This document shows, piece after piece, positions 1 through 64,000 of a DNA stretch of 64,000 nt. The notes beneath the pieces are model-generated. The model worked only from the letters and a program-made list of their open reading frames with translations, did no database searches and was not told where the DNA came from. How positions within the stretch are numbered: the first letter of the stretch is position 1; every line of letters begins with the position of its first letter. Origin of the DNA: Streptacidiphilus sp. PB12-B1b (GTDB taxonomy: Bacteria; Actinomycetota; Actinomycetes; Streptomycetales; Streptomycetaceae); NCBI RefSeq assembly GCF_014084125.1, contig NZ_CP048405.1, positions 7,130,001 to 7,194,000 of the forward strand, in the 5' to 3' direction. Position numbers and translations under genes: made by a program.

Positions 1-1
1 C

Positions 2-907
2 TACCGGCTGGTGCTGGGCCCGTCCCTGGTCTACTCCTGCGCCTACTGGACGCCGGAGTCGTCCACCCTGGAGCAGGCGCAGGAGGCCAAGCTGGACCTG
101 ATCTGCCGCAAGCTCGGCCTGCGCCCGGGCATGCGGCTGCTGGACGTGGGCTGCGGCTGGGGCTCGCTGCTGCTGCACGCCGCCCGTCACTACGGGGTGA
201 CCGGCGTCGGGATCACCCTCTCCGAGGAGCAGGCGCGCGGCGCCCGGGAGCGCATCGCCGAGGCCGGGCTGGCCGAGCAGCTGACGACCCGGTTGCAGGA
301 CTACCGCGAGGTCGTCGACGGCCCGTTCGACGCGATCTCCAGCGTCGGCATGGCCGAGCACGTCGGTACGGAGCAGTACCGACGCTACGCCGGGCTGCTG
401 TACGGGCTGCTCGCCCCCGGCGGGCGGCTGCTGAACCATCAGATCGCCCGGCGGCCCAGCGCCCCCGGCGAGCGCTACCGCACCAGCCCCTTCATCACCG
501 CGTACGTCTTCCCCGACGGCGACCTCTCGCCGGTCGGCGAGACCGTCAGCCTGCTGGAGCAGGCCGGATTCGAGGTCAGGGACGTCGAGTCGCTGCGCGA
601 GCACTATGCGCTGACGCTGCGGGCCTGGGTCTCCAACCTGGAGTCCGACTGGGACCGGGCCACCGCGCTGACCAGCACCGGGCGGGCCCGGGTCTGGCGG
701 CTCTACATGGCGGCGTCCGCGCTGGCCTTCGAGGAGAACCGGATCGGCGTCAACCAGGTGCTGGCGGTGCGCACCACCGCCGACGGCGGCAGCGGACTGC
801 CCGGCACCCGGGCGGCCTGGCTGACCGCCGCCGGAGGGCAGCAGCCGGCCCAGGGCCCCGGACCGGGCTCGGCTCTGGATTCGGAACTGAGTTCGGAGCC
901 CGCCTGA
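2..907 (+). CDS. cfa: cyclopropane-fatty-acyl-phospholipid synthase, 5' end outside the window
   Basis: This enzyme adds a methylene group from S-adenosylmethionine across the double bond of membrane phospholipid acyl chains. About 300 C-terminal residues are present; the frame is open at the window edge, so the N-terminus lies outside. The visible part begins with the family signature LVLGPSLVYSCAYW. The SAM-binding motif LLDVGCGWGSLL follows, then the catalytic-core phrase SVGMAEHVG, and near the end RLYMAASALAFEENRIGVNQ, which is typical of actinobacterial members. The last 35 or so residues are a low-complexity tail. The gene reads toward the TetR gene at 1068. Family assignment is firm. 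Confidence 0.93.
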   Translation, partial: YRLVLGPSLVYSCAYWTPESSTLEQAQEAKLDLICRKLGLRPGMRLLDVGCGWGSLLLHAARHYGVTGVGITLSEEQARGARERIAEAGLAEQLTTRLQDYREVVDGPFDAISSVGMAEHVGTEQYRRYAGLLYGLLAPGGRLLNHQIARRPSAPGERYRTSPFITAYVFPDGDLSPVGETVSLLEQAGFEVRDVESLREHYALTLRAWVSNLESDWDRATALTSTGRARVWRLYMAASALAFEENRIGVNQVLAVRTTADGGSGLPGTRAAWLTAAGGQQPAQGPGPGSALDSELSSEPA

Positions 908-921
908 TTTCTCGCATCGGA

Positions 922-960
922 TTCGGGCCGGAAACCGCCGTCGGCCCCGAAATCCGGCCC
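922..960 (+). terminator. possible terminator after the cfa gene
   Basis: An 8-base inverted repeat (GGGCCGGA at 925 and TCCGGCCC at 953) with a GC-rich loop lies just after the cfa stop codon. There is no T-run, as is usual in this GC-rich group. Weak call. Confidence 0.3.
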
Positions 961-997
961 TCGGGCCGGTGCTGCGCCGCGCCCGCCGTCCGGCGGC

Positions 998-1012
998 CCG
1001 TCAGCCTGACGG
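998..1012. promoter_or_regulatory. inverted TGACGG repeat upstream of the TetR gene
   Basis: CCGTCAG and CTGACGG face each other across one base. The half-sites are those of the CTGAyG-N3-CGTCAG palindromes found at 4049, 8280, 10142, 10238 and 14193, but here they point outward. A further single half-site, CTGACGG, lies at 1060-1066, touching the TetR start codon. It may be an autoregulatory site; the arrangement differs from the other five, so confidence is modest. Confidence 0.4.
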
Positions 1013-1067
1013 AGCATTCGGCACACTGCCGGATAGCGCGCGGATCTTGCCACGGTAAACTGACGGC

Positions 1068-1715
1068 ATGACAGGACAAGTTCGCACCGTCGACGGGCGT
1101 GTCGCCGGGCGACGCGGGCAGGCGACGCGGCAGAAGCTGCTCGAATGCCTTAGCGAGATGCTCAGCACATCGCCCTACCGGGACGTCAAGGTCATCGACG
1201 TAGCCCGGATGGCGGGTACCTCCCCCGCAACGTTCTACCAGTACTTCCCCGACGTCGAGGGCGCTGTCCTCGAGATCGCGGACGGGATGGCCAGGGAAGG
1301 CGCCGGTCTCAAGGACCTGGTCGCCGAGAAGTCGTGGGCCGGAAAGACCGGCTACCAGACGGCCGAGGAGCTGGTTGACGGCTTCCTCACGTTCTGGCGC
1401 GACAACGAGGCCATCCTGCGCGTGGTCACGTTGGGCTCAGCGGAAGGGGACAAGCGGTTCTTCAAGATCCGCATGAAGATCCTCAACGCGGTGACCAACT
1501 CGCTCACCGACTCCCTCAAGGCCCTCCAGGCCTCGGGGAAGGCGGACGCGTCGGTCAGCGCCCCGGCCATCGCCGGATCGCTGGTGGCCATGCTGGCCGC
1601 CGTCGCGGAGCACCAGAAGGGGTTCGACTCCTGGGGCGTCAAGGCCAAGGAGCTCAAGCCCAGCCTGGCGCTGCTGGTCTACCTCGGCATGACCGGTAAG
1701 AAGCCGCCGAAATAG
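1068..1715 (+). CDS. TetR family transcriptional regulator
   Basis: A 215-residue DNA-binding regulator. The N-terminal TetR helix-turn-helix covers about residues 20-70; the recognition helix region reads VARMAGTSPATFYQYF, followed by PDVEGAVLEIA. The C-terminal two thirds are the helical ligand-binding and dimerisation domain. TetR proteins usually repress until a small ligand binds. The gene follows cfa and lies at the edge of a lipid-metabolism region whose promoters carry a shared TGACG/CGTCA palindrome. Half-sites of that palindrome lie just before this gene, so it is the best local candidate for the common regulator. That link is inference. The ligand is unknown. Confidence 0.9.
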   Translation: MTGQVRTVDGRVAGRRGQATRQKLLECLSEMLSTSPYRDVKVIDVARMAGTSPATFYQYFPDVEGAVLEIADGMAREGAGLKDLVAEKSWAGKTGYQTAEELVDGFLTFWRDNEAILRVVTLGSAEGDKRFFKIRMKILNAVTNSLTDSLKALQASGKADASVSAPAIAGSLVAMLAAVAEHQKGFDSWGVKAKELKPSLALLVYLGMTGKKPPK

Positions 1716-2063
1716 CGGGTGACCACGGCACCGGTCCCGGCCGGTTAGCCCTGGCCCCGACCAGTCCCGGGTGTCTCCCGGGCATGCGCGGGCTCGCACC
1801 GGCCGCTCCGGCGGCCACGGGCGGCCCGCAGGACGCCCCGGGACGATCCCGGACGTCCGGATGGTGCCAGGACGCCCGGGGTGAGTGCTCGGTGAGCGCT
1901 CCTGGGCTGCGAAAACCCGGTCGCCTGTCCGACCGGGCGAGGGACCGGCTGCGCCTCGGGGGAGGTACACCGGTCCGAAACGCCGCGCCCGCACTCACAC
2001 CCGCATGCCCGCAGTACCCCTCTCGGAGTCGTCTGCGAGTCGTCTGCGACGCCGGATCCGCCC
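1716..2063. other. intergenic stretch, nothing recognised
   Basis: About 350 bases between the TetR stop and the terminator of the next gene. I see no gene with a credible start and ribosome binding site, no RNA gene and no clear operator here. Confidence 0.5.
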
Positions 2064-2100
2064 TGGGCGGCCCTCCCCTTCGCCGGGGAAGGGCCGCCCA
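2064..2100 (-). terminator. terminator of the acyl-CoA dehydrogenase/oxidoreductase operon
   Basis: A strong GC hairpin (TGGGCGGCCCTCCCC paired with GGGGAAGGGCCGCCCA, TTCGCC loop) sits directly after the stop codon of the minus-strand gene that ends at 2101. Confidence 0.65.
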
Positions 2101-2706
2101 TCATTCATTCCCCGCGACGCCCTCGGATACGCCCGCCGCGCGGGTCCGCGTCCGCTCCGTCCGCCGTTGGCGGAGCGGCTCCAGCCGGAAGATCCGCAGC
2201 TGCCGCTCCACCCGCGCCTGGTAGGCGGCGTACGGCGGCCACATCTGCAGCAGCGCCGCCCAGGCCGCCTCGCGCTCCCCGCCCTCCAGCAGCCGGGCGG
2301 TGACCGGCAGCGTCCGGCCCCGGTGCTCGACCGTGACGTCCGGGGCGGCGAGCAGGTTGCCGGTCCAGGCCGGGTGCCGGGCCTGGCCGAAGTTGCTGCC
2401 GATGACCAGGAAGCCGCCGCCCGGCTCGGGCAGGCAGGCCAGCGGGGTCACCCGGGGCTCGCCGCTGCGGCGACCGACCGTCGTCAGGAACAGCGACGGC
2501 AGCAGGTACTGGCTGATCATCACCCGGCCGCCGCTGAGCCGGTGCACCGCCCGGTCCAGCCGGGGCAGGACGCGCGGGGCGATCCGGGCGAAGGCCCGCG
2601 AGGTGGAGACCCGCTGGATCACCGCCGCCCCGCGCGAACGGGGTGAGCGGGGCGAGCGGGGTGAGCTGGACGGTCGGGGCGGCTGACCGTGGGCTTCCGG
2701 CGCCAT
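2101..2706 (-). CDS. nitroreductase family deazaflavin-dependent oxidoreductase (Ddn-like)
   Basis: A protein of 201 residues from this start. From about residue 65 it matches the F420-dependent Ddn/DUF385 split-barrel family: LFLTTVGRRSGEPRVTPL, then GGGFLVIGSNFGQARHPAW and a C-terminal MWPPYAAYQARVERQLRIF. Members use reduced coenzyme F420 or act as quinone reductases in actinobacteria. The chosen ATG lies one base after the TGA of the acyl-CoA dehydrogenase (TGACATG), which suggests translational coupling. The first 30 residues are low-complexity, so an internal start is possible. The substrate is unknown; the operon partner points to lipid or isoprenoid-type compounds. Confidence 0.82.
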   Translation of the reverse strand: MAPEAHGQPPRPSSSPRSPRSPRSRGAAVIQRVSTSRAFARIAPRVLPRLDRAVHRLSGGRVMISQYLLPSLFLTTVGRRSGEPRVTPLACLPEPGGGFLVIGSNFGQARHPAWTGNLLAAPDVTVEHRGRTLPVTARLLEGGEREAAWAALLQMWPPYAAYQARVERQLRIFRLEPLRQRRTERTRTRAAGVSEGVAGNE

Positions 2707-2707
2707 G

Positions 2708-3967
2708 TCACACCGCCGCCGCTCGGCCGCGCCCGGCGTGCGGCCCGGGCGGGAACAGCCCGGCGCGGGCCGCGGCACGGGCGCGCAGCCGGTGCGGCGC
2801 CCCGAACAGCAGCTCGTCGGCGACGGCCCGCTTGAAGTAGAGGTGGATGTCGTGCTCCCAGGTGATGGCGATCCCGCCGTGCACCTGGATCGCCTCGGCG
2901 GCGGCGGTGTGCAGGCACTCCAGCGCCTGGGCCAGCGCCAGCAGCACCGCGGTGGCCGCCGCCGACGCCGACGCACCGCCGTCGGCGCCGGCGCCCGTGG
3001 CGGCGTCGAGCGACCAGGCTGCGTAGTGGACCGCCGAGCGCGCCGACTCCACCGCGACATACACGTCCGCGAGCTTGTGCTTGATGGCCTGGAAGGAGCC
3101 GATCGGCCGGCCGAACTGCTCCCGGGTCTGCGCGTACTCCACTGCCCGGGCCAGGCAGTGCTCGGCCGCGCCCACCGCCTCGGCGGCGGTGGCCAGCGCC
3201 GCCGACAGCCCGACGCCGTCCAGGCCCGGCCCCGCGTCCAGCGCCGGATCGCCGAGCGGGACGCCGACGGTGTCGCGCAGCTCCACCCGCCCCAGCGCGC
3301 GGGTCTCGTCCAGCGAGGCGCAGCGGCTGCGGGTGAGCCCGGGGGCGTCGCCCGCGACCAGGTAGAGGACGGTCCGGCTGCGCGGGAAGCCCCCGGTGTG
3401 CGCGGCGACGACCAGCAGGTCGGCCCGGGCGCCGTCGACGACCGGCGCGGCCTCCCCGTACAGCAGCCACCCCGGCGTACGGTCCGGCGTCGCGTCGGGC
3501 GGCGTCCGGTCCTGGGAGGGCCGGGGGCGGGCCTGGATGCCGCCGGCGCGGCCGCCGCCCGCAGCCGTCCCGTCGGGCAGCGGTCTCGGCAGGACCAGCG
3601 CGGCGGTCCGCTCGCCGCTCGCCAGGGCCGGCAGCAGCCGGGCCCGCTGCTCCGGTGTGCCCAGCGCGAGGACGGCGCCCGCCGCCAGGACGCAGGAGCC
3701 GAGCAGCGGCGAGGGCAGCAGCACCCGTCCGGTCTCCTCGCAGGCCAGGGCCAGCTCGATCGGCCCGAGCCCGGCGCCGCCGTACTCCGCGGGCAGGGCC
3801 AGGCCGGGCAGTCCGGGCTGTTCCGCGAGCCGCCGCCACAGCTCCGGATCGTGCCCGGACGGGCTCGCCGCCGCCGCGCGGACCTGCTCCGGGGTGCAGC
3901 GCTTGGCCAGGGCCTCGCGCAGGGTACGGCGGACGGCCTCTTGTTCGGGGGTGGGCGCGGGGTCCAT
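2708..3967 (-). CDS. acyl-CoA dehydrogenase family protein
   Basis: A flavoprotein of 419 residues that oxidises acyl-CoA thioesters to enoyl-CoA. The N-terminal helical domain (PEQEAVRRTLREALAKR, LALPAEYGGAGLG) and the C-terminal FAD-binding part (TREQFGRPIGSFQAIKHKLAD, IQVHGGIAITWEHD) are clear. The middle carries an Ala/Pro/Arg-rich insertion near residues 150-175. The ATG at 3967 has GGAGG four bases upstream; a longer form from 4021 would extend toward the operator at 4049. It resembles the FadE subunits of steroid and branched-lipid catabolism, some of which work only as heteromers. It is divergent to the Ltp2-like gene and shares its promoter region. Confidence 0.9.
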   Translation of the reverse strand: MDPAPTPEQEAVRRTLREALAKRCTPEQVRAAAASPSGHDPELWRRLAEQPGLPGLALPAEYGGAGLGPIELALACEETGRVLLPSPLLGSCVLAAGAVLALGTPEQRARLLPALASGERTAALVLPRPLPDGTAAGGGRAGGIQARPRPSQDRTPPDATPDRTPGWLLYGEAAPVVDGARADLLVVAAHTGGFPRSRTVLYLVAGDAPGLTRSRCASLDETRALGRVELRDTVGVPLGDPALDAGPGLDGVGLSAALATAAEAVGAAEHCLARAVEYAQTREQFGRPIGSFQAIKHKLADVYVAVESARSAVHYAAWSLDAATGAGADGGASASAAATAVLLALAQALECLHTAAAEAIQVHGGIAITWEHDIHLYFKRAVADELLFGAPHRLRARAAARAGLFPPGPHAGRGRAAAV

Positions 3968-4048
3968 ACCGCCTCCAGCTCTCGTGTGCTGACGGTCCGT
4001 CATCCTAGGAGCAGCGGTCACGGGAGCACAGGGGCACGGGCCATAAAT

Positions 4049-4063
4049 CTGATGTACCGTCAG
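4049..4063. promoter_or_regulatory. operator palindrome, lipid regulon site 1
   Basis: CTGATGTACCGTCAG lies between the divergent acyl-CoA dehydrogenase and thiolase-like genes. It matches the sites at 8280, 10142, 10238 and 14193. It is probably a repressor binding site serving both directions. Confidence 0.72.
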
Positions 4064-4110
4064 CTATCCGGTTCGGCCGCAACACCGTTACCTCTCGGAG
4101 GAGTTGACCC

Positions 4111-5334
4111 GTGCCCGTGCCCTCCCTGCACAACCCGGTGCCGCCGGAGCAGCCGCGCCGCCGGGTCGCGGTCGTCGGCGTGGCCCACTCCGACTGCGGC
4201 CGGGTGGACGACGCGACCGCGTTCCAGCTGCACGCCCAGGCCGCCCGGCGGGCCCTGGCCGACTCCGGACTGCCGCGCTCGGTGATCGACGGCGTGGCCT
4301 CGGCCGGGCTCGGCCTGCTCGCCCCCGTCGAGGTCTGCGAATACCTGGGCCTGCGCCCGCGCTGGACCGACTCCACCTCGGTCGGCGGCTCGACCTGGGA
4401 GGTCATGGCCGCCCACGCGGCCGACGCGATAGCGGCCGGCCACGCCGAGGCCGTCCTGCTGGTCTACGGCTCGACGGCCCGCGCCGACCTCAAGGCCCGG
4501 CGCCGCACCGCCGGGCTCGCACTGGGCGCACACGGGCCCCAGCAGTTCGAGGCCCCGTACGGGCACACGCTCATCTCCAAGTACGCGATGGCGGCCCGCC
4601 GCCACATGCACGCGTACGGGACGACACTGGAGCAGCTCGCGGGCGTCGCCGTGCAGGCCCGGGCCAACGCCGCCGCCAACCCGGAGGCCATGTACCGCGC
4701 CCCGCTCACCGTGGACGAGGTGCTCGCCGGGCCGCCCGTCGCCTCCCCCTTCACCAAGCTGCACTGCTGCATCCGCTCGGACGGCGGCTGCGCCGTCCTG
4801 CTCGCGGCCGAGGACTACGTCCCGGACACCCGGCACGCCCCGGTCTGGATCCTGGGGGCCGGCGAGCACCTCAGCCACAGCCTGATGTCGCAGTGGGAGG
4901 ACTTCACCGTCTCCCCCGCCGCCGTCTCCGGCGCCCTCGCCTACCGGCGCGCGGGCGTCGGCCCGGCCGACATCGAGCTGGCGCAGCTGTACGACGCCTT
5001 CAGCTACATGCCGCTGGTCGCCCTGGAGGACCTGGGCTTCTGCGCCAAGGGCGAGGGCGGCCCCTTCGTCGACGCCGAGCACGGCCGGCTGCTGCGGGAG
5101 GGCGCGCTGCCGGTGAACACCGACGGCGGGGGCCTGTCCGCCTGCCACCCGGGCATGCGCGGCCTGTTCCTGATCACCGAGGCCGTCCGCCAGCTCCGCG
5201 GCGACTACGCGTCCACCGCCCCGGCCCGGCAAGTCCCGCGCCGCGACCGCACCCCCGGCCCGCCCGGCCTCGCCCTGGTCAGCGGTGTCGGCGGCTGGTT
5301 CTGCTCCTCCGCCACCCTCGTCCTCGGCCGCTGA
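4111..5334 (+). CDS. Ltp2-like thiolase superfamily protein (SCP2-type lipid-transfer protein/aldolase)
   Basis: A protein of 407 residues with the thiolase fold of the non-condensing Ltp2 group. The GTG start follows GGAGGAG by about six bases. The usual nucleophilic cysteine position reads SVGGSTWE instead of a Cys motif. The C-terminal half has ELAQLYDAFSYMPL and NTDGGGLSACHPGMRGL, both typical of Ltp2-type enzymes. Characterised Ltp2 proteins are retro-aldolases of steroid side-chain breakdown and need a DUF35 partner. A DUF35 protein is encoded at 7801-8259 and carries the same operator. Assignment to the subfamily is good; the steroid link is inference. Confidence 0.85.
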   Translation: MPVPSLHNPVPPEQPRRRVAVVGVAHSDCGRVDDATAFQLHAQAARRALADSGLPRSVIDGVASAGLGLLAPVEVCEYLGLRPRWTDSTSVGGSTWEVMAAHAADAIAAGHAEAVLLVYGSTARADLKARRRTAGLALGAHGPQQFEAPYGHTLISKYAMAARRHMHAYGTTLEQLAGVAVQARANAAANPEAMYRAPLTVDEVLAGPPVASPFTKLHCCIRSDGGCAVLLAAEDYVPDTRHAPVWILGAGEHLSHSLMSQWEDFTVSPAAVSGALAYRRAGVGPADIELAQLYDAFSYMPLVALEDLGFCAKGEGGPFVDAEHGRLLREGALPVNTDGGGLSACHPGMRGLFLITEAVRQLRGDYASTAPARQVPRRDRTPGPPGLALVSGVGGWFCSSATLVLGR

Positions 5335-5381
5335 ACGCGACCGGGGCAGGAGGCCAGGGGCAGGGGGCCAGGAGCCGGGGG

Positions 5382-6326
5382 CTAGGGGCAGCGGACGACC
5401 TGGCCGGCGTAGGCCAGGCCGCCGCCGAAGCCGAGCAGGAGGACGGGGGCGCCGGAGGCCAGCTCGCCGCGTTCGACCAGCTTGGAGAGGGCCAGCGGGA
5501 TGGACGCCGCCGAGGTGTTGCCCGAGTCGACGACGTCGCGGGCGATGACAGCGTTCGGCGCGCCGATCTTGGCCGCGATGGCGTCGATGATCCGCAGATT
5601 GGCCTGGTGCGGGACGAAACCGGCCAGCTCGGCCGGGGTGATCCCGGCCTTCTCGCAGGCCAGCCGGGCCAGCGGGGCGATCTGCGTGGTGGCCCAGCGG
5701 AACACCGCCTGCCCCTGCTGGGTGATGGTCGGATCCCAGCCGTCGATGCGCACGGCGTCGCCCTTGGACGGGTCGGAGCCCCAGACCACCGGCCCGATGC
5801 CCGGCTGCTCGGCGCCGCCGACCGCCTCGACCACGGCCGCGCCCGCGCCGTCGCCGAAGATCACACAGGTGCTGCGGTCGGTCCAGTCCAGGACGTCGGA
5901 CATCCGCTCCGCGCCGATCACCAGCGCCCGGGTGGCCGCGCCCGCGCGGATCGCGTGGTCGGCGGTGGCCAGCGCGTAGGAGAAGCCCGAGCAGACCGTA
6001 TTGATGTCGTACGCCGCCGGCGCGGCGATCCCGAGCCGGGCCGCGACCTGCGCGGCGGTGTTCGGGCTGCGGTCGATCGCGGTGCAGGTGGCCACGGCGA
6101 CCAGGTCGATCGTGGACGCGTCCAGGCCGCTCGCGGCCAGCGCCTTCTCAGCGGCGAGGAACGCCAGGTCGGAGACGGTCTCGGATTCGGCGATGTGCCG
6201 CGTGCGGATGCCCACCCGGCTGCGGATCCACTCGTCGTCGGTGTCGACCAGCTGCGCCAGGTCGGCATTGGTGAGGACCTTGGGCGGCTGGTAGTGCCCG
6301 AGCGCGACGATACGAGAACCGGTCAT
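5382..6326 (-). CDS. fabH: beta-ketoacyl-ACP synthase III family protein
   Basis: A 314-residue KAS III homologue, the class that condenses an acyl-CoA with malonyl-ACP to start fatty acid or polyketide chains. The Cys-His-Asn triad is intact: Cys112 in NTVCSGFSYA, His in GFVPHQANLRIIDA and Asn in DSGNTSAASIPLAL. The C-terminus has the usual LLLGFGGGLAYAGQVV. It is not next to fabD, acpP or fabF, so it is probably a paralogue of the housekeeping enzyme, either a second starter-selecting synthase or a specialised condensing enzyme. It lies convergent to the Ltp2-like gene with a 47-base gap. Confidence 0.9.
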   Translation of the reverse strand: MTGSRIVALGHYQPPKVLTNADLAQLVDTDDEWIRSRVGIRTRHIAESETVSDLAFLAAEKALAASGLDASTIDLVAVATCTAIDRSPNTAAQVAARLGIAAPAAYDINTVCSGFSYALATADHAIRAGAATRALVIGAERMSDVLDWTDRSTCVIFGDGAGAAVVEAVGGAEQPGIGPVVWGSDPSKGDAVRIDGWDPTITQQGQAVFRWATTQIAPLARLACEKAGITPAELAGFVPHQANLRIIDAIAAKIGAPNAVIARDVVDSGNTSAASIPLALSKLVERGELASGAPVLLLGFGGGLAYAGQVVRCP

Positions 6327-6535
6327 GCCCCCACTCAAGCCGGTTACCGGCCGGTCCATAGGCATGACCAGGGACAGTTTCCGACGGGCGATGCTGTAGG
6401 GGCCTGACAACCGCCAACGGGCGGCTGGGGCCTGACCGCTTCCCCTCAGCCAACTCTCACCTCGGACGCCCGTTCGGGCATCGTGCGGCCATCGGAGCCC
6501 GCCCGCAGCCCGATCCGCCGACCGCGTCCGGAGGC

Positions 6536-7564
6536 TCAGGCCGCGAGCGCGGCGGCGTCGCCCATCACTATGACCGGGTGCTCGGCCGGGTCGAGTTCCT
6601 TGAGCAGCGCCACCATGTCCGCCTGCGGAATGCTGATGCAGCCGTGCGTGGGGCCGCCGTGGTCGACGTGCACCCAGATCCCGCCGCCCTTGGACGCGCC
6701 CATGGGCCGCGCCGCCGACAGCGGGGAGGTGCCCGGCACGTGGTTGTAGTTGATGGCGACGACGTAGTTGAAGGCGTCGGCGAGCGACTCGCCCTCGAAA
6801 CCGGTGCTGAGGTCCTTGAACTCCGAGGACTGGAGGTACGGCAGCTTGGTCCCCGGATTGGCGTAGAGGCCGCCGGCGTCGGTGAGGGTGTAGACGCCGA
6901 TCGGGCTGTGCAGGTCGCCCTCGTGGTGGTCGGTGGTCCAGCCGTCCAGGGCATTGTGCCCGGCCCAGACTGCGCCCGGCAGCCACCGCCCGGCGGCGGT
7001 GCGGGTGTACAGCACGACCGTGACGGTGTTGGTGGTCGCCGATCCGCCCCGGGCCAGCAGCACCTGCCCGGCGCCGGCCGGGATCTTCGCCCGGAACGAC
7101 GCGCCCAGCCCCGGCAACTGCGCCAGGCCCGGAGCGGGCTTGGGCGCGGCGGGCCTGCTGGGCGCGGACGCGGGCCGGGACGCGGCAGCCGGCTTGGCGC
7201 CGACCGGCGGGATGCCGTCCGCGCTGGTCCGACCGGCGGAGGTGGGGCCGGGCAGCAGCCCGGCCACGGCGAGCACCGACAGGGCGGCGATCGAGCCGAC
7301 GCCGAGGACGCCGTTGCGCACCCGCCGTTTGCGCCGCGACTGCGCCCGGGAGGCGGCCCGGGCCTGCAGTCGGCTGGTGGGGAATCCCGCAGAGCCGACG
7401 CCCCCGGACGGTCCGGCCGCGGCGGTCCCGTCCGCACCGGCGTCGTGGGCGTCGAAGCCGCCGTACCCGCCGTCGCCGCGCAGGCCGCGTGCGTCGCCGT
7501 CGCCGCCCGGGCGTCGGCGACGACCGGAGCCGCGGGGAGTGCTGGAAGGCGGGTGACTGGGCAT
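6536..7564 (-). CDS. membrane-anchored L,D-transpeptidase (YkuD) family protein
   Basis: A protein of 342 residues. The N-terminus is a charged, glycine-rich cytoplasmic stretch ending in RRKRRVRNG, followed by one membrane segment (about residues 86-106) and a Pro/Ala linker. The C-terminal YkuD domain ends with HVDHGGPTHGCISIPQ; His307 and Cys309 are the catalytic pair. Such enzymes make 3-3 cross-links in peptidoglycan or attach proteins to it. The catalytic motif sits close to the C-terminus, as in the short YkuD proteins of actinobacteria. Its role in the lipid region around it is not evident. Confidence 0.85.
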   Translation of the reverse strand: MPSHPPSSTPRGSGRRRRPGGDGDARGLRGDGGYGGFDAHDAGADGTAAAGPSGGVGSAGFPTSRLQARAASRAQSRRKRRVRNGVLGVGSIAALSVLAVAGLLPGPTSAGRTSADGIPPVGAKPAAASRPASAPSRPAAPKPAPGLAQLPGLGASFRAKIPAGAGQVLLARGGSATTNTVTVVLYTRTAAGRWLPGAVWAGHNALDGWTTDHHEGDLHSPIGVYTLTDAGGLYANPGTKLPYLQSSEFKDLSTGFEGESLADAFNYVVAINYNHVPGTSPLSAARPMGASKGGGIWVHVDHGGPTHGCISIPQADMVALLKELDPAEHPVIVMGDAAALAA

Positions 7565-7800
7565 GTGCAGGGTCCTCGGGGGTGTGGGTGCGCGTGAATG
7601 GCCGGATCGTCACAACGGACGAGACGGATGCCCTTGGCGCCTCCCGGTCAACCGGCCGCACCCCTCTGCGCGACCGTCACTCGTCTCACGCTACCCCCAC
7701 GAACTGCCACCGCCCAGGAAGGGAAGGTTTCCTTTCTCGGCGTCCGGGGCAGCCGGTCGGTGGGTGTACGTCCCAGCGCGGCAGTGCCGCTGAGGCATCA

Positions 7801-8259
7801 TCAGCGGTCAGACGGACGGAACACGGCCACGGCCGCCATGTGCGTGATCTGAGGGTCCGCTGTTTCTGCTGTGGTAAAGGTCACAAACAAGGGCATCCCG
7901 ATCCGCAGCTCCGCGACCGGGCAGTCGACGATCTCCGTCATCATCCTCGGGCCCTCCTCCAGGTCCACCACCGCGGCCACATAGGGCAGCCGGTCGCGGA
8001 ACGGCGGCAGGTCATTGGCGTGCACCTCCGACCAGGTGTAGAGCGTCGCCCGCCCGGACGCCTCCTCCCAGGCCACGTCCTCGCTCCAGCAGTACGGGCA
8101 GAACTCCCGCGGATAGTGGTGCGCCCGACCGCACCCCCCGCACCGCCGCACCAGCAACCGCCCGCGCGCGGCCGCCTCCCAGTAGACCCGGGTGAATCCG
8201 TCCGGCTCGGGTTGGCCCGGCGCGGCAACAGCGGCCGGAACAAAGGCTGTCATGCGCAT
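7801..8259 (-). CDS. DUF35 Zn-ribbon/OB-fold protein
   Basis: A small acyl-CoA-binding protein of 152 residues (150 if the second ATG is used). A four-cysteine zinc ribbon, CGGCGRAHHYPREFCPYC, lies near residues 40-57 and is followed by an OB-fold (YTWSEVHANDLPPF, YVAAVVDLEEGPRMMTEIV, GMPLFVTF). DUF35 proteins are obligatory partners of Ltp2-type aldolases and of some thiolases. Its likely partner is the Ltp2-like protein at 4111. The operator at 8280-8294 lies about 20 bases upstream of the start. Confidence 0.9.
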   Translation of the reverse strand: MRMTAFVPAAVAAPGQPEPDGFTRVYWEAAARGRLLVRRCGGCGRAHHYPREFCPYCWSEDVAWEEASGRATLYTWSEVHANDLPPFRDRLPYVAAVVDLEEGPRMMTEIVDCPVAELRIGMPLFVTFTTAETADPQITHMAAVAVFRPSDR

Positions 8260-8279
8260 TCTCCACTCTGCTCAGTTTT

Positions 8280-8294
8280 CTGACTGCCCGTCAG
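8280..8294. promoter_or_regulatory. operator palindrome, lipid regulon site 2
   Basis: CTGACTGCCCGTCAG, extended by flanking T and A to TCTGA...TCAGA, lies between the divergent DUF35 gene and the serine hydrolase gene. Confidence 0.7.
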
Positions 8295-8417
8295 AATGCG
8301 CCCCCAGCCGCTCCCCGGCAACCCCCACTCCGCGCCGCCACGCCGCTTCCGGTCGCGGGGGTTCGGGGGTGGAACGAGAATGGCGTGGGGGCAGCAACGC
8401 AGTGGAGGAGGCAGGCG

Positions 8418-9599
8418 ATGGCCGGGCTGGGTGACCTTCTGGGGGCGCGTGTCGGCGTCGGCGCGGGCGCGGTGCCGGGGGCAGTGGGGCTGGTGGCGCG
8501 GGGCGGACGGGTCGAGGTGGCGGCCGTGGGCTCCGTGGACGTCCAGGGCAGTGCGCCGATGGCGCGCGAGTCGATCGCCCGGATCGCGTCGATCACCAAG
8601 CCGGTCACCGCCGCGGCGGCGATGGTCCTGGTCGACGAGGGGCGCATGGCGCTGGACGATCCGGTCCGGCGCTGGCTGCCGGAGCTGGCCTCGCCGGTGG
8701 TGGTGCGCACCCCCGGCAGCGAACTGGACGACGTGGTCCCGGCAGTGCGGCCGATCACCGTGCTCGACCTGCTGACCTTCCGCGCCGGGTACGGCTTTCC
8801 CTCGGACTTCTCGCTGCCCGCCGTCGCACCGCTGTTCAGTGTGCTGCTGCAGGGACCGCCGCAGCCGCAGGCGGTGCCGGAGCCGGACGCCTGGATGGCG
8901 GCGCTGGCCGGGATCCCGCTGCTGCACCAGCCGGGCGAGGCGTGGCTCTACAACACCTGCGCGGACATCCTGGGCGTGCTGATCGCCAGGGTGGCCGGGC
9001 AGCCGCTGGAGGAGTTCCTGGCCGAGCGGCTGTTCGACCCGCTCGGCATGGTGGACACCGGCTTCGCGGTCCCCGCAGCCCGGTTGGACCGCTTCACCGG
9101 CTACTACCGCGAGGATCCGGCGGGCGGCCTGGCCCTGCTGGACCCGCCGGACGGGCAGTGGGCCGCACCGCCCGCGTTCCCCTCCGCCGCAGGCGGGCTG
9201 GTCTCGACGGTGGACGACTGGTACGCGTTCGGCCGGATGCTGCTCGCCGGGGGCGTGGTGGACGGGCGGGCCGCCGGGGCCGCCCACGGCCGCCGACTGC
9301 TCTCGGCGGAGGCGGTTCGGCAGATGACCACCGACCAGTTGACGAGCGTCCAGCGGGAGCCGACCGGGCTGTTCCTGGAGGGCCAGAGCTGGGGCTTCGG
9401 CGGCTCGGTCGACGTCGAGCCGGTGAACCCGTGGAACGTGGCCGGTCGCTACGGCTGGGTCGGGGGCACCGGGACGACGGCCCACATCACACCGGCCACG
9501 GGCACCGTCTCCGTCCTGTTCACCCAGGTGCAGCTGGGCGGCCCGACCCCGCCCGCGCTGATGCGGGACTTCTGGCGCTACGCGGCGGCCGGTGCCTGA
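8418..9599 (+). CDS. serine hydrolase, beta-lactamase class C/esterase family
   Basis: A protein of 393 residues with the beta-lactamase fold of class C-like esterases. The SxxK motif is SITK in ARIASITKPVTAAAAM, the Tyr-Asn motif is in WLYNTCADILGVLI, and the late GGTGTTAHI takes the place of the KTG/HxG box. The ATG at 8418 follows GGAGGAGG by nine bases; an upstream GTG at 8385 is less likely. There is no signal peptide, so the enzyme is probably cytoplasmic and acts on esters rather than cell-wall peptides. It is divergent from the DUF35 gene across the shared operator, which suggests lipid ester hydrolysis. Confidence 0.87.
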   Translation: MAGLGDLLGARVGVGAGAVPGAVGLVARGGRVEVAAVGSVDVQGSAPMARESIARIASITKPVTAAAAMVLVDEGRMALDDPVRRWLPELASPVVVRTPGSELDDVVPAVRPITVLDLLTFRAGYGFPSDFSLPAVAPLFSVLLQGPPQPQAVPEPDAWMAALAGIPLLHQPGEAWLYNTCADILGVLIARVAGQPLEEFLAERLFDPLGMVDTGFAVPAARLDRFTGYYREDPAGGLALLDPPDGQWAAPPAFPSAAGGLVSTVDDWYAFGRMLLAGGVVDGRAAGAAHGRRLLSAEAVRQMTTDQLTSVQREPTGLFLEGQSWGFGGSVDVEPVNPWNVAGRYGWVGGTGTTAHITPATGTVSVLFTQVQLGGPTPPALMRDFWRYAAAGA

Positions 9600-9620
9600 G
9601 CCGCCACCGGCCCCCGGACG

Positions 9621-10088
9621 CTAGTACCAGGCGCCCGAGAAGAAGAGGGAGTCCAGCGACCAGGTCTGCCAGCTCATGGCGAGCAGCGCGACCAGGGAGA
9701 TCAGCGCCATCATCAGGTTCTGCCCCTGCTCGGCCCAGTCGTGGATCATCAGCACGAAGTACAGCAGGTTCAGCAGCAGTCCGGCGGCCAGGGCGACTGC
9801 GCTGAGCAGGCCGACGGTGAGGCCGAGGCCGAGGGCCAGCTCGGCGGACACCACCACGTACGCCATGGCCCGGGGCCGGGGGGCGACGATCCGGTCGAAG
9901 GAGCCGCGCACGGCGGACCAGCGGTGCTTGGCGGCGACGCCCTTGGCCCAGTCGATGCCGGTGCCGCGCTGCAGCCAGCCGCGCTTGTCCTTGTGCCGCC
10001 AACTCTCCAGCCACCATAGGCCGAGGCCGATGCGCAGCACCGCGAGCCAGTGGGCGGCGCTCAGTCCGTAGCTGTGGACGACCTGCAT
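9621..10088 (-). CDS. DoxX family membrane protein
   Basis: A protein of 155 residues with four predicted membrane segments: near the N-terminus (WLAVLRIGLGLWWLESW), then AYVVVSAELALGLGLTVGLL, VALAAGLLLNLLYFVLM and MMALISLVALLAM. The WRHKDK and FDRIVAPRPRAMAYV stretches fit the DoxX/TQO small-subunit family, whose members have roles in thiosulfate oxidation and in membrane redox stress. The start at 10088 follows a purine-rich stretch; a longer form would run into the operator at 10142. It converges on the serine hydrolase gene. The function here is unknown. Confidence 0.8.
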   Translation of the reverse strand: MQVVHSYGLSAAHWLAVLRIGLGLWWLESWRHKDKRGWLQRGTGIDWAKGVAAKHRWSAVRGSFDRIVAPRPRAMAYVVVSAELALGLGLTVGLLSAVALAAGLLLNLLYFVLMIHDWAEQGQNLMMALISLVALLAMSWQTWSLDSLFFSGAWY

Positions 10089-10141
10089 CTGCCCGCCTCG
10101 CCTCCGGCCGCACGGCCCGATGTGCGCCACCATCACCATTC

Positions 10142-10156
10142 TTGACGCATCGTCAG
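10142..10156. promoter_or_regulatory. operator palindrome, lipid regulon site 3 (DoxX side)
   Basis: TTGACGCATCGTCAG lies about 55 bases upstream of the DoxX start. It is one of two sites in the region shared with the acyl-CoA synthetase gene. Confidence 0.65.
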
Positions 10157-10237
10157 TTGACCGCAACGGGGATCGCCCGCGCAAGGGGTCGGGACGGTTC
10201 GTCCGCCCTCTTCCACCACAAGCTTCCGGCAAGTAAT

Positions 10238-10252
10238 CTGATGGTACGTCAG
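10238..10252. promoter_or_regulatory. operator palindrome, lipid regulon site 4 (acyl-CoA synthetase side)
   Basis: CTGATGGTACGTCAG, inside the wider palindrome TCTGA-N7-TCAGA, ends about 25 bases before the acyl-CoA synthetase start. A bound protein would block initiation of that gene. Confidence 0.75.
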
Positions 10253-10277
10253 ATAACGTGGGAGTGGAGGCTGCGCC

Positions 10278-12431
10278 ATGCTGGACGCGGAGGATGGCAT
10301 CGATGTCAGCGGACGGCCGCTCCACCCCCGTCCGGTCGATCTTGAGTCCTTCTTCCGCCCCGCCGCTGTCGCGGTCATCGGCGCGTCCGACGCCCCCGGC
10401 CGGCCCAACACCGGCATCACCCGGCAGTTGCGGGCCTGGGCAGAGCGGGTCGGCGCGCGCATGTTCCCGGTCAACCCCGGCCGGTCCGAGGTCGACGGGC
10501 TGACCTGCTACCCCGATCTGGCGTCGGTGCCGGCTCCCGGCGGGGAGCCGATCGACCTGGCGGTGATCCTGCTCGGCGATCCGGCCTCGGTGGTCCCGCA
10601 GTTGATCGAGGCCAAGGTGCGCTTCGCCGTGGCCTTCGCCTCGGGCTTCGCCGAGACCGGCAGCGCGGGCGCGGCCGCGCAGGAGCAGTTGGCGCAGCTG
10701 ATCGCGGACGCCCCGACCGGCCTGCGGTTGCTCGGCCCCAACACCAACCTCAACGCGTTCGAACGGTTCCGCGACGACCTCACCGGCCCGGCGATCGCGC
10801 TGATCACCCAGAGCGGCCACCAGGGCCGTCCGGTGTTCGCGCTCCAGGAGCTCGGCATCCGGCTCAGCCACTGGGCGCCCACCGGCAACGAGGCCGACCT
10901 GGAGGTCTCCGACTTCGTCCGCTGGTTCGCCGACCAGCCCGAGGTCGGCGCCATCGCCGCGTACATCGAGGGGTTGAAGGACGGCCGTGCCTTCCTGCTG
11001 GCCGCCGACCACGCCGCGCGCCGGGGCGTGCCGGTCGTCGCCGTCAAGGTCGGCCGGACCAGCGAGGGCGCGCGCATGGCCGCCTCGCACACAGGCAAAC
11101 TCACCGGCGCGGACGACGTGGTGGACGCCGCGTTCCGCCAGTTCGGTGTGATCCGCGTCGACGGACTGGACGAACTCCAGGACACCGCAGCCCTGTTGGC
11201 CCGGGCCAAGCCGCCGACCGCCGACGGCGTCGCGGTCTACTCCATCTCCGGCGGCACCGGCGCGCACCTCGCCGACCTGGCGGCCGCACGCGGCCTGACC
11301 CTGCCCCGGCTGGGCCAGGCCAAGCAGGACGAACTGCACCAGTGGATACCCGGCTACCTGAGTGTGGCCAACCCGATCGACAACGGCGGTCACCCGGTGG
11401 GCGATTGGCGCGGCCGGAAGATCCTGGACGCGATCCTGGCCGACCCGTCCGTGGGCGTGCTGATCTGTCCCGTCACCGGCCCCTTCCCGCCCATGAGCGA
11501 CAGGCTCGCACAGGATCTGGTCGAGGTCGCGGAGACCACCGACAAACTGGTCTGCGTGGTGTGGGGTTCGCCGGTGGGCACCGAGGCCGCGTACCGGGAG
11601 ACCCTGCTCGGCTCCTCCCGGGTCGCCGTCTTCCGCACCTTCGGCAACTGCGTCCGGGCCGTCGCCGCCTACCTGGAGCACCACCGCTTCACCGCCGGCT
11701 ACCGCAGCCCGTTCGACACCGCGCCGCGCACGCCCTGCGCCGGCAAGGCCAAGGCGCAGCGGGTGCTGCACGCCGGGCAGCAGCTCAGCGAGGTCGCGGC
11801 CAAGCAACTCCTGCGCGCCTACGGCATTCGTGTGCCCCGCGAACAGCTGGTGGCGAGCGCGGCCGGGGCGGTGCGGGCGGCCGGCGTGGTGGGCTACCCG
11901 GTGGTGCTGAAGGGCTCCGCTCCCGAGGTCGCCCACAAGACCGAACTCGGCCTGGTGAAAGTCGGATTGACCTCGGCCAGTCAGGTCAGGGACGCCTTCA
12001 GGGAGCTCACCGACAACGCCCGGGCGGCCGGGATCGGGCGGCTGGAGGGCGTGCTGGTGTGCCAGATGGTCGAGGCCGGGGTGGAGATGGCGCTCGGCAT
12101 CAGCCAGGACCCCACCTTCGGGCCCACGGTCACGGTCGGGCTCGGCGGGGTCTTCGTGGAGGTGCTGCGGGACACCGCGGTCCGCGTCCCGCCGTTCGCC
12201 TGCGCGGACGTCCGGACGATGCTGGCCGAGCTGCGCGGCAGGCCGCTGCTGGACGGGGTGCGCGGCGGGCCGCCGATGGACGTCGACGCGCTGGTGGAGG
12301 TGGTGATGCGGGTCCAGCGGATGGCCCTGGAACTGGGCGACGACCTCGCCGAGCTGGACATCAACCCGCTGATGGTGCTCGAACGCGGCAAGGGCGTGGT
12401 CGCGCTGGACGCGCTGGCGGTATGCCGGTGA
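10278..12431 (+). CDS. ADP-forming acyl-CoA synthetase family protein, fused alpha and beta halves
   Basis: A protein of 717 residues. The N-terminal CoA-binding Rossmann domain (residues 15-150; SFFRPAAVAVIGASDAPGRP) is followed by succinyl-CoA-ligase-like domains. ASHTGKLTGADDVVDAAFRQFGVIRV contains the conserved His-Thr-Gly and lies near residue 275. The C-terminal third is an ATP-grasp domain (GYPVVLKGSAPEVAHKTELGLV, GVLVCQMVEAGVEMALGISQDP, ELDINPLMV). Such enzymes interconvert acyl-CoA, ADP and phosphate with free acid, CoA and ATP. GGAGTGGAGG precedes the ATG. It heads an operon with the enoyl-CoA hydratase, whose start overlaps this stop. Confidence 0.9.
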   Translation: MLDAEDGIDVSGRPLHPRPVDLESFFRPAAVAVIGASDAPGRPNTGITRQLRAWAERVGARMFPVNPGRSEVDGLTCYPDLASVPAPGGEPIDLAVILLGDPASVVPQLIEAKVRFAVAFASGFAETGSAGAAAQEQLAQLIADAPTGLRLLGPNTNLNAFERFRDDLTGPAIALITQSGHQGRPVFALQELGIRLSHWAPTGNEADLEVSDFVRWFADQPEVGAIAAYIEGLKDGRAFLLAADHAARRGVPVVAVKVGRTSEGARMAASHTGKLTGADDVVDAAFRQFGVIRVDGLDELQDTAALLARAKPPTADGVAVYSISGGTGAHLADLAAARGLTLPRLGQAKQDELHQWIPGYLSVANPIDNGGHPVGDWRGRKILDAILADPSVGVLICPVTGPFPPMSDRLAQDLVEVAETTDKLVCVVWGSPVGTEAAYRETLLGSSRVAVFRTFGNCVRAVAAYLEHHRFTAGYRSPFDTAPRTPCAGKAKAQRVLHAGQQLSEVAAKQLLRAYGIRVPREQLVASAAGAVRAAGVVGYPVVLKGSAPEVAHKTELGLVKVGLTSASQVRDAFRELTDNARAAGIGRLEGVLVCQMVEAGVEMALGISQDPTFGPTVTVGLGGVFVEVLRDTAVRVPPFACADVRTMLAELRGRPLLDGVRGGPPMDVDALVEVVMRVQRMALELGDDLAELDINPLMVLERGKGVVALDALAVCR

Positions 12432-13306
12432 ACAGCCCGGCCGCTGCGGCAGCGGGCGACGCGGCGGCGGGCGGTGCACCAACGGCCGGTGCAGCCGATG
12501 CCGACGCGGCGGGCCCGCCGGTGCTGCGCCGGATGGACGACGGCGTCAGCTGGATCACCCTCAACCGGCCCCGGACGCTGAACGCCGTCACCGCCGAGAT
12601 GCGCGAACAGCTGATCGCGCTGCTGGAGCAGGCCTCCGCCGACCCCGCCGTACGAGCCGTGGTGCTCACCGGCGCAGGCCGAGGCTTCTGCTCCGGCGCC
12701 GACCTCCGCAACCCCGCCCCGGGCGCGGCGGCGGATGGGCGGGTGGCGGGGGATGTGGCGCGGGTGTTGCGGCGGGGGGTGCAGCGGATGGTCGGGGCGG
12801 TGCTGGACTGCGAGAAGCCGGTGCTGGCGGCGGTCAACGGCACGGCGGCGGGCGTGGGCGTACCGCTGGCCCTGGCCTGCGACCTGGTGCTGATGGCGGA
12901 CACGGCGACGCTGGTGGCCGCGTTCGTACGCCGGGGGCTGGTGCCGGACGGCGGCGCGGCGTACCTGCTGCCGCGCCTGGTCGGGCCGCAGCGGGCGAAG
13001 GAGCTGCTGCTGTTCGGCGATCCGCTCCCGGCTGCCGAGGCGGAGCGGCTGGGGCTAGCCAACCGGGTGGTCCCGGCGGCCGAGCTGGAGAAGACCGCCC
13101 AGTCCTGGGCCGCGCGGCTGGCGTCCGGGCCGACCAGGTCGATGGCGTTGACGAAGCAGCTGGTGAACGCCGCCCTGGAGTCCGACCGGGCGGGCGCCTT
13201 CGCCGCCGAGGCGAACGCCCAGGAGATCAACCTGACCAGCGCGGACGCCCAGGAGGGGGTGCGCGCGTTCGTCGAGCGCCGCACCCCGCGCTTCACCGGC
13301 CGCTGA
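12422..13306 (+). CDS. enoyl-CoA hydratase/isomerase family protein
   Basis: A crotonase-fold protein of 294 residues. After an Ala-rich leader of about 30 residues comes the family pattern WITLNRPRTLNAV, then GAGRGFCSGADL (oxyanion-hole glycine), and later AAVNGTAAGVGVPLALACDL. The usual Glu positions read FVRRGLVPDGGAAYLLPRLVG, with Asp in the second catalytic site as in isomerase-like members. The start overlaps the synthetase stop: ATG 12422 or GTG 12428 (GTGA overlap), so translation is coupled. The likely role is hydration or isomerisation of enoyl-CoA in the same beta-oxidation-like route. Confidence 0.9.
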   Translation: MPVNSPAAAAAGDAAAGGAPTAGAADADAAGPPVLRRMDDGVSWITLNRPRTLNAVTAEMREQLIALLEQASADPAVRAVVLTGAGRGFCSGADLRNPAPGAAADGRVAGDVARVLRRGVQRMVGAVLDCEKPVLAAVNGTAAGVGVPLALACDLVLMADTATLVAAFVRRGLVPDGGAAYLLPRLVGPQRAKELLLFGDPLPAAEAERLGLANRVVPAAELEKTAQSWAARLASGPTRSMALTKQLVNAALESDRAGAFAAEANAQEINLTSADAQEGVRAFVERRTPRFTGR

Positions 13307-13327
13307 GCAACGCCCCGCCGACGGCGG

Positions 13328-14110
13328 TCAGCTCTCCAGCAGCTCCAGGCCGCCCTGGTAGCCGCCCGCCTGCTCCACCACCAGCTCGGCCGGGCGGCGG
13401 GCGAAGGCGATGCCGTCGGCGAGGCGCAGCACCTCGGCGCCGTCCGGCCGGTGCTCGATGTCCAGCACGGTCGTCTGCCAGCCGTGGCCGAGCGCGGTCG
13501 GCGCGTCCACCCGCAGCAGCAGCTGCGGCGGCAGGCCGGTCTCCGGCTCCCAGCTGCCCTCGACGGCCTCGCCGCCGCCCCGGTGCAGGGTGAACAGGCC
13601 CTCGGGCTCCAGGCTGAGCACGCCCGCCGGGCCCTCCCAGACGCCTTCGAACGGGGTGGTGTCGGCGACCGGCACCAGCTCCGGCGTGCGGGAGCGCAGC
13701 GTCCAGGCCCCGGCCGCCATCGGCAGCGCGGCCTGGGCGAGCAGGCCGTTGGTGCCGTAGACGATGGCGGTGACGCCCTCCATGCCGCCGTGGAAGGTGA
13801 ACCAGTCGTCCGTGAGCGCGGCGGCCACCAGCAGCACCGCGCCGACGGCTATGGCGAACCGGCCGTGCAGCAGTCGGCGGCTCACCAGCCGGGCGAGTGC
13901 CAGCAGCAGCAGGATGACCAGGGTCTCGCCGACGAGCTGCGCCAGCTGCCGCCGGAGGAGGCCGCTGTCGAAGACGCCGGTGATGGTGATGCTGTTCCCG
14001 GGCATGCTCACCACCTGCCACACCTCGAACAGGGAGACGGCGTTCATCACCAGCGCCGCGGCCCCGACCGCTCCGGCAGCCCGCGTCCAGCGCCTGGCCT
14101 GCGTTGCCAT
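13328..14110 (-). CDS. membrane protein of unknown function
   Basis: A 260-residue protein I do not recognise. The N-terminal half has about four membrane segments (AAGAVGAAALVMNAVSLFEVW, LVILLLLALARLV, AIAVGAVLLVAAAL, LLAQAALPMAAGAW). The second half is a soluble beta-rich domain with repeated glycine turns (FEGVWEGPAGVLSLEPEGLFTLHRGG, VEGSWEPETGLPPQLLL). AGGAGG stands five bases before the ATG at 14110, which fixes the start. It is divergent to the flavin reductase gene with an operator between them, and it converges on the enoyl-CoA hydratase. Confidence 0.72.
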   Translation of the reverse strand: MATQARRWTRAAGAVGAAALVMNAVSLFEVWQVVSMPGNSITITGVFDSGLLRRQLAQLVGETLVILLLLALARLVSRRLLHGRFAIAVGAVLLVAAALTDDWFTFHGGMEGVTAIVYGTNGLLAQAALPMAAGAWTLRSRTPELVPVADTTPFEGVWEGPAGVLSLEPEGLFTLHRGGGEAVEGSWEPETGLPPQLLLRVDAPTALGHGWQTTVLDIEHRPDGAEVLRLADGIAFARRPAELVVEQAGGYQGGLELLES

Positions 14111-14192
14111 GGGGTCCTCCTGCCGATCGGTTCGCACACCCTACGCAACAGGTGTTCGGGCGCGTCAAGGGACAATCCCACCCACTTCCCAA

Positions 14193-14207
14193 CTGACGCA
14201 CCGTCAG
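14193..14207. promoter_or_regulatory. operator palindrome, lipid regulon site 5
   Basis: CTGACGCACCGTCAG lies between the divergent membrane protein gene and the flavin reductase gene. It fits the consensus of sites 1 to 4. Confidence 0.7.
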
Positions 14208-14263
14208 GTTCAATGGGGTCCAGGACCGACGACAGGGCTGCGACCAGGCTGCGAGGCGACCCG

Positions 14264-14935
14264 ATGGGCCACGAGGGAATGGCGGTGGCAGCCGTCCGCT
14301 ATCTGCGGACGGTCGGCCCGCCGGAGCCGTACCGAAACGGGAGTTACTCCCCCGAAGCGGACGAACCGCCGCACCGCCCGGCGCTGCGCGCGGTCCGGCC
14401 GGACGAGCGGCGGCCGGACACGAAGGCGTCGGAGGCCGCCGCTGCCGACACCCGCCGACTGCGCGCCGTGCTGGGGCACTTCTGCACCGGCGTGACCGTG
14501 ATCAGCGCCCTGGACGACGACGGCGCGCCGGTCGGCTTCGCCTGCCAGTCGTTCTCCTCGCTCTCGCTGGAGCCGCCGCTGGTCAGCTTCAACGTCGCCC
14601 GGACGTCGTCCTCCTGGCCCCGGATCGCCCGCGCCGGGGCGTTCTGCGCCAGCGTCCTGGCCGCCGACCAGGACGCTCTCTGCCGCACCTTCGCGGTCTC
14701 CGCCGCCACCGGCGCGGACAAGTTCGCCGGGCTGGACTGGACGCCCGCGCCCGCCACCGGCGCGCCGCGCCTGGCCGGGGCGCTGGCCTGGATCGACTGC
14801 ACCATCCACGCCGTGCACACCGGCGGCGACCACCTGATCGTGCTGGGCCGCGTGGGCGCGCTCGACGCCGGACGCGACGTCACCGGCCCGCTGCTGTTCT
14901 ACCGCGGCGGCTTCACCACCCTGGCCGCCCCCTGA
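14264..14935 (+). CDS. flavin reductase family protein
   Basis: A protein of 223 residues from this start. After a Pro/Arg-rich leader of about 60 residues comes the FMN-binding split barrel: LRAVLGHFCTGVTVISALD, VGFACQSFSSLSLEPPLVSFNVARTS, FCASVLAADQ, and DHLIVLGRVGALD. Such proteins supply reduced flavin to two-component monooxygenases, for example HsaB in steroid ring degradation. Starts at 14213 and 14279 are also in frame; 14264 has GAGG at good spacing and leaves the operator at 14193 outside the gene. No oxygenase partner is encoded nearby. Confidence 0.83.
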   Translation: MGHEGMAVAAVRYLRTVGPPEPYRNGSYSPEADEPPHRPALRAVRPDERRPDTKASEAAAADTRRLRAVLGHFCTGVTVISALDDDGAPVGFACQSFSSLSLEPPLVSFNVARTSSSWPRIARAGAFCASVLAADQDALCRTFAVSAATGADKFAGLDWTPAPATGAPRLAGALAWIDCTIHAVHTGGDHLIVLGRVGALDAGRDVTGPLLFYRGGFTTLAAP

Positions 14936-14945
14936 GCACAGCGCA

Positions 14946-14968
14946 CCTGCCCCGGCCCGGCGGGCAGG
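14946..14968. terminator. hairpin between convergent genes
   Basis: CCTGCCC and GGGCAGG pair across a nine-base loop in the 37-base gap between the flavin reductase stop and the stop of the minus-strand ThpR gene. It probably ends transcription in both directions. Confidence 0.5.
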
Positions 14969-14972
14969 GGCG

Positions 14973-15560
14973 TCAGGACTGCGCCAGCGGCCAGGCGGCG
15001 ACGGTCTCGTAGGGCGACGGGCCCGCGCCCTGGTGGCTGCGCATCAGCCGCAGGGTGTCCGCCGGCCAGGGCAGGCCCCGGAACCCGGTGAGCGCCGCGG
15101 CGAGCAGGCGCAGGTCCGGGCCGCCGGGGCGGCCGGCGTGGCGCCCGGCGCTGCGCGGGGTGGAGCTGCGGGCGAGGGTCAGGTGGGCGGTGAAGCCGTG
15201 GCCGTCGTCCACGCCGAGACCGGCCTGCCGGGCGGCGTCGGCGCTGGCCCCGGCCAGGCGTCCGATGGCGGCGGTGTCGCCGTGGACGCCGGCCCACAGG
15301 GCGCGGTCGCCGAAGTGACCGGCTCCGCCGAGCCGCAGCGCAAACGCGGGCTGAGCTGCGGCGACAGCGGCCAGACCGGCCTCCAGCGGCGGCAGCTGCT
15401 CGGCGTCGACCTGGCCGAGGAAGGCGAGGGTGAGGTGCCAGCTGGGCAGTCCGGTCCAGCGCAGCGGGGCGGCCTGCGGCAGGGAGTGCAGCGGGCGGAC
15501 GACGGCCGCCAGCTCCTCGACGGCTTCCGACGGGGGCACGAGCGCGACAAAGAGTTTCAT
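14973..15560 (-). CDS. thpR: RNA 2',3'-cyclic phosphodiesterase (2'-5' RNA ligase family)
   Basis: A protein of 195 residues of the 2H phosphoesterase superfamily. Both catalytic boxes are present: HLTLAFLG near residue 48 and HLTLAR near residue 131. The N-terminus MKLFVALVPP is typical. These enzymes open 2',3'-cyclic phosphates on RNA ends. An in-frame ATG nine bases upstream (15569) could also be the start. The gene stands alone. Confidence 0.88.
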   Translation of the reverse strand: MKLFVALVPPSEAVEELAAVVRPLHSLPQAAPLRWTGLPSWHLTLAFLGQVDAEQLPPLEAGLAAVAAAQPAFALRLGGAGHFGDRALWAGVHGDTAAIGRLAGASADAARQAGLGVDDGHGFTAHLTLARSSTPRSAGRHAGRPGGPDLRLLAAALTGFRGLPWPADTLRLMRSHQGAGPSPYETVAAWPLAQS

Positions 15561-15676
15561 CGTCGGCATTCTCGCGGACGCCGGAGCCCGACGGTCCACC
15601 GGGCGGCCGGAACCACCACAAGGGCCGTGCCAACGGCGGACATTGCGCGGTCACCGCAGCCGCCACCCGGGCCGGA

Positions 15677-15730
15677 ACCGGTCAGGTGATCCCGTCCGCC
15701 GCAGTACGTGGACGGGATCACCTGACCGGT
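15677..15730 (-). terminator. perfect 21-bp inverted repeat, terminator of the marR-MFS operon
   Basis: Arms 15677-15697 and 15710-15730 are exact reverse complements across a 12-base loop; the right arm reaches the first base of the MFS stop codon. There is no T-tract. The arm length and perfection are unusual but fit an intrinsic terminator for the minus-strand operon. Confidence 0.75.
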
Positions 15731-17235
15731 CATGCGGCCTGGCGCGGGACGAAGGCCACCAGCCGGTGCTCGGGGCCGCGTCGCCAGTCGACCGTCAGCC
15801 GCAGGTTGCCGATCCGCGCGATCACCGCGCCGATCACCGCCGCCGCGACCGCCGAGACCGCGCCGCAGACCACCAGCCCCGCCCGGGGGCCGTACTGCTC
15901 GGTGATCCAGCCGACGAGCGGCGCGCCCAGCGGCGTCCCGCCGGTGAACACCATCATGAACAGGCTCATCACCCGGCCGCGCATCGCCGGTTCGGTGCGC
16001 AGCTGGATCAGCGAGTTCGCGGCCGTGTTCAGCGTCAGACCGGACACCCCGACCAGGGTGAGCAGCGCGGCGAACACCCAGTACGACGGCGCGAACCCGG
16101 CGACGGTCTCCAGCACGCCGAAGGCCAGCGCCGCGCCGACCAGCAGCCGCAGCCGGGGCCGGGAGCGCCGCGCCGCGAGCAGCGCGCCCGCCAGCGAGCC
16201 GACCGCCATGGAGGTGTTGAGCAGCCCGTACAGGCCGGGCCCCACATGGAAGACGTGGTACGCGAAGGCGGAGAGGATGATGGCGAAGTTGAAGCCGAAG
16301 GTACCGATGAAGCCGATCAGGACGATCGGCCAGATCAGGTCCGGGCGTCCGGCCACGTAGTGCAGACCGGCCCGCAGCTGGCCCTTCTCGCGGGGCTGCT
16401 TCGGGTAGGGGTGCAGTTCGGAGCGGCGCATGGCGAGCAGGCCGAGGATCACTGCGGCGAACGACAGCGCGTTGATGCCGAAGGCCCAGCCGGTGCCGAA
16501 GGCGGCCATCAGCCCGCCGGCGATGGCCGGGCCGATCAGCCGGGCCGTCTGGAAGTTGGCGGCGTTCAGGCTGACCGCGTTGCCGAGGTCCTTCTTGCCG
16601 ACCATCTCGCCGACGAAGGTCTGCCGGGTCGGGTTGTCGACCACGGTGACCATGCCGAGCAGGAAGGCCAGCAGGTAGACGTGCCAGACCTGGACGACAC
16701 CGCCCAGCGTCAGCCCGGCCAGCACGGCGGCCAGCACGCCCATGGCGCCCTGGGTGGCGATGAGCAGCTTCCGCTTGGGGAAGCGGTCGGAGAGGACTCC
16801 GCCGTAGAGGCCGAACAGCAGCATCGGCAGGAACTGCATGGCGGTGGTGATGCCGACCGCGAAGGCGCTGCCGGTGATGCTCAGGACCAGCCAGTCCTGG
16901 GCCACGCGCTGGATCCAGGTGCCGGAGTTGGAGACGACCTGGCCGATGAAGAAGTAGCGGTAGTTGCGGTGTCGCAGGGCCGAGAACATCCGGCCGCGCC
17001 GGGCGGGCCCGGCATCGGTACGGCTGTCGGCGGGGTCCTGCCGGGGCGTCGACGGCAGCGGGGCTGCGGCCGACGCGGTTCGTTCGTCGGGGTCGTCGTC
17101 CACGGGGGTGACGAGGGGCGAAGCGAGCGGCGCGTCAGCGGTGTCGGCTTCCGTGGCGGGGCCTGCGGTGCCGGTGAGGCTGATGGTGTCAGTGGGACGT
17201 GTGGGCTGTGTGGTGGCTCCGGTCAGCGATGGCAA
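15730..17235 (-). CDS. MFS transporter, drug exporter type
   Basis: A protein of 501 residues if the TTG at 17235 is used. The first 80 residues are a Thr/Ala/Asp-rich cytoplasmic leader, so the true start may be internal. The 12-helix MFS core then begins with MFSALRHRNYRYFFIGQVVSNSGTWIQRVAQDWLVL. This matches the enterobactin-exporter-like MFS_3 group. The loop 2-3 motif is present as GLYGGVLSDRFPKRKLL. The gene lies 31 bases after a marR-type gene, an arrangement typical of an exporter controlled by a ligand-responsive MarR repressor. The substrate is unknown. Confidence 0.88.
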   Translation of the reverse strand: MPSLTGATTQPTRPTDTISLTGTAGPATEADTADAPLASPLVTPVDDDPDERTASAAAPLPSTPRQDPADSRTDAGPARRGRMFSALRHRNYRYFFIGQVVSNSGTWIQRVAQDWLVLSITGSAFAVGITTAMQFLPMLLFGLYGGVLSDRFPKRKLLIATQGAMGVLAAVLAGLTLGGVVQVWHVYLLAFLLGMVTVVDNPTRQTFVGEMVGKKDLGNAVSLNAANFQTARLIGPAIAGGLMAAFGTGWAFGINALSFAAVILGLLAMRRSELHPYPKQPREKGQLRAGLHYVAGRPDLIWPIVLIGFIGTFGFNFAIILSAFAYHVFHVGPGLYGLLNTSMAVGSLAGALLAARRSRPRLRLLVGAALAFGVLETVAGFAPSYWVFAALLTLVGVSGLTLNTAANSLIQLRTEPAMRGRVMSLFMMVFTGGTPLGAPLVGWITEQYGPRAGLVVCGAVSAVAAAVIGAVIARIGNLRLTVDWRRGPEHRLVAFVPRQAA

Positions 17236-17266
17236 TAGCTTGGTTTCCCCTGGTCATAGCGGTGGA

Positions 17267-17701
17267 TCACAGTTGTGCGAGGCGCTCCAGCACGGGCGCG
17301 GCGGCGCGCAGCACCGCCCATTCCTCGGGTGTGAGGCCAGTGGCCAGCTCGGCCAGCCAGGCGTCACGCATGGCCCGGCTCTGCTCGATGATGGCTTCGG
17401 CCTGCTCGGTGCTGCTGACGACGACCTGTCTGCGGTCGTCGGGGTGCGGCTCGCGCCGCACCAGGCCCTTCTCCTCCAGCATGGCGATGATCCGGGTCAT
17501 CGACGGCGGCTGGACGTGCTCTTTGCGGGCCAGCTCCCCCGGGGTGGCACTGCCACAGCGGTTGAGCGTCGCCATGACCTGCATCTCGGTAGGAGTCAGC
17601 GACTCCTCGACGCGCTGGTTGCGCAGGCGGCGGGAGAGTCGCATCACGGCGGAGCGAAGCGTGCTGACAGCAGCAGCGTCGCCCTCGGAGAGGTCTGGCA
17701 T
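17267..17701 (-). CDS. MarR family transcriptional regulator
   Basis: A 144-residue winged-helix repressor. The helix-turn-helix and wing are in LTPTEMQVMATLNRCGSATPGELARKEHV, QPPSMTRIIAMLEEKGLVRREPHPDDRRQVVVSSTEQ; the wing arginines and Asp-Asp-Arg-Arg are conserved. The C-terminal helix closes the dimer. It is the first gene of an operon with the MFS exporter. A perfect palindrome just upstream (17704-17735) is the probable operator, so the gene very likely controls itself and the exporter. Confidence 0.92.
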   Translation of the reverse strand: MPDLSEGDAAAVSTLRSAVMRLSRRLRNQRVEESLTPTEMQVMATLNRCGSATPGELARKEHVQPPSMTRIIAMLEEKGLVRREPHPDDRRQVVVSSTEQAEAIIEQSRAMRDAWLAELATGLTPEEWAVLRAAAPVLERLAQL

Positions 17702-17703
17702 GG

Positions 17704-17735
17704 TCCTTAGCCTAGCTCATTACCTAGGCTAAGGA
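17704..17735. promoter_or_regulatory. MarR operator
   Basis: TCCTTAGCCTAG and CTAGGCTAAGGA are perfect 12-base arms around an 8-base spacer, two bases upstream of the MarR ATG. The TAATGA in the spacer, read on the minus strand, could be part of a -10 element, so binding would block the promoter. Confidence 0.8.
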
Positions 17736-17892
17736 AACGTCTTTATCGCGCACGTGTCCAAAACCACACGGACGTCCGACGCGCTGTTGCACATTGGTGA
17801 CAGGAGCCGCACAGGCTCATGATCTCCGGCTGACACGCTTCTCTCATCGCACCGCAGCACCGCATCGAGAACACCGCCCCGGGGGAACCACC

Positions 17893-18183
17893 ATGGCTGC
17901 TCAGGCCCGCACCAACCAGCACGTCGGCTCCCTCATCGCGGGCGTGCTGACCCTGGTGATATCCGTGGCCATGCTGCTGGCGCCCGCCGCCGCGCACGCG
18001 GACACGCCGAGCGCACCGGCCGCGCCCGTCGCGGCGGCGGCCGCTCCCTCCGCCGAGGCGAGCTCGCTCGCCGAGACCGGCGACAGCAACAATGCCGGGC
18101 TGCTCACCGGCCTCGCCATGGTCACGCTCTCGCTCGGCACGGCCGTCACCGTCGCCTTCCGCCGCAGCTCCCGCCAGCGCTGA
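17893..18183 (+). CDS. small LAETG sortase-anchored surface protein
   Basis: A 96-residue exported protein. A signal peptide ends near residue 36 (APAAAHA), followed by a short Ala/Pro-rich segment of about 20 residues. The sorting signal LAETG is at residues 59-63, then a membrane helix (AGLLTGLAMVTLSLGTAVTVAF) and the positive tail RRSSRQR. LAxTG is the motif of class E sortases in Streptomyces, the class that anchors long chaplins. The exposed domain is tiny, so it may be a spacer or a wall-bound peptide. No sortase gene lies in this window. Confidence 0.82.
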   Translation: MAAQARTNQHVGSLIAGVLTLVISVAMLLAPAAAHADTPSAPAAPVAAAAAPSAEASSLAETGDSNNAGLLTGLAMVTLSLGTAVTVAFRRSSRQR

Positions 18184-18314
18184 CCCCGCGCGGCCATCCC
18201 CCCGGCACCGTCCGCGCCGTCGGCCAGGGCAGTTGCCCGGTTTGCCCACGGATCGTCAGGGTTGCTCGTACCGTGGATATCTCGGACCGGGCGCGTGAAG
18301 GGGGATGGTGCGTA

Positions 18315-18758
18315 GTGGAGCCGATCTCGGTACTGCTGCTGGCGGCGCTGGCCAGTGGCGCGGGTGGCGAGGCGGGCAAACAGGCGTGGGCCGGGCTGGC
18401 CGCGCTGGTGCGCCGGCCGTTCCACCGCTCGGCCGGCAGTCCGCCGGTGTCCTCGGGCGAGGCGGAGCTGGTGGCGCTGCAGCAGGCGCCCGACGATACG
18501 GAGCGCGCGCACGCACTGAGCACCGCGCTGGCCGTGCGCGCCGCCCTCGACCCGGGCGTCCACGACGAGCTGCAGCAGTGGCACGAGCGGGCCAAGCAGG
18601 TGTCCACCGAGGGGAGTTCGGTGGTCAACTCGTTCAGCGGCGTCAGCCTCCAGGGCACGGTGCTGCAGGGCCGGGACTTCTCCGGCATCTCCTTCAACGC
18701 CCCGGCGACGACACCCCCGGCCGCGACGCCCCCCGACCCGGCGCCTCCGCAGGGCTGA
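18315..18758 (+). CDS. small protein of unknown function with a GTV-x-GRDFSGISF tail motif
   Basis: A 147-residue protein starting at a GTG behind a GGGGGAT stretch. The N-terminus VEPISVLLLAALASGAGGEAG is hydrophobic, followed by KQAWAGLAALVRRPF and an amphipathic helical middle. Residues 100-130 read VVNSFSGVSLQGTVLQGRD then FSGISFN. Comparable short motifs precede or follow domains in Streptomyces NTPase conflict proteins; this is family memory, not a search. No NTPase gene is next to it. A Pro-rich tail ends the protein. Function unknown. Confidence 0.68.
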   Translation: MEPISVLLLAALASGAGGEAGKQAWAGLAALVRRPFHRSAGSPPVSSGEAELVALQQAPDDTERAHALSTALAVRAALDPGVHDELQQWHERAKQVSTEGSSVVNSFSGVSLQGTVLQGRDFSGISFNAPATTPPAATPPDPAPPQG

Positions 18759-18777
18759 GCAGCGGGCCCGGACGTAG

Positions 18778-18816
18778 GACGGCCCCGCTCCCCCGTTCGC
18801 CGGGGGGCGGGACCGT
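18778..18816. terminator. bidirectional terminator
   Basis: A long GC hairpin (GACGGCCCCGCTCCCCCG against CGGGGGGCGGGACCGTC, loop TTCGC, one bulge and one mismatch) lies between two convergent genes. Confidence 0.7.
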
Positions 18817-18835
18817 CGTGCGTCCGGCGCGGGGC

Positions 18836-20293
18836 CTACTGGGCCAGGCCGAGGGCGGGCATCAGGTAGTAGAAGGCGAAGACCGCGCCGACGATGTAGA
18901 GCGGCAGGGGCACCTCGCGCCACCGGCCGGTGGCGATCTTCAGGATGCAGAAGACCAGGAAGCCCATGCCGATGCCGTTGGTGATGGAGTACGTGAACGG
19001 CATCAGCACCATGGTCAGGAACGCCGGGATGGCGATGGTGAAGTCCGACCAGTCGATGGACCGGATGCCGTTGGAGAGGATCAGGAAGCCGACCACGACC
19101 AGCGCCGGGGTGGCCGCCTGGGTCGGGACCATGGTCGCCAGCGGGGTCAGGAACAGCGCCAGGGCGAAGAACAGGCCGGTCACGATGGAGGCCAGGCCGG
19201 TGCGCGCACCCTCACCGACGCCGGAGGTCGACTCGACGAAGCAGGTGTTGGCGGAGCTGGAGGTCGCGCCGCCGAGGGCGGTGGCGAAGCCGTCGACCAT
19301 CAGCACCTTGCTCATGCCCGGCAGGTTGCCGTCCGCGTCCAGCAGGTGCGCCTCGTCGCTGACGCCGAGGATGGTGCCCATGGCGTCGAAGAAGCAGGAG
19401 AGCAGCACGGTGAACACGAACAGGACGCCGGTGACCACGCCGACCTGATGGAACCCGCCGAACAGGCTGACCTTGCCGATCAATCCGAAGTTCGGCGTGG
19501 AGACGATGCTGTGCGGGAAGACCGGCACGGTCAGGCCCCACTCGCCGGCCGGGATGGTGGCGACCTTGTCGACCACGACCGCGACCAGCGTGGTGACGAC
19601 GATGCTGATCAGGATCGCGCCGGGCACCTTGCGGACGATGAGGATCAGCGTCAGCAGCGCGCAGATGACGAACATCAGCACCGGCCAGCCGTTCAGGTGG
19701 CCGTTGTTGCCCAGCTGCAGCGGGACGGTGGTCTGCGCGGCGTCCGGGATGCGGGTGACGAAGCCGCCGTCGACGAAGCCGATCAGGCAGATGAACAGGC
19801 CGATGCCGATGGCGATGGCCTTGCGCAGGCCGATCGGGACCGCGTTCATGACCCGCTCGCGCAGCCCGGTGGCGACCAGCAGCATGATGGCGAAACCGGC
19901 CAGGACGACCATGCCCATGGCGTCCGGCCAGGTCATCTTGGGTGCGAGCTGGAGCGAGACGATGCTGTTGGTGCCGAGCCCGGCGGCCAGCGCGATCGGG
20001 ACGTTGCCGATGACGCCCATGAGCAGCGTGGTCAGCGCGGCGGTGAGCACGGTCGCGGTGACCAGCTGTCCGCTGTTCAGGTGATGGCCGTACTTGTCGA
20101 CGCCCGAGGACAGGATGATCGGGTTCAGCACGATGATGTAGGCCATCGTGAAGAAGGTGGCGGCACCGCCCCGGATCTCACGGACGACGGACGAGCCGCG
20201 CTCGGAGATCTTGAAGTAGCGGTCGACGGCGTTGCGGGGCGGGTTCGGCCCCGAATCGGGCGACTCGGCCTTGGCGGCGGCCACGGATGACAT
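18836..20293 (-). CDS. NCS2 family purine permease (AzgA-like)
   Basis: A 485-residue integral membrane protein of about 12-14 helices that imports purine bases (adenine, guanine or hypoxanthine) with protons. The AzgA-branch signature GGAATFFTMAYIIVLNPIILSSGVD lies near residues 45-70, and GLGTNSIVSLQLAPKMTWPDAMGMVVLAG follows. The region TSSSANTCFVESTSGVGEGARTGLASIVTG is also characteristic. The ATG at 20293 is chosen because the upstream extension has no membrane or family features. It is a single-gene unit, divergent from the DUF2530 gene. Confidence 0.9.
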   Translation of the reverse strand: MSSVAAAKAESPDSGPNPPRNAVDRYFKISERGSSVVREIRGGAATFFTMAYIIVLNPIILSSGVDKYGHHLNSGQLVTATVLTAALTTLLMGVIGNVPIALAAGLGTNSIVSLQLAPKMTWPDAMGMVVLAGFAIMLLVATGLRERVMNAVPIGLRKAIAIGIGLFICLIGFVDGGFVTRIPDAAQTTVPLQLGNNGHLNGWPVLMFVICALLTLILIVRKVPGAILISIVVTTLVAVVVDKVATIPAGEWGLTVPVFPHSIVSTPNFGLIGKVSLFGGFHQVGVVTGVLFVFTVLLSCFFDAMGTILGVSDEAHLLDADGNLPGMSKVLMVDGFATALGGATSSSANTCFVESTSGVGEGARTGLASIVTGLFFALALFLTPLATMVPTQAATPALVVVGFLILSNGIRSIDWSDFTIAIPAFLTMVLMPFTYSITNGIGMGFLVFCILKIATGRWREVPLPLYIVGAVFAFYYLMPALGLAQ

Positions 20294-20516
20294 TGCGCAC
20301 TGTTCCTTAGCGGGTGCGGGGCCGGGGAGAGAGGAGCCCCTGAGGACGGGCGCGCGCACTTGTCCGTACAGGGACAGTCAAGGGGGCACGCCGTTCTGGC
20401 TGGAATCGTCAGTATGAATCGTATAAACGGCACGAGCCATCTGCGCGCGTAGACTGTGCGTTCCTCCAAACGGGTGACTCTCCCCGCACGCCCCGCCTCA
20501 CCCGTACCCTGTTCCC

Positions 20517-20810
20517 GTGAAGACGACCAAACTCCCCTCGGCACCTCCCATGGAGGCCAACGACGTCGCCATCGTCACCGGCGGCACCGTGCTCTGGCTG
20601 GTCGCCTTCGTCGTCCTGCTGCCGTTCCACGGCTGGCTGTCGCGCCACGGCGACACCGACTGGCTGTGGACCTGCCTGGCCGGGTTCGGCCTCGGCCTGA
20701 TCGGCATCTGGTACTGCCGCGCCCGCCGCGACGCCATCGCCCGCTCCAAGCGGCAGGCGGAGGCGGCAGCCGCAGCCGACGGCGGCGGGGGAACCGAACC
20801 CACCGGCTGA
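20517..20810 (+). CDS. DUF2530 family small membrane protein
   Basis: A 97-residue protein with two membrane segments (VTGGTVLWLVAFVVLLPF and WLWTCLAGFGLGLIGIWYC) and a charged C-terminus with repeated Ala. The N-terminus (P-P-MEANDVAIVTGGTVLW) and YCRARRDAIAR match the actinobacterial DUF2530 family, which has no known function. The start is GTG. The P-type ATPase gene follows 98 bases downstream. Confidence 0.82.
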   Translation: MKTTKLPSAPPMEANDVAIVTGGTVLWLVAFVVLLPFHGWLSRHGDTDWLWTCLAGFGLGLIGIWYCRARRDAIARSKRQAEAAAAADGGGGTEPTG

Positions 20811-20908
20811 GCGCCCGTCCGCCCCGGGCCCGGCACCGGCCCGGCACCGGCGGCCGGTCGGCCTACGCCCGGGGGCGGGCCGCGCCGGGCGCGCCTAGGG
20901 TCGGCAGC

Positions 20909-23350
<2,442 letters not shown>

Positions 23351-23427
23351 CACGGCGCCCTGCACGGACGGCTATGGTCGACAGTGAGTGAGCAACCATG
23401 CGCACAGTGCGACATCAGGGGGCTGCC

Positions 23428-24252
23428 ATGGCCACAGCGAACGAACCACCGGACCCGACCTCCAGCGTGCTGGCCTTCTTCGCCTCGGAGGTGATCCGAC
23501 TCCGCACCCAGCAGGGCTGGAGCCAGGAGGAACTCGCCAGACGCGCCCACGCCACCCAGGCCGCCATCTCCTACGTGGAGACAGCGAAGCGCGTCCCAAG
23601 TGACCTGCTCGCGCACGGGCTTGACATGGCGTTCGAGGCTGGCGGCCTGCTCATCCGCCTCCAACCCCTGGTTGTGCGGTACGCCTACCCGACATGGTTC
23701 CTGCCGTACGTGGAGTTGGAACGCGAGGCGCTCTCCATGCGGGTCTTCGAAAGCCAGATCATCCCCGGCTTGCTCCAGACAGAGGAGTACGCTCGCGCCC
23801 TGATGGCCTCTGGGCGTCCCGACTCAATGGACGATGCCGTGGCGGCGCGCATGAGTCGCCAATCCCTTCTCGAAGGGGAAGGGGATGAACGCCCGCGAGC
23901 CTGGTTCGTCATCGATGAGCAGGTGTTGCGACGACAGATCGGCGGACCGGATGTCTGGCGCGCCCAACTGATAAGGCTGCTGAAAGAGGCTCAGCAACCT
24001 CGCACCGTCATTCAGGTGATTCCGGAGCAGACCACTTCCCACCCTGGACTGCAAGGCCCGTTCACGCTGCTGAATCTGGCAGACACGCCAGAGGTGCTGT
24101 TCGTAGACGGCTTCGCACAAGGGCGACTTGGGCTCGATCCGGCAGAGATTTCCGAGGCCACCCGCGCTTACGATCTCCTCAAGGCGATGGCACTTTCGCC
24201 AGCGGCCTCCGGCGACTTGATCACCGGATACCTGGAAGGAAACAAACAATGA
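23428..24252 (+). CDS. XRE family helix-turn-helix regulator with DUF5753 domain
   Basis: A 274-residue protein. The N-terminal HTH (residues 10-65) reads LAFFASEVIRLRTQQGWSQEELARRAHATQAAISYVETAKR. The rest is the DUF5753 domain (WFLPYVELEREALSMRVFESQIIPGLLQTEEYARALM, VIDEQVLRRQIGGPDVWRAQL, VIQVIPEQTTSHPGLQGPFTLL). These proteins are abundant in Streptomyces and are almost always followed by DUF397 partners, as here. They act in developmental or antibiotic control. The ATG at 23428 has GGGGG at good spacing; 23398 is a poorer start. The stop overlaps the first DUF397 start. Confidence 0.92.
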   Translation: MATANEPPDPTSSVLAFFASEVIRLRTQQGWSQEELARRAHATQAAISYVETAKRVPSDLLAHGLDMAFEAGGLLIRLQPLVVRYAYPTWFLPYVELEREALSMRVFESQIIPGLLQTEEYARALMASGRPDSMDDAVAARMSRQSLLEGEGDERPRAWFVIDEQVLRRQIGGPDVWRAQLIRLLKEAQQPRTVIQVIPEQTTSHPGLQGPFTLLNLADTPEVLFVDGFAQGRLGLDPAEISEATRAYDLLKAMALSPAASGDLITGYLEGNKQ

Positions 24253-24458
24253 TCAGCGCAAGCGAGTTGGCCGTCACCTGGCGCAAGTCGCGCCACTCCA
24301 ACAACGGCGGCAACTGCGTCGAGGTCGGCGACGGCCTCACCCACGCCGTCCCCGTCCGCGACAGCAAGGACCCCCTCGGTCCGGCACTGGTCTTCGAACC
24401 CGCCGCCTGGACCGCCTTCGTCGCGGCCATCCGCGCAGGTGAACTGCCGAACGTCTGA
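24249..24458 (+). CDS. DUF397 protein, first copy
   Basis: A 69-residue protein with the DUF397 pattern TWRKSRHSNNGGNCVEVGDGL, VPVRDSKDPLGPALVFEPAAWTAFVAAIRAG. Its ATG overlaps the stop of the XRE gene (ATGA), so the two are translated together. DUF397 proteins are thought to bind and modulate the preceding regulator. Confidence 0.9.
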   Translation: MISASELAVTWRKSRHSNNGGNCVEVGDGLTHAVPVRDSKDPLGPALVFEPAAWTAFVAAIRAGELPNV

Positions 24459-24480
24459 TTCCTGAATCGGAGGTGCCCGT

Positions 24481-24696
24481 ATGACGCCCAGGGCAAGCGA
24501 GTTGCGTACCACCTGGCACACGTCCAGCTACAGCGGCAACGGCGGGAACTGCGTTGAGGTCGGGGACGGTCTCACCCAGGCTGTGCCCGTCCGGGACAGC
24601 AAGGATCCGCATGGTCCGGCGTTGATGTTCGCGCCTGACGCGTGGGCGGCGTTCGTCGCAGCCATACGCGCGGGCGAGCTGCTGCCGGGCGGCTGA
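24481..24696 (+). CDS. DUF397 protein, second copy
   Basis: A 71-residue paralogue of the preceding gene, 22 bases downstream. NGGNCVEVGDGLTQAVPVRDSKDP and the AWAAFVAAIRAGEL tail are almost the same as in the first copy, so this is a tandem duplication. GGAGG stands before its ATG. Confidence 0.9.
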   Translation: MTPRASELRTTWHTSSYSGNGGNCVEVGDGLTQAVPVRDSKDPHGPALMFAPDAWAAFVAAIRAGELLPGG

Positions 24697-24742
24697 GGGT
24701 CGGCGGGCGCGGGCTCCTCGCGTGGGAGTCCGCGTTCGCGGG

Positions 24743-25894
24743 TCAGTGCGGGGCGGTCTGCTGGTAGGAGGCGAACTGGTCGAGCAGGCCCTGCGGAGCG
24801 TCCTCGCGGAAGATGAGGGTGAGGTTGGCGGCGGATTCGGCCGCTGCCGCCTCGCTGCGCGGGAACAGCGCCTGCTCGTAGGCGGCGAGGGCGGCTTCGG
24901 TGTCGCCGGGGTGGGCGGCGATGGCCTGGCCGAGTTCGGCGCCGTCGAGCATGGCGAGGTTGGCGCCCTCCCCGGCGAACGGTGACATCAGGTGGGCGGC
25001 GTCGCCGAGCAGGGTGATGCCGGGGGTGCGCGTCCACCGGTGCCCGACCGGCAGCGCGTGGATGAGTCGGGGCACCAGCGGGCTGTCTGCTTCGGCGATC
25101 AGCGCGCGGTAGGCGTCGTCCCAGCCGGCGAACTCCGCCGTCAGGGCTGCCTTCGCGGCGGCGGTGTCGGCGAAGTCGACGCCGCCGATCCAGCTCTCCG
25201 GGGCCAGCAGCGCAGCGTAGATGTGGAGGCTGTGGTCGGGCTCGCGGTGGGCGAGGAAGCCCTTGCCCGCGCCGAGCGCGAACAGCATGCCCGGGCCGAC
25301 GATCTCCGCTGCCGCCGGGTGGCGGGTGTCGGCGTCCTGAAGGTCGAACTCGACGAAGGAGACGCCGGTGTAGGCGGGCGTGGCGTCGGAGACCAGCGGG
25401 CGGATGCGCGACCAGGCGCCGTCCGCGCCGACCAGCAGGTCGGTGGTGATGGTGGAGCCGTCGGCGAAGGCCACCTCGTGGCGTCCGTCGCCGAGCGCGC
25501 GGGCGCCGGCGGCCTTCGCGCCCCAGCGGACAGTGCCCTCGGGCAGGGAGTCGAGCAGCAGATCGCGCAGTTGTCCGCGCTCGACCTCGGGGCGGCTGCC
25601 GTCACCGTCGTCGTCCTCGGTCAGCCTGACCACGGCATGCCGGTCCAGCACGCGCATGGCCTCGGCTCCGGGGAGGGTGAGCCCGCGAAAGGTGTCGTAC
25701 AGGCCGGCGGCGTGCAGCGCGACCTGCCCGGAGCTCTCGTGGATGTCGAGCATGCCGCCCTGGGCGCGGGCGGCCGGGGCGGCGTCCAGGTCGTAGACGA
25801 CGGCCTCGATGCCGTGCGTGTGCAGGACGCGGGCGAGGGTGAGGCCGCCGAGCCCGGCGCCGATGACAGTGACGGGGTGGTGGGCGCTGCTCAT
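24743..25894 (-). CDS. class A FAD-dependent monooxygenase (TetX-like)
   Basis: A 383-residue flavoprotein hydroxylase. The FAD ADP-binding motif is VIGAGLGGLTLARVL near residue 9. GADGAWSRIRPL is the family's middle motif, and GDAAHLMSPFAGEGANLAM binds the FAD ribityl chain. Members of this branch include TetX and related oxygenases of drugs and aromatic compounds. AGGAGG precedes the ATG. It is divergent from a TetR gene across three palindromic operators, the usual arrangement for an inducible detoxification enzyme. The substrate is unknown and resistance to tetracycline should not be assumed. Confidence 0.88.
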   Translation of the reverse strand: MSSAHHPVTVIGAGLGGLTLARVLHTHGIEAVVYDLDAAPAARAQGGMLDIHESSGQVALHAAGLYDTFRGLTLPGAEAMRVLDRHAVVRLTEDDDGDGSRPEVERGQLRDLLLDSLPEGTVRWGAKAAGARALGDGRHEVAFADGSTITTDLLVGADGAWSRIRPLVSDATPAYTGVSFVEFDLQDADTRHPAAAEIVGPGMLFALGAGKGFLAHREPDHSLHIYAALLAPESWIGGVDFADTAAAKAALTAEFAGWDDAYRALIAEADSPLVPRLIHALPVGHRWTRTPGITLLGDAAHLMSPFAGEGANLAMLDGAELGQAIAAHPGDTEAALAAYEQALFPRSEAAAAESAANLTLIFREDAPQGLLDQFASYQQTAPH

Positions 25895-25923
25895 GGTGTT
25901 CCTCCTTGGTTGACTGCCTTCAG

Positions 25924-26004
25924 CGTAACGAACATGTTCGTTACGATCAACCTTGTAACGAACATGTTCGCCCCGACTTTTGCGGGGGCGAACGCGTTCG
26001 TTAC
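25924..26004. promoter_or_regulatory. three TetR operators between monooxygenase and TetR genes
   Basis: Copy 1 at 25925-25944 is the perfect palindrome GTAACGAACATGTTCGTTAC. Copy 2 at 25955-25974 keeps its left half and ends in GCCCC. Copy 3 at 25985-26004 reads GGGGCGAACGCGTTCGTTAC. The copies are spaced about 30 bases apart, so dimers would bind on the same helix face. Confidence 0.85.
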
Positions 26005-26013
26005 CGTGGGCCC

Positions 26014-26703
26014 ATGACTCCCCCGAAGCCGACGCCGGTCAGCCGCCGCGAGCGGCCCGCCAAGCCCGCGCTGTCCCGCGAGGCCATCGTCACGGCCGCG
26101 ATGGAGATCCTGCGCGGCGAGCAGCTCGAACGGGTCACCATGCGGCGCCTGGCCCAGGTGCTCGACACCGGCCCGGCCTCGCTGTACGTCTACGTGCGCA
26201 ACACCGCCGAGCTGCACGCTTACCTGCTGGACGACCTGCTCGCCGGGCTGGACCTGGCCCCGGTCACGGCGGCGGGCGACTGGCGCGACCGGCTGGTCAC
26301 CGTGCTGCTCTCCTACACCACCGTGCTGATGGAGCACCCGGGCCTGGCCCAGTCCGCCCTGGTCACCCGGCCCTCCGGCCCCGGCTACCTGCGGCTGCTC
26401 GACGGCGTCCTGGCGCTGCTGGACGGCCAGGTGCCCGCCGACCGGGCGGCGTGGGCGGTGGACCTGCTGCTGCACTTCGCCACCTCGACCGCCGCCGAGC
26501 AGGGGGCCCGCAGCCGGGCCGCCGACGCCGAGGCGGAGGAGGACGACCTCGGCGAGGCGATCACCGGGGCCACCGCCGAGACCTACCCGAACATCGCCGC
26601 GCTCGGCCTGGACCTGCTGAGCGGCACCGGCGAGGACCGGCTGCTCTGGGGGTTCACCGTGCTGATCAGCGGCATTCTGGTGACGCCCCGGCCGACCGGC
26701 TGA
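26014..26703 (+). CDS. TetR family regulator, divergent partner of the monooxygenase
   Basis: A 229-residue repressor. The HTH is in SREAIVTAAMEILRGEQLERVTMRRLAQVLDTGPASLYVYVRNTAELHAYLLDDLL; this TetR_C-type pattern (TGPASLYVYV) is that of TetR-class antibiotic and flavin-enzyme regulators. The ATG at 26014 is nine bases after operator copy 3, with no clear ribosome binding site, so the messenger may be nearly leaderless. It probably represses both itself and the monooxygenase until a small substrate binds. Confidence 0.9.
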   Translation: MTPPKPTPVSRRERPAKPALSREAIVTAAMEILRGEQLERVTMRRLAQVLDTGPASLYVYVRNTAELHAYLLDDLLAGLDLAPVTAAGDWRDRLVTVLLSYTTVLMEHPGLAQSALVTRPSGPGYLRLLDGVLALLDGQVPADRAAWAVDLLLHFATSTAAEQGARSRAADAEAEEDDLGEAITGATAETYPNIAALGLDLLSGTGEDRLLWGFTVLISGILVTPRPTG

Positions 26704-26863
26704 CCGCTGCCCCGCTGAGCGGACACGGCCGGTCGGTCATGCACGCTCCTTCACGCCTTCTCCACGAACATTCAACACTTGCTCACCACTCCTCCGCTGC
26801 TCCCCGCTACGTTGCACGGCAGATCCACGCGCGTCCCTGCCACTTGCTTCAGCTGGGGAGACC

Positions 26864-28192
26864 ATGGCCACCATCGCCACCGCCGTCGACGGCTATGACG
26901 CCGAGCAGGGTTCGGCGCCCATCGGTGTCCCCGCACAGTCCCGGCACCGGCGGCGCCCGGTGCGCCGGAGCACCCTGCCGTACCTGCTGCTCGGCCTGCT
27001 GTTCCTGGCGGGTTACGCGGTCCTGACGGTCAGCCGCTACCGGCAGGAGGCGTCGCTGCCGCCGGGCACCGCGCTGATCATGCAGGAGATCCACGGCTAC
27101 GCCTCGCTCAGCGCGCCCGACTTCAGCGTCCACGGCGTCCCGGTGAACGCCCTCGGCCTGCACTTCTCCCCGGTGCTGGCCCTGCTGGTGCCGCTGTACT
27201 GGGTGTTTCCGAACGCGCTGACGCTGCTGCTGGTGCAGGACCTGCTGTTTGCCGGGTCGGTGACGATCGTGGCCGCCACCGCCGGGCGGCTCTGGGGCGG
27301 GCACGGGCGGACGCAGGCGCGCGGGCGGGCGCTGTGCCTGGGTGCGGCCTACGGCCTGTCCTGGGGTCTGCAGAACGCGGTCGGCACGGATCTGCGGCTG
27401 ACCTGCTTCGCGGTGCCGCTGGTCGCCCTCTCCCTGCGGAACGTGCTGCTGGAGCGGTGGCAGCGGGCGGGCCTGTGGGCGCTGCCGCTGGTGTTCGTCC
27501 AGGAGGACCTGGCGCTGACCGTGGCCCTGATCGGCGTGGTGGTCGTGCTGCGGCGGCGCTGGGCGGCCGGGGCCGTGCTGATCGGCTTCGGCGTCGCCGC
27601 CCTGCTGATCACCGTGGACTGGGTGATCCCGCACTTCAGCGCCGGCGGCAGCTACACGTACTGGTCGCAGCTGCCCGGCGGCTACCTGGATCTGCTCTCG
27701 CCGCTGAAGCTGCTGCACCACCTGGCCGACGTCGGCGGCGGCACCAAGCTGGCGACGCTGGGCTACCTGCTCGCCGTCACCGGGTTCCTGGCGCTGCGCT
27801 CGCCGCTGGCGCTGGTCGCCGTCCCGACCCTGGCCTGGCGGTTCCTCGCCACCGATCCGGCGTACTGGGGAACCGCCGGGCACTACAGCGCGGTGCTGAT
27901 GCCGGTGCTGTTCCTGGCGCTGGTGGACGCGGTGCACCGGTGCGAGGAGTACGGGCGGGTCGGCTGGCTGCGCCGCTATGCGACGCAGTCGGCGGTGCCG
28001 GTGGTCACGGCGGTGGCGCTGACCCTGTGCGTCTCGCTGCACCTGCCGGTGACGGACCTGTTCAAGCCCGCCACCTACCGCGCGGCCGCGCACCAGGCAG
28101 CGGCCGCGCCCCTGCCGTCGGCACTGCCGTCGGCGCCGCCGCTGCCCAACGCGGGCTTGCCGGTCAGCCCTCGAAGTCCCGCGCCGCGCTGA
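26864..28192 (+). CDS. DUF2079 family multi-pass membrane protein
   Basis: A 442-residue protein with about ten membrane segments. The DUF2079 pattern is seen as IHGYASLSAPDFSVHGVPVNALGLHFSPVLALLVPLYWVFPNALTLLLVQDLL, and later AAYGLSWGLQNAVGTDLR and FVQEDLALTVALIGVVV. This family is related in fold to GT-C glycosyltransferases, but no reaction is established. A Pro/Ala tail follows the last helix. Its 3' end overlaps the 3' end of the convergent ATPase gene by 29 bases. Confidence 0.85.
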   Translation: MATIATAVDGYDAEQGSAPIGVPAQSRHRRRPVRRSTLPYLLLGLLFLAGYAVLTVSRYRQEASLPPGTALIMQEIHGYASLSAPDFSVHGVPVNALGLHFSPVLALLVPLYWVFPNALTLLLVQDLLFAGSVTIVAATAGRLWGGHGRTQARGRALCLGAAYGLSWGLQNAVGTDLRLTCFAVPLVALSLRNVLLERWQRAGLWALPLVFVQEDLALTVALIGVVVVLRRRWAAGAVLIGFGVAALLITVDWVIPHFSAGGSYTYWSQLPGGYLDLLSPLKLLHHLADVGGGTKLATLGYLLAVTGFLALRSPLALVAVPTLAWRFLATDPAYWGTAGHYSAVLMPVLFLALVDAVHRCEEYGRVGWLRRYATQSAVPVVTAVALTLCVSLHLPVTDLFKPATYRAAAHQAAAAPLPSALPSAPPLPNAGLPVSPRSPAPR

Positions 28193-31100
28193 GCTCGTAG
28201 GCGCGGTCCGGGTCGGAGAGCACCGCCAGCACCTCGAAGCGCCGGTGCCACTGCCCGGCCGCCCAGGCCAGCCCGGCGGCCAGCCCCTCCGGCGTGGCGG
28301 CGTGCAGCGCGCCGTAGGGGACGACGGGCGCGAACTCCTCGGGCCCGGCGTCCGCCTCGGCCTCGGCGTCCGGCTCCGGCTCGGGCGCGGGGCTGTCGGT
28401 GTCCCAGCGCCAGTCGACGGCGGCCTGCGCGCCGTCCGGGCCGACGACCAGCAGTTCCTCGTGCTCCTCGTACACCTCCGGGCAGCCGGGCAGCAGTTCG
28501 CGCACGGCCTCGGGGACGCGGTGCACGCTGCCCTCGCTGAGCACCCGGCCGCCCGCGACCTCGCTGGCCAGCGAGACGTGCAGCCGCTCGGCGAGCGCGG
28601 CGGCCAGCGCCGGGGCTACGGTGATCAGCGGGTAGTCGTCCAGCAGTTGCACCAGGTCCGGCGCGTCGGCGACGACCGCGTCGGCGACGTCCACCACCAC
28701 CGTGTGCGCGGGGCGGCGGTGGCTGTCCGGCTCCATCGGCGGCAGCGCCCGCACCTCCTCCGGCAGGGCGATCCGCTCCAGCGGGATCGCGGCCAGCGCG
28801 GTGTACAGGCCGTGCAGTTGACGATGGGTCAACTCGCAGTCCGGATCGCCCATGCGGTACAGCAGCTCGTCCGGGCCCTCGGCCTCGGCCAGCAGGTCGG
28901 CCAGCGTCGTCCGCACGCCCAGGGCGTGCAGGAAGACCGGGTCCAGGCTGGTGCGGGCCTCCGGGTACAGGCCGCGCAGCAGCGGATCGGCCCCGGCCGC
29001 GCGCAGCCCGGCCGGGCGGCGGCCGTCCAGGACCGGGTGGTCGCGCAGCCACCAGGCCGTGTACGAGGGGACCTCGGCCGTGCTGCCGTCGGCGAGCAGC
29101 AGCCGTACCGGGTGCACCACGGCGTCGCGCAGCGGCGGGGCCGCGAGCAGTGCCAGGGCCTGCGGCCAGGCGTCGTCGTGGACCAGGTCCAGGTCGCGGA
29201 CGGCCAGCAGTTCGGCGGCGACCGGCGGCACCTCCGGCACGCCGTGGCCGCCACCGTGGCCGCCGTGGCCGTCGGCGTCGGGCTTGAGCTGGTCGGCGAC
29301 CTCCTCGGCCCAGTCGGCGAAGCCCTCCGGGGCCTCGTCCAGCAGGCCCCTGGGCTCGCCGCCCGCGGCCCGGTCGGGGGCGCTGGTGGGGTCGAGCCGT
29401 TCGAGGTCGTCCGGGTCCAGGACGACCTCCTCGGCGCGGACCAGCCCCAGGCTGTAGCCCACGCCGACCGCGCGGAGCACGTCGGTGCCCCAGCGCTCGG
29501 CCCACTCCTCGTCCAGGAAGACGGCGTCGTCCTCGTCGGCCACGGTCGCCAGCGGGCTGCCGGGCAGCACCAGCTCGCCGGCGGCGACCAGTTCGCCGTC
29601 CTCGTCGGGCAGCGCGAGCCAGGCCAGCCACGGGTACGAGCCGGCCCCGGCGTCCGCACCGGAACCCGAGGACGCGCCGGAGCCAGAGGACGCGGCGGGC
29701 GCGCCGCCCACCCCGGCCGCGCGGACGATCCGCAGCACCGCCTCGGCGATCTCCTCGGCCTCGTCCTGGTCGTCGACGTCGACCGAGCGCTCCACGGCCG
29801 CGCGCAGCTCGGCCGTCTCCAGCACGCCGACGGCCGTCGCCACCCCCGCGCCGAGCTTCTCCAGCAGCGGGTGCGCGGCCTCCGGGTGGACCAGCCGCAG
29901 CCCGAGCAGGGCCAGATCCTCCGCCGACACCTCGTCCCCGCTGGGGACCAGCACCCGGCGGGGGCCGGTGACCTTGCGGCCGTCCGCCAGCGGGACCGGC
30001 AGCGCGCCCAGGGCGTCCCGGTCCGCACCGAGCAGCGCCTGGTAGAGGTTGCGCCACCAGGCCGGCTCCCGCTCCAGGTTGGCCAGCTGGTCGACGGTCT
30101 CGGCCAGCGCGAGCCGCCGCACGCCGAGGGTGCGCAGCTCCTGGCGGCGCTCCAGCCCGCTGGGCAGCAGCCCGGGCAGGACCTCGCTGATGGCCCGGAC
30201 GATCTCCGCGTCCGCGCCCTCCAGCAGCACCGCGTCGCGCGGGCGCAGCGCGGCTTCGCCCTCGGCGGCGGGCAGGAACGGCACGTCGGGCAGGAGCCGC
30301 AGGATCTCCCGGCGCAGCCGGCCGTCCAACTCGCCCTGGCCCAGCGGACCGGGCACCAGCCGCAGGTTCCCGGTGCCCGCGCCGCGCAGCCGCAGCAGCG
30401 CGGCGTACGCCTCGGCGGCCTGCTCGACCAGGAAGTCGGTGAGCGGCCCGGGGGCGATGTGGCGGCGGGTCGAGTCCAGCGGGAAGGAGGCGATGAGCAG
30501 CGCGGGCACGCCCAGCGGCTCGTCGGTCGGCGTGGGCGCGTGGACGACCGGGGCGACGCCCCGGGTGGCGCCGCGCGGCCCGTCCGGCGCCGAGGGGCCG
30601 CCGAGCAGTTCCTCGGGGCCGGGCTCGGCGCCGTTCTCCAGCACGGCCCAGGTCACGGACCAGCGCGGGCGGTGGCGCTCCTCGACCGTGCGGTCCTGCA
30701 GCAGCTCCGGGGCGAGCGTGCCGCCGACGGAGACGAGCTGCCAGCGGCGCTCGCCGGAGGCGTCGGCGACGACCACCACCGCCGGGCCGTCCAGGTCGTG
30801 CGCGGGCGGCTCGGCGCGGCGGGTGAGCCTGCGGGCCGGCGCGTCGTCGATCTCCACGACGACCTCGGTCAGCCCGCCGAGGGTGAGCAGCAGTACGTCG
30901 TCGATCTCGCCGAGCAGCCGGCGGGTGAGGTCCTGGGCGGCGGCGTCGCGCAGCGGCAGCACGATGACGGTGTCGTAGCCGGACGGCGGCGCGCCCTCGG
31001 CGGGCAGCGGCAGCCGCAGCAGCGGCACATGGCCGTCCCGGCGGCGCAACTCCTCGGCCAGGGGGGCCTGTTCGGCGGCCAGGGCCTGCGCCTCGGCCAG

Positions 31101-31559
31101 CGACCAGCGCACCCCGCCGGGCAGGCTGAGCACGGCGGGCTCGTCCGAGACGGCCAGCACCGCCGCGAAACCGACGCCGAAGCGGCCGACCGCGCCGTCG
31201 GCGGCCTCCTCCCGCTTGGACGAGGCCCGCAGCGTGGAGAGCGATTCGACGCCCGCGGCGTCCAGCGGGGCGCCGGTGTTGGCGGCGGCCAGCACTCCCC
31301 CGCGCAGCGTCAGCCGCAGCCGCCCGGGCACGCCCGCGCGGGCGGCGGCGTCGGCGGCGTTCTGCGCCAACTCGACCACCAGCCGGTCCCGGTAGCCGCC
31401 GAGAGCCAGCTCCTCCTCGGCGTTGGCGTCCTCGCGGAACCGGGCGGGCGAGGCGGCCCAGGCGTCCAGCACCCGCCGCCGCAGCCCGGCCGTGCCGAAC
31501 GGGTCCGCAGCCGCCGCGCCCGAGCCACCCGACGTGTCCCCCACGATCCGAGCATCCAT
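28164..31559 (-). CDS. large protein with N-terminal sacsin/Hsp90-type ATPase domain
   Basis: A protein of 1131 residues. The GHKL ATPase fold lies at about residues 40-200: VVELAQNAADAAARAG (the Asn box), AANTGAPLDAAGVESLSTLRAS, and VGRFGVGFAAVLAVSDEP. This matches the sacsin N-terminal domain. The remainder is long, acidic and Leu/Ala-rich with a Gly/Ser/Ala linker near residue 620. Such proteins are known in actinobacteria but have no assigned function; they may be chaperone-like. It is the last gene of the cytochrome c maturation strand, 128 bases after ccsB. The ATG at 31559 follows GGGGAG. Confidence 0.82.
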   Translation of the reverse strand: MDARIVGDTSGGSGAAAADPFGTAGLRRRVLDAWAASPARFREDANAEEELALGGYRDRLVVELAQNAADAAARAGVPGRLRLTLRGGVLAAANTGAPLDAAGVESLSTLRASSKREEAADGAVGRFGVGFAAVLAVSDEPAVLSLPGGVRWSLAEAQALAAEQAPLAEELRRRDGHVPLLRLPLPAEGAPPSGYDTVIVLPLRDAAAQDLTRRLLGEIDDVLLLTLGGLTEVVVEIDDAPARRLTRRAEPPAHDLDGPAVVVVADASGERRWQLVSVGGTLAPELLQDRTVEERHRPRWSVTWAVLENGAEPGPEELLGGPSAPDGPRGATRGVAPVVHAPTPTDEPLGVPALLIASFPLDSTRRHIAPGPLTDFLVEQAAEAYAALLRLRGAGTGNLRLVPGPLGQGELDGRLRREILRLLPDVPFLPAAEGEAALRPRDAVLLEGADAEIVRAISEVLPGLLPSGLERRQELRTLGVRRLALAETVDQLANLEREPAWWRNLYQALLGADRDALGALPVPLADGRKVTGPRRVLVPSGDEVSAEDLALLGLRLVHPEAAHPLLEKLGAGVATAVGVLETAELRAAVERSVDVDDQDEAEEIAEAVLRIVRAAGVGGAPAASSGSGASSGSGADAGAGSYPWLAWLALPDEDGELVAAGELVLPGSPLATVADEDDAVFLDEEWAERWGTDVLRAVGVGYSLGLVRAEEVVLDPDDLERLDPTSAPDRAAGGEPRGLLDEAPEGFADWAEEVADQLKPDADGHGGHGGGHGVPEVPPVAAELLAVRDLDLVHDDAWPQALALLAAPPLRDAVVHPVRLLLADGSTAEVPSYTAWWLRDHPVLDGRRPAGLRAAGADPLLRGLYPEARTSLDPVFLHALGVRTTLADLLAEAEGPDELLYRMGDPDCELTHRQLHGLYTALAAIPLERIALPEEVRALPPMEPDSHRRPAHTVVVDVADAVVADAPDLVQLLDDYPLITVAPALAAALAERLHVSLASEVAGGRVLSEGSVHRVPEAVRELLPGCPEVYEEHEELLVVGPDGAQAAVDWRWDTDSPAPEPEPDAEAEADAGPEEFAPVVPYGALHAATPEGLAAGLAWAAGQWHRRFEVLAVLSDPDRAYELSAARDFEG

Positions 31560-31687
31560 GGCCGTTGTCTCCCCGCTGTCAGTGCCCCCGCCGAACCGGC
31601 GGAGTTGTACGCGGTCACATTCTCCACGTACGCACCGACAACCCGCGCCACCCGGCGTCGCGGCTGCGGCCCTACAGCCCTCCAGCC

Positions 31688-32854
31688 CTACAGCCCGGCG
31701 TACGAGTGGACGCCGTTGATGAAGATGCTCACGCCGTACGAGTTGAAGAGGAAGCAGCCGAAGGCGATCAGCACCAGCCAGGCGGCCTTGCGGCCCTTCC
31801 AGCCGGCGGTGGCGCGGGCGTGCAGATAGCAGGCGTAGCCGACCCAGGTGATGAACGCCCAGGTCTCGGTCGGGTCCCACTGCCAGTAGTGGCCCCAGGC
31901 CGACTCGGCCCAGATCGCGCCCGCAATGATGGTGAACGTCCACAGCGGGAAGGTGAAGGCGTTGATCCGGTAGGACAGCTTGTCCAGCGTCGCCGAGGAG
32001 GGCATCCGCTCGCAGATGTCGGCCCAGCGTCCGTTCTTGGCGCGGCCCTCGGCGACCGCGGCCTCGTGGTAGTCCTTGCAGAGGAACATCACCGTGACGA
32101 TCGCCCCCGCGTACAGCGCGCCGCCGCAGATCATCGCGCCCGACACGTGGATCCACAGCCAGTACGAGTGCAGGGCCGGGACGAGCTGCTCGGAGGCGGT
32201 GTACAGGACGGTGGTGGCCAGGCCCAGCCCCAGCAGCACGCCGGTGGTGAGCAGCAGGCCGAGCCAGCGGACGTCCTTGCCGGAGAACAGCAGCCCCAGG
32301 AAGACCAGCACCGCGACCAGCGTCAGCGCGCAGGTGAACTCGTAGAGGTTGCCCCACGGCGCGCGGTGCGCGGAGATGCCGCGCGCGACCACGCCGCCGA
32401 GCTGCAGCAGCCCGCCGAGGGTGGTCATGGCGACGGCGATGCGGCCGACCCGGTCGGCCTTGTCGTCGCCCCCGGCCGCGCCCACGCCCTCCACCGGCGG
32501 CTCCGAGTCGCCGCGGGTGACAACGTCGACCGAGCCGGCCTTGGCCGCGACGGTGCGGGTCAGCGTGGCGGTCCGGCCGCCGGCGCCGGTCACGGTGACC
32601 GCGACCTTGGGCGCCGTGGTGGCGGTCACCTTCTCGGCGGCGGCCTGCGCGGAGGCCACGGCTGCGGCCATGGTCACCCCGGGCTCCGCCGTCAGCTCGG
32701 CGGACTGCCGGGCAATGCGGCTGCGGCCGCCGAAGGTCCACTCGGCGGTGTACGCCAGGAAGGCGATCAGGTAGACCGCCATCGAGGAGTAGATGAGGAC
32801 GTTGGAGATGTGGGCGAAGTTGTTGTCGATCGCCGCGTCTGCGAGGAGTTTCAC
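31688..32854 (-). CDS. ccsB: cytochrome c biogenesis protein CcsB (CcsA type haem lyase subunit)
   Basis: A 388-residue membrane protein of System II cytochrome c maturation that carries haem across the membrane and joins it to apocytochrome with ResB. The tryptophan-rich haem-handling segment is clear: WAESAWGHYWQWDPTETWAFITW near residue 300. Conserved histidines flank it (WIHVSGAMICGGALYAG, VHSYAGL). A 100-residue Ala/Thr-rich loop lies after the first two helices. The start is GTG, six bases after the resB stop. It forms an operon with resA, ccdA and resB. Confidence 0.93.
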   Translation of the reverse strand: MKLLADAAIDNNFAHISNVLIYSSMAVYLIAFLAYTAEWTFGGRSRIARQSAELTAEPGVTMAAAVASAQAAAEKVTATTAPKVAVTVTGAGGRTATLTRTVAAKAGSVDVVTRGDSEPPVEGVGAAGGDDKADRVGRIAVAMTTLGGLLQLGGVVARGISAHRAPWGNLYEFTCALTLVAVLVFLGLLFSGKDVRWLGLLLTTGVLLGLGLATTVLYTASEQLVPALHSYWLWIHVSGAMICGGALYAGAIVTVMFLCKDYHEAAVAEGRAKNGRWADICERMPSSATLDKLSYRINAFTFPLWTFTIIAGAIWAESAWGHYWQWDPTETWAFITWVGYACYLHARATAGWKGRKAAWLVLIAFGCFLFNSYGVSIFINGVHSYAGL

Positions 32855-32860
32855 GCTCGT

Positions 32861-34702
32861 TCAGTCCTTGCTGGAGGTGAGGTCGGCGAGAGGTGCGTCG
32901 GCGGCCCGGACGTCGTCGTCCGGGTCGGAGGCGCCGTCCGGGTCGGGGGCGAGGTCGGCCGGGGCGGTGTCCTGCAGGGCGAGGGCGAGGTCGGCGATCT
33001 CCTCCGCGATCCGGGCCGACTCGCTGCGGGCCAGGCCCGCCACCTCCACCACGGTGCCGCCGTCCGCGCCGGCGACCGCGCGGATCCAGATCCGGCGGCG
33101 CTGGATGAACAGCGAGCCGATCAGGCCGAGGATCGCCAGCACGGCGCTGACCAGCGCGGCGGTCGTACCCGGGTTGTGGGCGATGGTGAAGTTCACCCAC
33201 TGCTTGGTGCCCTCGAAGGTGAGCGTGCCGCCGTCCGGCAGCTTCAGGCCGCCGCCGGGGACCAGCGCCACCGAGAGCGGATCTCCGGCGATCTTGTACT
33301 GGGTCATGTGGCTGAGGTCGAGTGTGTAGACGCTCTGCGGAATGCCCGAGTCCACCCCGAGGTCACCGTGGTATATGGCCAGGAACAGCTTGGGATTGTC
33401 CAGCGCCGGGAACACCGACTGCGGGCCGGAGGTGGAGCTGGGCGACTGCGTCGGCGCGAAGAAGCCGGAGAAACCCAGCTGCGTGGACTTGCCGCTGGTG
33501 GTGATGTAGTCGTCGGCGATCTTGATCGCGCACAGCGAGGTGACGTTGGCGTCCTGCGGCAGGCAGGGCGTCGGGCCGTCGAAGATGACCTGGCCGCGGG
33601 CGTTGGTCACCTTGACCACCGGCGCGTAGCCGTGCGCGGTGAGGTAGACGTTGCTGCTGCCGATCTTCAGCGGGTCGTTGACCTTGATGGTGCCGCTGAC
33701 CGGCTTACCGCCGCCGCTGCCGATCCGGTAGGTGATGTGCGCGGCGTACGTCCTCGGCGTGCCGAACTGGTCACCACTGGTCTGGTAGGTCGCTTGGAAG
33801 TTGTTCAGGGTGAACGAGAACGGGTCGAGGCTGTTCGCCGTGTAGAACTCGCTCGGGAAGAAGTCGTCGTACTGCGTGACGTTGTTGCTGAAGCCCTGGC
33901 CCTCGACCACCACCACCGTGCCCATGCCGCCGAACAGCTTGGTCGCGGCGAAGGCCACCAGCAGCGCGATCAGCGAGACGTGGAACAGCAGGTTGCCGAC
34001 CTCGCGCAGGTAGCCCTTCTCCGAGCTGACCGAGCCCTCCGCCGCGCGCGCGGTGCGGAAGCGCCGACGACGCAGCAGCGAGGCCGAGGCGGCCAGGACG
34101 GCGTCCGCGTCGGCGCTGGTGCGCCAGGTCGCGTACACCGGCAGCCGGACCAGGTGGCGCGGCGCGACCGGCGGCTTGGCCCGCAGCACGCCGACGAACT
34201 GCCAGGTGCGCGGGACGATGCAGCCCAGCAGCGAGACGAACAGCAGGATGTAGATCGCCGAGAACCAGAACGAGCCGTAGACGTCGAACATCTGCAGCTT
34301 GTCGAAGATCGGCGAGAGGATCTTGTGGTTGGTGTGGAAGTTGTCGACGTTGATCTGGCTCGCCGAGGTCTGCGGCACCAACGAGCCGGGCACGGCGGCC
34401 AGCGACAGCAGGAACAGCAGGATCAGCGCGATCCGCATGGACGTCAGCTGCCGCCAGCCCCAGCGCAGCCAGCCGAGGACGCCGATGCCGACCGTCCCGC
34501 CGGGCGCGGCGACCTCGCCGCCCTCCGCCTCCAGCAGGTCGGCCGGGTCCTCGCGGGGCGCGCTGCTGAGCCGCTCGGCGGCGGCCAGCTCGCTCTGCTC
34601 GGCGGCGGTGTCGGCGACTGCGCTGTCGGCTGCGGCGGCGTCGGTGTCAACGCCGTCGTCCCGCAGGTCGTCGCGCGCGTCGGTGCCCGGACGGTCACTC
34701 AT
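32861..34702 (-). CDS. resB: cytochrome c biogenesis protein ResB
   Basis: A 613-residue partner of CcsB. The first 75 residues are acidic and Ala-rich. The first two helices follow (WLRWGWRQLTSMRIALILLFLLSLAAVPGSLVPQ), then VYGSFWFSAIYILLFVSLLGCIVPRTWQ and a large extracytoplasmic domain. The final helix is TTAALVSAVLAILGLIGSLFIQRRR. The LTSMRxALxLLFLL-x-AxPGSLxPQ stretch is the ResB signature. The ATG at 34702 is three bases after the ccdA stop. Length is usual for actinobacteria. Confidence 0.93.
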   Translation of the reverse strand: MSDRPGTDARDDLRDDGVDTDAAAADSAVADTAAEQSELAAAERLSSAPREDPADLLEAEGGEVAAPGGTVGIGVLGWLRWGWRQLTSMRIALILLFLLSLAAVPGSLVPQTSASQINVDNFHTNHKILSPIFDKLQMFDVYGSFWFSAIYILLFVSLLGCIVPRTWQFVGVLRAKPPVAPRHLVRLPVYATWRTSADADAVLAASASLLRRRRFRTARAAEGSVSSEKGYLREVGNLLFHVSLIALLVAFAATKLFGGMGTVVVVEGQGFSNNVTQYDDFFPSEFYTANSLDPFSFTLNNFQATYQTSGDQFGTPRTYAAHITYRIGSGGGKPVSGTIKVNDPLKIGSSNVYLTAHGYAPVVKVTNARGQVIFDGPTPCLPQDANVTSLCAIKIADDYITTSGKSTQLGFSGFFAPTQSPSSTSGPQSVFPALDNPKLFLAIYHGDLGVDSGIPQSVYTLDLSHMTQYKIAGDPLSVALVPGGGLKLPDGGTLTFEGTKQWVNFTIAHNPGTTAALVSAVLAILGLIGSLFIQRRRIWIRAVAGADGGTVVEVAGLARSESARIAEEIADLALALQDTAPADLAPDPDGASDPDDDVRAADAPLADLTSSKD

Positions 34703-34705
34703 GAT

Positions 34706-35488
34706 TCAGATTCCCAACGTGGAGATGGGGAACCAGAGCTGCAGCTGGTAGACCAGTTGGCTCCACCACCCCGTGACGAGCATCAGGCCGACCAGGACGA
34801 GCATGCCGCCCCCGATTCGCATGACCAGCTGGTAGTGCTGCTTGACCCAGCCGAACGCGCCGAGCGCCCGCCGGAAGGCCACGGCCGCGAGGATGAACGG
34901 CACCCCGAGCCCCAGGCAGTAGACCGAGGTGAGCAGGGCGCCGCGCCCCGCGCTGGCCTGGTCGGCGGAGAGGCTGAGCGCCGCGGACAGGGTCGGGCCG
35001 ATGCAGGGCGTCCAGCCGATGCCGAAGACGATGCCGAGGAGCGGCGCCCCGATCAGGCCGACCACGGGCTTGCGGTGGCTGCGCAGCTCGCGCTGGGTGA
35101 AGCCGGGCAGGAAGCCCATGAACGCCAGGCCCATGAGGATCGTAAGCGCCCCGGTGACGATGTCGATGGTGTGCTGGTAGTGGATCAGCTGGCGGCCGAA
35201 GTAGCCGAAGAGCGCGCCCTCGGAGACGAAGACGGCGGTGAAGCCGGTGATGAACAGCAGCGCCCCGAACAGCATCCGGCCGCGCCGCCTGCCCTCGGCG
35301 TCGGCCAGGTCCACGGCCGAGAAGCCGGTGACGTACGAGAGGTAGCCGGGGACCAGCGGCAGCACGCACGGCGAGAAGAAGGAGACCAGGCCGGCCAGCA
35401 TGGCGATCGGGATCGCCAGTATCAGCGCCCCGGAGACCACCGTCTGGTTGTCGCCGAACGCCAGTAGGACGGGTGCTGCGGCGGTCAC
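34706..35488 (-). CDS. ccdA: cytochrome c biogenesis protein CcdA (thiol reductant carrier)
   Basis: A 260-residue protein with six membrane helices that passes electrons from cytoplasmic thioredoxin to ResA. The two redox cysteines are in [19 protein letters not shown] and [16 protein letters not shown]. The GTG start overlaps the resA stop by four bases (GTGA). Confidence 0.94.
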
Positions 35489-36096
35489 GGCTTCTCCGCG
35501 ATCACCGGGGCGAGGATCTGCTGGAGCTGGCTCGCCAGCAGCGGCTCCAGCGCCCGGGCGGCGATGCGTCCCTCACGGTCGAGGACCAGCGTGGACGGGA
35601 TGGCCTGCGGGTCCAGGCTGCCCTCGGGGAACTTGAGCAGCAGCGAGCCGTCCGGGTCGTACAGGTTCGGGTAGGTCAGCTGGTGGTCGCTGACGAACGC
35701 CTGGGCCTCGTCGGTCTGCAGGTCGCGGGTGTCGATGCCGACGAACTGCACCCCCTTGGCCTGGTCCGCCTGGTACACCTTCTCGAAGTCGCCCGCCTCC
35801 GCGCGGCACGGGCCGCACCAGGAGCCCCAGACGTTGATCACCACGACTTTGCCCCGGTACGCGGCGAGGTCGATGGTGGTCTTCCCGTCCAGCGCCTTGC
35901 CGGAGAGCGCGATGGGCGCGCCCCGGTGGGCCGCCGCCACCGTGGTGATCTCGCCGGTCCCCTTGACGAACGAGGTGTTGCCGCTGTCGCTGGACGTCGT
36001 GCTCGACGAGGAGCACCCGGACAGAGCCATGGCCGACGCTGCGGCGACGGCGACAATCATGCTGGTGGTCAGGCGGGAGGTCAGGCGGGGGCGCAT
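35485..36096 (-). CDS. resA: ResA-like thiol-disulfide oxidoreductase, lipoprotein
   Basis: A 203-residue membrane-tethered thioredoxin of the TlpA/ResA family. The lipobox ALSGC puts the lipidated cysteine at residue 28. The active site WCGPC has cysteines at 94 and 97. A Ser/Thr-rich linker separates them from the anchor. It reduces apocytochrome c so that haem can attach; CcdA recycles it. It is the first gene of the resA-ccdA-resB-ccsB run and begins 110 bases after the histidine phosphatase gene. Confidence 0.93.
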   Translation of the reverse strand: MRPRLTSRLTTSMIVAVAAASAMALSGCSSSSTTSSDSGNTSFVKGTGEITTVAAAHRGAPIALSGKALDGKTTIDLAAYRGKVVVINVWGSWCGPCRAEAGDFEKVYQADQAKGVQFVGIDTRDLQTDEAQAFVSDHQLTYPNLYDPDGSLLLKFPEGSLDPQAIPSTLVLDREGRIAARALEPLLASQLQQILAPVIAEKP

Positions 36097-36205
36097 GTGA
36101 AGAGTTTCGCATGGGTATTTCGAGCACGTTCACTGCCCCCGCCGTCACACCGGCGAACCCGCCCTGACCTGCCACGACACTGCATCGAACAGGTCGAACA
36201 GACGG

Positions 36206-36904
36206 TCAGGCGCCGAAGCTCTTGGCGACCGGCGCATCGCCCTTGCGGCCCTTGCCGGTCAGGTGCGCGGGCAGCAGATCCCGGGCGGGCTCGCTGTAGC
36301 CGATCGATACGATCTTGTCCCCGTGGTAGGTGAAGCTGGTCAGGCTCGCCAGCGAGCACTGCCGCTTGCGCGGGTCGTGCCACAGCCGCCGGTGCTCGGC
36401 GAAGCTGCGGGTGACCCAGATCGGCAGCTGGTGGCTGACGCAGACCGCCTCGTGCCCGCGGGCGGCGTCCCGAGCCGCGCCCAGCGCCCCCATCATCCGC
36501 ACGACCTGCTCGATGTACGGCTCGCCCCAGGACGGCCGGAGCGGGTTGACCAGGTACTTCCAGTACTGCGGATTGCGCAGCGAGCCGTCGCCGACGCCGA
36601 AGGTCTTGCCCTGGAAGATGTTGTCGGCCTCGATCAGCCGCTCGTCCGAGGCGGTCGTCAGCCCGTGCGCGGCGGCGATCGGCGCGGCCGTCTCCTGGGC
36701 CCGGTCCAGCGGGGAGGCGACCACATGCGTGATGTCGCGCCCGGCGAGGTGGTCGGCGACCCGCTCGGCCATCTCCTTGCCCAGCTCGGAGAGGTGGTAG
36801 TCGGGCAGCCGCCCGTACAGGACGCCCTCCGGGTTGTGCACCTCGCCGTGCCGCATGAGGTGGACGACGGTGACGTCGCTCGCTGAGTCGGTTCGGCTGC
36901 TCAC
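36206..36904 (-). CDS. histidine phosphatase family protein
   Basis: A 232-residue protein of the phosphoglycerate-mutase-like superfamily. The nucleophile motif is LMRHGEVHNPEGVLYGRLPDYHLSELG, with the histidine near residue 19. Later conserved residues are SPLDRAQETAAPIA and VCVSHQLPIWVTR. The start is GTG. It lies between hemL and resA in actinobacterial genomes, so the position is conserved, but the substrate is not known. The upstream leader contains a five-fold 15-base repeat (36926-37000). Confidence 0.9.
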   Translation of the reverse strand: MSSRTDSASDVTVVHLMRHGEVHNPEGVLYGRLPDYHLSELGKEMAERVADHLAGRDITHVVASPLDRAQETAAPIAAAHGLTTASDERLIEADNIFQGKTFGVGDGSLRNPQYWKYLVNPLRPSWGEPYIEQVVRMMGALGAARDAARGHEAVCVSHQLPIWVTRSFAEHRRLWHDPRKRQCSLASLTSFTYHGDKIVSIGYSEPARDLLPAHLTGKGRKGDAPVAKSFGA

Positions 36905-36925
36905 CTGGACTGCTCCTTCGGGGAC

Positions 36926-37000
36926 GCTGCTGGTGCGGAGGCTGCTCGTGCGGAAGCTGCTCGTGCGGAGGGTGTTCGTACGGACGCTGCTCGGCCGACG
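36926..37000. repeat. five tandem 15-base repeats before the histidine phosphatase gene
   Basis: Units begin at 36926, 36941, 36956, 36971 and 36986 and follow GCTGCTCGTGCGGAG. Units 2 and 3 differ at one base; units 4 and 5 are more diverged. The unit length is a multiple of three. On the minus strand the array forms most of the leader before the GTG start. Confidence 0.8.
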
Positions 37001-37096
37001 GTGACGTCAGTATCGCGCAGGCGCCGCCCGGCCCCGGATACCGGAACCGGACGACACCCATTGCGGGCGCTACGGCTCCCCGCCGTCGCGCTGCCG

Positions 37097-38428
<1,332 letters not shown>

Positions 38429-38683
38429 AGTCTCAAATCTGCTTCTTTCAAAATTCGCTGCCTGTCACTCGGCATGTCCCGGCCGATCATCTGGGACGAT
38501 GATCGGGCCGCAGTGCCCAGCCGCCCGCCCGCTCACTGTTGGCAAATGGGTGACTGCCAGTAAGGATGGTCAGCGGTGTCAGACGCGCGCGATGGGTCCG
38601 ACGGTCCGTCGAGGGCTGCGCGCAGAGTCGGGCGCCATGGCAGCCGCAGCGGTGACGGCAGTACCGGAGCAAGGGGTGGTGGC

Positions 38684-39181
38684 ATGGGGGTGACCTACAA
38701 GTACTTCGGTGCACCCGATCGCGCGACGGCCGCCCGCGTCCCCACGGCGCTCGGCCGCGACGGCCTGGGCCTGGACGCCGGCGAGCTCGGCACCCTCGGC
38801 CGGCTCGGAGAACTGTTCGGCCAGGACGGCTCGGAGGAGTCGATCAGCGGCAGCCTCTCCACCAAGATCAAGCCGGAGACCATGAGCGCCATGGTCCTCA
38901 CCGGCATCGAGGGCATCCCCCTGTCCGCCGTGCCCCCGCTGGAACTCGTCGTCCTCCACCCCGACTACGCCGTCTTCCAGCTCCCCCACTCCGTCGTGGA
39001 ACCCCTCCGCAAGGCCGACGAAGCCGAACTCGGCACCGCCGCCTTCATCTGGTCCACCGTCCCCGACCGCCGCGGCCCCCGCGACGCCTTCGTCATCTAC
39101 CAGATGCTCCACGAGTGGCAGGACTTCGCCTCCCGCCTCCACGACGCGGGGCACCAGCTGTACTGCCTGATGTGGCCCTGA
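38684..39181 (+). CDS. protein of unknown function whose 3' end is repeated downstream
   Basis: A 165-residue protein, probably cytoplasmic, from the ATG after AAGGGGTGGTGGC. It begins MGVTYKYFGAPDRATAARVP and ends FVIYQMLHEWQDFASRLHD, AGHQLYCLMWP. I do not recognise a named family. The last 25 codons occur again as an isolated fragment at 43243 and, more diverged, at 44370. Because only the 3' end is repeated, the gene looks like the target of repeated insertions. It is divergent from hemL. The present 3' end may itself have come with an incoming element. Confidence 0.75.
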   Translation: MGVTYKYFGAPDRATAARVPTALGRDGLGLDAGELGTLGRLGELFGQDGSEESISGSLSTKIKPETMSAMVLTGIEGIPLSAVPPLELVVLHPDYAVFQLPHSVVEPLRKADEAELGTAAFIWSTVPDRRGPRDAFVIYQMLHEWQDFASRLHDAGHQLYCLMWP

Positions 39182-39193
39182 CCTGCGGGTTAG
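39105..39193 (+). repeat. 3'-end repeat, copy A (inside the intact gene)
   Basis: This 89-base stretch covers the last 25 codons and 12 bases after the stop. It matches 43243-43331 at 83 of 89 positions by hand count. The shared left boundary of copies A, B and C is GCTCCACGAG. Confidence 0.88.
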
Positions 39194-39333
39194 TCGCCTC
39201 CTCGGAGTGATGTACGGGGCCAGCCAGAGGCCCGTCACATGTACCCCAGGGCACTTTGAGTGCACACCGCAAGGGATTTCGCCCCTCCCGCTTCCGCCCT
39301 GTTCAGGACCCAGACAAAAGAGCTTGGCTGCCT

Positions 39334-39349
39334 GTAATACGCGTCATAC
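39334..39349. promoter_or_regulatory. toxin-antitoxin operator, module 1
   Basis: GTAATACGCGTCATAC lies ten bases before the antitoxin start. Its half-sites, GTATGACG and GTATTACG on the minus strand, are the same as in the operator of module 2 at 44235. Confidence 0.7.
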
Positions 39350-39358
39350 ACTGGCGTC

Positions 39359-39703
39359 ATGGCGAAGACCAGGATCAGCATCAGCCTCGACGCAGCGCAC
39401 GCCGAACAGATCAGAGCGCACGCCGACCGCGCTGGGATGGATGTCTCCGCCTACCTCGTCAATGCCGCGACCCGGCAGATGGCGGAGACCGATGCGCTGG
39501 AGGATCAGTTCGCCTCCATCGATGCGGTGATCGCCGCAGCGGAAGCCGAGGCATCGGAGTTGCCGGAGCTGCCCCAGGTTGCAGAAGACGACCTCACCGA
39601 GCAGGAACGACGTGAGGTCGAGGAGGCTATGGAGCTCGTTTACGGCCCCGACCGGCCAGCTCAGTCGCGAGGGCGACAGCAGCGCCCGGGCCACACGGCG
39701 TGA
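39359..39703 (+). CDS. ribbon-helix-helix antitoxin, module 1
   Basis: A 114-residue protein. The N-terminus MAKTRISISLDAAHAEQIRAHADRAG is a CopG/Arc ribbon-helix-helix DNA-binding arm, followed by MDVSAYLVNAATRQMAE. The C-terminal half is acidic (EAEASELPELPQVAEDDLTEQ), fitting a toxin-wrapping tail. It is a homologue of the antitoxin at 43899. Its TGA overlaps the GTG of the PIN toxin. It probably represses its own promoter at 39334. Confidence 0.86.
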   Translation: MAKTRISISLDAAHAEQIRAHADRAGMDVSAYLVNAATRQMAETDALEDQFASIDAVIAAAEAEASELPELPQVAEDDLTEQERREVEEAMELVYGPDRPAQSRGRQQRPGHTA

Positions 39704-40185
39704 ACGCCCGTGTCCCTGTCTACGACACCGGCATGCTGATCGCGCTCGCCGACCGCAGGGCCAAAGCAGTCCGCCTGCACGAAGGCATGAAGGCGACCCC
39801 GCACCGCGCCATCGTGCCGGGACCAGTCCTGGGACAGGTATGGCGTCCCGCTCCAAGTACCGTCCACGCCTTGGCTACTGCCCTGCGGGACTGCACCGTC
39901 CCGCACGCGCGCAGCTCACCCGGCGCACTGCGCCCGACAGCCGCCGGACAACCCGTATGCCTGCTCTGCAACACGCCCCTGGACCTGGCCGAGTGGCATC
40001 GCATCGGCGGAGCCCTGAGCATCGCCGATCTCCCGCCCAAGAAGCATCCGAATGTGGTGGACGCCCTGGTCGCCATCACAGCAGTCCGCCACGGCAGCGC
40101 AGTCGTCTTCACGAGCGACCCGGACGACGTCAGCGCCTATCTGTCGGCGCTCAACGCCCAGGACGTCCGCCTCGTGGCGGTCTGA
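39700..40185 (+). CDS. PIN domain toxin, module 1
   Basis: A 161-residue PIN-fold ribonuclease. Acidic active-site positions are in VYDTGMLIALAD, NVVDALVAITA and VFTSDPDDVSAYL. Compared with the module 2 toxin, the middle carries about 20 extra residues, with HARSSPGALRPTAAGQP and a CLLC cysteine pair. The start is a GTG overlapping the antitoxin stop by four bases. PIN toxins of this type usually cut RNA and are held inactive by the antitoxin. Confidence 0.82.
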   Translation: MNARVPVYDTGMLIALADRRAKAVRLHEGMKATPHRAIVPGPVLGQVWRPAPSTVHALATALRDCTVPHARSSPGALRPTAAGQPVCLLCNTPLDLAEWHRIGGALSIADLPPKKHPNVVDALVAITAVRHGSAVVFTSDPDDVSAYLSALNAQDVRLVAV

Positions 40186-40359
40186 GAACAGCCCTGCGAG
40201 ATGCCCTCCCTGGTCCGCCGGAACCCACTGCGACTACAGGGGCTTGCCTGCGCTCTGACAGGATCCTGCCTGCGTCGCATGGTGCCCGTTGTCGGTAGCG
40301 CATGACACTCTCGCATCAAACATCGCCTTGAACTGGCAACCTGATCCGAGGGGAAATCC

Positions 40360-42936
40360 GTGCGCTTGCGCATACCGAAAATCTCGCTTGTGCTCGTCGT
40401 CGCCTTGGCCGCGCCCGTCGCTGTCATGACCGCTCCGGCCTACGCCACTGGCAGCACTCTGTACGTCAATGATGCGACAGGTTCGAACTGTTCCGACACA
40501 GCCGCTGGGCACGGGAGCCAGGCAACTCCGTACTGTACGGTGCAGGCTGCACTCAACGCGGTCCAGCCGGGCCAGACCATCCAGAGCGAAGTCTCGAGCG
40601 AGTATCCCGAGAACGACACCCTGACCCGTTCGGGAAGCTCCGCATCGCCCATCACCCTGAGCGGTATCTGGCTGAACTCGTTGACTCTAAGCGGGGTCCA
40701 CGACGTCGTCGTGACTGGGTCGAGCTTCGATACGTCACTGCAGACCGGGATGATCATCGACAACTCGTCCCGGATCACGGTCGACCGTGACGGTTTCACT
40801 GGCGGCGTGGTTTTCGCCGGTCACCCGCCACAGGTTGCGATCAAGATCACCGGTAAGAGCAGCGCGGTGACCGTCAGTCGTACCGCGATCGAGTTCGCCA
40901 AGGCAGGCGGCATCGAGGTCGACGCGGGCGTGACCGGCACGGTGATCACGACCAACTACCTGGAAGAAGTCGCCGGACCGGCGATCTCCGTCATCAGTGC
41001 CCCTGACACGGCGGTGACCAGCAACACCATCACATGGCCCTGCGCATCGGCGATCTCCCTCACCGGTACCTCCAGCGGATCGTTCGTTGAGAACAACATC
41101 AGCGTCGATACCGACAGATGGACCACGGGCATGACGTGCAGCGCCGAGGCAACCTATCCCGACCTGATGGTATCGGCCGGATCGGCGCCGGACACCACGG
41201 TGAGCCACAACATCTTCGCCCCCACGAGCTACTCCGAGCCCTACACCTGGGCCGGCACCGAGTACGCCACGCCGACCGCCTTCCAGACGGCTACCGGTCA
41301 GGGCACGGACGACCTGCTGACGAACCCGCAGTTCGACTCCTCCGATCCCTTCTACTCCACTGTTCTCGAAGGCTCTCCAGCGATCGACTCGGCCGATCCC
41401 ACAGCGCCGGGTGAGTTGAGTACCGATTTTTTCGGGGCAGCCCGGGTGTCGGATCCGATGGCGGCACACCCTGTCGCTGACACGTTCGATCGTGGTGCGT
41501 TCGAATACACCAAGGTGTACCAACTGGGCAGCTCAGTGGCGGTCGACAGGCAGTCAGGCTTCGCGCCGATGACGGTGACGGCTTCAGCCCCCGTCACCAA
41601 TCCGGAGTCGCTGACGGTCAGTTACTCCTTCGACTTCGGGGACGGATCGGCCCCCGTGGTGACCGATGTGCCGACTGCTCAGCACACGTACTCCCAACCG
41701 TACGCCGGCAACGGAGGCGGCTACCCCGTGACGGTGACGGCCACCCTGCCGAACGGGACCTCGCTGAGCTCCACGCAACCCGCCCGGGTGGCGGTCGCAA
41801 CACCGGATCCCTACGTGCCGTTCGGACCGACACGCATCCTCGACACCCGCTCAGGCATCGGGTGGTCCGGCAGCTCCCCGGTAGTGCCCGCCGGCGGTAG
41901 CGCCTCGGTCGCAGTCGAAGGCAACGGGAGCATCCCGAAGACCGGAGTAACGGCAGTCGTCATGAACGTCACCGTGACCAACACCTCCGGCAGCGGTTAC
42001 CTGACTGCCTGGGCCGACGGTACCGCGCGCCCCACGACGTCCAACCTGAACTGGGGCGGCAAGGGCCAGGCGGTCTCCAACCTGGTAACCGTCCCGGTCG
42101 GCGGAGACGGCAGGGTGGACCTGTACACCAGCGGTCCGGCCTCGATCATCGGAGACGTCCAGGGCTACTACACGACCGATGCCTCCGGATCAGCAGCGTC
42201 CACCTTCACGAGTACGGCACCCGCCCGCCTCCTGGACACCCGCCAGGCGACCGGCATCTCCACGGCCGGAGCGATCACCAACGGCACGGTCAGTCTGAAC
42301 GTGGCCGGACAGGACGGGGTCCCGGCCGACGCCACCGCGGTCGTGCTCAACCTGACGGCCACAGGAACCACCGGAGGCGGATTCCTGGAGGCGTACCCGG
42401 AAGGTGCCCGGGCGCCTGGCGTCTCCAACGTCAACTGGACCGCTGCCAAGACAACCGTGGCCGGCCTGGCAGTCGTCCCGCTGGGAGCCGACGGCCATGT
42501 CAGCATCAAGGTCGCGGGCACCAGCCAGGTGGTCGCCGACGTCTTCGGCTACTTCACCGCAGGTTCCGGTGGCAGCCAATTCACCGCGGTGGCACCGAAC
42601 CGACTGCTGGACACCCGTGCCGCCATCGGCATCCCCACCAGGACGCCGATCGCGGCAGGACACGACCTAGTCCTCCAGATCACCGGCCGCGCCGGTGTTC
42701 CGGCAGGCATCACCTCGGTGGTCCTCAATGTCACCGCCACCGGCAACACCAGCGGCGGCGTCCTCCAAGCATGGGCGGACGGCACCCCCCGACCCAGCAC
42801 CTCGAACCTCAACTGGGCTCCGGGCCAGACGATCGCCAACCAGGTCGTGGTCCCGGTCGCCCCCGACGGGAAGGTCGATCTGTACGTCACCGGCACGACG
42901 CACGTGATAGCCGACATCTTCGGGTACTACATGTAG
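40360..42936 (+). CDS. secreted beta-helix/PKD protein with three C-terminal repeat domains
   Basis: An 858-residue exported protein. The signal peptide ends near residue 30 (MTAPAYA). Residues 34-380 look like a right-handed parallel beta-helix with short hydrophobic rungs (SGVHDVVVTGSSF, SSAVTVSRTAIEFAKAGGIEVD). A PKD domain follows (FDFGDGSAPVVTD). Three repeats of about 126 residues start near 485, 616 and 740, each opening with RILDTR or RLLDTR and ending near DVxGYYT or DVFGYFT. It may bind or modify polysaccharide outside the cell. The start is GTG with GAGGGGA. It sits between two copies of the 3'-end repeat. Confidence 0.85.
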   Translation: MRLRIPKISLVLVVALAAPVAVMTAPAYATGSTLYVNDATGSNCSDTAAGHGSQATPYCTVQAALNAVQPGQTIQSEVSSEYPENDTLTRSGSSASPITLSGIWLNSLTLSGVHDVVVTGSSFDTSLQTGMIIDNSSRITVDRDGFTGGVVFAGHPPQVAIKITGKSSAVTVSRTAIEFAKAGGIEVDAGVTGTVITTNYLEEVAGPAISVISAPDTAVTSNTITWPCASAISLTGTSSGSFVENNISVDTDRWTTGMTCSAEATYPDLMVSAGSAPDTTVSHNIFAPTSYSEPYTWAGTEYATPTAFQTATGQGTDDLLTNPQFDSSDPFYSTVLEGSPAIDSADPTAPGELSTDFFGAARVSDPMAAHPVADTFDRGAFEYTKVYQLGSSVAVDRQSGFAPMTVTASAPVTNPESLTVSYSFDFGDGSAPVVTDVPTAQHTYSQPYAGNGGGYPVTVTATLPNGTSLSSTQPARVAVATPDPYVPFGPTRILDTRSGIGWSGSSPVVPAGGSASVAVEGNGSIPKTGVTAVVMNVTVTNTSGSGYLTAWADGTARPTTSNLNWGGKGQAVSNLVTVPVGGDGRVDLYTSGPASIIGDVQGYYTTDASGSAASTFTSTAPARLLDTRQATGISTAGAITNGTVSLNVAGQDGVPADATAVVLNLTATGTTGGGFLEAYPEGARAPGVSNVNWTAAKTTVAGLAVVPLGADGHVSIKVAGTSQVVADVFGYFTAGSGGSQFTAVAPNRLLDTRAAIGIPTRTPIAAGHDLVLQITGRAGVPAGITSVVLNVTATGNTSGGVLQAWADGTPRPSTSNLNWAPGQTIANQVVVPVAPDGKVDLYVTGTTHVIADIFGYYM

Positions 42937-42963
42937 GCACACCGGGCAGGGATTCCCGGTGCC
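42936..42963 (+). terminator. possible terminator after the beta-helix protein gene
   Basis: A hairpin GGCA(ca)CCGGG / CCCGGTGCC overlaps the last base of the stop codon. The stem has a two-base bulge. Confidence 0.5.
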
Positions 42964-43115
42964 CCACGGAAGCGCACCTGAACGCCCCTGGCGCACACTG
43001 CCGTGGCGCCACCCGCGCGTACTCCACGCGGGGCGTTCAGGGCGCTTTCAGGCACATGAGCGCCAGACGACACCGAAGTCGAGCCTGCGTGAAGCACCAC
43101 TGGCGAGAGAGCACT

Positions 43116-43139
43116 GCGTGCACATCGCGTGCACATGGG
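43116..43139. repeat. 24-base direct repeat, copy 1 (two GCGTGCACAT units)
   Basis: It reads GCGTGCACAT, C, GCGTGCACAT, GGG and is identical to 45138-45161. Each unit contains the palindrome GTGCAC. The two copies bracket the second toxin-antitoxin module and the Uma2 pseudogene. Confidence 0.85.
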
Positions 43140-43208
43140 GACGGAAAACGACCATGAGCAGTGCAAGGTGCTGAACGCCAAAATCCCAGGTCAGAGGCCG
43201 TTTGAGCG

Positions 43209-43239
43209 GATCACCCCAGCTCAGCGGCCTGGGGTGATC
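43209..43239. terminator. perfect hairpin just before 3'-end copy B
   Basis: GATCACCCCAG and CTGGGGTGATC pair over 11 bases with a 9-base loop. It ends three bases before copy B begins. It could be a terminator or an element end. Confidence 0.55.
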
Positions 43240-43242
43240 ATT

Positions 43243-43331
43243 TGCTCCACGAGTGGCAGGACTTCGCCTCCCGCCTCCACGACGCCGGCCACCAGCTCTA
43301 CTGTCTGATGTGGCCCTGACCTGGGGGTCAG
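43243..43331 (+). pseudogene. 3'-end repeat, copy B (fragment of the 38684 gene)
   Basis: The last 24 codons and the stop of the 165-residue protein, with no gene body before it. All four coding differences from copy A are silent (third positions of Ala, Gly, Leu and Cys codons); two more lie after the stop. It is a fragment of an allele that was under protein-level selection until recently. Confidence 0.85.
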
Positions 43332-43452
43332 CCGTCATGGGTGGGCTGGAGCCGGCGTCGGCCAGGGGGCTGCCCGGTTTCCCCAGGGCGCGGTGAGGGC
43401 ACGCTGCCGGACCTCCAACTACCTTCCGGTCGCCCTTGAGGACGGGGCTGGG

Positions 43453-43902
43453 TCAGACGCCGAGAACCGTGATTGCCTGACTGCCGCGGATCTGATCCAG
43501 GTACGCCTGGATGTCGTCCCCATCCGAGGTTGCGACGATCGCCGCGTCGATTTCCACAGCTGTGAGCGCGACCAGGCCGTCCACAGGATCTGGCTTCTTC
43601 TTCGGGTTGAGATTCGCCCTGCCGATCAGTTCACCCACCCTGCGCCACTCCACCTCGGTGTAGCAGCACACCACCGCGCAGTCCTTGAGGGCCCGCGCCA
43701 GGTAGGCAGCGCGGGCACCTCCTCGCCACGCCTGGGCGACCACCGGGGCAGGGACGACCGGACGCCCATTCAGGCAGTACTCCGCGTGAAGCGCTTGGGC
43801 TCGTCGATCACCTGGGGCGGCGAGCGCGATGAGCATCCCTGCGTCGTACACCACGTCGCCGAGTGAATCGGCGTCAGGGCATGTTGGGCAGCCCCAGTTC
43901 AT
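43453..43902 (-). CDS. PIN domain toxin, module 2
   Basis: A 149-residue PIN ribonuclease. Acidic motifs are in VYDAGMLIALAAPGDRR, EVEWRRVG, DPVDGLVALTA and IVATSDGDDIQAYL. The ATG overlaps the antitoxin stop (ATGA). It is related to the toxin of module 1 but lacks the extra central segment and has KPDPVDGL where that one has HPNVVDAL. It probably cuts RNA when freed from its antitoxin. Confidence 0.87.
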   Translation of the reverse strand: MNWGCPTCPDADSLGDVVYDAGMLIALAAPGDRRAQALHAEYCLNGRPVVPAPVVAQAWRGGARAAYLARALKDCAVVCCYTEVEWRRVGELIGRANLNPKKKPDPVDGLVALTAVEIDAAIVATSDGDDIQAYLDQIRGSQAITVLGV

Positions 43903-44225
43903 GCCGCGTTCCGACGGGCACGGATCGCTGCCGCCCGGGCGCGGGCCGCCGCAACCTGCTCCTTGACCTGAGCGGACTCCTCCGTGGAGTCTGCCGGGGC
44001 ATCGCTCGCGGGCGGCCAGTCCAAGGACTCCGCCTCGGCCTCGGCAGCGGCAATGGCCGCGTCGATATCGGCGAAGGACGCAGCGATCCGCTCCCGGCGG
44101 ACGGCCTCCGTGAGTGCGGCAGCGACCACGAAGGCGGAAACGTCCTGGCCTCTTTTCTCCGCGGCCAGCCTGATGCGTTCGGCCTGCTCGGGATCCAGAC
44201 TGATGGAGATCCTCGTCTTTGCCAT
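43899..44225 (-). CDS. ribbon-helix-helix antitoxin, module 2
   Basis: A 108-residue protein whose N-terminus, MAKTRISISLDPEQAERIR, is nearly that of the module 1 antitoxin; DVSAFVVAAALTEAVRRE follows. The C-terminal part is an acidic linker and then a basic helix (AAARARAAAIRARRNAA). It is read opposite to module 1. The operator at 44235 lies ten bases upstream of the start. Confidence 0.88.
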   Translation of the reverse strand: MAKTRISISLDPEQAERIRLAAEKRGQDVSAFVVAAALTEAVRRERIAASFADIDAAIAAAEAEAESLDWPPASDAPADSTEESAQVKEQVAAARARAAAIRARRNAA

Positions 44226-44234
44226 GGCACAATC

Positions 44235-44251
44235 GTATCACGCCGTAATAC
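44235..44251. promoter_or_regulatory. toxin-antitoxin operator, module 2
   Basis: GTATCACGCCGTAATAC is an inverted repeat of GTATNACG half-sites. Module 1 has the same half-sites with one base less between them. Confidence 0.75.
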
Positions 44252-44369
44252 GCCACCTGGAGTGGCCGCAGCCCACACGGCAGCGTCGACGAGGTACCTG
44301 ATCACCAGGCGCTTTCAGGGCACGTGAGCGAGAAGATCGCCGCAGGTCAGCAAGGTACCCGCGCGAATA

Positions 44370-44444
44370 GCTCCACGAGGCCAGGACTTCGTCGCCCGCC
44401 TGCGCGACGCCCACTACCGGCTTTGGCTCCTGATGCGGCTCTGA
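44370..44444 (+). pseudogene. 3'-end repeat, copy C (diverged fragment)
   Basis: It begins GCTCCACGAG like copies A and B and ends in TGA. By hand, about 57 of 76 aligned positions match copy A. One base is missing after GAG, which breaks the frame (GAG-TGG-CAG became GAG-GC-CAG). The frame after that reads QDFVARLRDAHYRLWLLMRL. It comes from a more distant relative of the 38684 gene. It ends 12 bases before the ancestral stop of the Uma2 gene. Confidence 0.75.
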
Positions 44445-44456
44445 GCCGGGTGCAGG

Positions 44457-45032
44457 TCAGCGGACGTACTGCTTGAGGGTCTCGGTCTCCAGAGCGATCC
44501 CCAAGCCGGGGATCACAACGTTCGCCCCGAACGCATCGGACCGGATGCTGCGCTACTTCCCACCCTCGGGCTCGGTGTGCACCACCGTCTCGCAGGTGTC
44601 CCGGTCATTCAGCAGGTACACCGGAACGCCCGCCTCGGCATAGGCCGCCGGCTTCTCGACGCGGTCACGCCGGTCCGTGTCGGGATCGTAGGACGTGACC
44701 TCGACCACCATCAGAGCACCCTGCGGATCAGCCCATTCACCCTGCCCGGCGAAGTGGGCGATGGGAGCCAGGACACCGTCCGGGCGGGCATGACCGGAGC
44801 GGTAGGCGTCCACGCGCAGGCCCTGCTCGCTGTGCAGGTCCAGCTCCGGGCGACTCTGCATGCACCGCCGCAGCAGCCACATGATGATCGCCCCGTGGTC
44901 ACCGTCAGGCAGAGCCTTCACGCCGATTTTCCCGTCGATGAACTCCAGGGTGACGGTCTCGGGCGCGTGGGCGGCCATCTGCTCGAACTCCTCGACGCTC
45001 ATCTGGGGGCGATGATCAGCCGTGAGACTCAT
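44457..45032 (-). pseudogene. Uma2 family endonuclease gene with internal nonsense codon
   Basis: The first 159 codons give a Uma2/PD-(D/E)xK-like protein (MSVEEFEQMAAHAPETVTLEFIDGKI, ALMVVEVTSYDPDTDRRDRVEKPAAYAEAGVPVYLLND). TAG stands at 44553-44555. In the same frame the sequence continues for 31 codons with typical Uma2 ending (RSIRSDAFGANVVIP, then GLGIALETETLKQYV) to TGA at 44457-44459. Relatives usually have Tyr where the TAG is, so a TAC to TAG change is likely. The truncated 159-residue product may be inactive. Uma2 proteins are common in Streptomyces and their role is unclear. Confidence 0.82.
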
Positions 45033-45137
45033 ACGGTCACCTCCTCTGTCCCCTCGCAGTCTCGCCTCGCCGACGGTATCGCTCTCGTGCGATCTGGGGC
45101 CGGTCTACTGCGGAGCGCCTCATCGCGGCGAATCAGC

Positions 45138-45161
45138 GCGTGCACATCGCGTGCACATGGG
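45138..45161. repeat. 24-base direct repeat, copy 2 (two GCGTGCACAT units)
   Basis: Identical to 43116-43139 and in the same orientation. It lies about 105 bases upstream of the Uma2 start, so it could be an operator of that gene, or a boundary mark of the accessory segment. Confidence 0.85.
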
Positions 45162-45240
45162 AGCAGACGCACGCTGGTGGCGTGGAGCCGGATCTCCGAG
45201 GGCCAGGGGGCGTCGGCGTCCGGCTCGGGCGATCGGGCGG

Positions 45241-46122
45241 TCAGGTGAAGTAGTGGCCCTGTTCGATGTCTTCGATGAGGCCGGGGTGGGTGGGCTTCCA
45301 GCTCAGGAGGTCCTGGGTGAGGGTGCTGGAGGCGGGCATGTCGGTGCTGAGGAGGCGCACCAGCATTCCTCCGAAGTCCTCGGCGGGCAGGGAGCGGGCG
45401 GGCAGGTCCAGCTGTCGGCCGATGGCCTCGGCGATCGCGCGGATGGCGACGCCCTCGTCGCCGACGGCGTTGAGTACCGCGCCGGCGGGAGCCTGCTCGA
45501 CGGCCAGCCGGTAGAGACGCGCGGCGTCCTTCACGTGGACGGCGGGCCAGCGGGTGGCTCCGTCGCCGATGTAGCCGCTGACGCCCTTGGTCCGGGCGGC
45601 GGTGATGAGTTGGGGGATGAACCCGTGGCGCTCCCCCTGGCCGTGGACCGAGCGGGGCAGCATCACCAGGCAGGTGCGCACGCCCCGGTCCTTGGCCGCG
45701 AGTCCGGCCTGCATGGTGGCGATACGGGCCGCGATGGGCCCGGCGGCGACGAGTTCGTCGCGTTCGGTCGCGGGGCGGCCGGGTGTGACGAGCGTTGCGC
45801 CGGAGATGACCAGGGGCTTGCCGGAGTCGGTGAGGGCGGTGGTGAACGTCCCGATCGCGGCGGCGTCGGTCCGCGTCGCGGCCTCGGTCACGCTGGGCAC
45901 GACGAAGGCCAGGTGGATGACGCCGTCGCTGTCGAGGGCGCCGGCGCGCAGCGCGTCGGTGTCGTCCAGGTCGCCGCGCAGCACCTCGGCGCCCATGTCG
46001 GCGACCGTCTTGGCGGAGGCGTCCGAGCGGGCCAGTCCGAGGACCTGGTGGCCGGCGCTGATGAGTTCGGGGACGACGGCCGAGCCGATCCAGCCGGAAG
46101 CGCCGGTGACGAAGATGCGCAT
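45241..46122 (-). CDS. NAD-dependent epimerase/SDR family oxidoreductase
   Basis: A 293-residue extended short-chain dehydrogenase. The cofactor motif MRIFVTGASGWIGSAVVPEL is at the N-terminus, with LARSDASAKTVADMGAEVLRGDLDD following. The catalytic Tyr region is not in the standard YxxxK form, as in many atypical SDR/NmrA-like members. GAGGAG precedes the ATG. It is divergent from a TetR gene with three operators in between and is therefore probably induced by the TetR ligand. The substrate is unknown. Confidence 0.87.
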   Translation of the reverse strand: MRIFVTGASGWIGSAVVPELISAGHQVLGLARSDASAKTVADMGAEVLRGDLDDTDALRAGALDSDGVIHLAFVVPSVTEAATRTDAAAIGTFTTALTDSGKPLVISGATLVTPGRPATERDELVAAGPIAARIATMQAGLAAKDRGVRTCLVMLPRSVHGQGERHGFIPQLITAARTKGVSGYIGDGATRWPAVHVKDAARLYRLAVEQAPAGAVLNAVGDEGVAIRAIAEAIGRQLDLPARSLPAEDFGGMLVRLLSTDMPASSTLTQDLLSWKPTHPGLIEDIEQGHYFT

Positions 46123-46165
46123 GGAGATCTCCTCGGGTGTGCTTCGGATGTCGCGGCCGGAGTGC

Positions 46166-46251
46166 TGATGCGATCCGGTCGCATCAACTCTAGCACCGTT
46201 ATGCGACGCAGTCGCATGGCTGTACGCCCCTGATGCGATCCGGTCGCCTCG
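46166..46251. promoter_or_regulatory. three TetR operators between SDR and TetR genes
   Basis: Site 1 at 46166-46186 and site 3 at 46231-46251 begin with TGATGCGATCCGGTCGC; site 3 has a degenerate right end. Site 2 at 46201-46217 is the perfect palindrome ATGCGACGCAGTCGCAT. The shared core is ATGCGA-N5-TCGCAT. Confidence 0.83.
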
Positions 46252-46265
46252 CCTATGCTGTGAGG

Positions 46266-46859
46266 ATGAGCAGATGGGCGCCGGACGCACGCGAGCGCCT
46301 GGAGACCGCCGCGCTGGACCTGTTCGTGGAGAACGGGTACGAGGAGACGACGGTCGCGCAGATCGCGGACCGCGCCGGTCTGAACCGCGCCACGTTCTTC
46401 CGTCACTTCGCCGACAAGCGGGAGGTCCTGTTCGGCGGCGAGGACACTCTGGCCGAGTTGTTCGCCGACGGCATCCGCGCCGCCGCACCGGACGCCACGC
46501 TCACCGAGTGCCTGCACGCGGCGTTCGCAGCCGCCGAGGTCGCCATGACCCCGCAGCAACGGGCCAAGGCCGCAAAGCGCGTGCTGGTGGTCGCGGCGAA
46601 CAGCGAGGTACAGGAGCGGGGGCTGCTCAAGCACGCCCGCATCGCCCGGTCGATCAGTGCCGCCCTGCGCGAGCGGGGCGCAGACGAGCTGACGGCCCGG
46701 CTGGGCGCGGAGGTGGGGATGCTCGCCTTCTCCGTCGCCCTTGAGCGCTGGATGAGGTCGGACCACGACGACCCGTTCCCGGCCCACGCCGCGGCGGCCT
46801 TGAGCGATCTGCAGGCGCGCGCGGTCCAGCTCGCCCCCCAGCCCTCCGCGTCCGCCTGA
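46266..46859 (+). CDS. TetR family regulator, divergent partner of the SDR
   Basis: A 197-residue repressor. The HTH is in RLETAALDLFVENGYEETTVAQIADRAGLNRATFFRHFADKREVLFGGEDTLAELF. The C-terminal domain is helical (MTPQQRAKAAKRVLVVAANSEVQERGLLKHARIA). The ATG at 46266 follows TGAGG; an in-frame start at 46233 would overlap operator site 3. It most likely binds the three ATGCGA-type palindromes and controls itself and the SDR gene. Confidence 0.9.
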   Translation: MSRWAPDARERLETAALDLFVENGYEETTVAQIADRAGLNRATFFRHFADKREVLFGGEDTLAELFADGIRAAAPDATLTECLHAAFAAAEVAMTPQQRAKAAKRVLVVAANSEVQERGLLKHARIARSISAALRERGADELTARLGAEVGMLAFSVALERWMRSDHDDPFPAHAAAALSDLQARAVQLAPQPSASA

Positions 46860-46957
46860 CCCGGTTTCAGCGGTACGCGAACCGGCCCACGTGTGCCTGG
46901 ACGACCTACCACGACGAGCGCCTCGGTCGGGGCCGAGCGTGGTGCCGTGCGGGCGGT

Positions 46958-47608
46958 TCAGGGCTGTCCGGGGTCCTCGGCCTGGCCGTGTTCGGGCCGG
47001 GGCTGCGCCTCGGGTTGTGCCTCAGGTTGTGCCTCGGGTTGCGGCTCAGGCTGCGGCCGGGGCTCCGGCGGGCGGGAGAGGCGCAGCCGGGCGGTGCCGA
47101 CCAGGACGCGGATGCCGACTCCGATGAGGACCAGGTTCAGCAGCATCTGGACGGTGACCACCAGCCTGGCCGGGTGGCTGACCGGGGCGATGTCGCCGAA
47201 GCCCACGGTGGCGAAGACGGTCACGGTGAAGTAGACGGCGTCGATCCGGTCCAGCGGCGCATTGAAGGCCCCCGGGTCCGAGCGCGCGAGCGAGAGGTAG
47301 GCCACGGCGAAGGAGAGCAGGAACAGGCTGACGGTGGTGGTCAGTGCCCGCAGCGCCCGCAGCAGCGGATGGTCGGCGCGGGAGACCGCGCGCACCTCGT
47401 ACACCAGGACGGCGCCGACCAGCGCCATCACCAGCGCCAGCCGCAGGCCGAAGGACTCGGCCTGCCTGGGGTCGATGGACAGCACCGTGTACGCCGCCAG
47501 CAGCAGCCCCATGATGACCAGGCATTCGACGACGGTACGGGCCAGGGCGCGGCCCCAGCCCGGGGGCCGCCGCCGCAGCAATGTGTCGCCCAGGACCGGT
47601 TCGTTCAT
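46958..47608 (-). CDS. two-pore-segment potassium channel family protein
   Basis: A 216-residue membrane protein with four membrane segments. The pore loop and filter are RIDAVYFTVTVFATVGFGDIAPVSHPAR; TVGFGD is a variant of the K+ filter TVGYGD. The inner helix VVTVQMLLNLVLIGVGIRVL follows. The C-terminus is a Pro/Gln/Glu repeat tail (PEPQPEAQPEAQPEAQ) with no ligand-binding domain. The ATG at 47608 was chosen because residues before it are low-complexity. Confidence 0.88.
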   Translation of the reverse strand: MNEPVLGDTLLRRRPPGWGRALARTVVECLVIMGLLLAAYTVLSIDPRQAESFGLRLALVMALVGAVLVYEVRAVSRADHPLLRALRALTTTVSLFLLSFAVAYLSLARSDPGAFNAPLDRIDAVYFTVTVFATVGFGDIAPVSHPARLVVTVQMLLNLVLIGVGIRVLVGTARLRLSRPPEPRPQPEPQPEAQPEAQPEAQPRPEHGQAEDPGQP

Positions 47609-48190
47609 GCGGCGGTCCGTCCCTCCGTGCCCGCGCAGGCGACGCAGCGGTCCGGGAGGCCGGGCGTCGGCCCCGGCGCCGGGACGGCTCTCGCGGGCGC
47701 CGCCCGCCGACTGGCGTCTGCCGCGTCTGTCATGCCCGAAGCGTTCCACGCCCACGCCCGCCGGTCCCCCGACCCGCCCGCCGCATCAGCCGGTCGGCGG
47801 CGGCGGTCCCCCGGACGCCACGTCTCCATCCGGACTATCCGACCCGGCCCGGGGTCACGTCGCCCGCCCCCGGATCACAGGATGGGAACAGAATGATCGC
47901 CCAAACGGGACTCTTCAGCCCAGGTGGCCACGCACCCGGCGGGGGCCGGGGGTGCGGGGTCCGTAGGCTCTGCGTCACGACGGAGTGTCGTCCTGAACCG
48001 AGCGCGGGTGGTACCGCGCGCCCGGACGCGCCGGGGGCCTCGCGGGCGGGTCGGCGCAGGCCCGGGCGTGCGGGTCCGGCTGTACGGGTCCGGGGCTGGA
48101 CCGGCAGCGGGACCTGACGCGGGGACCGGGCGGACGGCCGACGGGCCGGAGGTTTCTCGACGCTCCACCCGATGAACCCAGGAGTGCGCC
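47609..48190. other. intergenic stretch, nothing recognised
   Basis: About 580 bases between the start of the potassium channel gene and the start of the secreted protein gene. It is GC-rich with long C and G runs. It must hold the two divergent promoters, but I see no gene, RNA or clear palindrome. Confidence 0.5.
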
Positions 48191-49756
48191 GTGAGGCGAA
48201 TACCCAGCATCTTGACCATGACCGCCGCGCTCATGCCGGCGCTGGCCGGCGTCTCCGCCGTGCCCGCCGCTGCCGCGACCGGGAACACCCTCACCGTCAC
48301 CGCGATCAGCCGGACCGGCGCCAGGGTCGCCGCCACGGCGGAGGTGATGAATCTGGCCGACGAGAGCATGTACTCCTTCGCCACGGGCAAGGCGCACGCG
48401 CTGCCCAAGGGGACGTACGCCGTCCTGGCCGACATCCAGACCACCGGCGCCGGCGGCGCGGTCTCGGACACCATCGGCTCGCAGATCGTCACCGTGTCCG
48501 GCGCCAAGTCGGTGACGCTGGACGCCCGGCAGGGCCGCGCGGTGCACGTCTCGCTGGACTCCAACCCGGCCCCGGCCGACCAGTGGACGATCGACTCGCG
48601 GGTGTGCGCGGACGGCATGCCCGTCGGCGACGTGGAGGTCTCCAACAACCAGGGGTCGCTGTACGTGGTCCCCAACGCCTCCAAGGACCTGCAGTTCGCC
48701 TATCTGGCCGATCTGCAGGGCAGCACCGGCTACATGCTGAGCGGGATGACCACGGGCATCCCGAGCAACCCGGGCGGCGCCTTCCGCAAGGCCGCCCTGG
48801 CCCTGGTGCACGTGCAGGCGCGCAGCGGGGACGAGGAGGCCGCGCAGACGGACGTCGAGTTCCAGCCGGAGGGGCCGACGGACAACTGCCAGACCGATCT
48901 GGCCGGTCCGGGCGACGAGCAGGACGGGCCGTTCAACCAGACGGTCTACGTCTCGCCGGGACGCTGGGAGCCCCGCTCGGACGTCTTCGGCGGGCCCGGT
49001 GACCTCGGCGGCGAGTTCGCCGCGCAGGCGTCGTTCGCCGGCGGGCACACCTACTGGGAGACCTTCGGCCAGGCGACGTGGGGGCCGGTCTCCACGGTGC
49101 CGACCGTCTGGGAGCGGGCCATCGACATGTCGCCCGACGGCCTGATCGAGGACCCGACGCCGGGGACGATGACGTTCGGCTCCTCGGTGTGGTCCACCTT
49201 CGAGCTGACCCAGGGCAGCAAGGTCCTGAAGAAGCAGAACCTGAACTCCTACGGCAACCAGACCGACTTCAACGAGCCGATCAGGTACGCCGGTTGGTAC
49301 AACCTCTCGGTGGACGCGCACCGCTACGGGGCCGGTTTCGCGCTGCCCTCGGGGACGCTGTCCAACGAGGTCACGCTGGGCCTGCACTTCTACGCGAGCC
49401 CGTCCGTCACCCAGGCCGCGCCGGTCTACCTGACCCACTTCCTGCCCGGCGGGCTCAACGCGTACAACGCCGCGACGCCCAAGGGCAGCATGCCGATCAC
49501 CCTGGACCTGGACCGGGGGCCGACGGGCAACCCCGACGCCCCGCTGCCCAACGACCCGGTCAAGTCGGTCCTGAGCTGGTACTCCACCGACGGCGGCAAG
49601 AGCTGGCACGCGCTGGCGGTCAAGCGCAGCGGCTCCGCCTACACCGTGGCCGTCCCGGACCCGGCCTCCGGCGCGGTCTCCCTGCGCTCCGAGGTCGTCG
49701 ACACCAAGGGCGACACCAGCACGGAGACGGTCTACCGCGCCTACACGATCGGCTGA
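48191..49756 (+). CDS. secreted protein of unknown function
   Basis: A 521-residue exported protein from a GTG behind GGAG. The signal peptide ends near AVPAAAATG (residue 29). The mature part is rich in beta-structure: an early Ig-like part (LTVTAISRTGARVAATAEVMNL), then ALVHVQARSGDEEAAQTDVEFQPEG, and a C-terminal domain (SVLSWYSTDGGKSWHALAVKRSGSAYTVAVP) like those of secreted protease or glycan-binding tails. No catalytic motif is visible. It is a single-gene unit with a strong terminator. Confidence 0.78.
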   Translation: MRRIPSILTMTAALMPALAGVSAVPAAAATGNTLTVTAISRTGARVAATAEVMNLADESMYSFATGKAHALPKGTYAVLADIQTTGAGGAVSDTIGSQIVTVSGAKSVTLDARQGRAVHVSLDSNPAPADQWTIDSRVCADGMPVGDVEVSNNQGSLYVVPNASKDLQFAYLADLQGSTGYMLSGMTTGIPSNPGGAFRKAALALVHVQARSGDEEAAQTDVEFQPEGPTDNCQTDLAGPGDEQDGPFNQTVYVSPGRWEPRSDVFGGPGDLGGEFAAQASFAGGHTYWETFGQATWGPVSTVPTVWERAIDMSPDGLIEDPTPGTMTFGSSVWSTFELTQGSKVLKKQNLNSYGNQTDFNEPIRYAGWYNLSVDAHRYGAGFALPSGTLSNEVTLGLHFYASPSVTQAAPVYLTHFLPGGLNAYNAATPKGSMPITLDLDRGPTGNPDAPLPNDPVKSVLSWYSTDGGKSWHALAVKRSGSAYTVAVPDPASGAVSLRSEVVDTKGDTSTETVYRAYTIG

Positions 49757-49777
49757 TGCTTCGTCAGTAAGCGCACG

Positions 49778-49823
49778 GGGGCCCGCACGGTGGCGGCAGG
49801 AGCATTGCGGCCGTGCGGGCCCC
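49778..49823 (+). terminator. terminator of the secreted protein gene
   Basis: GGGGCCCGCACGG and CCGTGCGGGCCCC are perfect 13-base arms with a 20-base loop, 21 bases after the stop. Confidence 0.75.
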
Positions 49824-50112
49824 GCCGCATTCCCGGGGCGACTTTCGGCCATATGTACGGCGAGGTAAGGGCGTTGTCTGGTCAGCGGCGCCGACACCCG
49901 ATGCGGGCGAAGTCGGCAGGGGATCGGTCCGCGTGCCGATAGGCCGTGCGCGGCAACGGAGTTGGCATAGCCGAGCCCGGTTCCGCCGGGTGCAGCCGGA
50001 TCGCGCACCCGAAACTGTTAGGACTCTTGACAGTTTAATGGTCTAGTCCAACTATGGGCGGTGTTCAGCCAGTGGTCTCTACCAATTGCACCCCACCCCC
50101 ACGGGAGTCCGC
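49824..50112 (+). promoter_or_regulatory. upstream region of the chitinase gene, sigma-type promoter
   Basis: TTGACA at 50027-50032 and AACTAT at 50050-50055, 17 bases apart, look like a -35/-10 pair. The DasR-type site lies between them. Nothing else is recognised between 49824 and 50026. Confidence 0.6.
50039..50050. promoter_or_regulatory. DasR-type responsive element (dre)
   Basis: TGGTCTAGTCCA matches the known DasR/chitinase direct-repeat consensus TGGTCTAGACCA at 11 of 12 bases. DasR represses chitin and N-acetylglucosamine genes in Streptomyces until amino-sugar phosphates bind it. Confidence 0.8.
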
Positions 50113-51897
50113 ATGAGACGGCGCACCACCGCACGACCCCTACGCACGTTGTTCACCGGCCTGCTCGCCACCGCCGCGGCCTCGGCCGGCCTGGTCGTGA
50201 GCGGCGCCGGAACCGCACAGGCGGCCACCCCACTGCCCGCCCACGTGTTCGCCCCGTACTTCGAGGCGTACAGCGGTGACAGCCCGGCCACCATCTCCAC
50301 CCAGTCCGGCGCCAACTACGAGACCATGGCGTTCATCCAGACCGCCAGCAAGGGCTCGTGCACCGCCTACTGGAACGGGGACAGCAGCCAGCCGCTGACC
50401 TCGGCCACCTTCGGCAGCGACATCAGCGCCATCCAGGCCAAGGGCGGCGACGTCATCCCCTCCTTCGGCGGCTACACCGCCGACGACACCGGCACCGAGA
50501 TCGCCGACAGCTGCACCAGCGTCGCCTCGATCGCCGCGGTGTACGAGTCGGTGATCACCACGTACAACGTGACCCGGATCGACCTCGACACCGAGGACAA
50601 CTCGCTCACCGACACCGCCGGCATCACCCGCCGCAACCAGGCCATCGCCCAGGTCGAGGCGTGGGCGGCCAGCACCGGCCGCACCGTGCAGTTCCAGTAC
50701 ACCCTGCCGACCACCACCAGCGGCCTCGCCAGCAGCGGGCTGGCGGTGCTGAAGAACGCGGTCGCCAACAACGCCGTGGTCTCCGTGGTCAACATCATGA
50801 CCTTCGACTACTACGACGGCGCCACCCACGAGATGGGCACCGACGCGGAGAACGCGGCGACCGGGCTGTACAGCCAGCTCGCCTCGCTCTACCCCTCGAA
50901 GACCCCCGCGCAGCTGTGGGGCATGATCGGGATCACCCTGATGCCCGGTATCGACGACTACGGCGCGGCCGAGACCACCACCGTGGCCGACGCGTCCACC
51001 GTGGAATCCTGGGCCACCAGCAAGGGCCTGGCCGAGCTGTCGTTCTGGGCGCTGGAGCGCGACAACGGCGGCTGCGTCGGCACCGCCGGCTCGGACACCT
51101 GCTCCGGCATCGCCCAGGGCACCTGGGACTTCAGCCACGCGCTGGAGCCCTTCACCAGCGGCGGCACGGTGACCCCGCCCCCGCCGCCCGGCAACGACTT
51201 CTCGCTGTCCGACGCGCCCGCCTCGGCGTCGGTCGCGGCCGGGGCCTCGACCACCTCGACCGTCAGCACCGCCGTCACCAGCGGCAGCGCCGAGAGCGTC
51301 TCCCTGGCGGCGAGCGGCCTGCCCAGCGGCGTCACGGCCGCCTTCAGCCCCGCCTCGGTGACCTCCGGCGGCAGCTCCACGCTCACCCTGAGCGCCTCCA
51401 GCAGCGCCGCGGCCGGGACCTACCCGATCACCATCACCGGCACCGCCGCCTCGGGCAGCCACACCGCGACCTTCTCGCTGACGGTCACCTCCACCAGCGG
51501 CGGCGGTGGCGGCTCCAGCAGCCTGGTGAACGGCGGTTTCGAGACCGGCAGCCTCAGCCCGTGGACCTGCCAGACCGGCAGCGCCGTGGTCAGCACCCCG
51601 GTCCACTCCGGCAGCCACGCCCTCCAGGTGGCAGCCGGCTCCTCCACCACCGGGGAGTGCGACCAGACCCTCACCCTGCAGCCCAACCACAGCTACACAC
51701 TCAGCGGCTGGGTCCAGGGCAGCTACGCCTACCTCGGCGTCAGCGGCGGCGCCACCGCCAGCACCTGGTCCAGCAACAGCTCCTGGAACCAGCTCAAGGT
51801 GGCCTTCACCACCGGCTCCAGCGGCACCGTCACCGTCTACGTCCACGGCTGGTACGGCCAGGGCAACGTCTACGCCGACGACCTCAGCGTGAGCTGA
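50113..51897 (+). CDS. secreted GH18 chitinase with Ig-like and carbohydrate-binding domains
   Basis: A 594-residue exported glycoside hydrolase. The signal peptide ends near TAQAA. The GH18 domain (residues 45-355) has GGDVIPSFGGYTADDTG and the catalytic DxDxE as RIDLDTEDNSL. A Pro-rich linker follows, then an Ig-like domain of about 85 residues (FSLSDAPASASVAAGAS, GLPSGVTAAFSPASVTSGGSSTL), a Gly/Ser linker and a carbohydrate-binding module (LVNGGFETGSLSPWTC, ending VYADDLSVS). It probably breaks down chitin outside the cell and is controlled by DasR through the site at 50039. Confidence 0.9.
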   Translation: MRRRTTARPLRTLFTGLLATAAASAGLVVSGAGTAQAATPLPAHVFAPYFEAYSGDSPATISTQSGANYETMAFIQTASKGSCTAYWNGDSSQPLTSATFGSDISAIQAKGGDVIPSFGGYTADDTGTEIADSCTSVASIAAVYESVITTYNVTRIDLDTEDNSLTDTAGITRRNQAIAQVEAWAASTGRTVQFQYTLPTTTSGLASSGLAVLKNAVANNAVVSVVNIMTFDYYDGATHEMGTDAENAATGLYSQLASLYPSKTPAQLWGMIGITLMPGIDDYGAAETTTVADASTVESWATSKGLAELSFWALERDNGGCVGTAGSDTCSGIAQGTWDFSHALEPFTSGGTVTPPPPPGNDFSLSDAPASASVAAGASTTSTVSTAVTSGSAESVSLAASGLPSGVTAAFSPASVTSGGSSTLTLSASSSAAAGTYPITITGTAASGSHTATFSLTVTSTSGGGGGSSSLVNGGFETGSLSPWTCQTGSAVVSTPVHSGSHALQVAAGSSTTGECDQTLTLQPNHSYTLSGWVQGSYAYLGVSGGATASTWSSNSSWNQLKVAFTTGSSGTVTVYVHGWYGQGNVYADDLSVS

Positions 51898-51933
51898 CGG
51901 CAGCGGCAGTGACAGCGGCTCCGGCCGCCGCGT

Positions 51934-52470
51934 TCAGCCAGCCTTGACCGGCACGGTGAGGTGGACCAGCCCGGCGACGCCGAACTCCAGCAGCACCGGG
52001 CTGGTGCCACCCGCCTTCAGTCCGCTCGCGGAGGGCAGCACGACCGACGGCGCGCCCGCGCCGAAGGTCGCGCTGCTCCCCGAGTCGATCATGATCCCGG
52101 CGGTGGACAGCGCGTTGATGGGACCGGCGCTGCCCGTCAGGGTCGCCTGCCCGAGGCCGGGGACCGAGACCACCGAGAGGTGCTCGGTCACCGGCCCTTC
52201 GTTGTCCACGGTGAAGTCCAGCCGAGCCTGCCCGCTCGGGCCCAGCTCGACCACCGCGTCCTTGATGGCCAGGTCCACGTTGCGGGCCCGCATGCTCCAG
52301 TCGGTGCCGTCGGCGCCGGTGCTCACCGACGACTGGGCCACCCCGGGGGCGACCCGCTGGACGGTCCCGCTGCCGCACCCGCTGGCCAGCCCCGCCACGG
52401 AGGCTGTGAGCGCGGCCGCGAGCAGGGCGCGCTGGACGGTGGTTCGACGGGGACCGGCGGGGGATCGCAT
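51934..52470 (-). CDS. small lipoprotein of unknown function
   Basis: A 178-residue protein with a lipobox (SVAGLASGC) that would place the lipid-bearing cysteine near residue 30. The mature part is a single beta-rich domain (VDLAIKDAVVELGPSGQARLDFTVDNEGPVTEHLSVV). The second half, with LLEFGVAGLVHLTVPV, resembles PCu(A)C-type copper chaperone folds, but the Met/His ligands of that family are not evident. It converges on the chitinase gene. Confidence 0.72.
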   Translation of the reverse strand: MRSPAGPRRTTVQRALLAAALTASVAGLASGCGSGTVQRVAPGVAQSSVSTGADGTDWSMRARNVDLAIKDAVVELGPSGQARLDFTVDNEGPVTEHLSVVSVPGLGQATLTGSAGPINALSTAGIMIDSGSSATFGAGAPSVVLPSASGLKAGGTSPVLLEFGVAGLVHLTVPVKAG

Positions 52471-52962
52471 ATCTGCATTATGCGGAGCCGACGTGAGAGC
52501 CCGGACAGCGCCCCCGCCCGCCACCGCCGAGCCCGCGTCCGGCCCGCGTCCGGCCCGCGCCGTGCCCCCCGTGGCGCCCCCGCCGGGGACGTCGGCCGAG
52601 GTCACCCGGACGCCCCGCCGAACCACCCGAACGGATGACCCGGACCGTCGCCGCGCAGCTGCCCTCGAGCGCCGTCCGCCCGATCCGGCCGCCGCGGAAC
52701 ACCCCTCCCGGCGCAATTCCGGTGCCCGCCGGAGAGCACCGGGAAATACCGTCGGAGAACCCCTTCGGATCGTATCCCACGCACTCCGGCCGCCCCACCC
52801 GGCGCCATCGGCGGAATTTCCTCCAAGCGGGTGATATGACGAAGTGTCACCCACCCTCCACCGCTTTCGTGACGAAGAGTGGCTGTAGTGCCGGGGGTTG
52901 CGTGGGCTCGTCCCCCGCGCCCCCGGCCGAAGCCGTTCCGACGCAAGCGAAAGAGGAACAAA
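52471..52962. other. intergenic stretch before the first chaplin
   Basis: About 490 bases. TGACGAAG occurs twice (near 52837 and 52870), and the first is part of TGAC-GAAGT-GTCA. These may be regulatory for the chaplin gene. No gene is seen. Confidence 0.45.
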
Positions 52963-53332
52963 GTGAGCAGAATGCGCAAGGCCGTAGCGATGACCGCCAT
53001 GGTCGGCGGGCTCGTGTTCGCCGGGGCCGGGGCTGCCTCCGCCGACTCCAACGCCTACGGCGAGGCCAGCAACTCCCCGGGGTCCTGTCCGGCAACGTCG
53101 TCCAGATCCCGATCGACATCCCGGTCAACGTCTGCGGCAACAGCATCGGCGTGATCAGCGTGCTGAACCCAGCGTTCGGCAACTCCTGCTCCAACGGCAA
53201 CGGGACGCAGGCGGCCGCCGGCCACCTGATGGCCGCGCACCACATCGCCATGACCCCGGAGGCGGCCGGCCTGAACCACGAGGGCTACCGCCACAGCCTG
53301 CACCTGAACGCCCGCGGCGAGGACTGCTGCTG
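52963..53332 (+). pseudogene. chaplin gene with a one-base deletion and His-rich tail
   Basis: The GTG start behind AGAGGAACAAA opens a signal peptide (MRKAVAMTAMVGGLVFAGAGAASA). The chaplin begins SNAYGEASNSPG, then the frame breaks at 53079-53082: the usual GGC-GTC reads GG-GTC. The next frame continues with LSGNVVQIPIDIPVN, VCGNSIGVISVLNPAFGNSC and 40 further residues rich in His (GHLMAAHHIAMTPEAAG, YRHSLHLNARGEDCC). Chaplins form amyloid coats on aerial hyphae. One added base restores a full protein, so this is a broken gene or a sequencing slip. Confidence 0.85.
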
Positions 53333-53484
53333 ACCTGGTCCCCTCCAGGTCCTGCGGAAACCGGCCGGTCCCACCCGTCCGGGCGGGGCCGGCCGTCGCC
53401 GTGACAGCGCGACGCCCTCCCCGGGCGGCCTGCGAACAGGCGCGGCCCGGGGAGGGCGTGGTGCTGGTCAGCGGTTGCCGACGG

Positions 53485-53727
53485 TCAGCCGTTGTTGGCG
53501 CAGTGGTTGCCGAAGGCCGGGTTGAGCAGGCCGACGACGTCGATGCTGTTGCCGCACAGGTTGACCGGGACGTGCACCGGAACGGCGATGTTGTTGCCGG
53601 AGAGGACACCGGGGGAGTTGCTGGCCTCACCGGTCGCGGTGGAGCTGGCGAACGCCGCACCCGCCCCGGCAGCGAGCGCACCGGCCGCGGCGATCGTGAC
53701 GACGGCGCCCTTGAGGGTGTTGTTCAT
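53485..53727 (-). CDS. short chaplin
   Basis: An 80-residue secreted amyloid protein. Signal peptide to about residue 28, then the chaplin domain ATGEASNSPGVLSGNNIAV, PVHVPVNLCGNSIDVVGLLNP, AFGNHC. Both cysteines are present. It is divergent to the chaplin at 53963. Short chaplins self-assemble at the air-water interface. Confidence 0.93.
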   Translation of the reverse strand: MNNTLKGAVVTIAAAGALAAGAGAAFASSTATGEASNSPGVLSGNNIAVPVHVPVNLCGNSIDVVGLLNPAFGNHCANNG

Positions 53728-53962
53728 GATGACTACTCCGTGGTTTGTCTGCGTGGCAAAGTGCCGCAGGAATGGACGTTGAGCACAACGCTCCAGGAGC
53801 GCGGCGGATACGGCCCCGCTCCGACTTCACCCGGACGCGTCACCCACCCGCTCGCAGTCCGAAAATTCGAGCTTCTTTCACCGTCGGCCGTTTCCTCCAA
53901 AGGCGGCACTCGTTTTCAGCGGTGAAGGCCCCAGTACATCACCAGCCTCATAAGGAATCGAC

Positions 53963-54205
53963 ATGCAGAACATCAAGCGCAGCGCCCTGCTGGTCACCGT
54001 GACCGCCGGAATCGTCGTGGGCGGCGCCGGTGCGGCCATGGCCTCCAGCACCGCCACCGGTGCGGCCAACAACTCCCCCGGCGTGCTGTCCGGCAACCTG
54101 ATCCAGGTCCCGGTGCACGTCCCGGTCAACGCCTGCGGCAACACCGTGAACGTCATCGGCCTGCTCAACCCGGCCTTCGGCAACCACTGCGAGAACAACG
54201 GCTGA
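53963..54205 (+). CDS. short chaplin
   Basis: An 80-residue secreted chaplin. Signal peptide to about residue 27 (GGAGAAMAS), then ATGAANNSPGVLSGNLIQV, PVHVPVNACGNTVNVIGLL, NPAFGNHC. It has Ala before the first cysteine (NACGN) where the others have Leu. It is followed by two more chaplins in the same direction. Confidence 0.94.
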   Translation: MQNIKRSALLVTVTAGIVVGGAGAAMASSTATGAANNSPGVLSGNLIQVPVHVPVNACGNTVNVIGLLNPAFGNHCENNG

Positions 54206-54405
54206 CCTGTCGGCTGACCGAAGGGCCGCGCCCCCGTACTCACCAGTCCGGCGGGGCGCGGCCCTCACCTGTCCCCCGGCCCGGGGCGGCCCGGCTGTCC
54301 GCTGCACGAGTGGTCCTCGGACCGCGTGCGTGTCCGTCGCCGACCGTCCCTCGTTCGCCAGGTGTCCGGTCCACTGGGGATCGACAGAAGACGGAGATTC
54401 CAACC

Positions 54406-54654
54406 ATGCGCACCGTGAAGTCCGTGAAGACCGGCATCGCCCTCACCGCGATCGCGGTCGGCCTGGCGCTGACCGGCGCCGGCAGCGCCGTCGCCGACGC
54501 CACCGCGACCGGCGCAGCCAACAACTCGCCCGGCTTCCTCTCCGGCAATGTGATCCAGGTTCCGGTCCACATCCCGGTGAACCTCTGCGGCAACAGCATC
54601 GGCGTGGTCTCGCTGCTCAACCCGGCCTTCGGCAACCACTGCAGCAACAGCTGA
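54406..54654 (+). CDS. short chaplin
   Basis: An 82-residue secreted chaplin. The signal peptide ends near GAGSAVA, then DATATGAANNSPGFLSGNV, IQVPVHIPVNLCGNSIGVV, SLLNPAFGNHCS. Phe replaces the usual Val after SPG. GGAG stands before the ATG. Confidence 0.94.
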   Translation: MRTVKSVKTGIALTAIAVGLALTGAGSAVADATATGAANNSPGFLSGNVIQVPVHIPVNLCGNSIGVVSLLNPAFGNHCSNS

Positions 54655-54697
54655 CCCCTCCCCCACCGCTTTTCACCCTGATGAAGGAGATCCACCC

Positions 54698-54946
54698 ATG
54701 CAGACGCTCCTGAAGACCGCTGCCGTGTCCGCAGCCGTCCTCGGCGTCGCGCTGGCCGGTGCGGGCACCGCCGCCGCCGACGCCACCGCGACCGGCGCGG
54801 CCAACAACTCCCCCGGCGTGCTGTCCGGCAACCTGGTCCAGGTCCCGGTGCACGTCCCGGTGAACCTCTGCGGCAACAGCATCGACGTGATCGGCGCGCT
54901 GAACCCGGCGTTCGGCAACCACTGCGTCAACAACCCGGACTGCTGA
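54698..54946 (+). CDS. short chaplin
   Basis: An 82-residue secreted chaplin, 43 bases after the previous one. The mature part is ATGAANNSPGVLSGNLVQV, PVHVPVNLCGNSIDVIGAL, NPAFGNHC with a NNPDC tail, which adds a third cysteine at the C-terminus. GGAG precedes the ATG. Confidence 0.94.
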   Translation: MQTLLKTAAVSAAVLGVALAGAGTAAADATATGAANNSPGVLSGNLVQVPVHVPVNLCGNSIDVIGALNPAFGNHCVNNPDC

Positions 54947-55031
54947 TCCGGGCGGTCCAGCCGCGGTGCTGCCCCTCGGGACGCTTCCGAGGGGCAGCAC
55001 CGCACCCCGTCGCCACTCCAAGGAGTCATCC

Positions 55032-55415
55032 ATGTTCCGTGCGCTGACCACGGGTTGCGCCGCCGGTGCCCTGCTCGTCCTGGGCACGCTCTCCTCGCAG
55101 GCGCCCTGCTGGGCCGCGGAGAGCGGTGCGCCGCTGGCCAAGCCCTCCGCCGAGCTGCAGCCGCCGGACGCCATCCCGGCGCTGACCGGGCTGGGCAGTG
55201 CGGTGGCCAGCACCTCGCACCCGGTGAAGACGCTGCGGGTCGATCCGCTGGCGGCCTCCAAGGCCGATCCGCTGTCGAACGGCCTCGCGGTGCAGCCCGA
55301 CTCGCCGGGCGTCTCCCCGGTGGCGACCTCGACGGTCACCGGCCCGCTGAGCGCCGGCGGCGGGCTGGCCAGCCTGCCGGTCGTCAACACGCTCGCCTCG
55401 GCCCTCCCGGGCTGA
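55032..55415 (+). CDS. small secreted protein of unknown function beside the chaplins
   Basis: A 127-residue exported protein from an ATG behind AAGGAG. The signal peptide ends near the APCWAAE stretch, which contains one cysteine. The mature part has LGSAVASTSHPVKTLRVDPLAASKADPLSNGLAVQPDSPGVSP and a hydrophobic C-terminus (ASLPVVNTLASALPG). It follows the last chaplin by 85 bases in the same direction and may share its control. No family is recognised. Confidence 0.75.
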   Translation: MFRALTTGCAAGALLVLGTLSSQAPCWAAESGAPLAKPSAELQPPDAIPALTGLGSAVASTSHPVKTLRVDPLAASKADPLSNGLAVQPDSPGVSPVATSTVTGPLSAGGGLASLPVVNTLASALPG

Positions 55416-55519
55416 AACCGCAGGACCGTTCTCTTAGGACCGTTCTCGCAGCACCGCTGACAGGGCCCCGCCGGTCGGATCATCCGACTGCGGGGCCCTG
55501 CGCCGTCCCGGGCCGGAGG

Positions 55520-56233
55520 TCAGTGCTGCTGCAGCCCCTGGCCGAGCGCCCCGGCGGACGCCACCAGCTCGTCCACGCCCTGGGTGAGCGGCTTGCGGCT
55601 GCCGCCCTGGTCCAGGTCGAGCCGTCCGCGCGGGTCGGTGTGCAGCTGCGGCTCGGTCACCGACGGGTTGAGGCTGCCGAGGTCGACGGTGCCGTGATCC
55701 GGCGTCATCGAGCGGGTGCTGCCGCTGTGGTAGGTGAGCGGGTGGCCCAGGGACACCGCCGAGCCCACCGTGCGCAGCGGCGCGCTGGGCACGGAGAGGT
55801 CCACCGCGTTGGGCTTGGCGTGGTCGTCCGGCCCGCTCAGCGGCGCGGCCAGCGGCGCCGTGACGCCGACGGCGGGGGTCTTGCGGGTGGTGTCCAGCGC
55901 GGGCACCAGCGGGTCCGGCACCAGCTGCGGGTCCTGGGTCTGCGCGGTCGGACCGGACGGCCCGGCGGACTGCCCGGCCTGCGAGGAGGGCGGCAGCACC
56001 AGCGCGGCCGGGACCGCGCCGTCCACCCCGGCGGTGCTCGCCGTCGATCCGGTGAGCTGCCGGGCCGCCCCGCCCAGCGGCAGGTCGAACGGAACCTGCT
56101 CCTGCGCCGCGGCGTTCTCGGCCGCCGCCGTCTGGGCGGGGGTCAGCGGGGTGGCGGCGGCCGTCCCGGCCGCCAGGCCGGCCGAGGCACACACGGCGGC
56201 GGCGATCGCGGTCGCTCGCGCGGAGAGATTCAT
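55520..56233 (-). CDS. secreted Ala/Pro-rich protein of unknown function beside the rodlins
   Basis: A 237-residue exported protein. The signal peptide (MNLSARATAIAAAVCASAGLAAGTAAA) is followed by AQTAAAENAAAQEQVPFDLPLGG and a low-complexity body rich in Pro, Ala and Gly. Short repeated pieces such as PAVGVTAPLAAPL and LVPDPLVPALD may form beta-rich surface. An upstream ATG at 56248 is in frame. It lies between chaplins and rodlins and is divergent to the first rodlin, so it may belong to the same coat system. Confidence 0.72.
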   Translation of the reverse strand: MNLSARATAIAAAVCASAGLAAGTAAATPLTPAQTAAAENAAAQEQVPFDLPLGGAARQLTGSTASTAGVDGAVPAALVLPPSSQAGQSAGPSGPTAQTQDPQLVPDPLVPALDTTRKTPAVGVTAPLAAPLSGPDDHAKPNAVDLSVPSAPLRTVGSAVSLGHPLTYHSGSTRSMTPDHGTVDLGSLNPSVTEPQLHTDPRGRLDLDQGGSRKPLTQGVDELVASAGALGQGLQQH

Positions 56234-56647
56234 CAGTGGGGATCCCATCTTTCCGTAACCCGCCCGACCGCGGTGCGCCGCCGGCAGCGGATTGAACACG
56301 CTCGCAGGTTGCTTCGGCCACGAGCAACCTGCCTGAACGATTCACCGGCCGCGACAATGCGCGAATTCACCCTGAGCAACCATGGCCGACCAGGTGTTTT
56401 CATCCCCAGGGGGAATCCCGTTGACCTGAAAGGAGTAACCACCGTTGCCCCTGCCAGGGGCGATCGTTGATCAGAACGCATCCACCGCAGAGGCGGCAGG
56501 CAGGAGTCCCCGCATTCGGACGCCCTGGTCGGGCACCGAACAGGGAGACGGAGGCCGCTCCGGCGGATGCGCATCGACCGGTCATGGGATTCGTTCACGA
56601 TAACGACCCGGACGTGTGACCACACAGCACCCAGAAAAGGATCCGCA
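56234..56647. promoter_or_regulatory. intergenic region before the rodlin genes
   Basis: About 410 bases that must hold divergent promoters. TTGACCT near 56421 and a small hairpin CCCCTGCCAGGGG at 56450 are visible. No gene is seen. Confidence 0.4.
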
Positions 56648-56986
56648 ATGCTGAAGAAGGCTTTCGCTGCCGCCGGTATCGCCGCCGCCACGCTCGCGAT
56701 GACCTCCGCTCCCGCCTCCGCCATCGGCGACAGCGACGGGTCGACGCTGTCCGCTCAGGGCGCGGGCGGCACCAACGTCACCGGCACCTGGGGCGACAAC
56801 AGCCCGAACTTCCACTTCCTGGACAACCCGAACATCTGCCTGCCCGAGGTCCACCACGTGCAGGTCGGTCTCATCCCGGTCCAGGCGGACCTGCCGATCG
56901 CCGACCAGCAGTCGCACCAGACCTGCAACGTCGGCCAGGCCACCCAGGGCGCGGGCGACGCTCCGCTGTCGCACCTGATCGGCTGA
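56648..56986 (+). CDS. rodlin, first of three
   Basis: A 112-residue secreted rodlin, the protein that arranges chaplin fibres into paired rodlets on spores. Signal peptide to about residue 25 (APASA), then IGDSDGSTLSAQGAGGTNV, TGTWGDNSPNFHFLDNPNI, CLPEVHHVQVGLIPVQADL and CNVGQATQGAGDAPLSHLIG. Both cysteines are present. AAGGA precedes the ATG. Confidence 0.93.
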   Translation: MLKKAFAAAGIAAATLAMTSAPASAIGDSDGSTLSAQGAGGTNVTGTWGDNSPNFHFLDNPNICLPEVHHVQVGLIPVQADLPIADQQSHQTCNVGQATQGAGDAPLSHLIG

Positions 56987-56996
56987 TCAGCCCCCC

Positions 56997-57338
56997 ATGA
57001 TCAAGCAGACCCTCTCCGTGGTCGGTCTCGCCATGACCGCAGCGGCGCTCGTCGTCTCACCGGCCGCCGCCATCGGCAACTCCGACGGCACGACCAACTC
57101 CCTCCAGGGGGCCGGGGGCACCAATGTGACCGGGACGCACGGTCACAACAGCCCCAGCCACCACACCCTGGAGAACACCAACCTCTGCCTGCCAGAGGTG
57201 CACCACGCCCAGGTCGGGGTTCTCGTCCCGGTCCAGGCGGACGTCCCGGTCGCCGACCAGCAGCTGCACCAGACCTGCCAGTCCGGGCAGGGCACGCAGG
57301 GCGCAGGCGACGGGGCCGTCTCCCACCTCCTCGGCTGA
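56997..57338 (+). CDS. rodlin, second of three
   Basis: A 113-residue rodlin only ten bases after the first. Mature region: NSDGTTNSLQGAGGTNVTG, HGHNSPSHHTLENTNLCLP, EVHHAQVGVLVPVQADV. It is the most diverged of the three: it has HNSPSHHTLE for DNSPNFHxLD, and CQSGQGTQ in place of CNVGxxTQ. There is no clear ribosome binding site, so it may depend on the first gene. Confidence 0.92.
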   Translation: MIKQTLSVVGLAMTAAALVVSPAAAIGNSDGTTNSLQGAGGTNVTGTHGHNSPSHHTLENTNLCLPEVHHAQVGVLVPVQADVPVADQQLHQTCQSGQGTQGAGDGAVSHLLG

Positions 57339-57423
57339 CTCCCACTCAGCTGCGCGCGGTAGAAGCGGTACAAGCGTCATGAGCGGTACAAGTCAACGCA
57401 ACTCACAGAAACCAGGTTCGAAC

Positions 57424-57762
57424 ATGCTGAAGCAGGCCCTCTCCGTCGTCGGTCTCGCCGCGGGCGCTGTCGCCATCGTCGTCTCCCCGGCCGCCGCCAT
57501 CGGCAACTCCGACGGCTCGACCACCTCCCTCCAGGGCGCGGGCGGCACCAACGTCACCGGCACCCACGGCGACAACAGCCCCAACTTCCACACCCTGGAC
57601 AACCCGAACATCTGCCTGCCGGAGATCCACCACGTGCAGGTCGGCCTCGTCCCCGTCCAGGCGGACCTGCCCATCGCGGACCAGCAGCTGCACCAGACCT
57701 GCAACGTCGGCCACACCACCCAGGGTGCGGGCGACGGCGCCCTGTCGCACCTCATCGGCTGA
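57424..57762 (+). CDS. rodlin, third of three
   Basis: A 112-residue rodlin. Mature region: NSDGSTTSLQGAGGTNVTG, THGDNSPNFHTLDNPNICL, PEIHHVQVGLVPVQADLPIA. It is close to the first rodlin and may have arisen by tandem duplication. The ATG at 57424 has no strong ribosome binding site. Confidence 0.93.
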   Translation: MLKQALSVVGLAAGAVAIVVSPAAAIGNSDGSTTSLQGAGGTNVTGTHGDNSPNFHTLDNPNICLPEIHHVQVGLVPVQADLPIADQQLHQTCNVGHTTQGAGDGALSHLIG

Positions 57763-57848
57763 TTTCGTTCCAGCCTCGCACCACACCGGCGCCCTGCGGC
57801 GCCACTGACCCGACGATCACCCGATCGAGTGACCCTCCAGGATGTGCA

Positions 57849-57887
57849 CCGGCGGGCCAGGAAGACCTCCTCTTCCTGGCCCGCCGG
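57849..57887. terminator. bidirectional terminator between rodlin and hemB
   Basis: CCGGCGGGCCAGGAAGA and its exact reverse complement form 17-base arms around the loop CCTCC. This serves the rodlin genes and, in the other direction, the haem operon. Confidence 0.82.
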
Positions 57888-57915
57888 CCTGTTCCCCCAA
57901 GCCGTCGTCGTCGGC

Positions 57916-58905
57916 TCAGCCGAGCATCCGGGCGGCCTCGACCGCCCAGTAGGTGAGCACCTGGTTGGCCCCGGCCCGGCGGATCGAGGTCAGCGTCTCC
58001 ATGATCATGCGCTCCCGGTCGATCCAGCCGTTGGCGGCGGCCGCCTCGACCATCGCGTACTCGCCGGAGACCTGGTAGGCCGCGACCGGCACCGGGCTGA
58101 CATCGGCGACCTTGCGCAGGATGTCCAGGTAGGCCATGGCCGGCTTGACCATCACCAGGTCCGCGCCCTCGGCCAGGTCCAGCTCCAGCTCGCGCAGGGC
58201 CTCCCGGGCGTTGGCCGGGTCCTGCTGGTAGCTCTTGCGGTCGCCCTTCAGCGAGGAGCCGACCGCCTCCCGGAAGGGCCCGTAGAAGGCCGAGGCGTAC
58301 TTGGCTGAGTACGCCAGCACCGAGACGTCCTGGTGCCCGGCGGCGTCCAGGGCCTCCCGGACGACCGCGATCTGACCGTCCATCATCCCCGAGGGGCCGA
58401 CCATGTGGACGCCCGCGTCGGCCTGCACCACGGCCATCTCGGCGTAGCGCAGCAGCGTCGCGTCGTTGTCCACCGAGCCGTCGGCGGCCAGCACGCCGCA
58501 GTGGCCGTGGTCGGTGTACTCGTCCAGGCACAGGTCGGACATGACCACCAGCGCGTCGCCGACCTCGGCGACCACGTCGCGGATGGCCTGCTGCAGGATG
58601 CCGTCCGGGTTGGTGCCCTCGGAGCCGGTCGCGTCCTGCACCAGCGGCACGCCGAACAGCATGATCCCGCCGACACCCGCCTCGGCCGCCTCCACCGCGG
58701 CCTTGCGCAGCGTGTCCCGGGTGTGCTGGACGACGCCGGGCATGGAGCCGACCGGCACCGGCTCGCTGATGCCCTCACGGGCGAACAGCGGCAGGATCAG
58801 CTCGGCCGGGTGCAGCCGGGTCTCGGCGACCAGCCGGCGCACCGCCGGGGTGGTGCGGAGCCGGCGCGGACGGACGACGGGGGTCTGGATCGGGGTGGAG
58901 TCCAT
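57916..58905 (-). CDS. hemB: porphobilinogen synthase
   Basis: A 329-residue enzyme that joins two 5-aminolevulinate molecules into porphobilinogen. Its Schiff-base lysines are in [21 protein letters not shown] and [17 protein letters not shown]. The metal site sequence [23 protein letters not shown] is visible. It is the last gene of the rex-hemA-hemC-hemD-hemB run and starts six bases after hemD. Confidence 0.96.
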
Positions 58906-58911
58906 GACGGT

Positions 58912-60579
58912 TCAGCGGGCCTTCCTGCGCGAGCCCGGGCGGCGCTCGCTCGGGCGGTACACCTGCTCGCCGGCCTGGGTTGCTGCGTCGCGGCGGGCCG
59001 CTCCGAAGTCTGCCAGGGCCTCGGCGAGCGCCGCCGCCGAGGGGGCCGGGGCGAGGACGTCCACCCGCAGCCCGTGCTCCTCGGCGGTCTTGGCGGTCGC
59101 CGGGCCGATACAGGCGATGACGGTGACGTTGTGCGGCTTGCCGGCGATGCCGACCAGGTTGCGGACGGTCGAGGACGAGGTGAAGATCACCGCGTCGAAG
59201 CCGCCGCCCTTGATGGCCTCCCGGGTCTCGGCCGGCGGCGGCGAGGCGCGGACGGTCCGGTAGGCCGTCACGTCGTCGACCTCCCAGCCCAGCTCGACCA
59301 GCCCGGCGACCAGCGTCTCGGTGGCGATGTCGGCGCGCGGCAGCAGCACCCGGTCGATCGGGTCGAACACCGGGTCGTACAGCGGCCAGTCCTCCAGCAG
59401 CCCGGCGGCGGACTGCTCGCCGCTGGGCACCAGGTCCGGCTTGACGCCGAAGTCGACCAGGGCCTGCGAGGTGGTCTCGCCGACCGCGGCGACCTTGATC
59501 CCGGCGAAGGCGCGGGCGTCCAGCCCGTACTCCTCGAACTTCTCCCGGACCGCCTTCACCGCGTTGACCGAGGTGAACGCGATCCACTCGTACCGGCCGG
59601 TGACCAGGCCCTTGATGGCCCGCTCCATCTGCTGCGGGGTGCGCGGCGGCTCGACCGCGATGGTCGGCACCTCCGAGGGCACCGCGCCGTACGAGCGCAG
59701 CTGCTCGGAGAGCGCGCCGGCCTGGTCCTTGGTGCGCGGCACCAGGACGTTCCAGCCGAACAGCGGCTTGGTCTCGAACCAGGAGAGCGAGGAGCGCTGG
59801 GCGACCTGCTCGCCGACGACGGCTATCACGCTGCTGGCCGGGTCCACCGGGGCCGACACCGGCGAGGGCAGCACCCGGGCCGCCTTCAGCTCGGCGGCCA
59901 GGGTGCCCAGCGTGGCGCAGTAGGTGCGCTGCCGGGTGGTGGTGCCCTCCAGCGTGACCGAGATCGGGGTGTCGGGCTTGCGGCCGTGGGCCACCAGGGT
60001 CTGCGCGGCGGCGGGCAGCGAGCCCAGCAGGGTGCGGACGACCAGGGTCGAGTCGCAGCCGCCGAGGTTGCTCCAGGTGGTCTCGGCGAGCGGCTGCTGC
60101 GCGTCCACGAAGCGGACGTCGGTGGCGCCGCCGGTGCGCAGCGGCACACCCGCGTAGGCCGGGACGCCGACCGACTGCGCCACGCCGGGCACCACCTGGA
60201 AGGCGATGCCCGCCTGCGCGCAGGCCAGCATCTCCTCGGCGGCGCGGCCGTCGAGGCCGGGGTCGCCGTCGACGGTGCGGACCACGTGCTTGCCCGCCTG
60301 CACGGCCGGGAACAGCTGGACGATGGGGCCGCCGTCGAGCAGCTGGGCGTCGGCGTCACCGCCGAGCGGCTGGTCGGCGGTGTGGTGCTCGACGCCGAAC
60401 GGACAGTGCACGCGCACGGCGGACGCCGTGAGCGGGTCGGCCACCAGCACGTCCGCCGAGGCCAGCACCTCCACCGCGCGCAGCGTCAGCAGTCCGGGGT
60501 CGCCCGGGCCCGCGCCCAGGAAGGTGACCTGGCCGGCCGGGCGGCGGGCCGCCCCGTGGATGTCATGAGTGGGGCTCAC
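58912..60579 (-). CDS. hemD: uroporphyrinogen-III synthase fused to a degenerate methyltransferase-like domain
   Basis: A 555-residue protein. Residues 15-250 resemble uroporphyrinogen-III methyltransferase: VTFLGAGPGDPGLLTLRAVE and VPGVAQSVGVPAYAGVPLRTG are kept, but the GDPFVFGRG-type site reads GDPGLDGRAAEE, so this half may not methylate. Residues 275-525 are uroporphyrinogen-III synthase (LVPRTKDQAGALSEQLRSYGAVPSEVPTI, WIAFTSVNAVKAV, AVGETTSQAL, VIFTSSSTVRNLVGI). The GTG start overlaps the hemC stop (GTGA). The fusion is usual in Streptomyces. Confidence 0.92.
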   Translation of the reverse strand: MSPTHDIHGAARRPAGQVTFLGAGPGDPGLLTLRAVEVLASADVLVADPLTASAVRVHCPFGVEHHTADQPLGGDADAQLLDGGPIVQLFPAVQAGKHVVRTVDGDPGLDGRAAEEMLACAQAGIAFQVVPGVAQSVGVPAYAGVPLRTGGATDVRFVDAQQPLAETTWSNLGGCDSTLVVRTLLGSLPAAAQTLVAHGRKPDTPISVTLEGTTTRQRTYCATLGTLAAELKAARVLPSPVSAPVDPASSVIAVVGEQVAQRSSLSWFETKPLFGWNVLVPRTKDQAGALSEQLRSYGAVPSEVPTIAVEPPRTPQQMERAIKGLVTGRYEWIAFTSVNAVKAVREKFEEYGLDARAFAGIKVAAVGETTSQALVDFGVKPDLVPSGEQSAAGLLEDWPLYDPVFDPIDRVLLPRADIATETLVAGLVELGWEVDDVTAYRTVRASPPPAETREAIKGGGFDAVIFTSSSTVRNLVGIAGKPHNVTVIACIGPATAKTAEEHGLRVDVLAPAPSAAALAEALADFGAARRDAATQAGEQVYRPSERRPGSRRKAR

Positions 60580-61601
60580 TTGACTCGCTCCCCCATCAGA
60601 CCGGCCGCGCCCTCGGCGAGCATCCGGGCCGCCAGCTCGCGGCCCAGGGCCGTTGCTGCCTGCTCGGACGCCGCCTGGGGCGCGTGGGCGCCGGTGGCGG
60701 ACAACTGCACGACGGTCGAGCCGTCGACGGTGCCGACCAGTGCACGCAGGTGCAGCTCGTCGGCCCGCTCGGCCGAGGAGCCACGTCGCACCTCGGCCAG
60801 TGCCCCGACCGGGGCGGAACAACCCGCTTCGAGCGCGGCCAGCAGCGCGCGCTCGGCGGTGACGGCGGCCCGGGTGGGGGCGTCGTCGAGTACGGCGAGC
60901 GCGTCCGCCAGCCCGCTGTCGGCGGCGGCGCACTCGATGGCCAGCGCGCCCTGTCCGGGCGCGGGCAGCATCAGCGTGTCGGCGAGCAGCTCGCCGGCCT
61001 CGGCGAGCCGGCCGAGCCGGTTCAGCCCGGCGGCGGCCAGGACGACCGCGTCCAGCTCACCGGAGCGGACGTAGCCGATCCGGGTGTCCACGTTGCCGCG
61101 GATGGGCACGGTCTCCACGGCGGCCCCGGTGGCGGCGGCCCAGGCGTTCAGCTGGGCCGTGCGGCGCGGGGAGCCGGTGCCGATCCGGACCGGGGCGCCG
61201 TCGTGCGCGCACTTGGCGACCAGCTCGTCCAGGGTGAGGCCGTCCCGGGCGACCAGGGCGTCCCTGGGGTCCTCGCGGCGGGGCACGGCGGCGAGCCGCA
61301 GCCCCTGCGGGGCGGCGGTCGGCAGGTCCTTCAGCGAGTGCACGGCGAAGTCGATGGTGCCGTCGAGCAGCGCGTCGCGCAGCGCGGAGACGAAGACCCC
61401 GGTGCCGCCGATCTGCGCCAGGTGCTCGCGCGAGGTGTCGCCGTAGGTGGTGATCTCGACCAGGTCGACCCGGCGTCCGGTGGCCCGGGACACCGCCTCG
61501 GCGACCTGCCCGGACTGGGCCATCGCCAGGGCGCTGCGCCTGGTGCCCAGGCGCAGGGCCGGTGGGCCGGCGGTGGGGGTGTTGCTGAGTTGGCCACTCA
61601 T
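60576..61601 (-). CDS. hemC: hydroxymethylbilane synthase (porphobilinogen deaminase)
   Basis: A 341-residue enzyme that builds the linear tetrapyrrole. Motifs: LRLGTRRSALAMAQSGQVA, HSLKDLPTAAPQGLRLAAVPRREDPRDAL, GTGSPRRTAQL and LEAGCSAPVGALAEV, whose cysteine carries the dipyrromethane cofactor. The ATG at 61601 lies seven bases after the hemA stop; an earlier in-frame ATG at 61691 would overlap hemA. Confidence 0.95.
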   Translation of the reverse strand: MSGQLSNTPTAGPPALRLGTRRSALAMAQSGQVAEAVSRATGRRVDLVEITTYGDTSREHLAQIGGTGVFVSALRDALLDGTIDFAVHSLKDLPTAAPQGLRLAAVPRREDPRDALVARDGLTLDELVAKCAHDGAPVRIGTGSPRRTAQLNAWAAATGAAVETVPIRGNVDTRIGYVRSGELDAVVLAAAGLNRLGRLAEAGELLADTLMLPAPGQGALAIECAAADSGLADALAVLDDAPTRAAVTAERALLAALEAGCSAPVGALAEVRRGSSAERADELHLRALVGTVDGSTVVQLSATGAHAPQAASEQAATALGRELAARMLAEGAAGLMGERVK

Positions 61602-61608
61602 GACATGA

Positions 61609-63042
61609 TCATCCCGGTCGTGCTCGGTATGGGTGCTGTGCGTCGGTACGGGGTGCTGGCGGGGCACGGAGGCCGGGCGGGGCTCGGTCATCCCGCGCCA
61701 CCCCCGGGGTGGGCGCCTGTGCCGGGACGCGGACCGGCGCCCCGGCGACGGCCTGGACCGCCGCGGGGTCGAGATCGAACAGCTCCCGCAGCGCCTCCGC
61801 GTAGGAGGCGCCGCCCGGCTCCCCGGCGAGCTGCTTGACCCGCACGGTCGGCGAGTGCAGCAGCTTGTCCACCACTCGGTTCACCGTCTGCGCCAGTTCG
61901 GAGCGGCTGCGGGCGTCGAGTTCGGGCAGCCGCCCGTCCAGGCGTTCCAGCTCGGCCCGGACGACCTCCGACGCCTTGGTCCGCAGGGCCACCACGGTCG
62001 GCGTGATGGCCGCCGCCCGCTGCGCCGAGCCGAAGGAGTCCACCTCCTGGGCGACGATCCGGCGGACCGCCTCCACGTCCAGTGCCCCGGCGGCGCCGTC
62101 GGTCTGCGCGGCGGCTTCGGCCAGGGTCTCCAGGTCGACCACGTGGACCCCGTCCAGGCCGTGGGCCTCGGTGTCCACGTCCCGCGGCATGGCCAGGTCG
62201 AGCAGGGCCAGCGGGGTGCTGCCGGATCTGCGGGCCGCCGCGGCGGTGATGTCGGCGGCGCTGAGGACGGTTCCGGCCGCCCCGGTGCAGGAGACCACCA
62301 GGTCCGCCCCGGCCAGTGCGGAGCCGAGGTCGGCGAAGGGCACCGCCCAGGCGCCGTGGTCGGCGAGCGCGGCCGCCAGCCGGACCGCCCGGTCCTCGGT
62401 TCGGTTGACGATGACCAGTTCGGACACACCGGCGCGGGCCAGGGTGGTCGCGGCCAGCGAGCTCATCGAGCCGGCGCCGACGACCAGGGCGCGCTTGCCC
62501 GCGATCGGACCGGTCGCCTCGGCGACCCGCTCCAGGCCGAAGGTGACCAGCGACTGCCCGGCCCGGTCGATGCCGGTCTCGGTGTGCGCCCGCTTGCCGA
62601 CCCGCAGCGCCTGCTGGAACAGCTCGTTGAGGCCGCGCCCGGCGGTGCTCTGCTCCTGCGCCAGCGACAGCCCGTCGCGCAGCTGGCCGAGGATCTGCCC
62701 CTCGCCGACCACCATCGAGTCCAGCCCGCACGCCACCGAGAACAGATGGTGCACGGCGCGGTCCTCGTAGTGGACGTACAGGTGCGCGGTCAGCTCCTCG
62801 ATGGAGACGCCGGTGTGCTCGGCGAGCAGCACCGACAGCTCGTCCACCCCGGCGTGGAACTTGTCCACGTCGGTGTACAGCTCGATCCGGTTGCAGGTGG
62901 AGACCAGCGCCGCCTCGCCCACGGGCGCGGCAGCGGCCGCGGCGTGCAGCAGCCGCCGCGGGGCGTCGCCGGTGAGGGCGGCCCGCTCGAGCAGCCCGAC
63001 CGGCGCGGTGCGGTGGCTGAGGCCGAGTACCAGAAGGCTCAT
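61609..63042 (-). CDS. hemA: glutamyl-tRNA reductase
   Basis: A 477-residue enzyme that reduces glutamyl-tRNA to glutamate-1-semialdehyde, the first committed step of haem synthesis. The catalytic cysteine is in STCNRIELYTDV. GLDSMVVGEGQILGQLRDGL and VVGAGSMSSLAATTLARAG (NADPH site) are clear. The ATG at 63042 begins MSLLVLGLSHRTAPVGLL, the normal N-terminus, with GGGAAGCGAGG upstream. The frame is open upstream into rex, so a single 775-codon reading frame covers both; see the rex entry. Confidence 0.95.
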   Translation of the reverse strand: MSLLVLGLSHRTAPVGLLERAALTGDAPRRLLHAAAAAAPVGEAALVSTCNRIELYTDVDKFHAGVDELSVLLAEHTGVSIEELTAHLYVHYEDRAVHHLFSVACGLDSMVVGEGQILGQLRDGLSLAQEQSTAGRGLNELFQQALRVGKRAHTETGIDRAGQSLVTFGLERVAEATGPIAGKRALVVGAGSMSSLAATTLARAGVSELVIVNRTEDRAVRLAAALADHGAWAVPFADLGSALAGADLVVSCTGAAGTVLSAADITAAAARRSGSTPLALLDLAMPRDVDTEAHGLDGVHVVDLETLAEAAAQTDGAAGALDVEAVRRIVAQEVDSFGSAQRAAAITPTVVALRTKASEVVRAELERLDGRLPELDARSRSELAQTVNRVVDKLLHSPTVRVKQLAGEPGGASYAEALRELFDLDPAAVQAVAGAPVRVPAQAPTPGVARDDRAPPGLRAPPAPRTDAQHPYRARPG

Positions 63043-63064
63043 GCTTCTGCCTCGCTTCCCGTGT

Positions 63065-63936
63065 TCACGCCGGCACCACCGCCGGCAGGTCGCCGTCGTC
63101 GCCGCGCTCGCCCTCGGGGCCTTGCCCCGGGCGCGGGAGACGGCGCCGAGGCTGCGGCGCGCAGCGGCGGCCGCCACTGCCTTCGCTCCTGCCCCAGGGC
63201 GCGAGACTACTGCGGGCGGCTCCTCCGGGAGGTGCTCCTCACCGGACTTTCGCTGTTCGTGGAAGGCCAGGATCTGCAGCTCGATCGACAGGTCCACCTT
63301 GCGGACGTCGACGCCGTCGGGGACGGACAGCACCGTGGGGGCGAAGTTGAGGATGCTGGTCACCCCGGCCGCCACCAGCCGGTCGCAGACCTGCTGGGCC
63401 GCGCCGGGGGGCGTGGTGATCACCCCGATGGAGACGTGCTCCGCCCGGATGATCTCCTCCAACTCGTCCATGTGCCGCACCGGCAGGCCGGCGGCGGTGC
63501 GCCCGGCCAGCGCCGGGTCGGCGTCCAGCAGGGCCGCGACCCGGAATCCGCGGGAGGCGAAGCCGCCGTAGTTGGCCAGGGCGTGGCCCAGGTTCCCGAT
63601 GCCGACGATGACCACCGGCCAGTCCTGGGTGAGACCCAGCTCACGGGAGATCTGGTAGACCAGGTACTCCACGTCGTATCCGACGCCGCGGGTGCCGTAG
63701 GAGCCCAGGTAGGAGAAGTCCTTGCGGAGCTTGGCCGAGTTGACCCCGGCTGCGGCGGCGAGTTCCTCGGATGAGACCGTGGGTACCGAGCGCTCGGACA
63801 GGGCGGTCAGCGCGCGCAGGTAGAGCGGCAGGCGCGCGACCGTGGCGTCGGGGATGCCCCGGCCGCGGGAGCGGCGCGGCGTGCCGGCGCCCCCCGTCGG
63901 CGGCGGGGTGGATGAGGTGGAACGTCCAGTTGCCAC
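63065..63936 (-). CDS. rex: redox-sensing transcriptional repressor Rex, frameshifted near its end
   Basis: Rex senses the NADH/NAD+ ratio and represses respiratory and haem genes when NADH is low. The winged helix (VPTVSSEELAAAAGVNSAKLRKDFSYLGSYGTRGVGYDV) and the Rossmann domain (VIVGIGNLGHALANYGGF) are normal up to LSIELQILAFHEQRKSGEE. After that the frame gives KAPRASAATTATCRRWCR and runs on into hemA without a stop. One frame over, the DNA reads GDDGDLPAVVPA and TGA at 63065-63067, close to the usual Rex ending. A one-base indel between about 63090 and 63240 explains this. Confidence 0.9.
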
Positions 63937-63982
63937 GGTGCTCCTGTGTCTGAAGCTGGGCTGCGAACGCCAGGTTATGCGT

Positions 63983-64000
63983 TTGTGAACGTGTGCACAA
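63983..64000. promoter_or_regulatory. Rex operator (ROP)
   Basis: TTGTGAACGTGTGCACAA matches the known ROP pattern TGTGAAC-N-GTTCACA closely. It lies 46 bases upstream of the rex start, at the window edge, and indicates autoregulation of the rex-hem operon by Rex. Confidence 0.85.

Follow-up and report, generated by a model that had tools for sequence, protein, structure and literature searches.

Several promoters in a 64,000-nucleotide stretch of the Streptacidiphilus sp. PB12-B1b genome (the window) carry the same short palindrome, CTGAyG-N3-CGTCAG, near a gene for a TetR-type regulator. Is the palindrome the operator of this regulator, how far does the gene set marked by it extend, and which substrate do these genes serve? 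We computed the enrichment, promoter position and conservation of the palindrome, its co-occurrence with the TetR gene, the sites at tetR itself and the families of the target genes. We consider it likely that the palindrome is a TetR operator, that it marks a dispersed regulon for sterol-like lipids, and that the repressor is released by an acyl-CoA.

The palindrome and the genes of the locus

The 15-base sites that an earlier note on this DNA had listed at 4049, 8280, 10142, 10238 and 14193 were all found, and all five lie upstream of genes, as had been claimed (Table 1). Three of them match the pattern exactly; as those at 8280 and 10142 deviate by one mismatch each, the term 'near-identical' was slightly too strong. 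The note had lacked the site at 3989 and also a further exact match at 49753, which shares bases with a stop codon and is unlikely to be an operator. Matches with at most two mismatches numbered 33 in the window against 20.15 ± 5.28 expected, and since 1 of 100 shuffles reached 33, the window by itself is weak evidence.

Table 1. Positions of the predicted sites and genes in the window
Feature	Coordinates	Strand	Basis or remark
Back-to-back half-sites CGTCAG-C-CTGACG, upstream of tetR	999..1011	.	Seen in sequence
Imperfect operator (predicted) CTGACGGCATGACAG, spanning tetR start codon ATG	1060..1074	.	Sequence comparison
TetR-family regulator with TetR_C_38 domain, proposed repressor	1068..1715	+	PF19352 E 1.2e-68; TetR_N E 2.6e-05
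F420H2-dependent quinone reductase family protein, behind acyl-CoA dehydrogenase gene	2101..2622	-	PF04075 E 1.3e-28
Acyl-CoA dehydrogenase	2708..3967	-	Pfam; best solved relatives 4x28_D, 6wy8_A
Second site of the divergent promoter shared with 4049, CTGACGGTCCGTCAT	3989..4003	.	One mismatch
Operator (predicted) CTGATGTACCGTCAG	4049..4063	.	Exact pattern match
Ltp2-like thiolase-fold aldolase	4111..5334	+	PF22691
DUF35 protein (zf-ChsH2, OB_ChsH2_C)	7801..8259	-	Pfam
Degenerate operator (predicted) CTGACTGCCCGTCAG	8280..8294	.	One mismatch
Serine hydrolase, beta-lactamase family	8418..9599	+	PF00144 E 9.7e-58
Small membrane protein, DoxX-like	9621..10088	-	Label of the earlier note only
Operator (predicted) TTGACGCATCGTCAG	10142..10156	.	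One mismatch
Operator (predicted) CTGATGGTACGTCAG	10238..10252	.	Exact pattern match; perfect 19-mer
ADP-forming-type acyl-CoA synthetase	10278..12431	+	PF13549, PF13607, PF13380
Enoyl-CoA hydratase family protein, same transcript direction as synthetase	12521..13306	+	NCBIfam best matches below cut-offs
Membrane protein of unknown family, divergent from flavin reductase	13328..14110	-	Gene call; among 103 targets
Operator (predicted) CTGACGCACCGTCAG	14193..14207	.	Exact pattern match
Flavin reductase, HsaB-like	14264..14935	+	PF01613

In the relatives L061 and L063, the sites corresponding to 4049 and to the promoter pair 10142 and 10238 were exact, and the site at 3989 had a counterpart. The 8280 site was poorly conserved; the DUF35 gene of L061, which directly follows a DoxX-like gene, had no site of its own (best match, three mismatches). 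Orthologues of the Ltp2-like gene had a site upstream in 70/70 cases (exact core in 68), and those of the DoxX-like gene had an exact core site in 30/30. The full palindrome reads about ATCTGAYGKWMCRTCAGAT.

Among the products, the Ltp2-like protein matched the solved structures 4u4e (E 1.2e-90) and 6ok1, a lipid-transfer protein (E 6.5e-40), and the DUF35 protein is its likely partner. The flavin reductase scored 204.6 bits with the HsaB model, below the cut-off of 230, and the DoxX-like product had no Pfam match. The regulator itself is, judging from its domain matches and model, a TetR-family protein with an N-terminal helix-turn-helix and a helical ligand domain: TetR_N scored 24.4 bits in Pfam (cut-off 24), and the predicted structure, which supports the fold only, was all-helical with TetR proteins as its best structural matches.

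The half-sites reported before the TetR gene proved to be real, both as the back-to-back pair and as the imperfect palindrome across the ATG. The pair was found in three Streptacidiphilus loci (L061–L063) and not in the other compared loci. In the window's family, the tetR site is imperfect and keeps 10 of the 12 core positions, and CTGACGnCATGACAGGACA with TAnnnT at −12 to −7 was present in 80/80 tetR loci.

Distribution of the palindrome and of the TetR gene

The earlier note had named a genome scan as its test, and the core palindrome turned out to be far above random frequency: the own whole genome contained 53 exact matches, and the reversed pattern was counted 2 times. This control is lenient, because the reversed letters pass through rare codons and stop triplets. 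Permutation of the half-site letters served as a second control. In 1.35 Mb of TetR loci, CTGAYG ranked first of 360 half-site permutations with 138 matches, the permutation median being 0 and the mean 1.0. The sequence represents 80 such loci; promoter positions account for 134 of the 138 sites, and none was intragenic.

The 53 copies in the own genome fall into 21 at promoters, 17 overlapping stop codons, 14 intragenic and 1 elsewhere; of the ten places that deviate from the 19-mer by at most one base, nine are promoter positions. As 32 of the 53 copies lie away from promoters, we rejected the reading that every genomic copy is an operator. The proposed regulon reaches far beyond the window. 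The stop-overlapping and intragenic copies of this genome contrast with the TetR loci and speak against the operator reading.

We then compared motif and regulator in 394 genomes of the class, with the window's family and an odd family, f13, left out of the main figure. Of the 19 genomes that have the TetR, 15 held at least two sites, as did 3 of the 330 that lack it; the sample holds few lineages, so that p-values overstate independence. The same was seen within family f18 (8/9 against 1/26) and family f14 (7/7 against 1/5). Among the 19 distant TetR genomes, 17 showed a site with at most three mismatches at the 5' region of tetR, and the other two had 1 and 0 genomic sites. G044 has the TetR with one site and G035 with none. 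Five weak TetR homologues (about 30–35% identity) had neither motif sets nor 5' sites of their own. Within the window's family, the TetR was present in 40/40 sampled genomes, nine of them with 0–1 sites. Family f13 has the TetR and half-sites at its tetR genes, yet only 5 of 45 examined motif sites were at promoters, and for this reason it was left out of the main figure and rejected as support.

The stop-codon and intragenic copies of the own genome, together with family f13, where such positions prevail, would fit palindromes that are mostly RNA hairpins, terminators or another repeated element instead of operators. We regard this as very unlikely, given the promoter positions in the TetR loci and of the near-perfect 19-mers, and the shared function of the targets. 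A different regulator might also bind the motif and leave the neighbouring TetR a bystander; the genome holds many other TetR proteins, and nine genomes of the family retain this TetR with hardly any sites. Such an arrangement is improbable, because the motif sets follow the TetR both across and within families, sites recur at the tetR 5' region of distant genomes, and the weak homologues lack either feature. As far as sequence comparison can tell, the TetR-type repressor encoded nearby very probably binds at the palindrome. One regulon under the TetR at 1068, as had been proposed, is backed by the co-occurrence, by the tetR 5' sites elsewhere and by the Ltp2-like orthologues.

Target genes and the substrate

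The target set comprised 103 genes having sites with at most two mismatches, or an exact core with at most three; core copies with four were dropped. The sites examined were 19 in G314 (of 46 with at most two mismatches, chosen for cluster and better matches), 6/15 in G337 and 13/15 in G122. Pfam counts compared with control genes (110 drawn, of which 3 of great length were left out) indicated that the targets share function. Luciferase-like oxidoreductases, acyl-CoA synthetases, acyl-CoA dehydrogenases, thiolases, DUF35 proteins and SDRs are among the target families, with amidohydrolases and aldehyde dehydrogenases also frequent. Many regulon targets lie outside the textbook sterol pathway.

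We observed that the targets include the genes expected of a sterol side-chain regulon, namely CYP125, FadA5, Ltp-type thiolases and FadE/FadD genes; CYP125 occurs with FadA5 in two genera, and a FadD3-family synthetase and lipid-transfer thiolases scored above their model cut-offs. For 3-beta-hydroxysterol oxidation, cholesterol oxidase is among the targets in two families (G000 and G337), with a tandem cholesterol-oxidase site at genome positions 2980985/2981000; the targets of G337 are mixed and give weaker support. A CasI-like synthetase scored 613.7, below its cut-off of 900. KshA (PF19298) marks the full 9,10-seco steroid pathway; it was present in G026 and G337, with no match in G000, G314 or G122. 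The C/D-ring marker IpdE2 (NF050027) exceeded its cut-off in 0/4 genomes, and is uninformative because 0/14 control genomes exceeded it as well. The earlier label of lipid catabolism is borne out and can be made more specific, as the gene set is of a sterol type.

From these data we infer binding, repression as the sign of control, ligand and substrate. A dimer of the TetR repressor encoded at 1068–1715 would occupy its operator, about ATCTGAYGKWMCRTCAGAT, within or beside core promoters, and would repress the dispersed regulon and its own gene, which is probably leaderless. Release would come from a pathway intermediate; the likeliest candidate is an acyl-CoA thioester whose side chain is sterol-derived or of a similar branched kind. 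The regulon would carry out the 3-beta-hydroxyl and side-chain chemistry of sterol-like lipids through cholesterol oxidase, CYP125, FadD-type synthetases, acyl-CoA dehydrogenases and hydratases, together with FadA5, thiolases of the lipid-transfer type and the Ltp2-like aldolase with its DUF35 partner. Further members would be SDRs, amidohydrolases, luciferase-like oxidoreductases and the flavin reductase.

The regulator and operator may be right and the substrate a different polycyclic or branched lipid and no sterol, such as a terpenoid, a hopanoid fragment, a bile-acid-like compound or a methyl-branched chain. We give this a serious chance, somewhat short of even. The missing KshA in three genomes, the frequent luciferase-like enzymes, amidohydrolases and aldehyde dehydrogenases, the low CasI-like score and Ltp2-like homologues in clusters of other content in six mycobacteria-like genomes speak for it, as does a survey reporting 55/57 Streptomyces genomes as without steroid pathways, with steroid catabolism genes in only 2/57 (PMC4810484). 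A sterol is favoured by the cholesterol oxidase among the targets of two families, by the joint occurrence of CYP125 and FadA5 in two genera and by the FadD3-family synthetase. That KstR or KstR2 controls these genes is hardly credible. The CYP125/fadA5 promoters of G000 and G314 each have two KstR-like boxes with one mismatch to the consensus TnnAACnnGTTnnA, but no box with at most one mismatch was present in the four other regulon promoters tested (3967–4111, 10088–10278, cholesterol oxidase and FadD3), and with the KstR model, whose cut-off is 280, the TetR reached 14 bits. On these grounds we rejected KstR as the controller of the window genes.

The TetR appears, from sequence comparisons, to control a genome-wide breakdown set for sterol-like lipids in Streptomyces and relatives. 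Only tentatively do we propose that these bacteria have a conserved sterol side-chain pathway with its own TetR repressor, a new operator code and no KshA in the genomes examined. Instead of mineralising sterols along the standard path, such a pathway would cut them back to short-chain steroids or take a different ring route. Tying a regulator to an operator code and a large catabolic gene set makes the question of the substrate directly testable. If the substrate is a sterol, the view that most Streptomyces leave steroids alone would change, and a new sensor for steroids or acyl-CoAs might be gained, as well as a means of access to side-chain cleavage.

Comparison with known regulators

We found no published description of the motif or the regulator in the open full-text literature, subscription papers being largely outside this scope. 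The KstR regulon of mycobacteria and rhodococci is similar in having a TetR repressor, dispersed palindromes and CYP125, FadA5, Ltp and FadE/FadD-type targets. By its sequence the present TetR is not KstR: it belongs to another TetR subfamily and has another operator, and its regulon is without detected KshA in the three genomes named above. KstR2 with its C/D-ring cluster offers a likeness in TetR control of acyl-CoA ring-fragment catabolism, and the present regulon holds a FadD3-family synthetase. The own genome has at 4.708–4.719 Mb a separate TetR, presumably KstR2-like, with a perfect KstR2 box.

The six genomes with Ltp2-like loci, which we take for mycobacteria, have homologues of 56–66% (blastp), with an adjacent DUF35 gene called in 4/6; neither the present TetR type nor the core site was found at these loci, which do not include the Mycolicibacterium neoaurum operon itself. 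In that species, KstR3 is described as a TetR negatively controlling atf1 (Ltp2-type aldolase), chsH4 (DUF35) and chsE6 (acyl-CoA dehydrogenase) in a four-gene HBC operon, where deletion affected seven transcripts, including four from within the operon or next to it (PMC10398937). By description, the present system resembles KstR3 in placing a TetR over these three functions and differs from it in being dispersed. SRTF1 of Nocardioides (Pimelobacter) simplex is likewise described as a TetR that responds to steroids, has a palindrome at the divergent promoter of its own gene and a 22-bp palindrome at ketosteroid-dehydrogenase genes (PMC7062782, PMC7807495); by description, it is alike in its site at its own promoter and unlike in palindrome length and in having few sites only. 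SCO3201, a lipid-related Streptomyces TetR, was rejected as a match, as its reported site, TGGCAGATTCTGCCA, differs from the present palindrome (PMC7324645). In fold, the closest solved structure to the modelled TetR is EthR (TM-score 0.68–0.75), although the two share 18–19% identity over the aligned part, and the acyl-CoA-responsive FadR is among the best 50 structural matches of the model.

Palindromes in the window and in the genome

All five palindromes that the earlier note had placed in promoters of this region were found there, and the common pattern that it had assigned to them, CTGAyG-N3-CGTCAG, is exact at three and carries one mismatch at two. An additional one-mismatch site shares a promoter with one of these, and its counterpart is present in two relatives (L061, L063). 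An imperfect copy spans the start codon of tetR, the gene of the proposed repressor. No site with up to one mismatch precedes the two genes lying between the Ltp2-like and DUF35 genes.

Coordinates of the sites and loci discussed (L, locus; G, sampled genome, G000 being the window's own; f, family of the class)
Feature	Genome	Position	Description
Palindrome	G000, window	4049	exact
Palindrome	G000, window	10238	exact
Palindrome	G000, window	14193	exact
Palindrome	G000, window	8280	one mismatch
Palindrome	G000, window	10142	one mismatch
Additional palindrome	G000, window	3989	one mismatch; promoter of 4049
Imperfect palindrome of tetR	G000, window	across the tetR start codon	CTGACGGCATGACAG
Ketoacyl-synthase-III-like and L,D-transpeptidase-family (YkuD) genes	G000, window	5382-7321	
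Exact cores over stop codons or within genes	G000	L017-L055	17 and 14
Another TetR	G000	4707954-4719186 (L319)	taken for KstR2-like
CYP125/fadA5 divergent promoter		L251:2985-3157	two one-mismatch KstR-like boxes
CYP125/fadA5 divergent promoter		L296:3758-4098	two one-mismatch KstR-like boxes
f13 material	G025, G066, G082, G098	L173, L177, L181, L185, L206-L225, L238-L245, L320-L331	
Genomes of the window's family with 0-1 sites		L301-L309	nine genomes
Close Ltp2-like homologues	six f4 genomes	L339-L344	taken for mycobacteria

Within the window alone, the tolerant site count (33, against 20.15 +/- 5.28 expected; 1 of 100 shuffles as high) is barely beyond chance, and therefore the argument must rest on the whole genome. 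A random genome-wide frequency of the motif was one of the outcomes that the earlier note took as refuting; in the 7.67-Mb genome, we observed the core CTGAYGNNNCRTCAG 53 times and the reversed pattern twice. As judged from gene calls made in this analysis, 21 of these copies are 5' of genes, 17 lie over stop codons, 14 are intragenic (more than the reversed control gives) and 1 is elsewhere. Several of the stop-codon copies lie between convergent genes, with both stops inside the stem. At gene ends, cores that lack the flanks may form hairpins, possibly terminators where they cover stop codons.

Comparison of the sites lengthened the consensus to about ATCTGAYGKWMCRTCAGAT. With up to three mismatches to ATCTGAYGNNNCRTCAGAT, the genome has 234 sites versus 19 for the reversed pattern; of the 10 places that differ from this flanked 19-mer at no more than one base, 9 are in promoter position. 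TetR matches at 92-93% suggest that the genus is Streptacidiphilus; each of 14 congeneric genomes has 14-47 copies of the flanked pattern and 0-1 of the reversed one. Because of this enrichment and promoter placement, the flanked sites are read as predicted operators, judged by position.

Conservation and co-occurrence with the TetR protein

In 80 named loci carrying the TetR (1.35 Mb in all), we found 138 core sites versus none reversed; being mostly orthologous copies, these are evidence of conservation and not of 138 independent events. Promoters hold 134 of them, one lies at a stop, three are elsewhere and none is intragenic. In a half-site permutation control, CTGAYG ranked first of 360.

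We surveyed 394 genomes from the class, counting a TetR homologue at E 1e-30 or better and requiring at least two 19-mer sites with up to one mismatch. The homologue is present in 64 genomes, of which 40 belong to the window's family and 24 do not; the reversed pattern matches in 1 of the 394. Outside the family, this threshold is reached by 20 of the 24 genomes that have the TetR and by 3 of the 330 that lack it. When the five f13 genomes with the TetR are removed, the comparison becomes 15/19 versus 3/330 (p 4e-20, which overstates independence as the lineages are few). The same holds within f18 (8/9 versus 1/26) and within f14 (7/7 versus 1/5, the exceptional genome being 68% complete). Thirty-one of the 40 genomes of the window's family reach the threshold. 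The operator-like promoter sites are thus shown by distribution to be tied to this TetR.

In the four f13 genomes examined, the flanked palindrome occurs 12-60 times per genome (0 reversed). Among 45 such sites, 5 are in promoters, 18 intragenic, 11 over stops, 7 between convergent genes and 4 elsewhere. For these palindromes, we would guess at a structural or nucleoid role. These genomes possess tetR with half-sites at its 5' region, despite their mostly non-promoter palindromes.

We also searched from -300 to +60 of the aligned tetR start, allowing three mismatches. Distant tetR genes outside f13 (about 42-58% identity) have an own-promoter site in 17 of 19 cases, near or within the first codons in f14 and G024, and 225-279 bp upstream of the aligned start, which may not be the true one, in f18. 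The two exceptions, G044 and G035, have 1 and 0 genomic sites. Five weak homologues (about 30-35% identity) showed no own-promoter site, and their genomes 0 sites. CTGACGnCATGACAGGACA and TAnnnT at -12..-7 of tetR are kept in 80/80 loci; since this stretch includes codons, its conservation would be supportive only. Among nine family genomes with 0-1 sites, the start-codon site is kept in eight and has an extra base in one; none of ten other window proteins tested was found in the 3.4-5.6 kb around their tetR.

Predicted target genes and the probable substrate

Every Ltp2-like orthologue found in the tetR loci has an upstream site (70/70; exact core in 68). Other targets there are the divergent acyl-CoA dehydrogenase (64 loci), FadD3-like and lipid-transfer thiolase genes (45), ADP-forming-type synthetase (30), DoxX-like (30) and DUF35 (14); 26 of 331 target genes are without label. 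We then took the first genes at promoter sites, 103 proteins (G000 40, G314 22, G122 19, G026 17, G337 5), which include Bac_luciferase (11), AMP-binding (8), acyl-CoA dehydrogenase (7), SDR (7), Amidohydro_2 (6), Thiolase_C_1 (5), Thiolase, Aldedh and OB_ChsH2_C (4 each), and cholesterol-oxidase substrate-binding, P450 and flavin reductase domains (2 each). In 107 control genes of G000 away from sites, SDR numbers 2, and the other families fall outside the 25 listed, so that each is present at most twice. Promoter sites make up 31/69 in the fetched loci of G000, and 18/19 in G314, 13/13 in G122, 12/14 in G026 and 4/6 in G337, where loci were picked by site and, in G314, with preference for its cluster. 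That genome, taken for a Streptomyces, has at least 13 sites (up to two mismatches) within 75 kb around tetR.

Several targets point to sterols. In the window's own genome, tandem sites lie 53 and 68 bp ahead of a gene whose product is a cholesterol oxidase (3js8, 1.5e-181), and G337, of another family, has a cholesterol oxidase with a perfect upstream site. A divergent pair encodes CYP125 (E 8e-154) and FadA5 (676 bits for a cut-off of 515). The site of this pair departs from the pattern at two positions in G000 and at one in G314, the genome in which both genes were confirmed. Scores above cut-off were also obtained for a FadD3-family synthetase, an Rv3520c-type oxidoreductase and lipid-transfer thiolases of two kinds. 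The nearest solved structures are 4x28/6wy8 for the window acyl-CoA dehydrogenase and 4u4e/9myr/6ok1 for the Ltp2-like protein; 4x28, 6wy8 and 6ok1 are sterol side-chain enzymes. The window flavin reductase is close to HsaB but, at 204.6 bits, misses the threshold of 230. According to PMC9728343, cholesterol is hydroxylated in vitro by a CYP125 from Streptomyces. KshA was not found in G000, G314 or G122, and PMC4810484 reports steroid pathways to be absent from 55/57 Streptomyces genomes; both count against a sterol. On these gene assignments, we lean towards a sterol or close analogue as the substrate.

Proposed repression and comparison with known systems

The sites sit close before called start codons (80 loci; median 39 bp, quartiles 12 and 70.5), and hence repression fits better than activation. 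A TetR dimer would keep both its targets and its own gene from being transcribed; an acyl-CoA of the pathway would lift this repression. The C-terminal domain of the TetR is PF19352. The model predicted for the protein has a mean pLDDT of 79.0 and EthR as its nearest match; acyl-CoA-responsive FadR proteins come within the first 50, and this nearness makes an acyl-CoA a plausible ligand at most.

The targets and layout resemble those of KstR, whereas the regulator and operator are different; against the KstR family model the TetR scores 14 bits (cut-off 280). The KstR-like boxes of the CYP125/fadA5 promoters have a CTGACG site beside them, which leaves room for dual control. At L319, whose TetR has weak best NCBIfam matches, a perfect KstR2 box (AACAAGCGCTTGGT) precedes CoA-transferase-like, SDR, hydratase and two acyl-CoA dehydrogenase genes. 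This is possibly a C/D-ring cluster, though KshA was not found. With a TetR taken for KstR2-like already in the genome, the present one would be a further one. In the f4 loci, the Ltp2-like homologues occur with amidohydrolase, synthetase, SDR and hydratase genes, an adjoining DUF35 gene being called in four of six; neither this TetR nor the core site was seen in these six loci. KstR3 of M. neoaurum, as described in PMC10398937, represses an operon of aldolase, DUF35 and acyl-CoA dehydrogenase; in gene content, this operon is strikingly similar to the neighbours of tetR.
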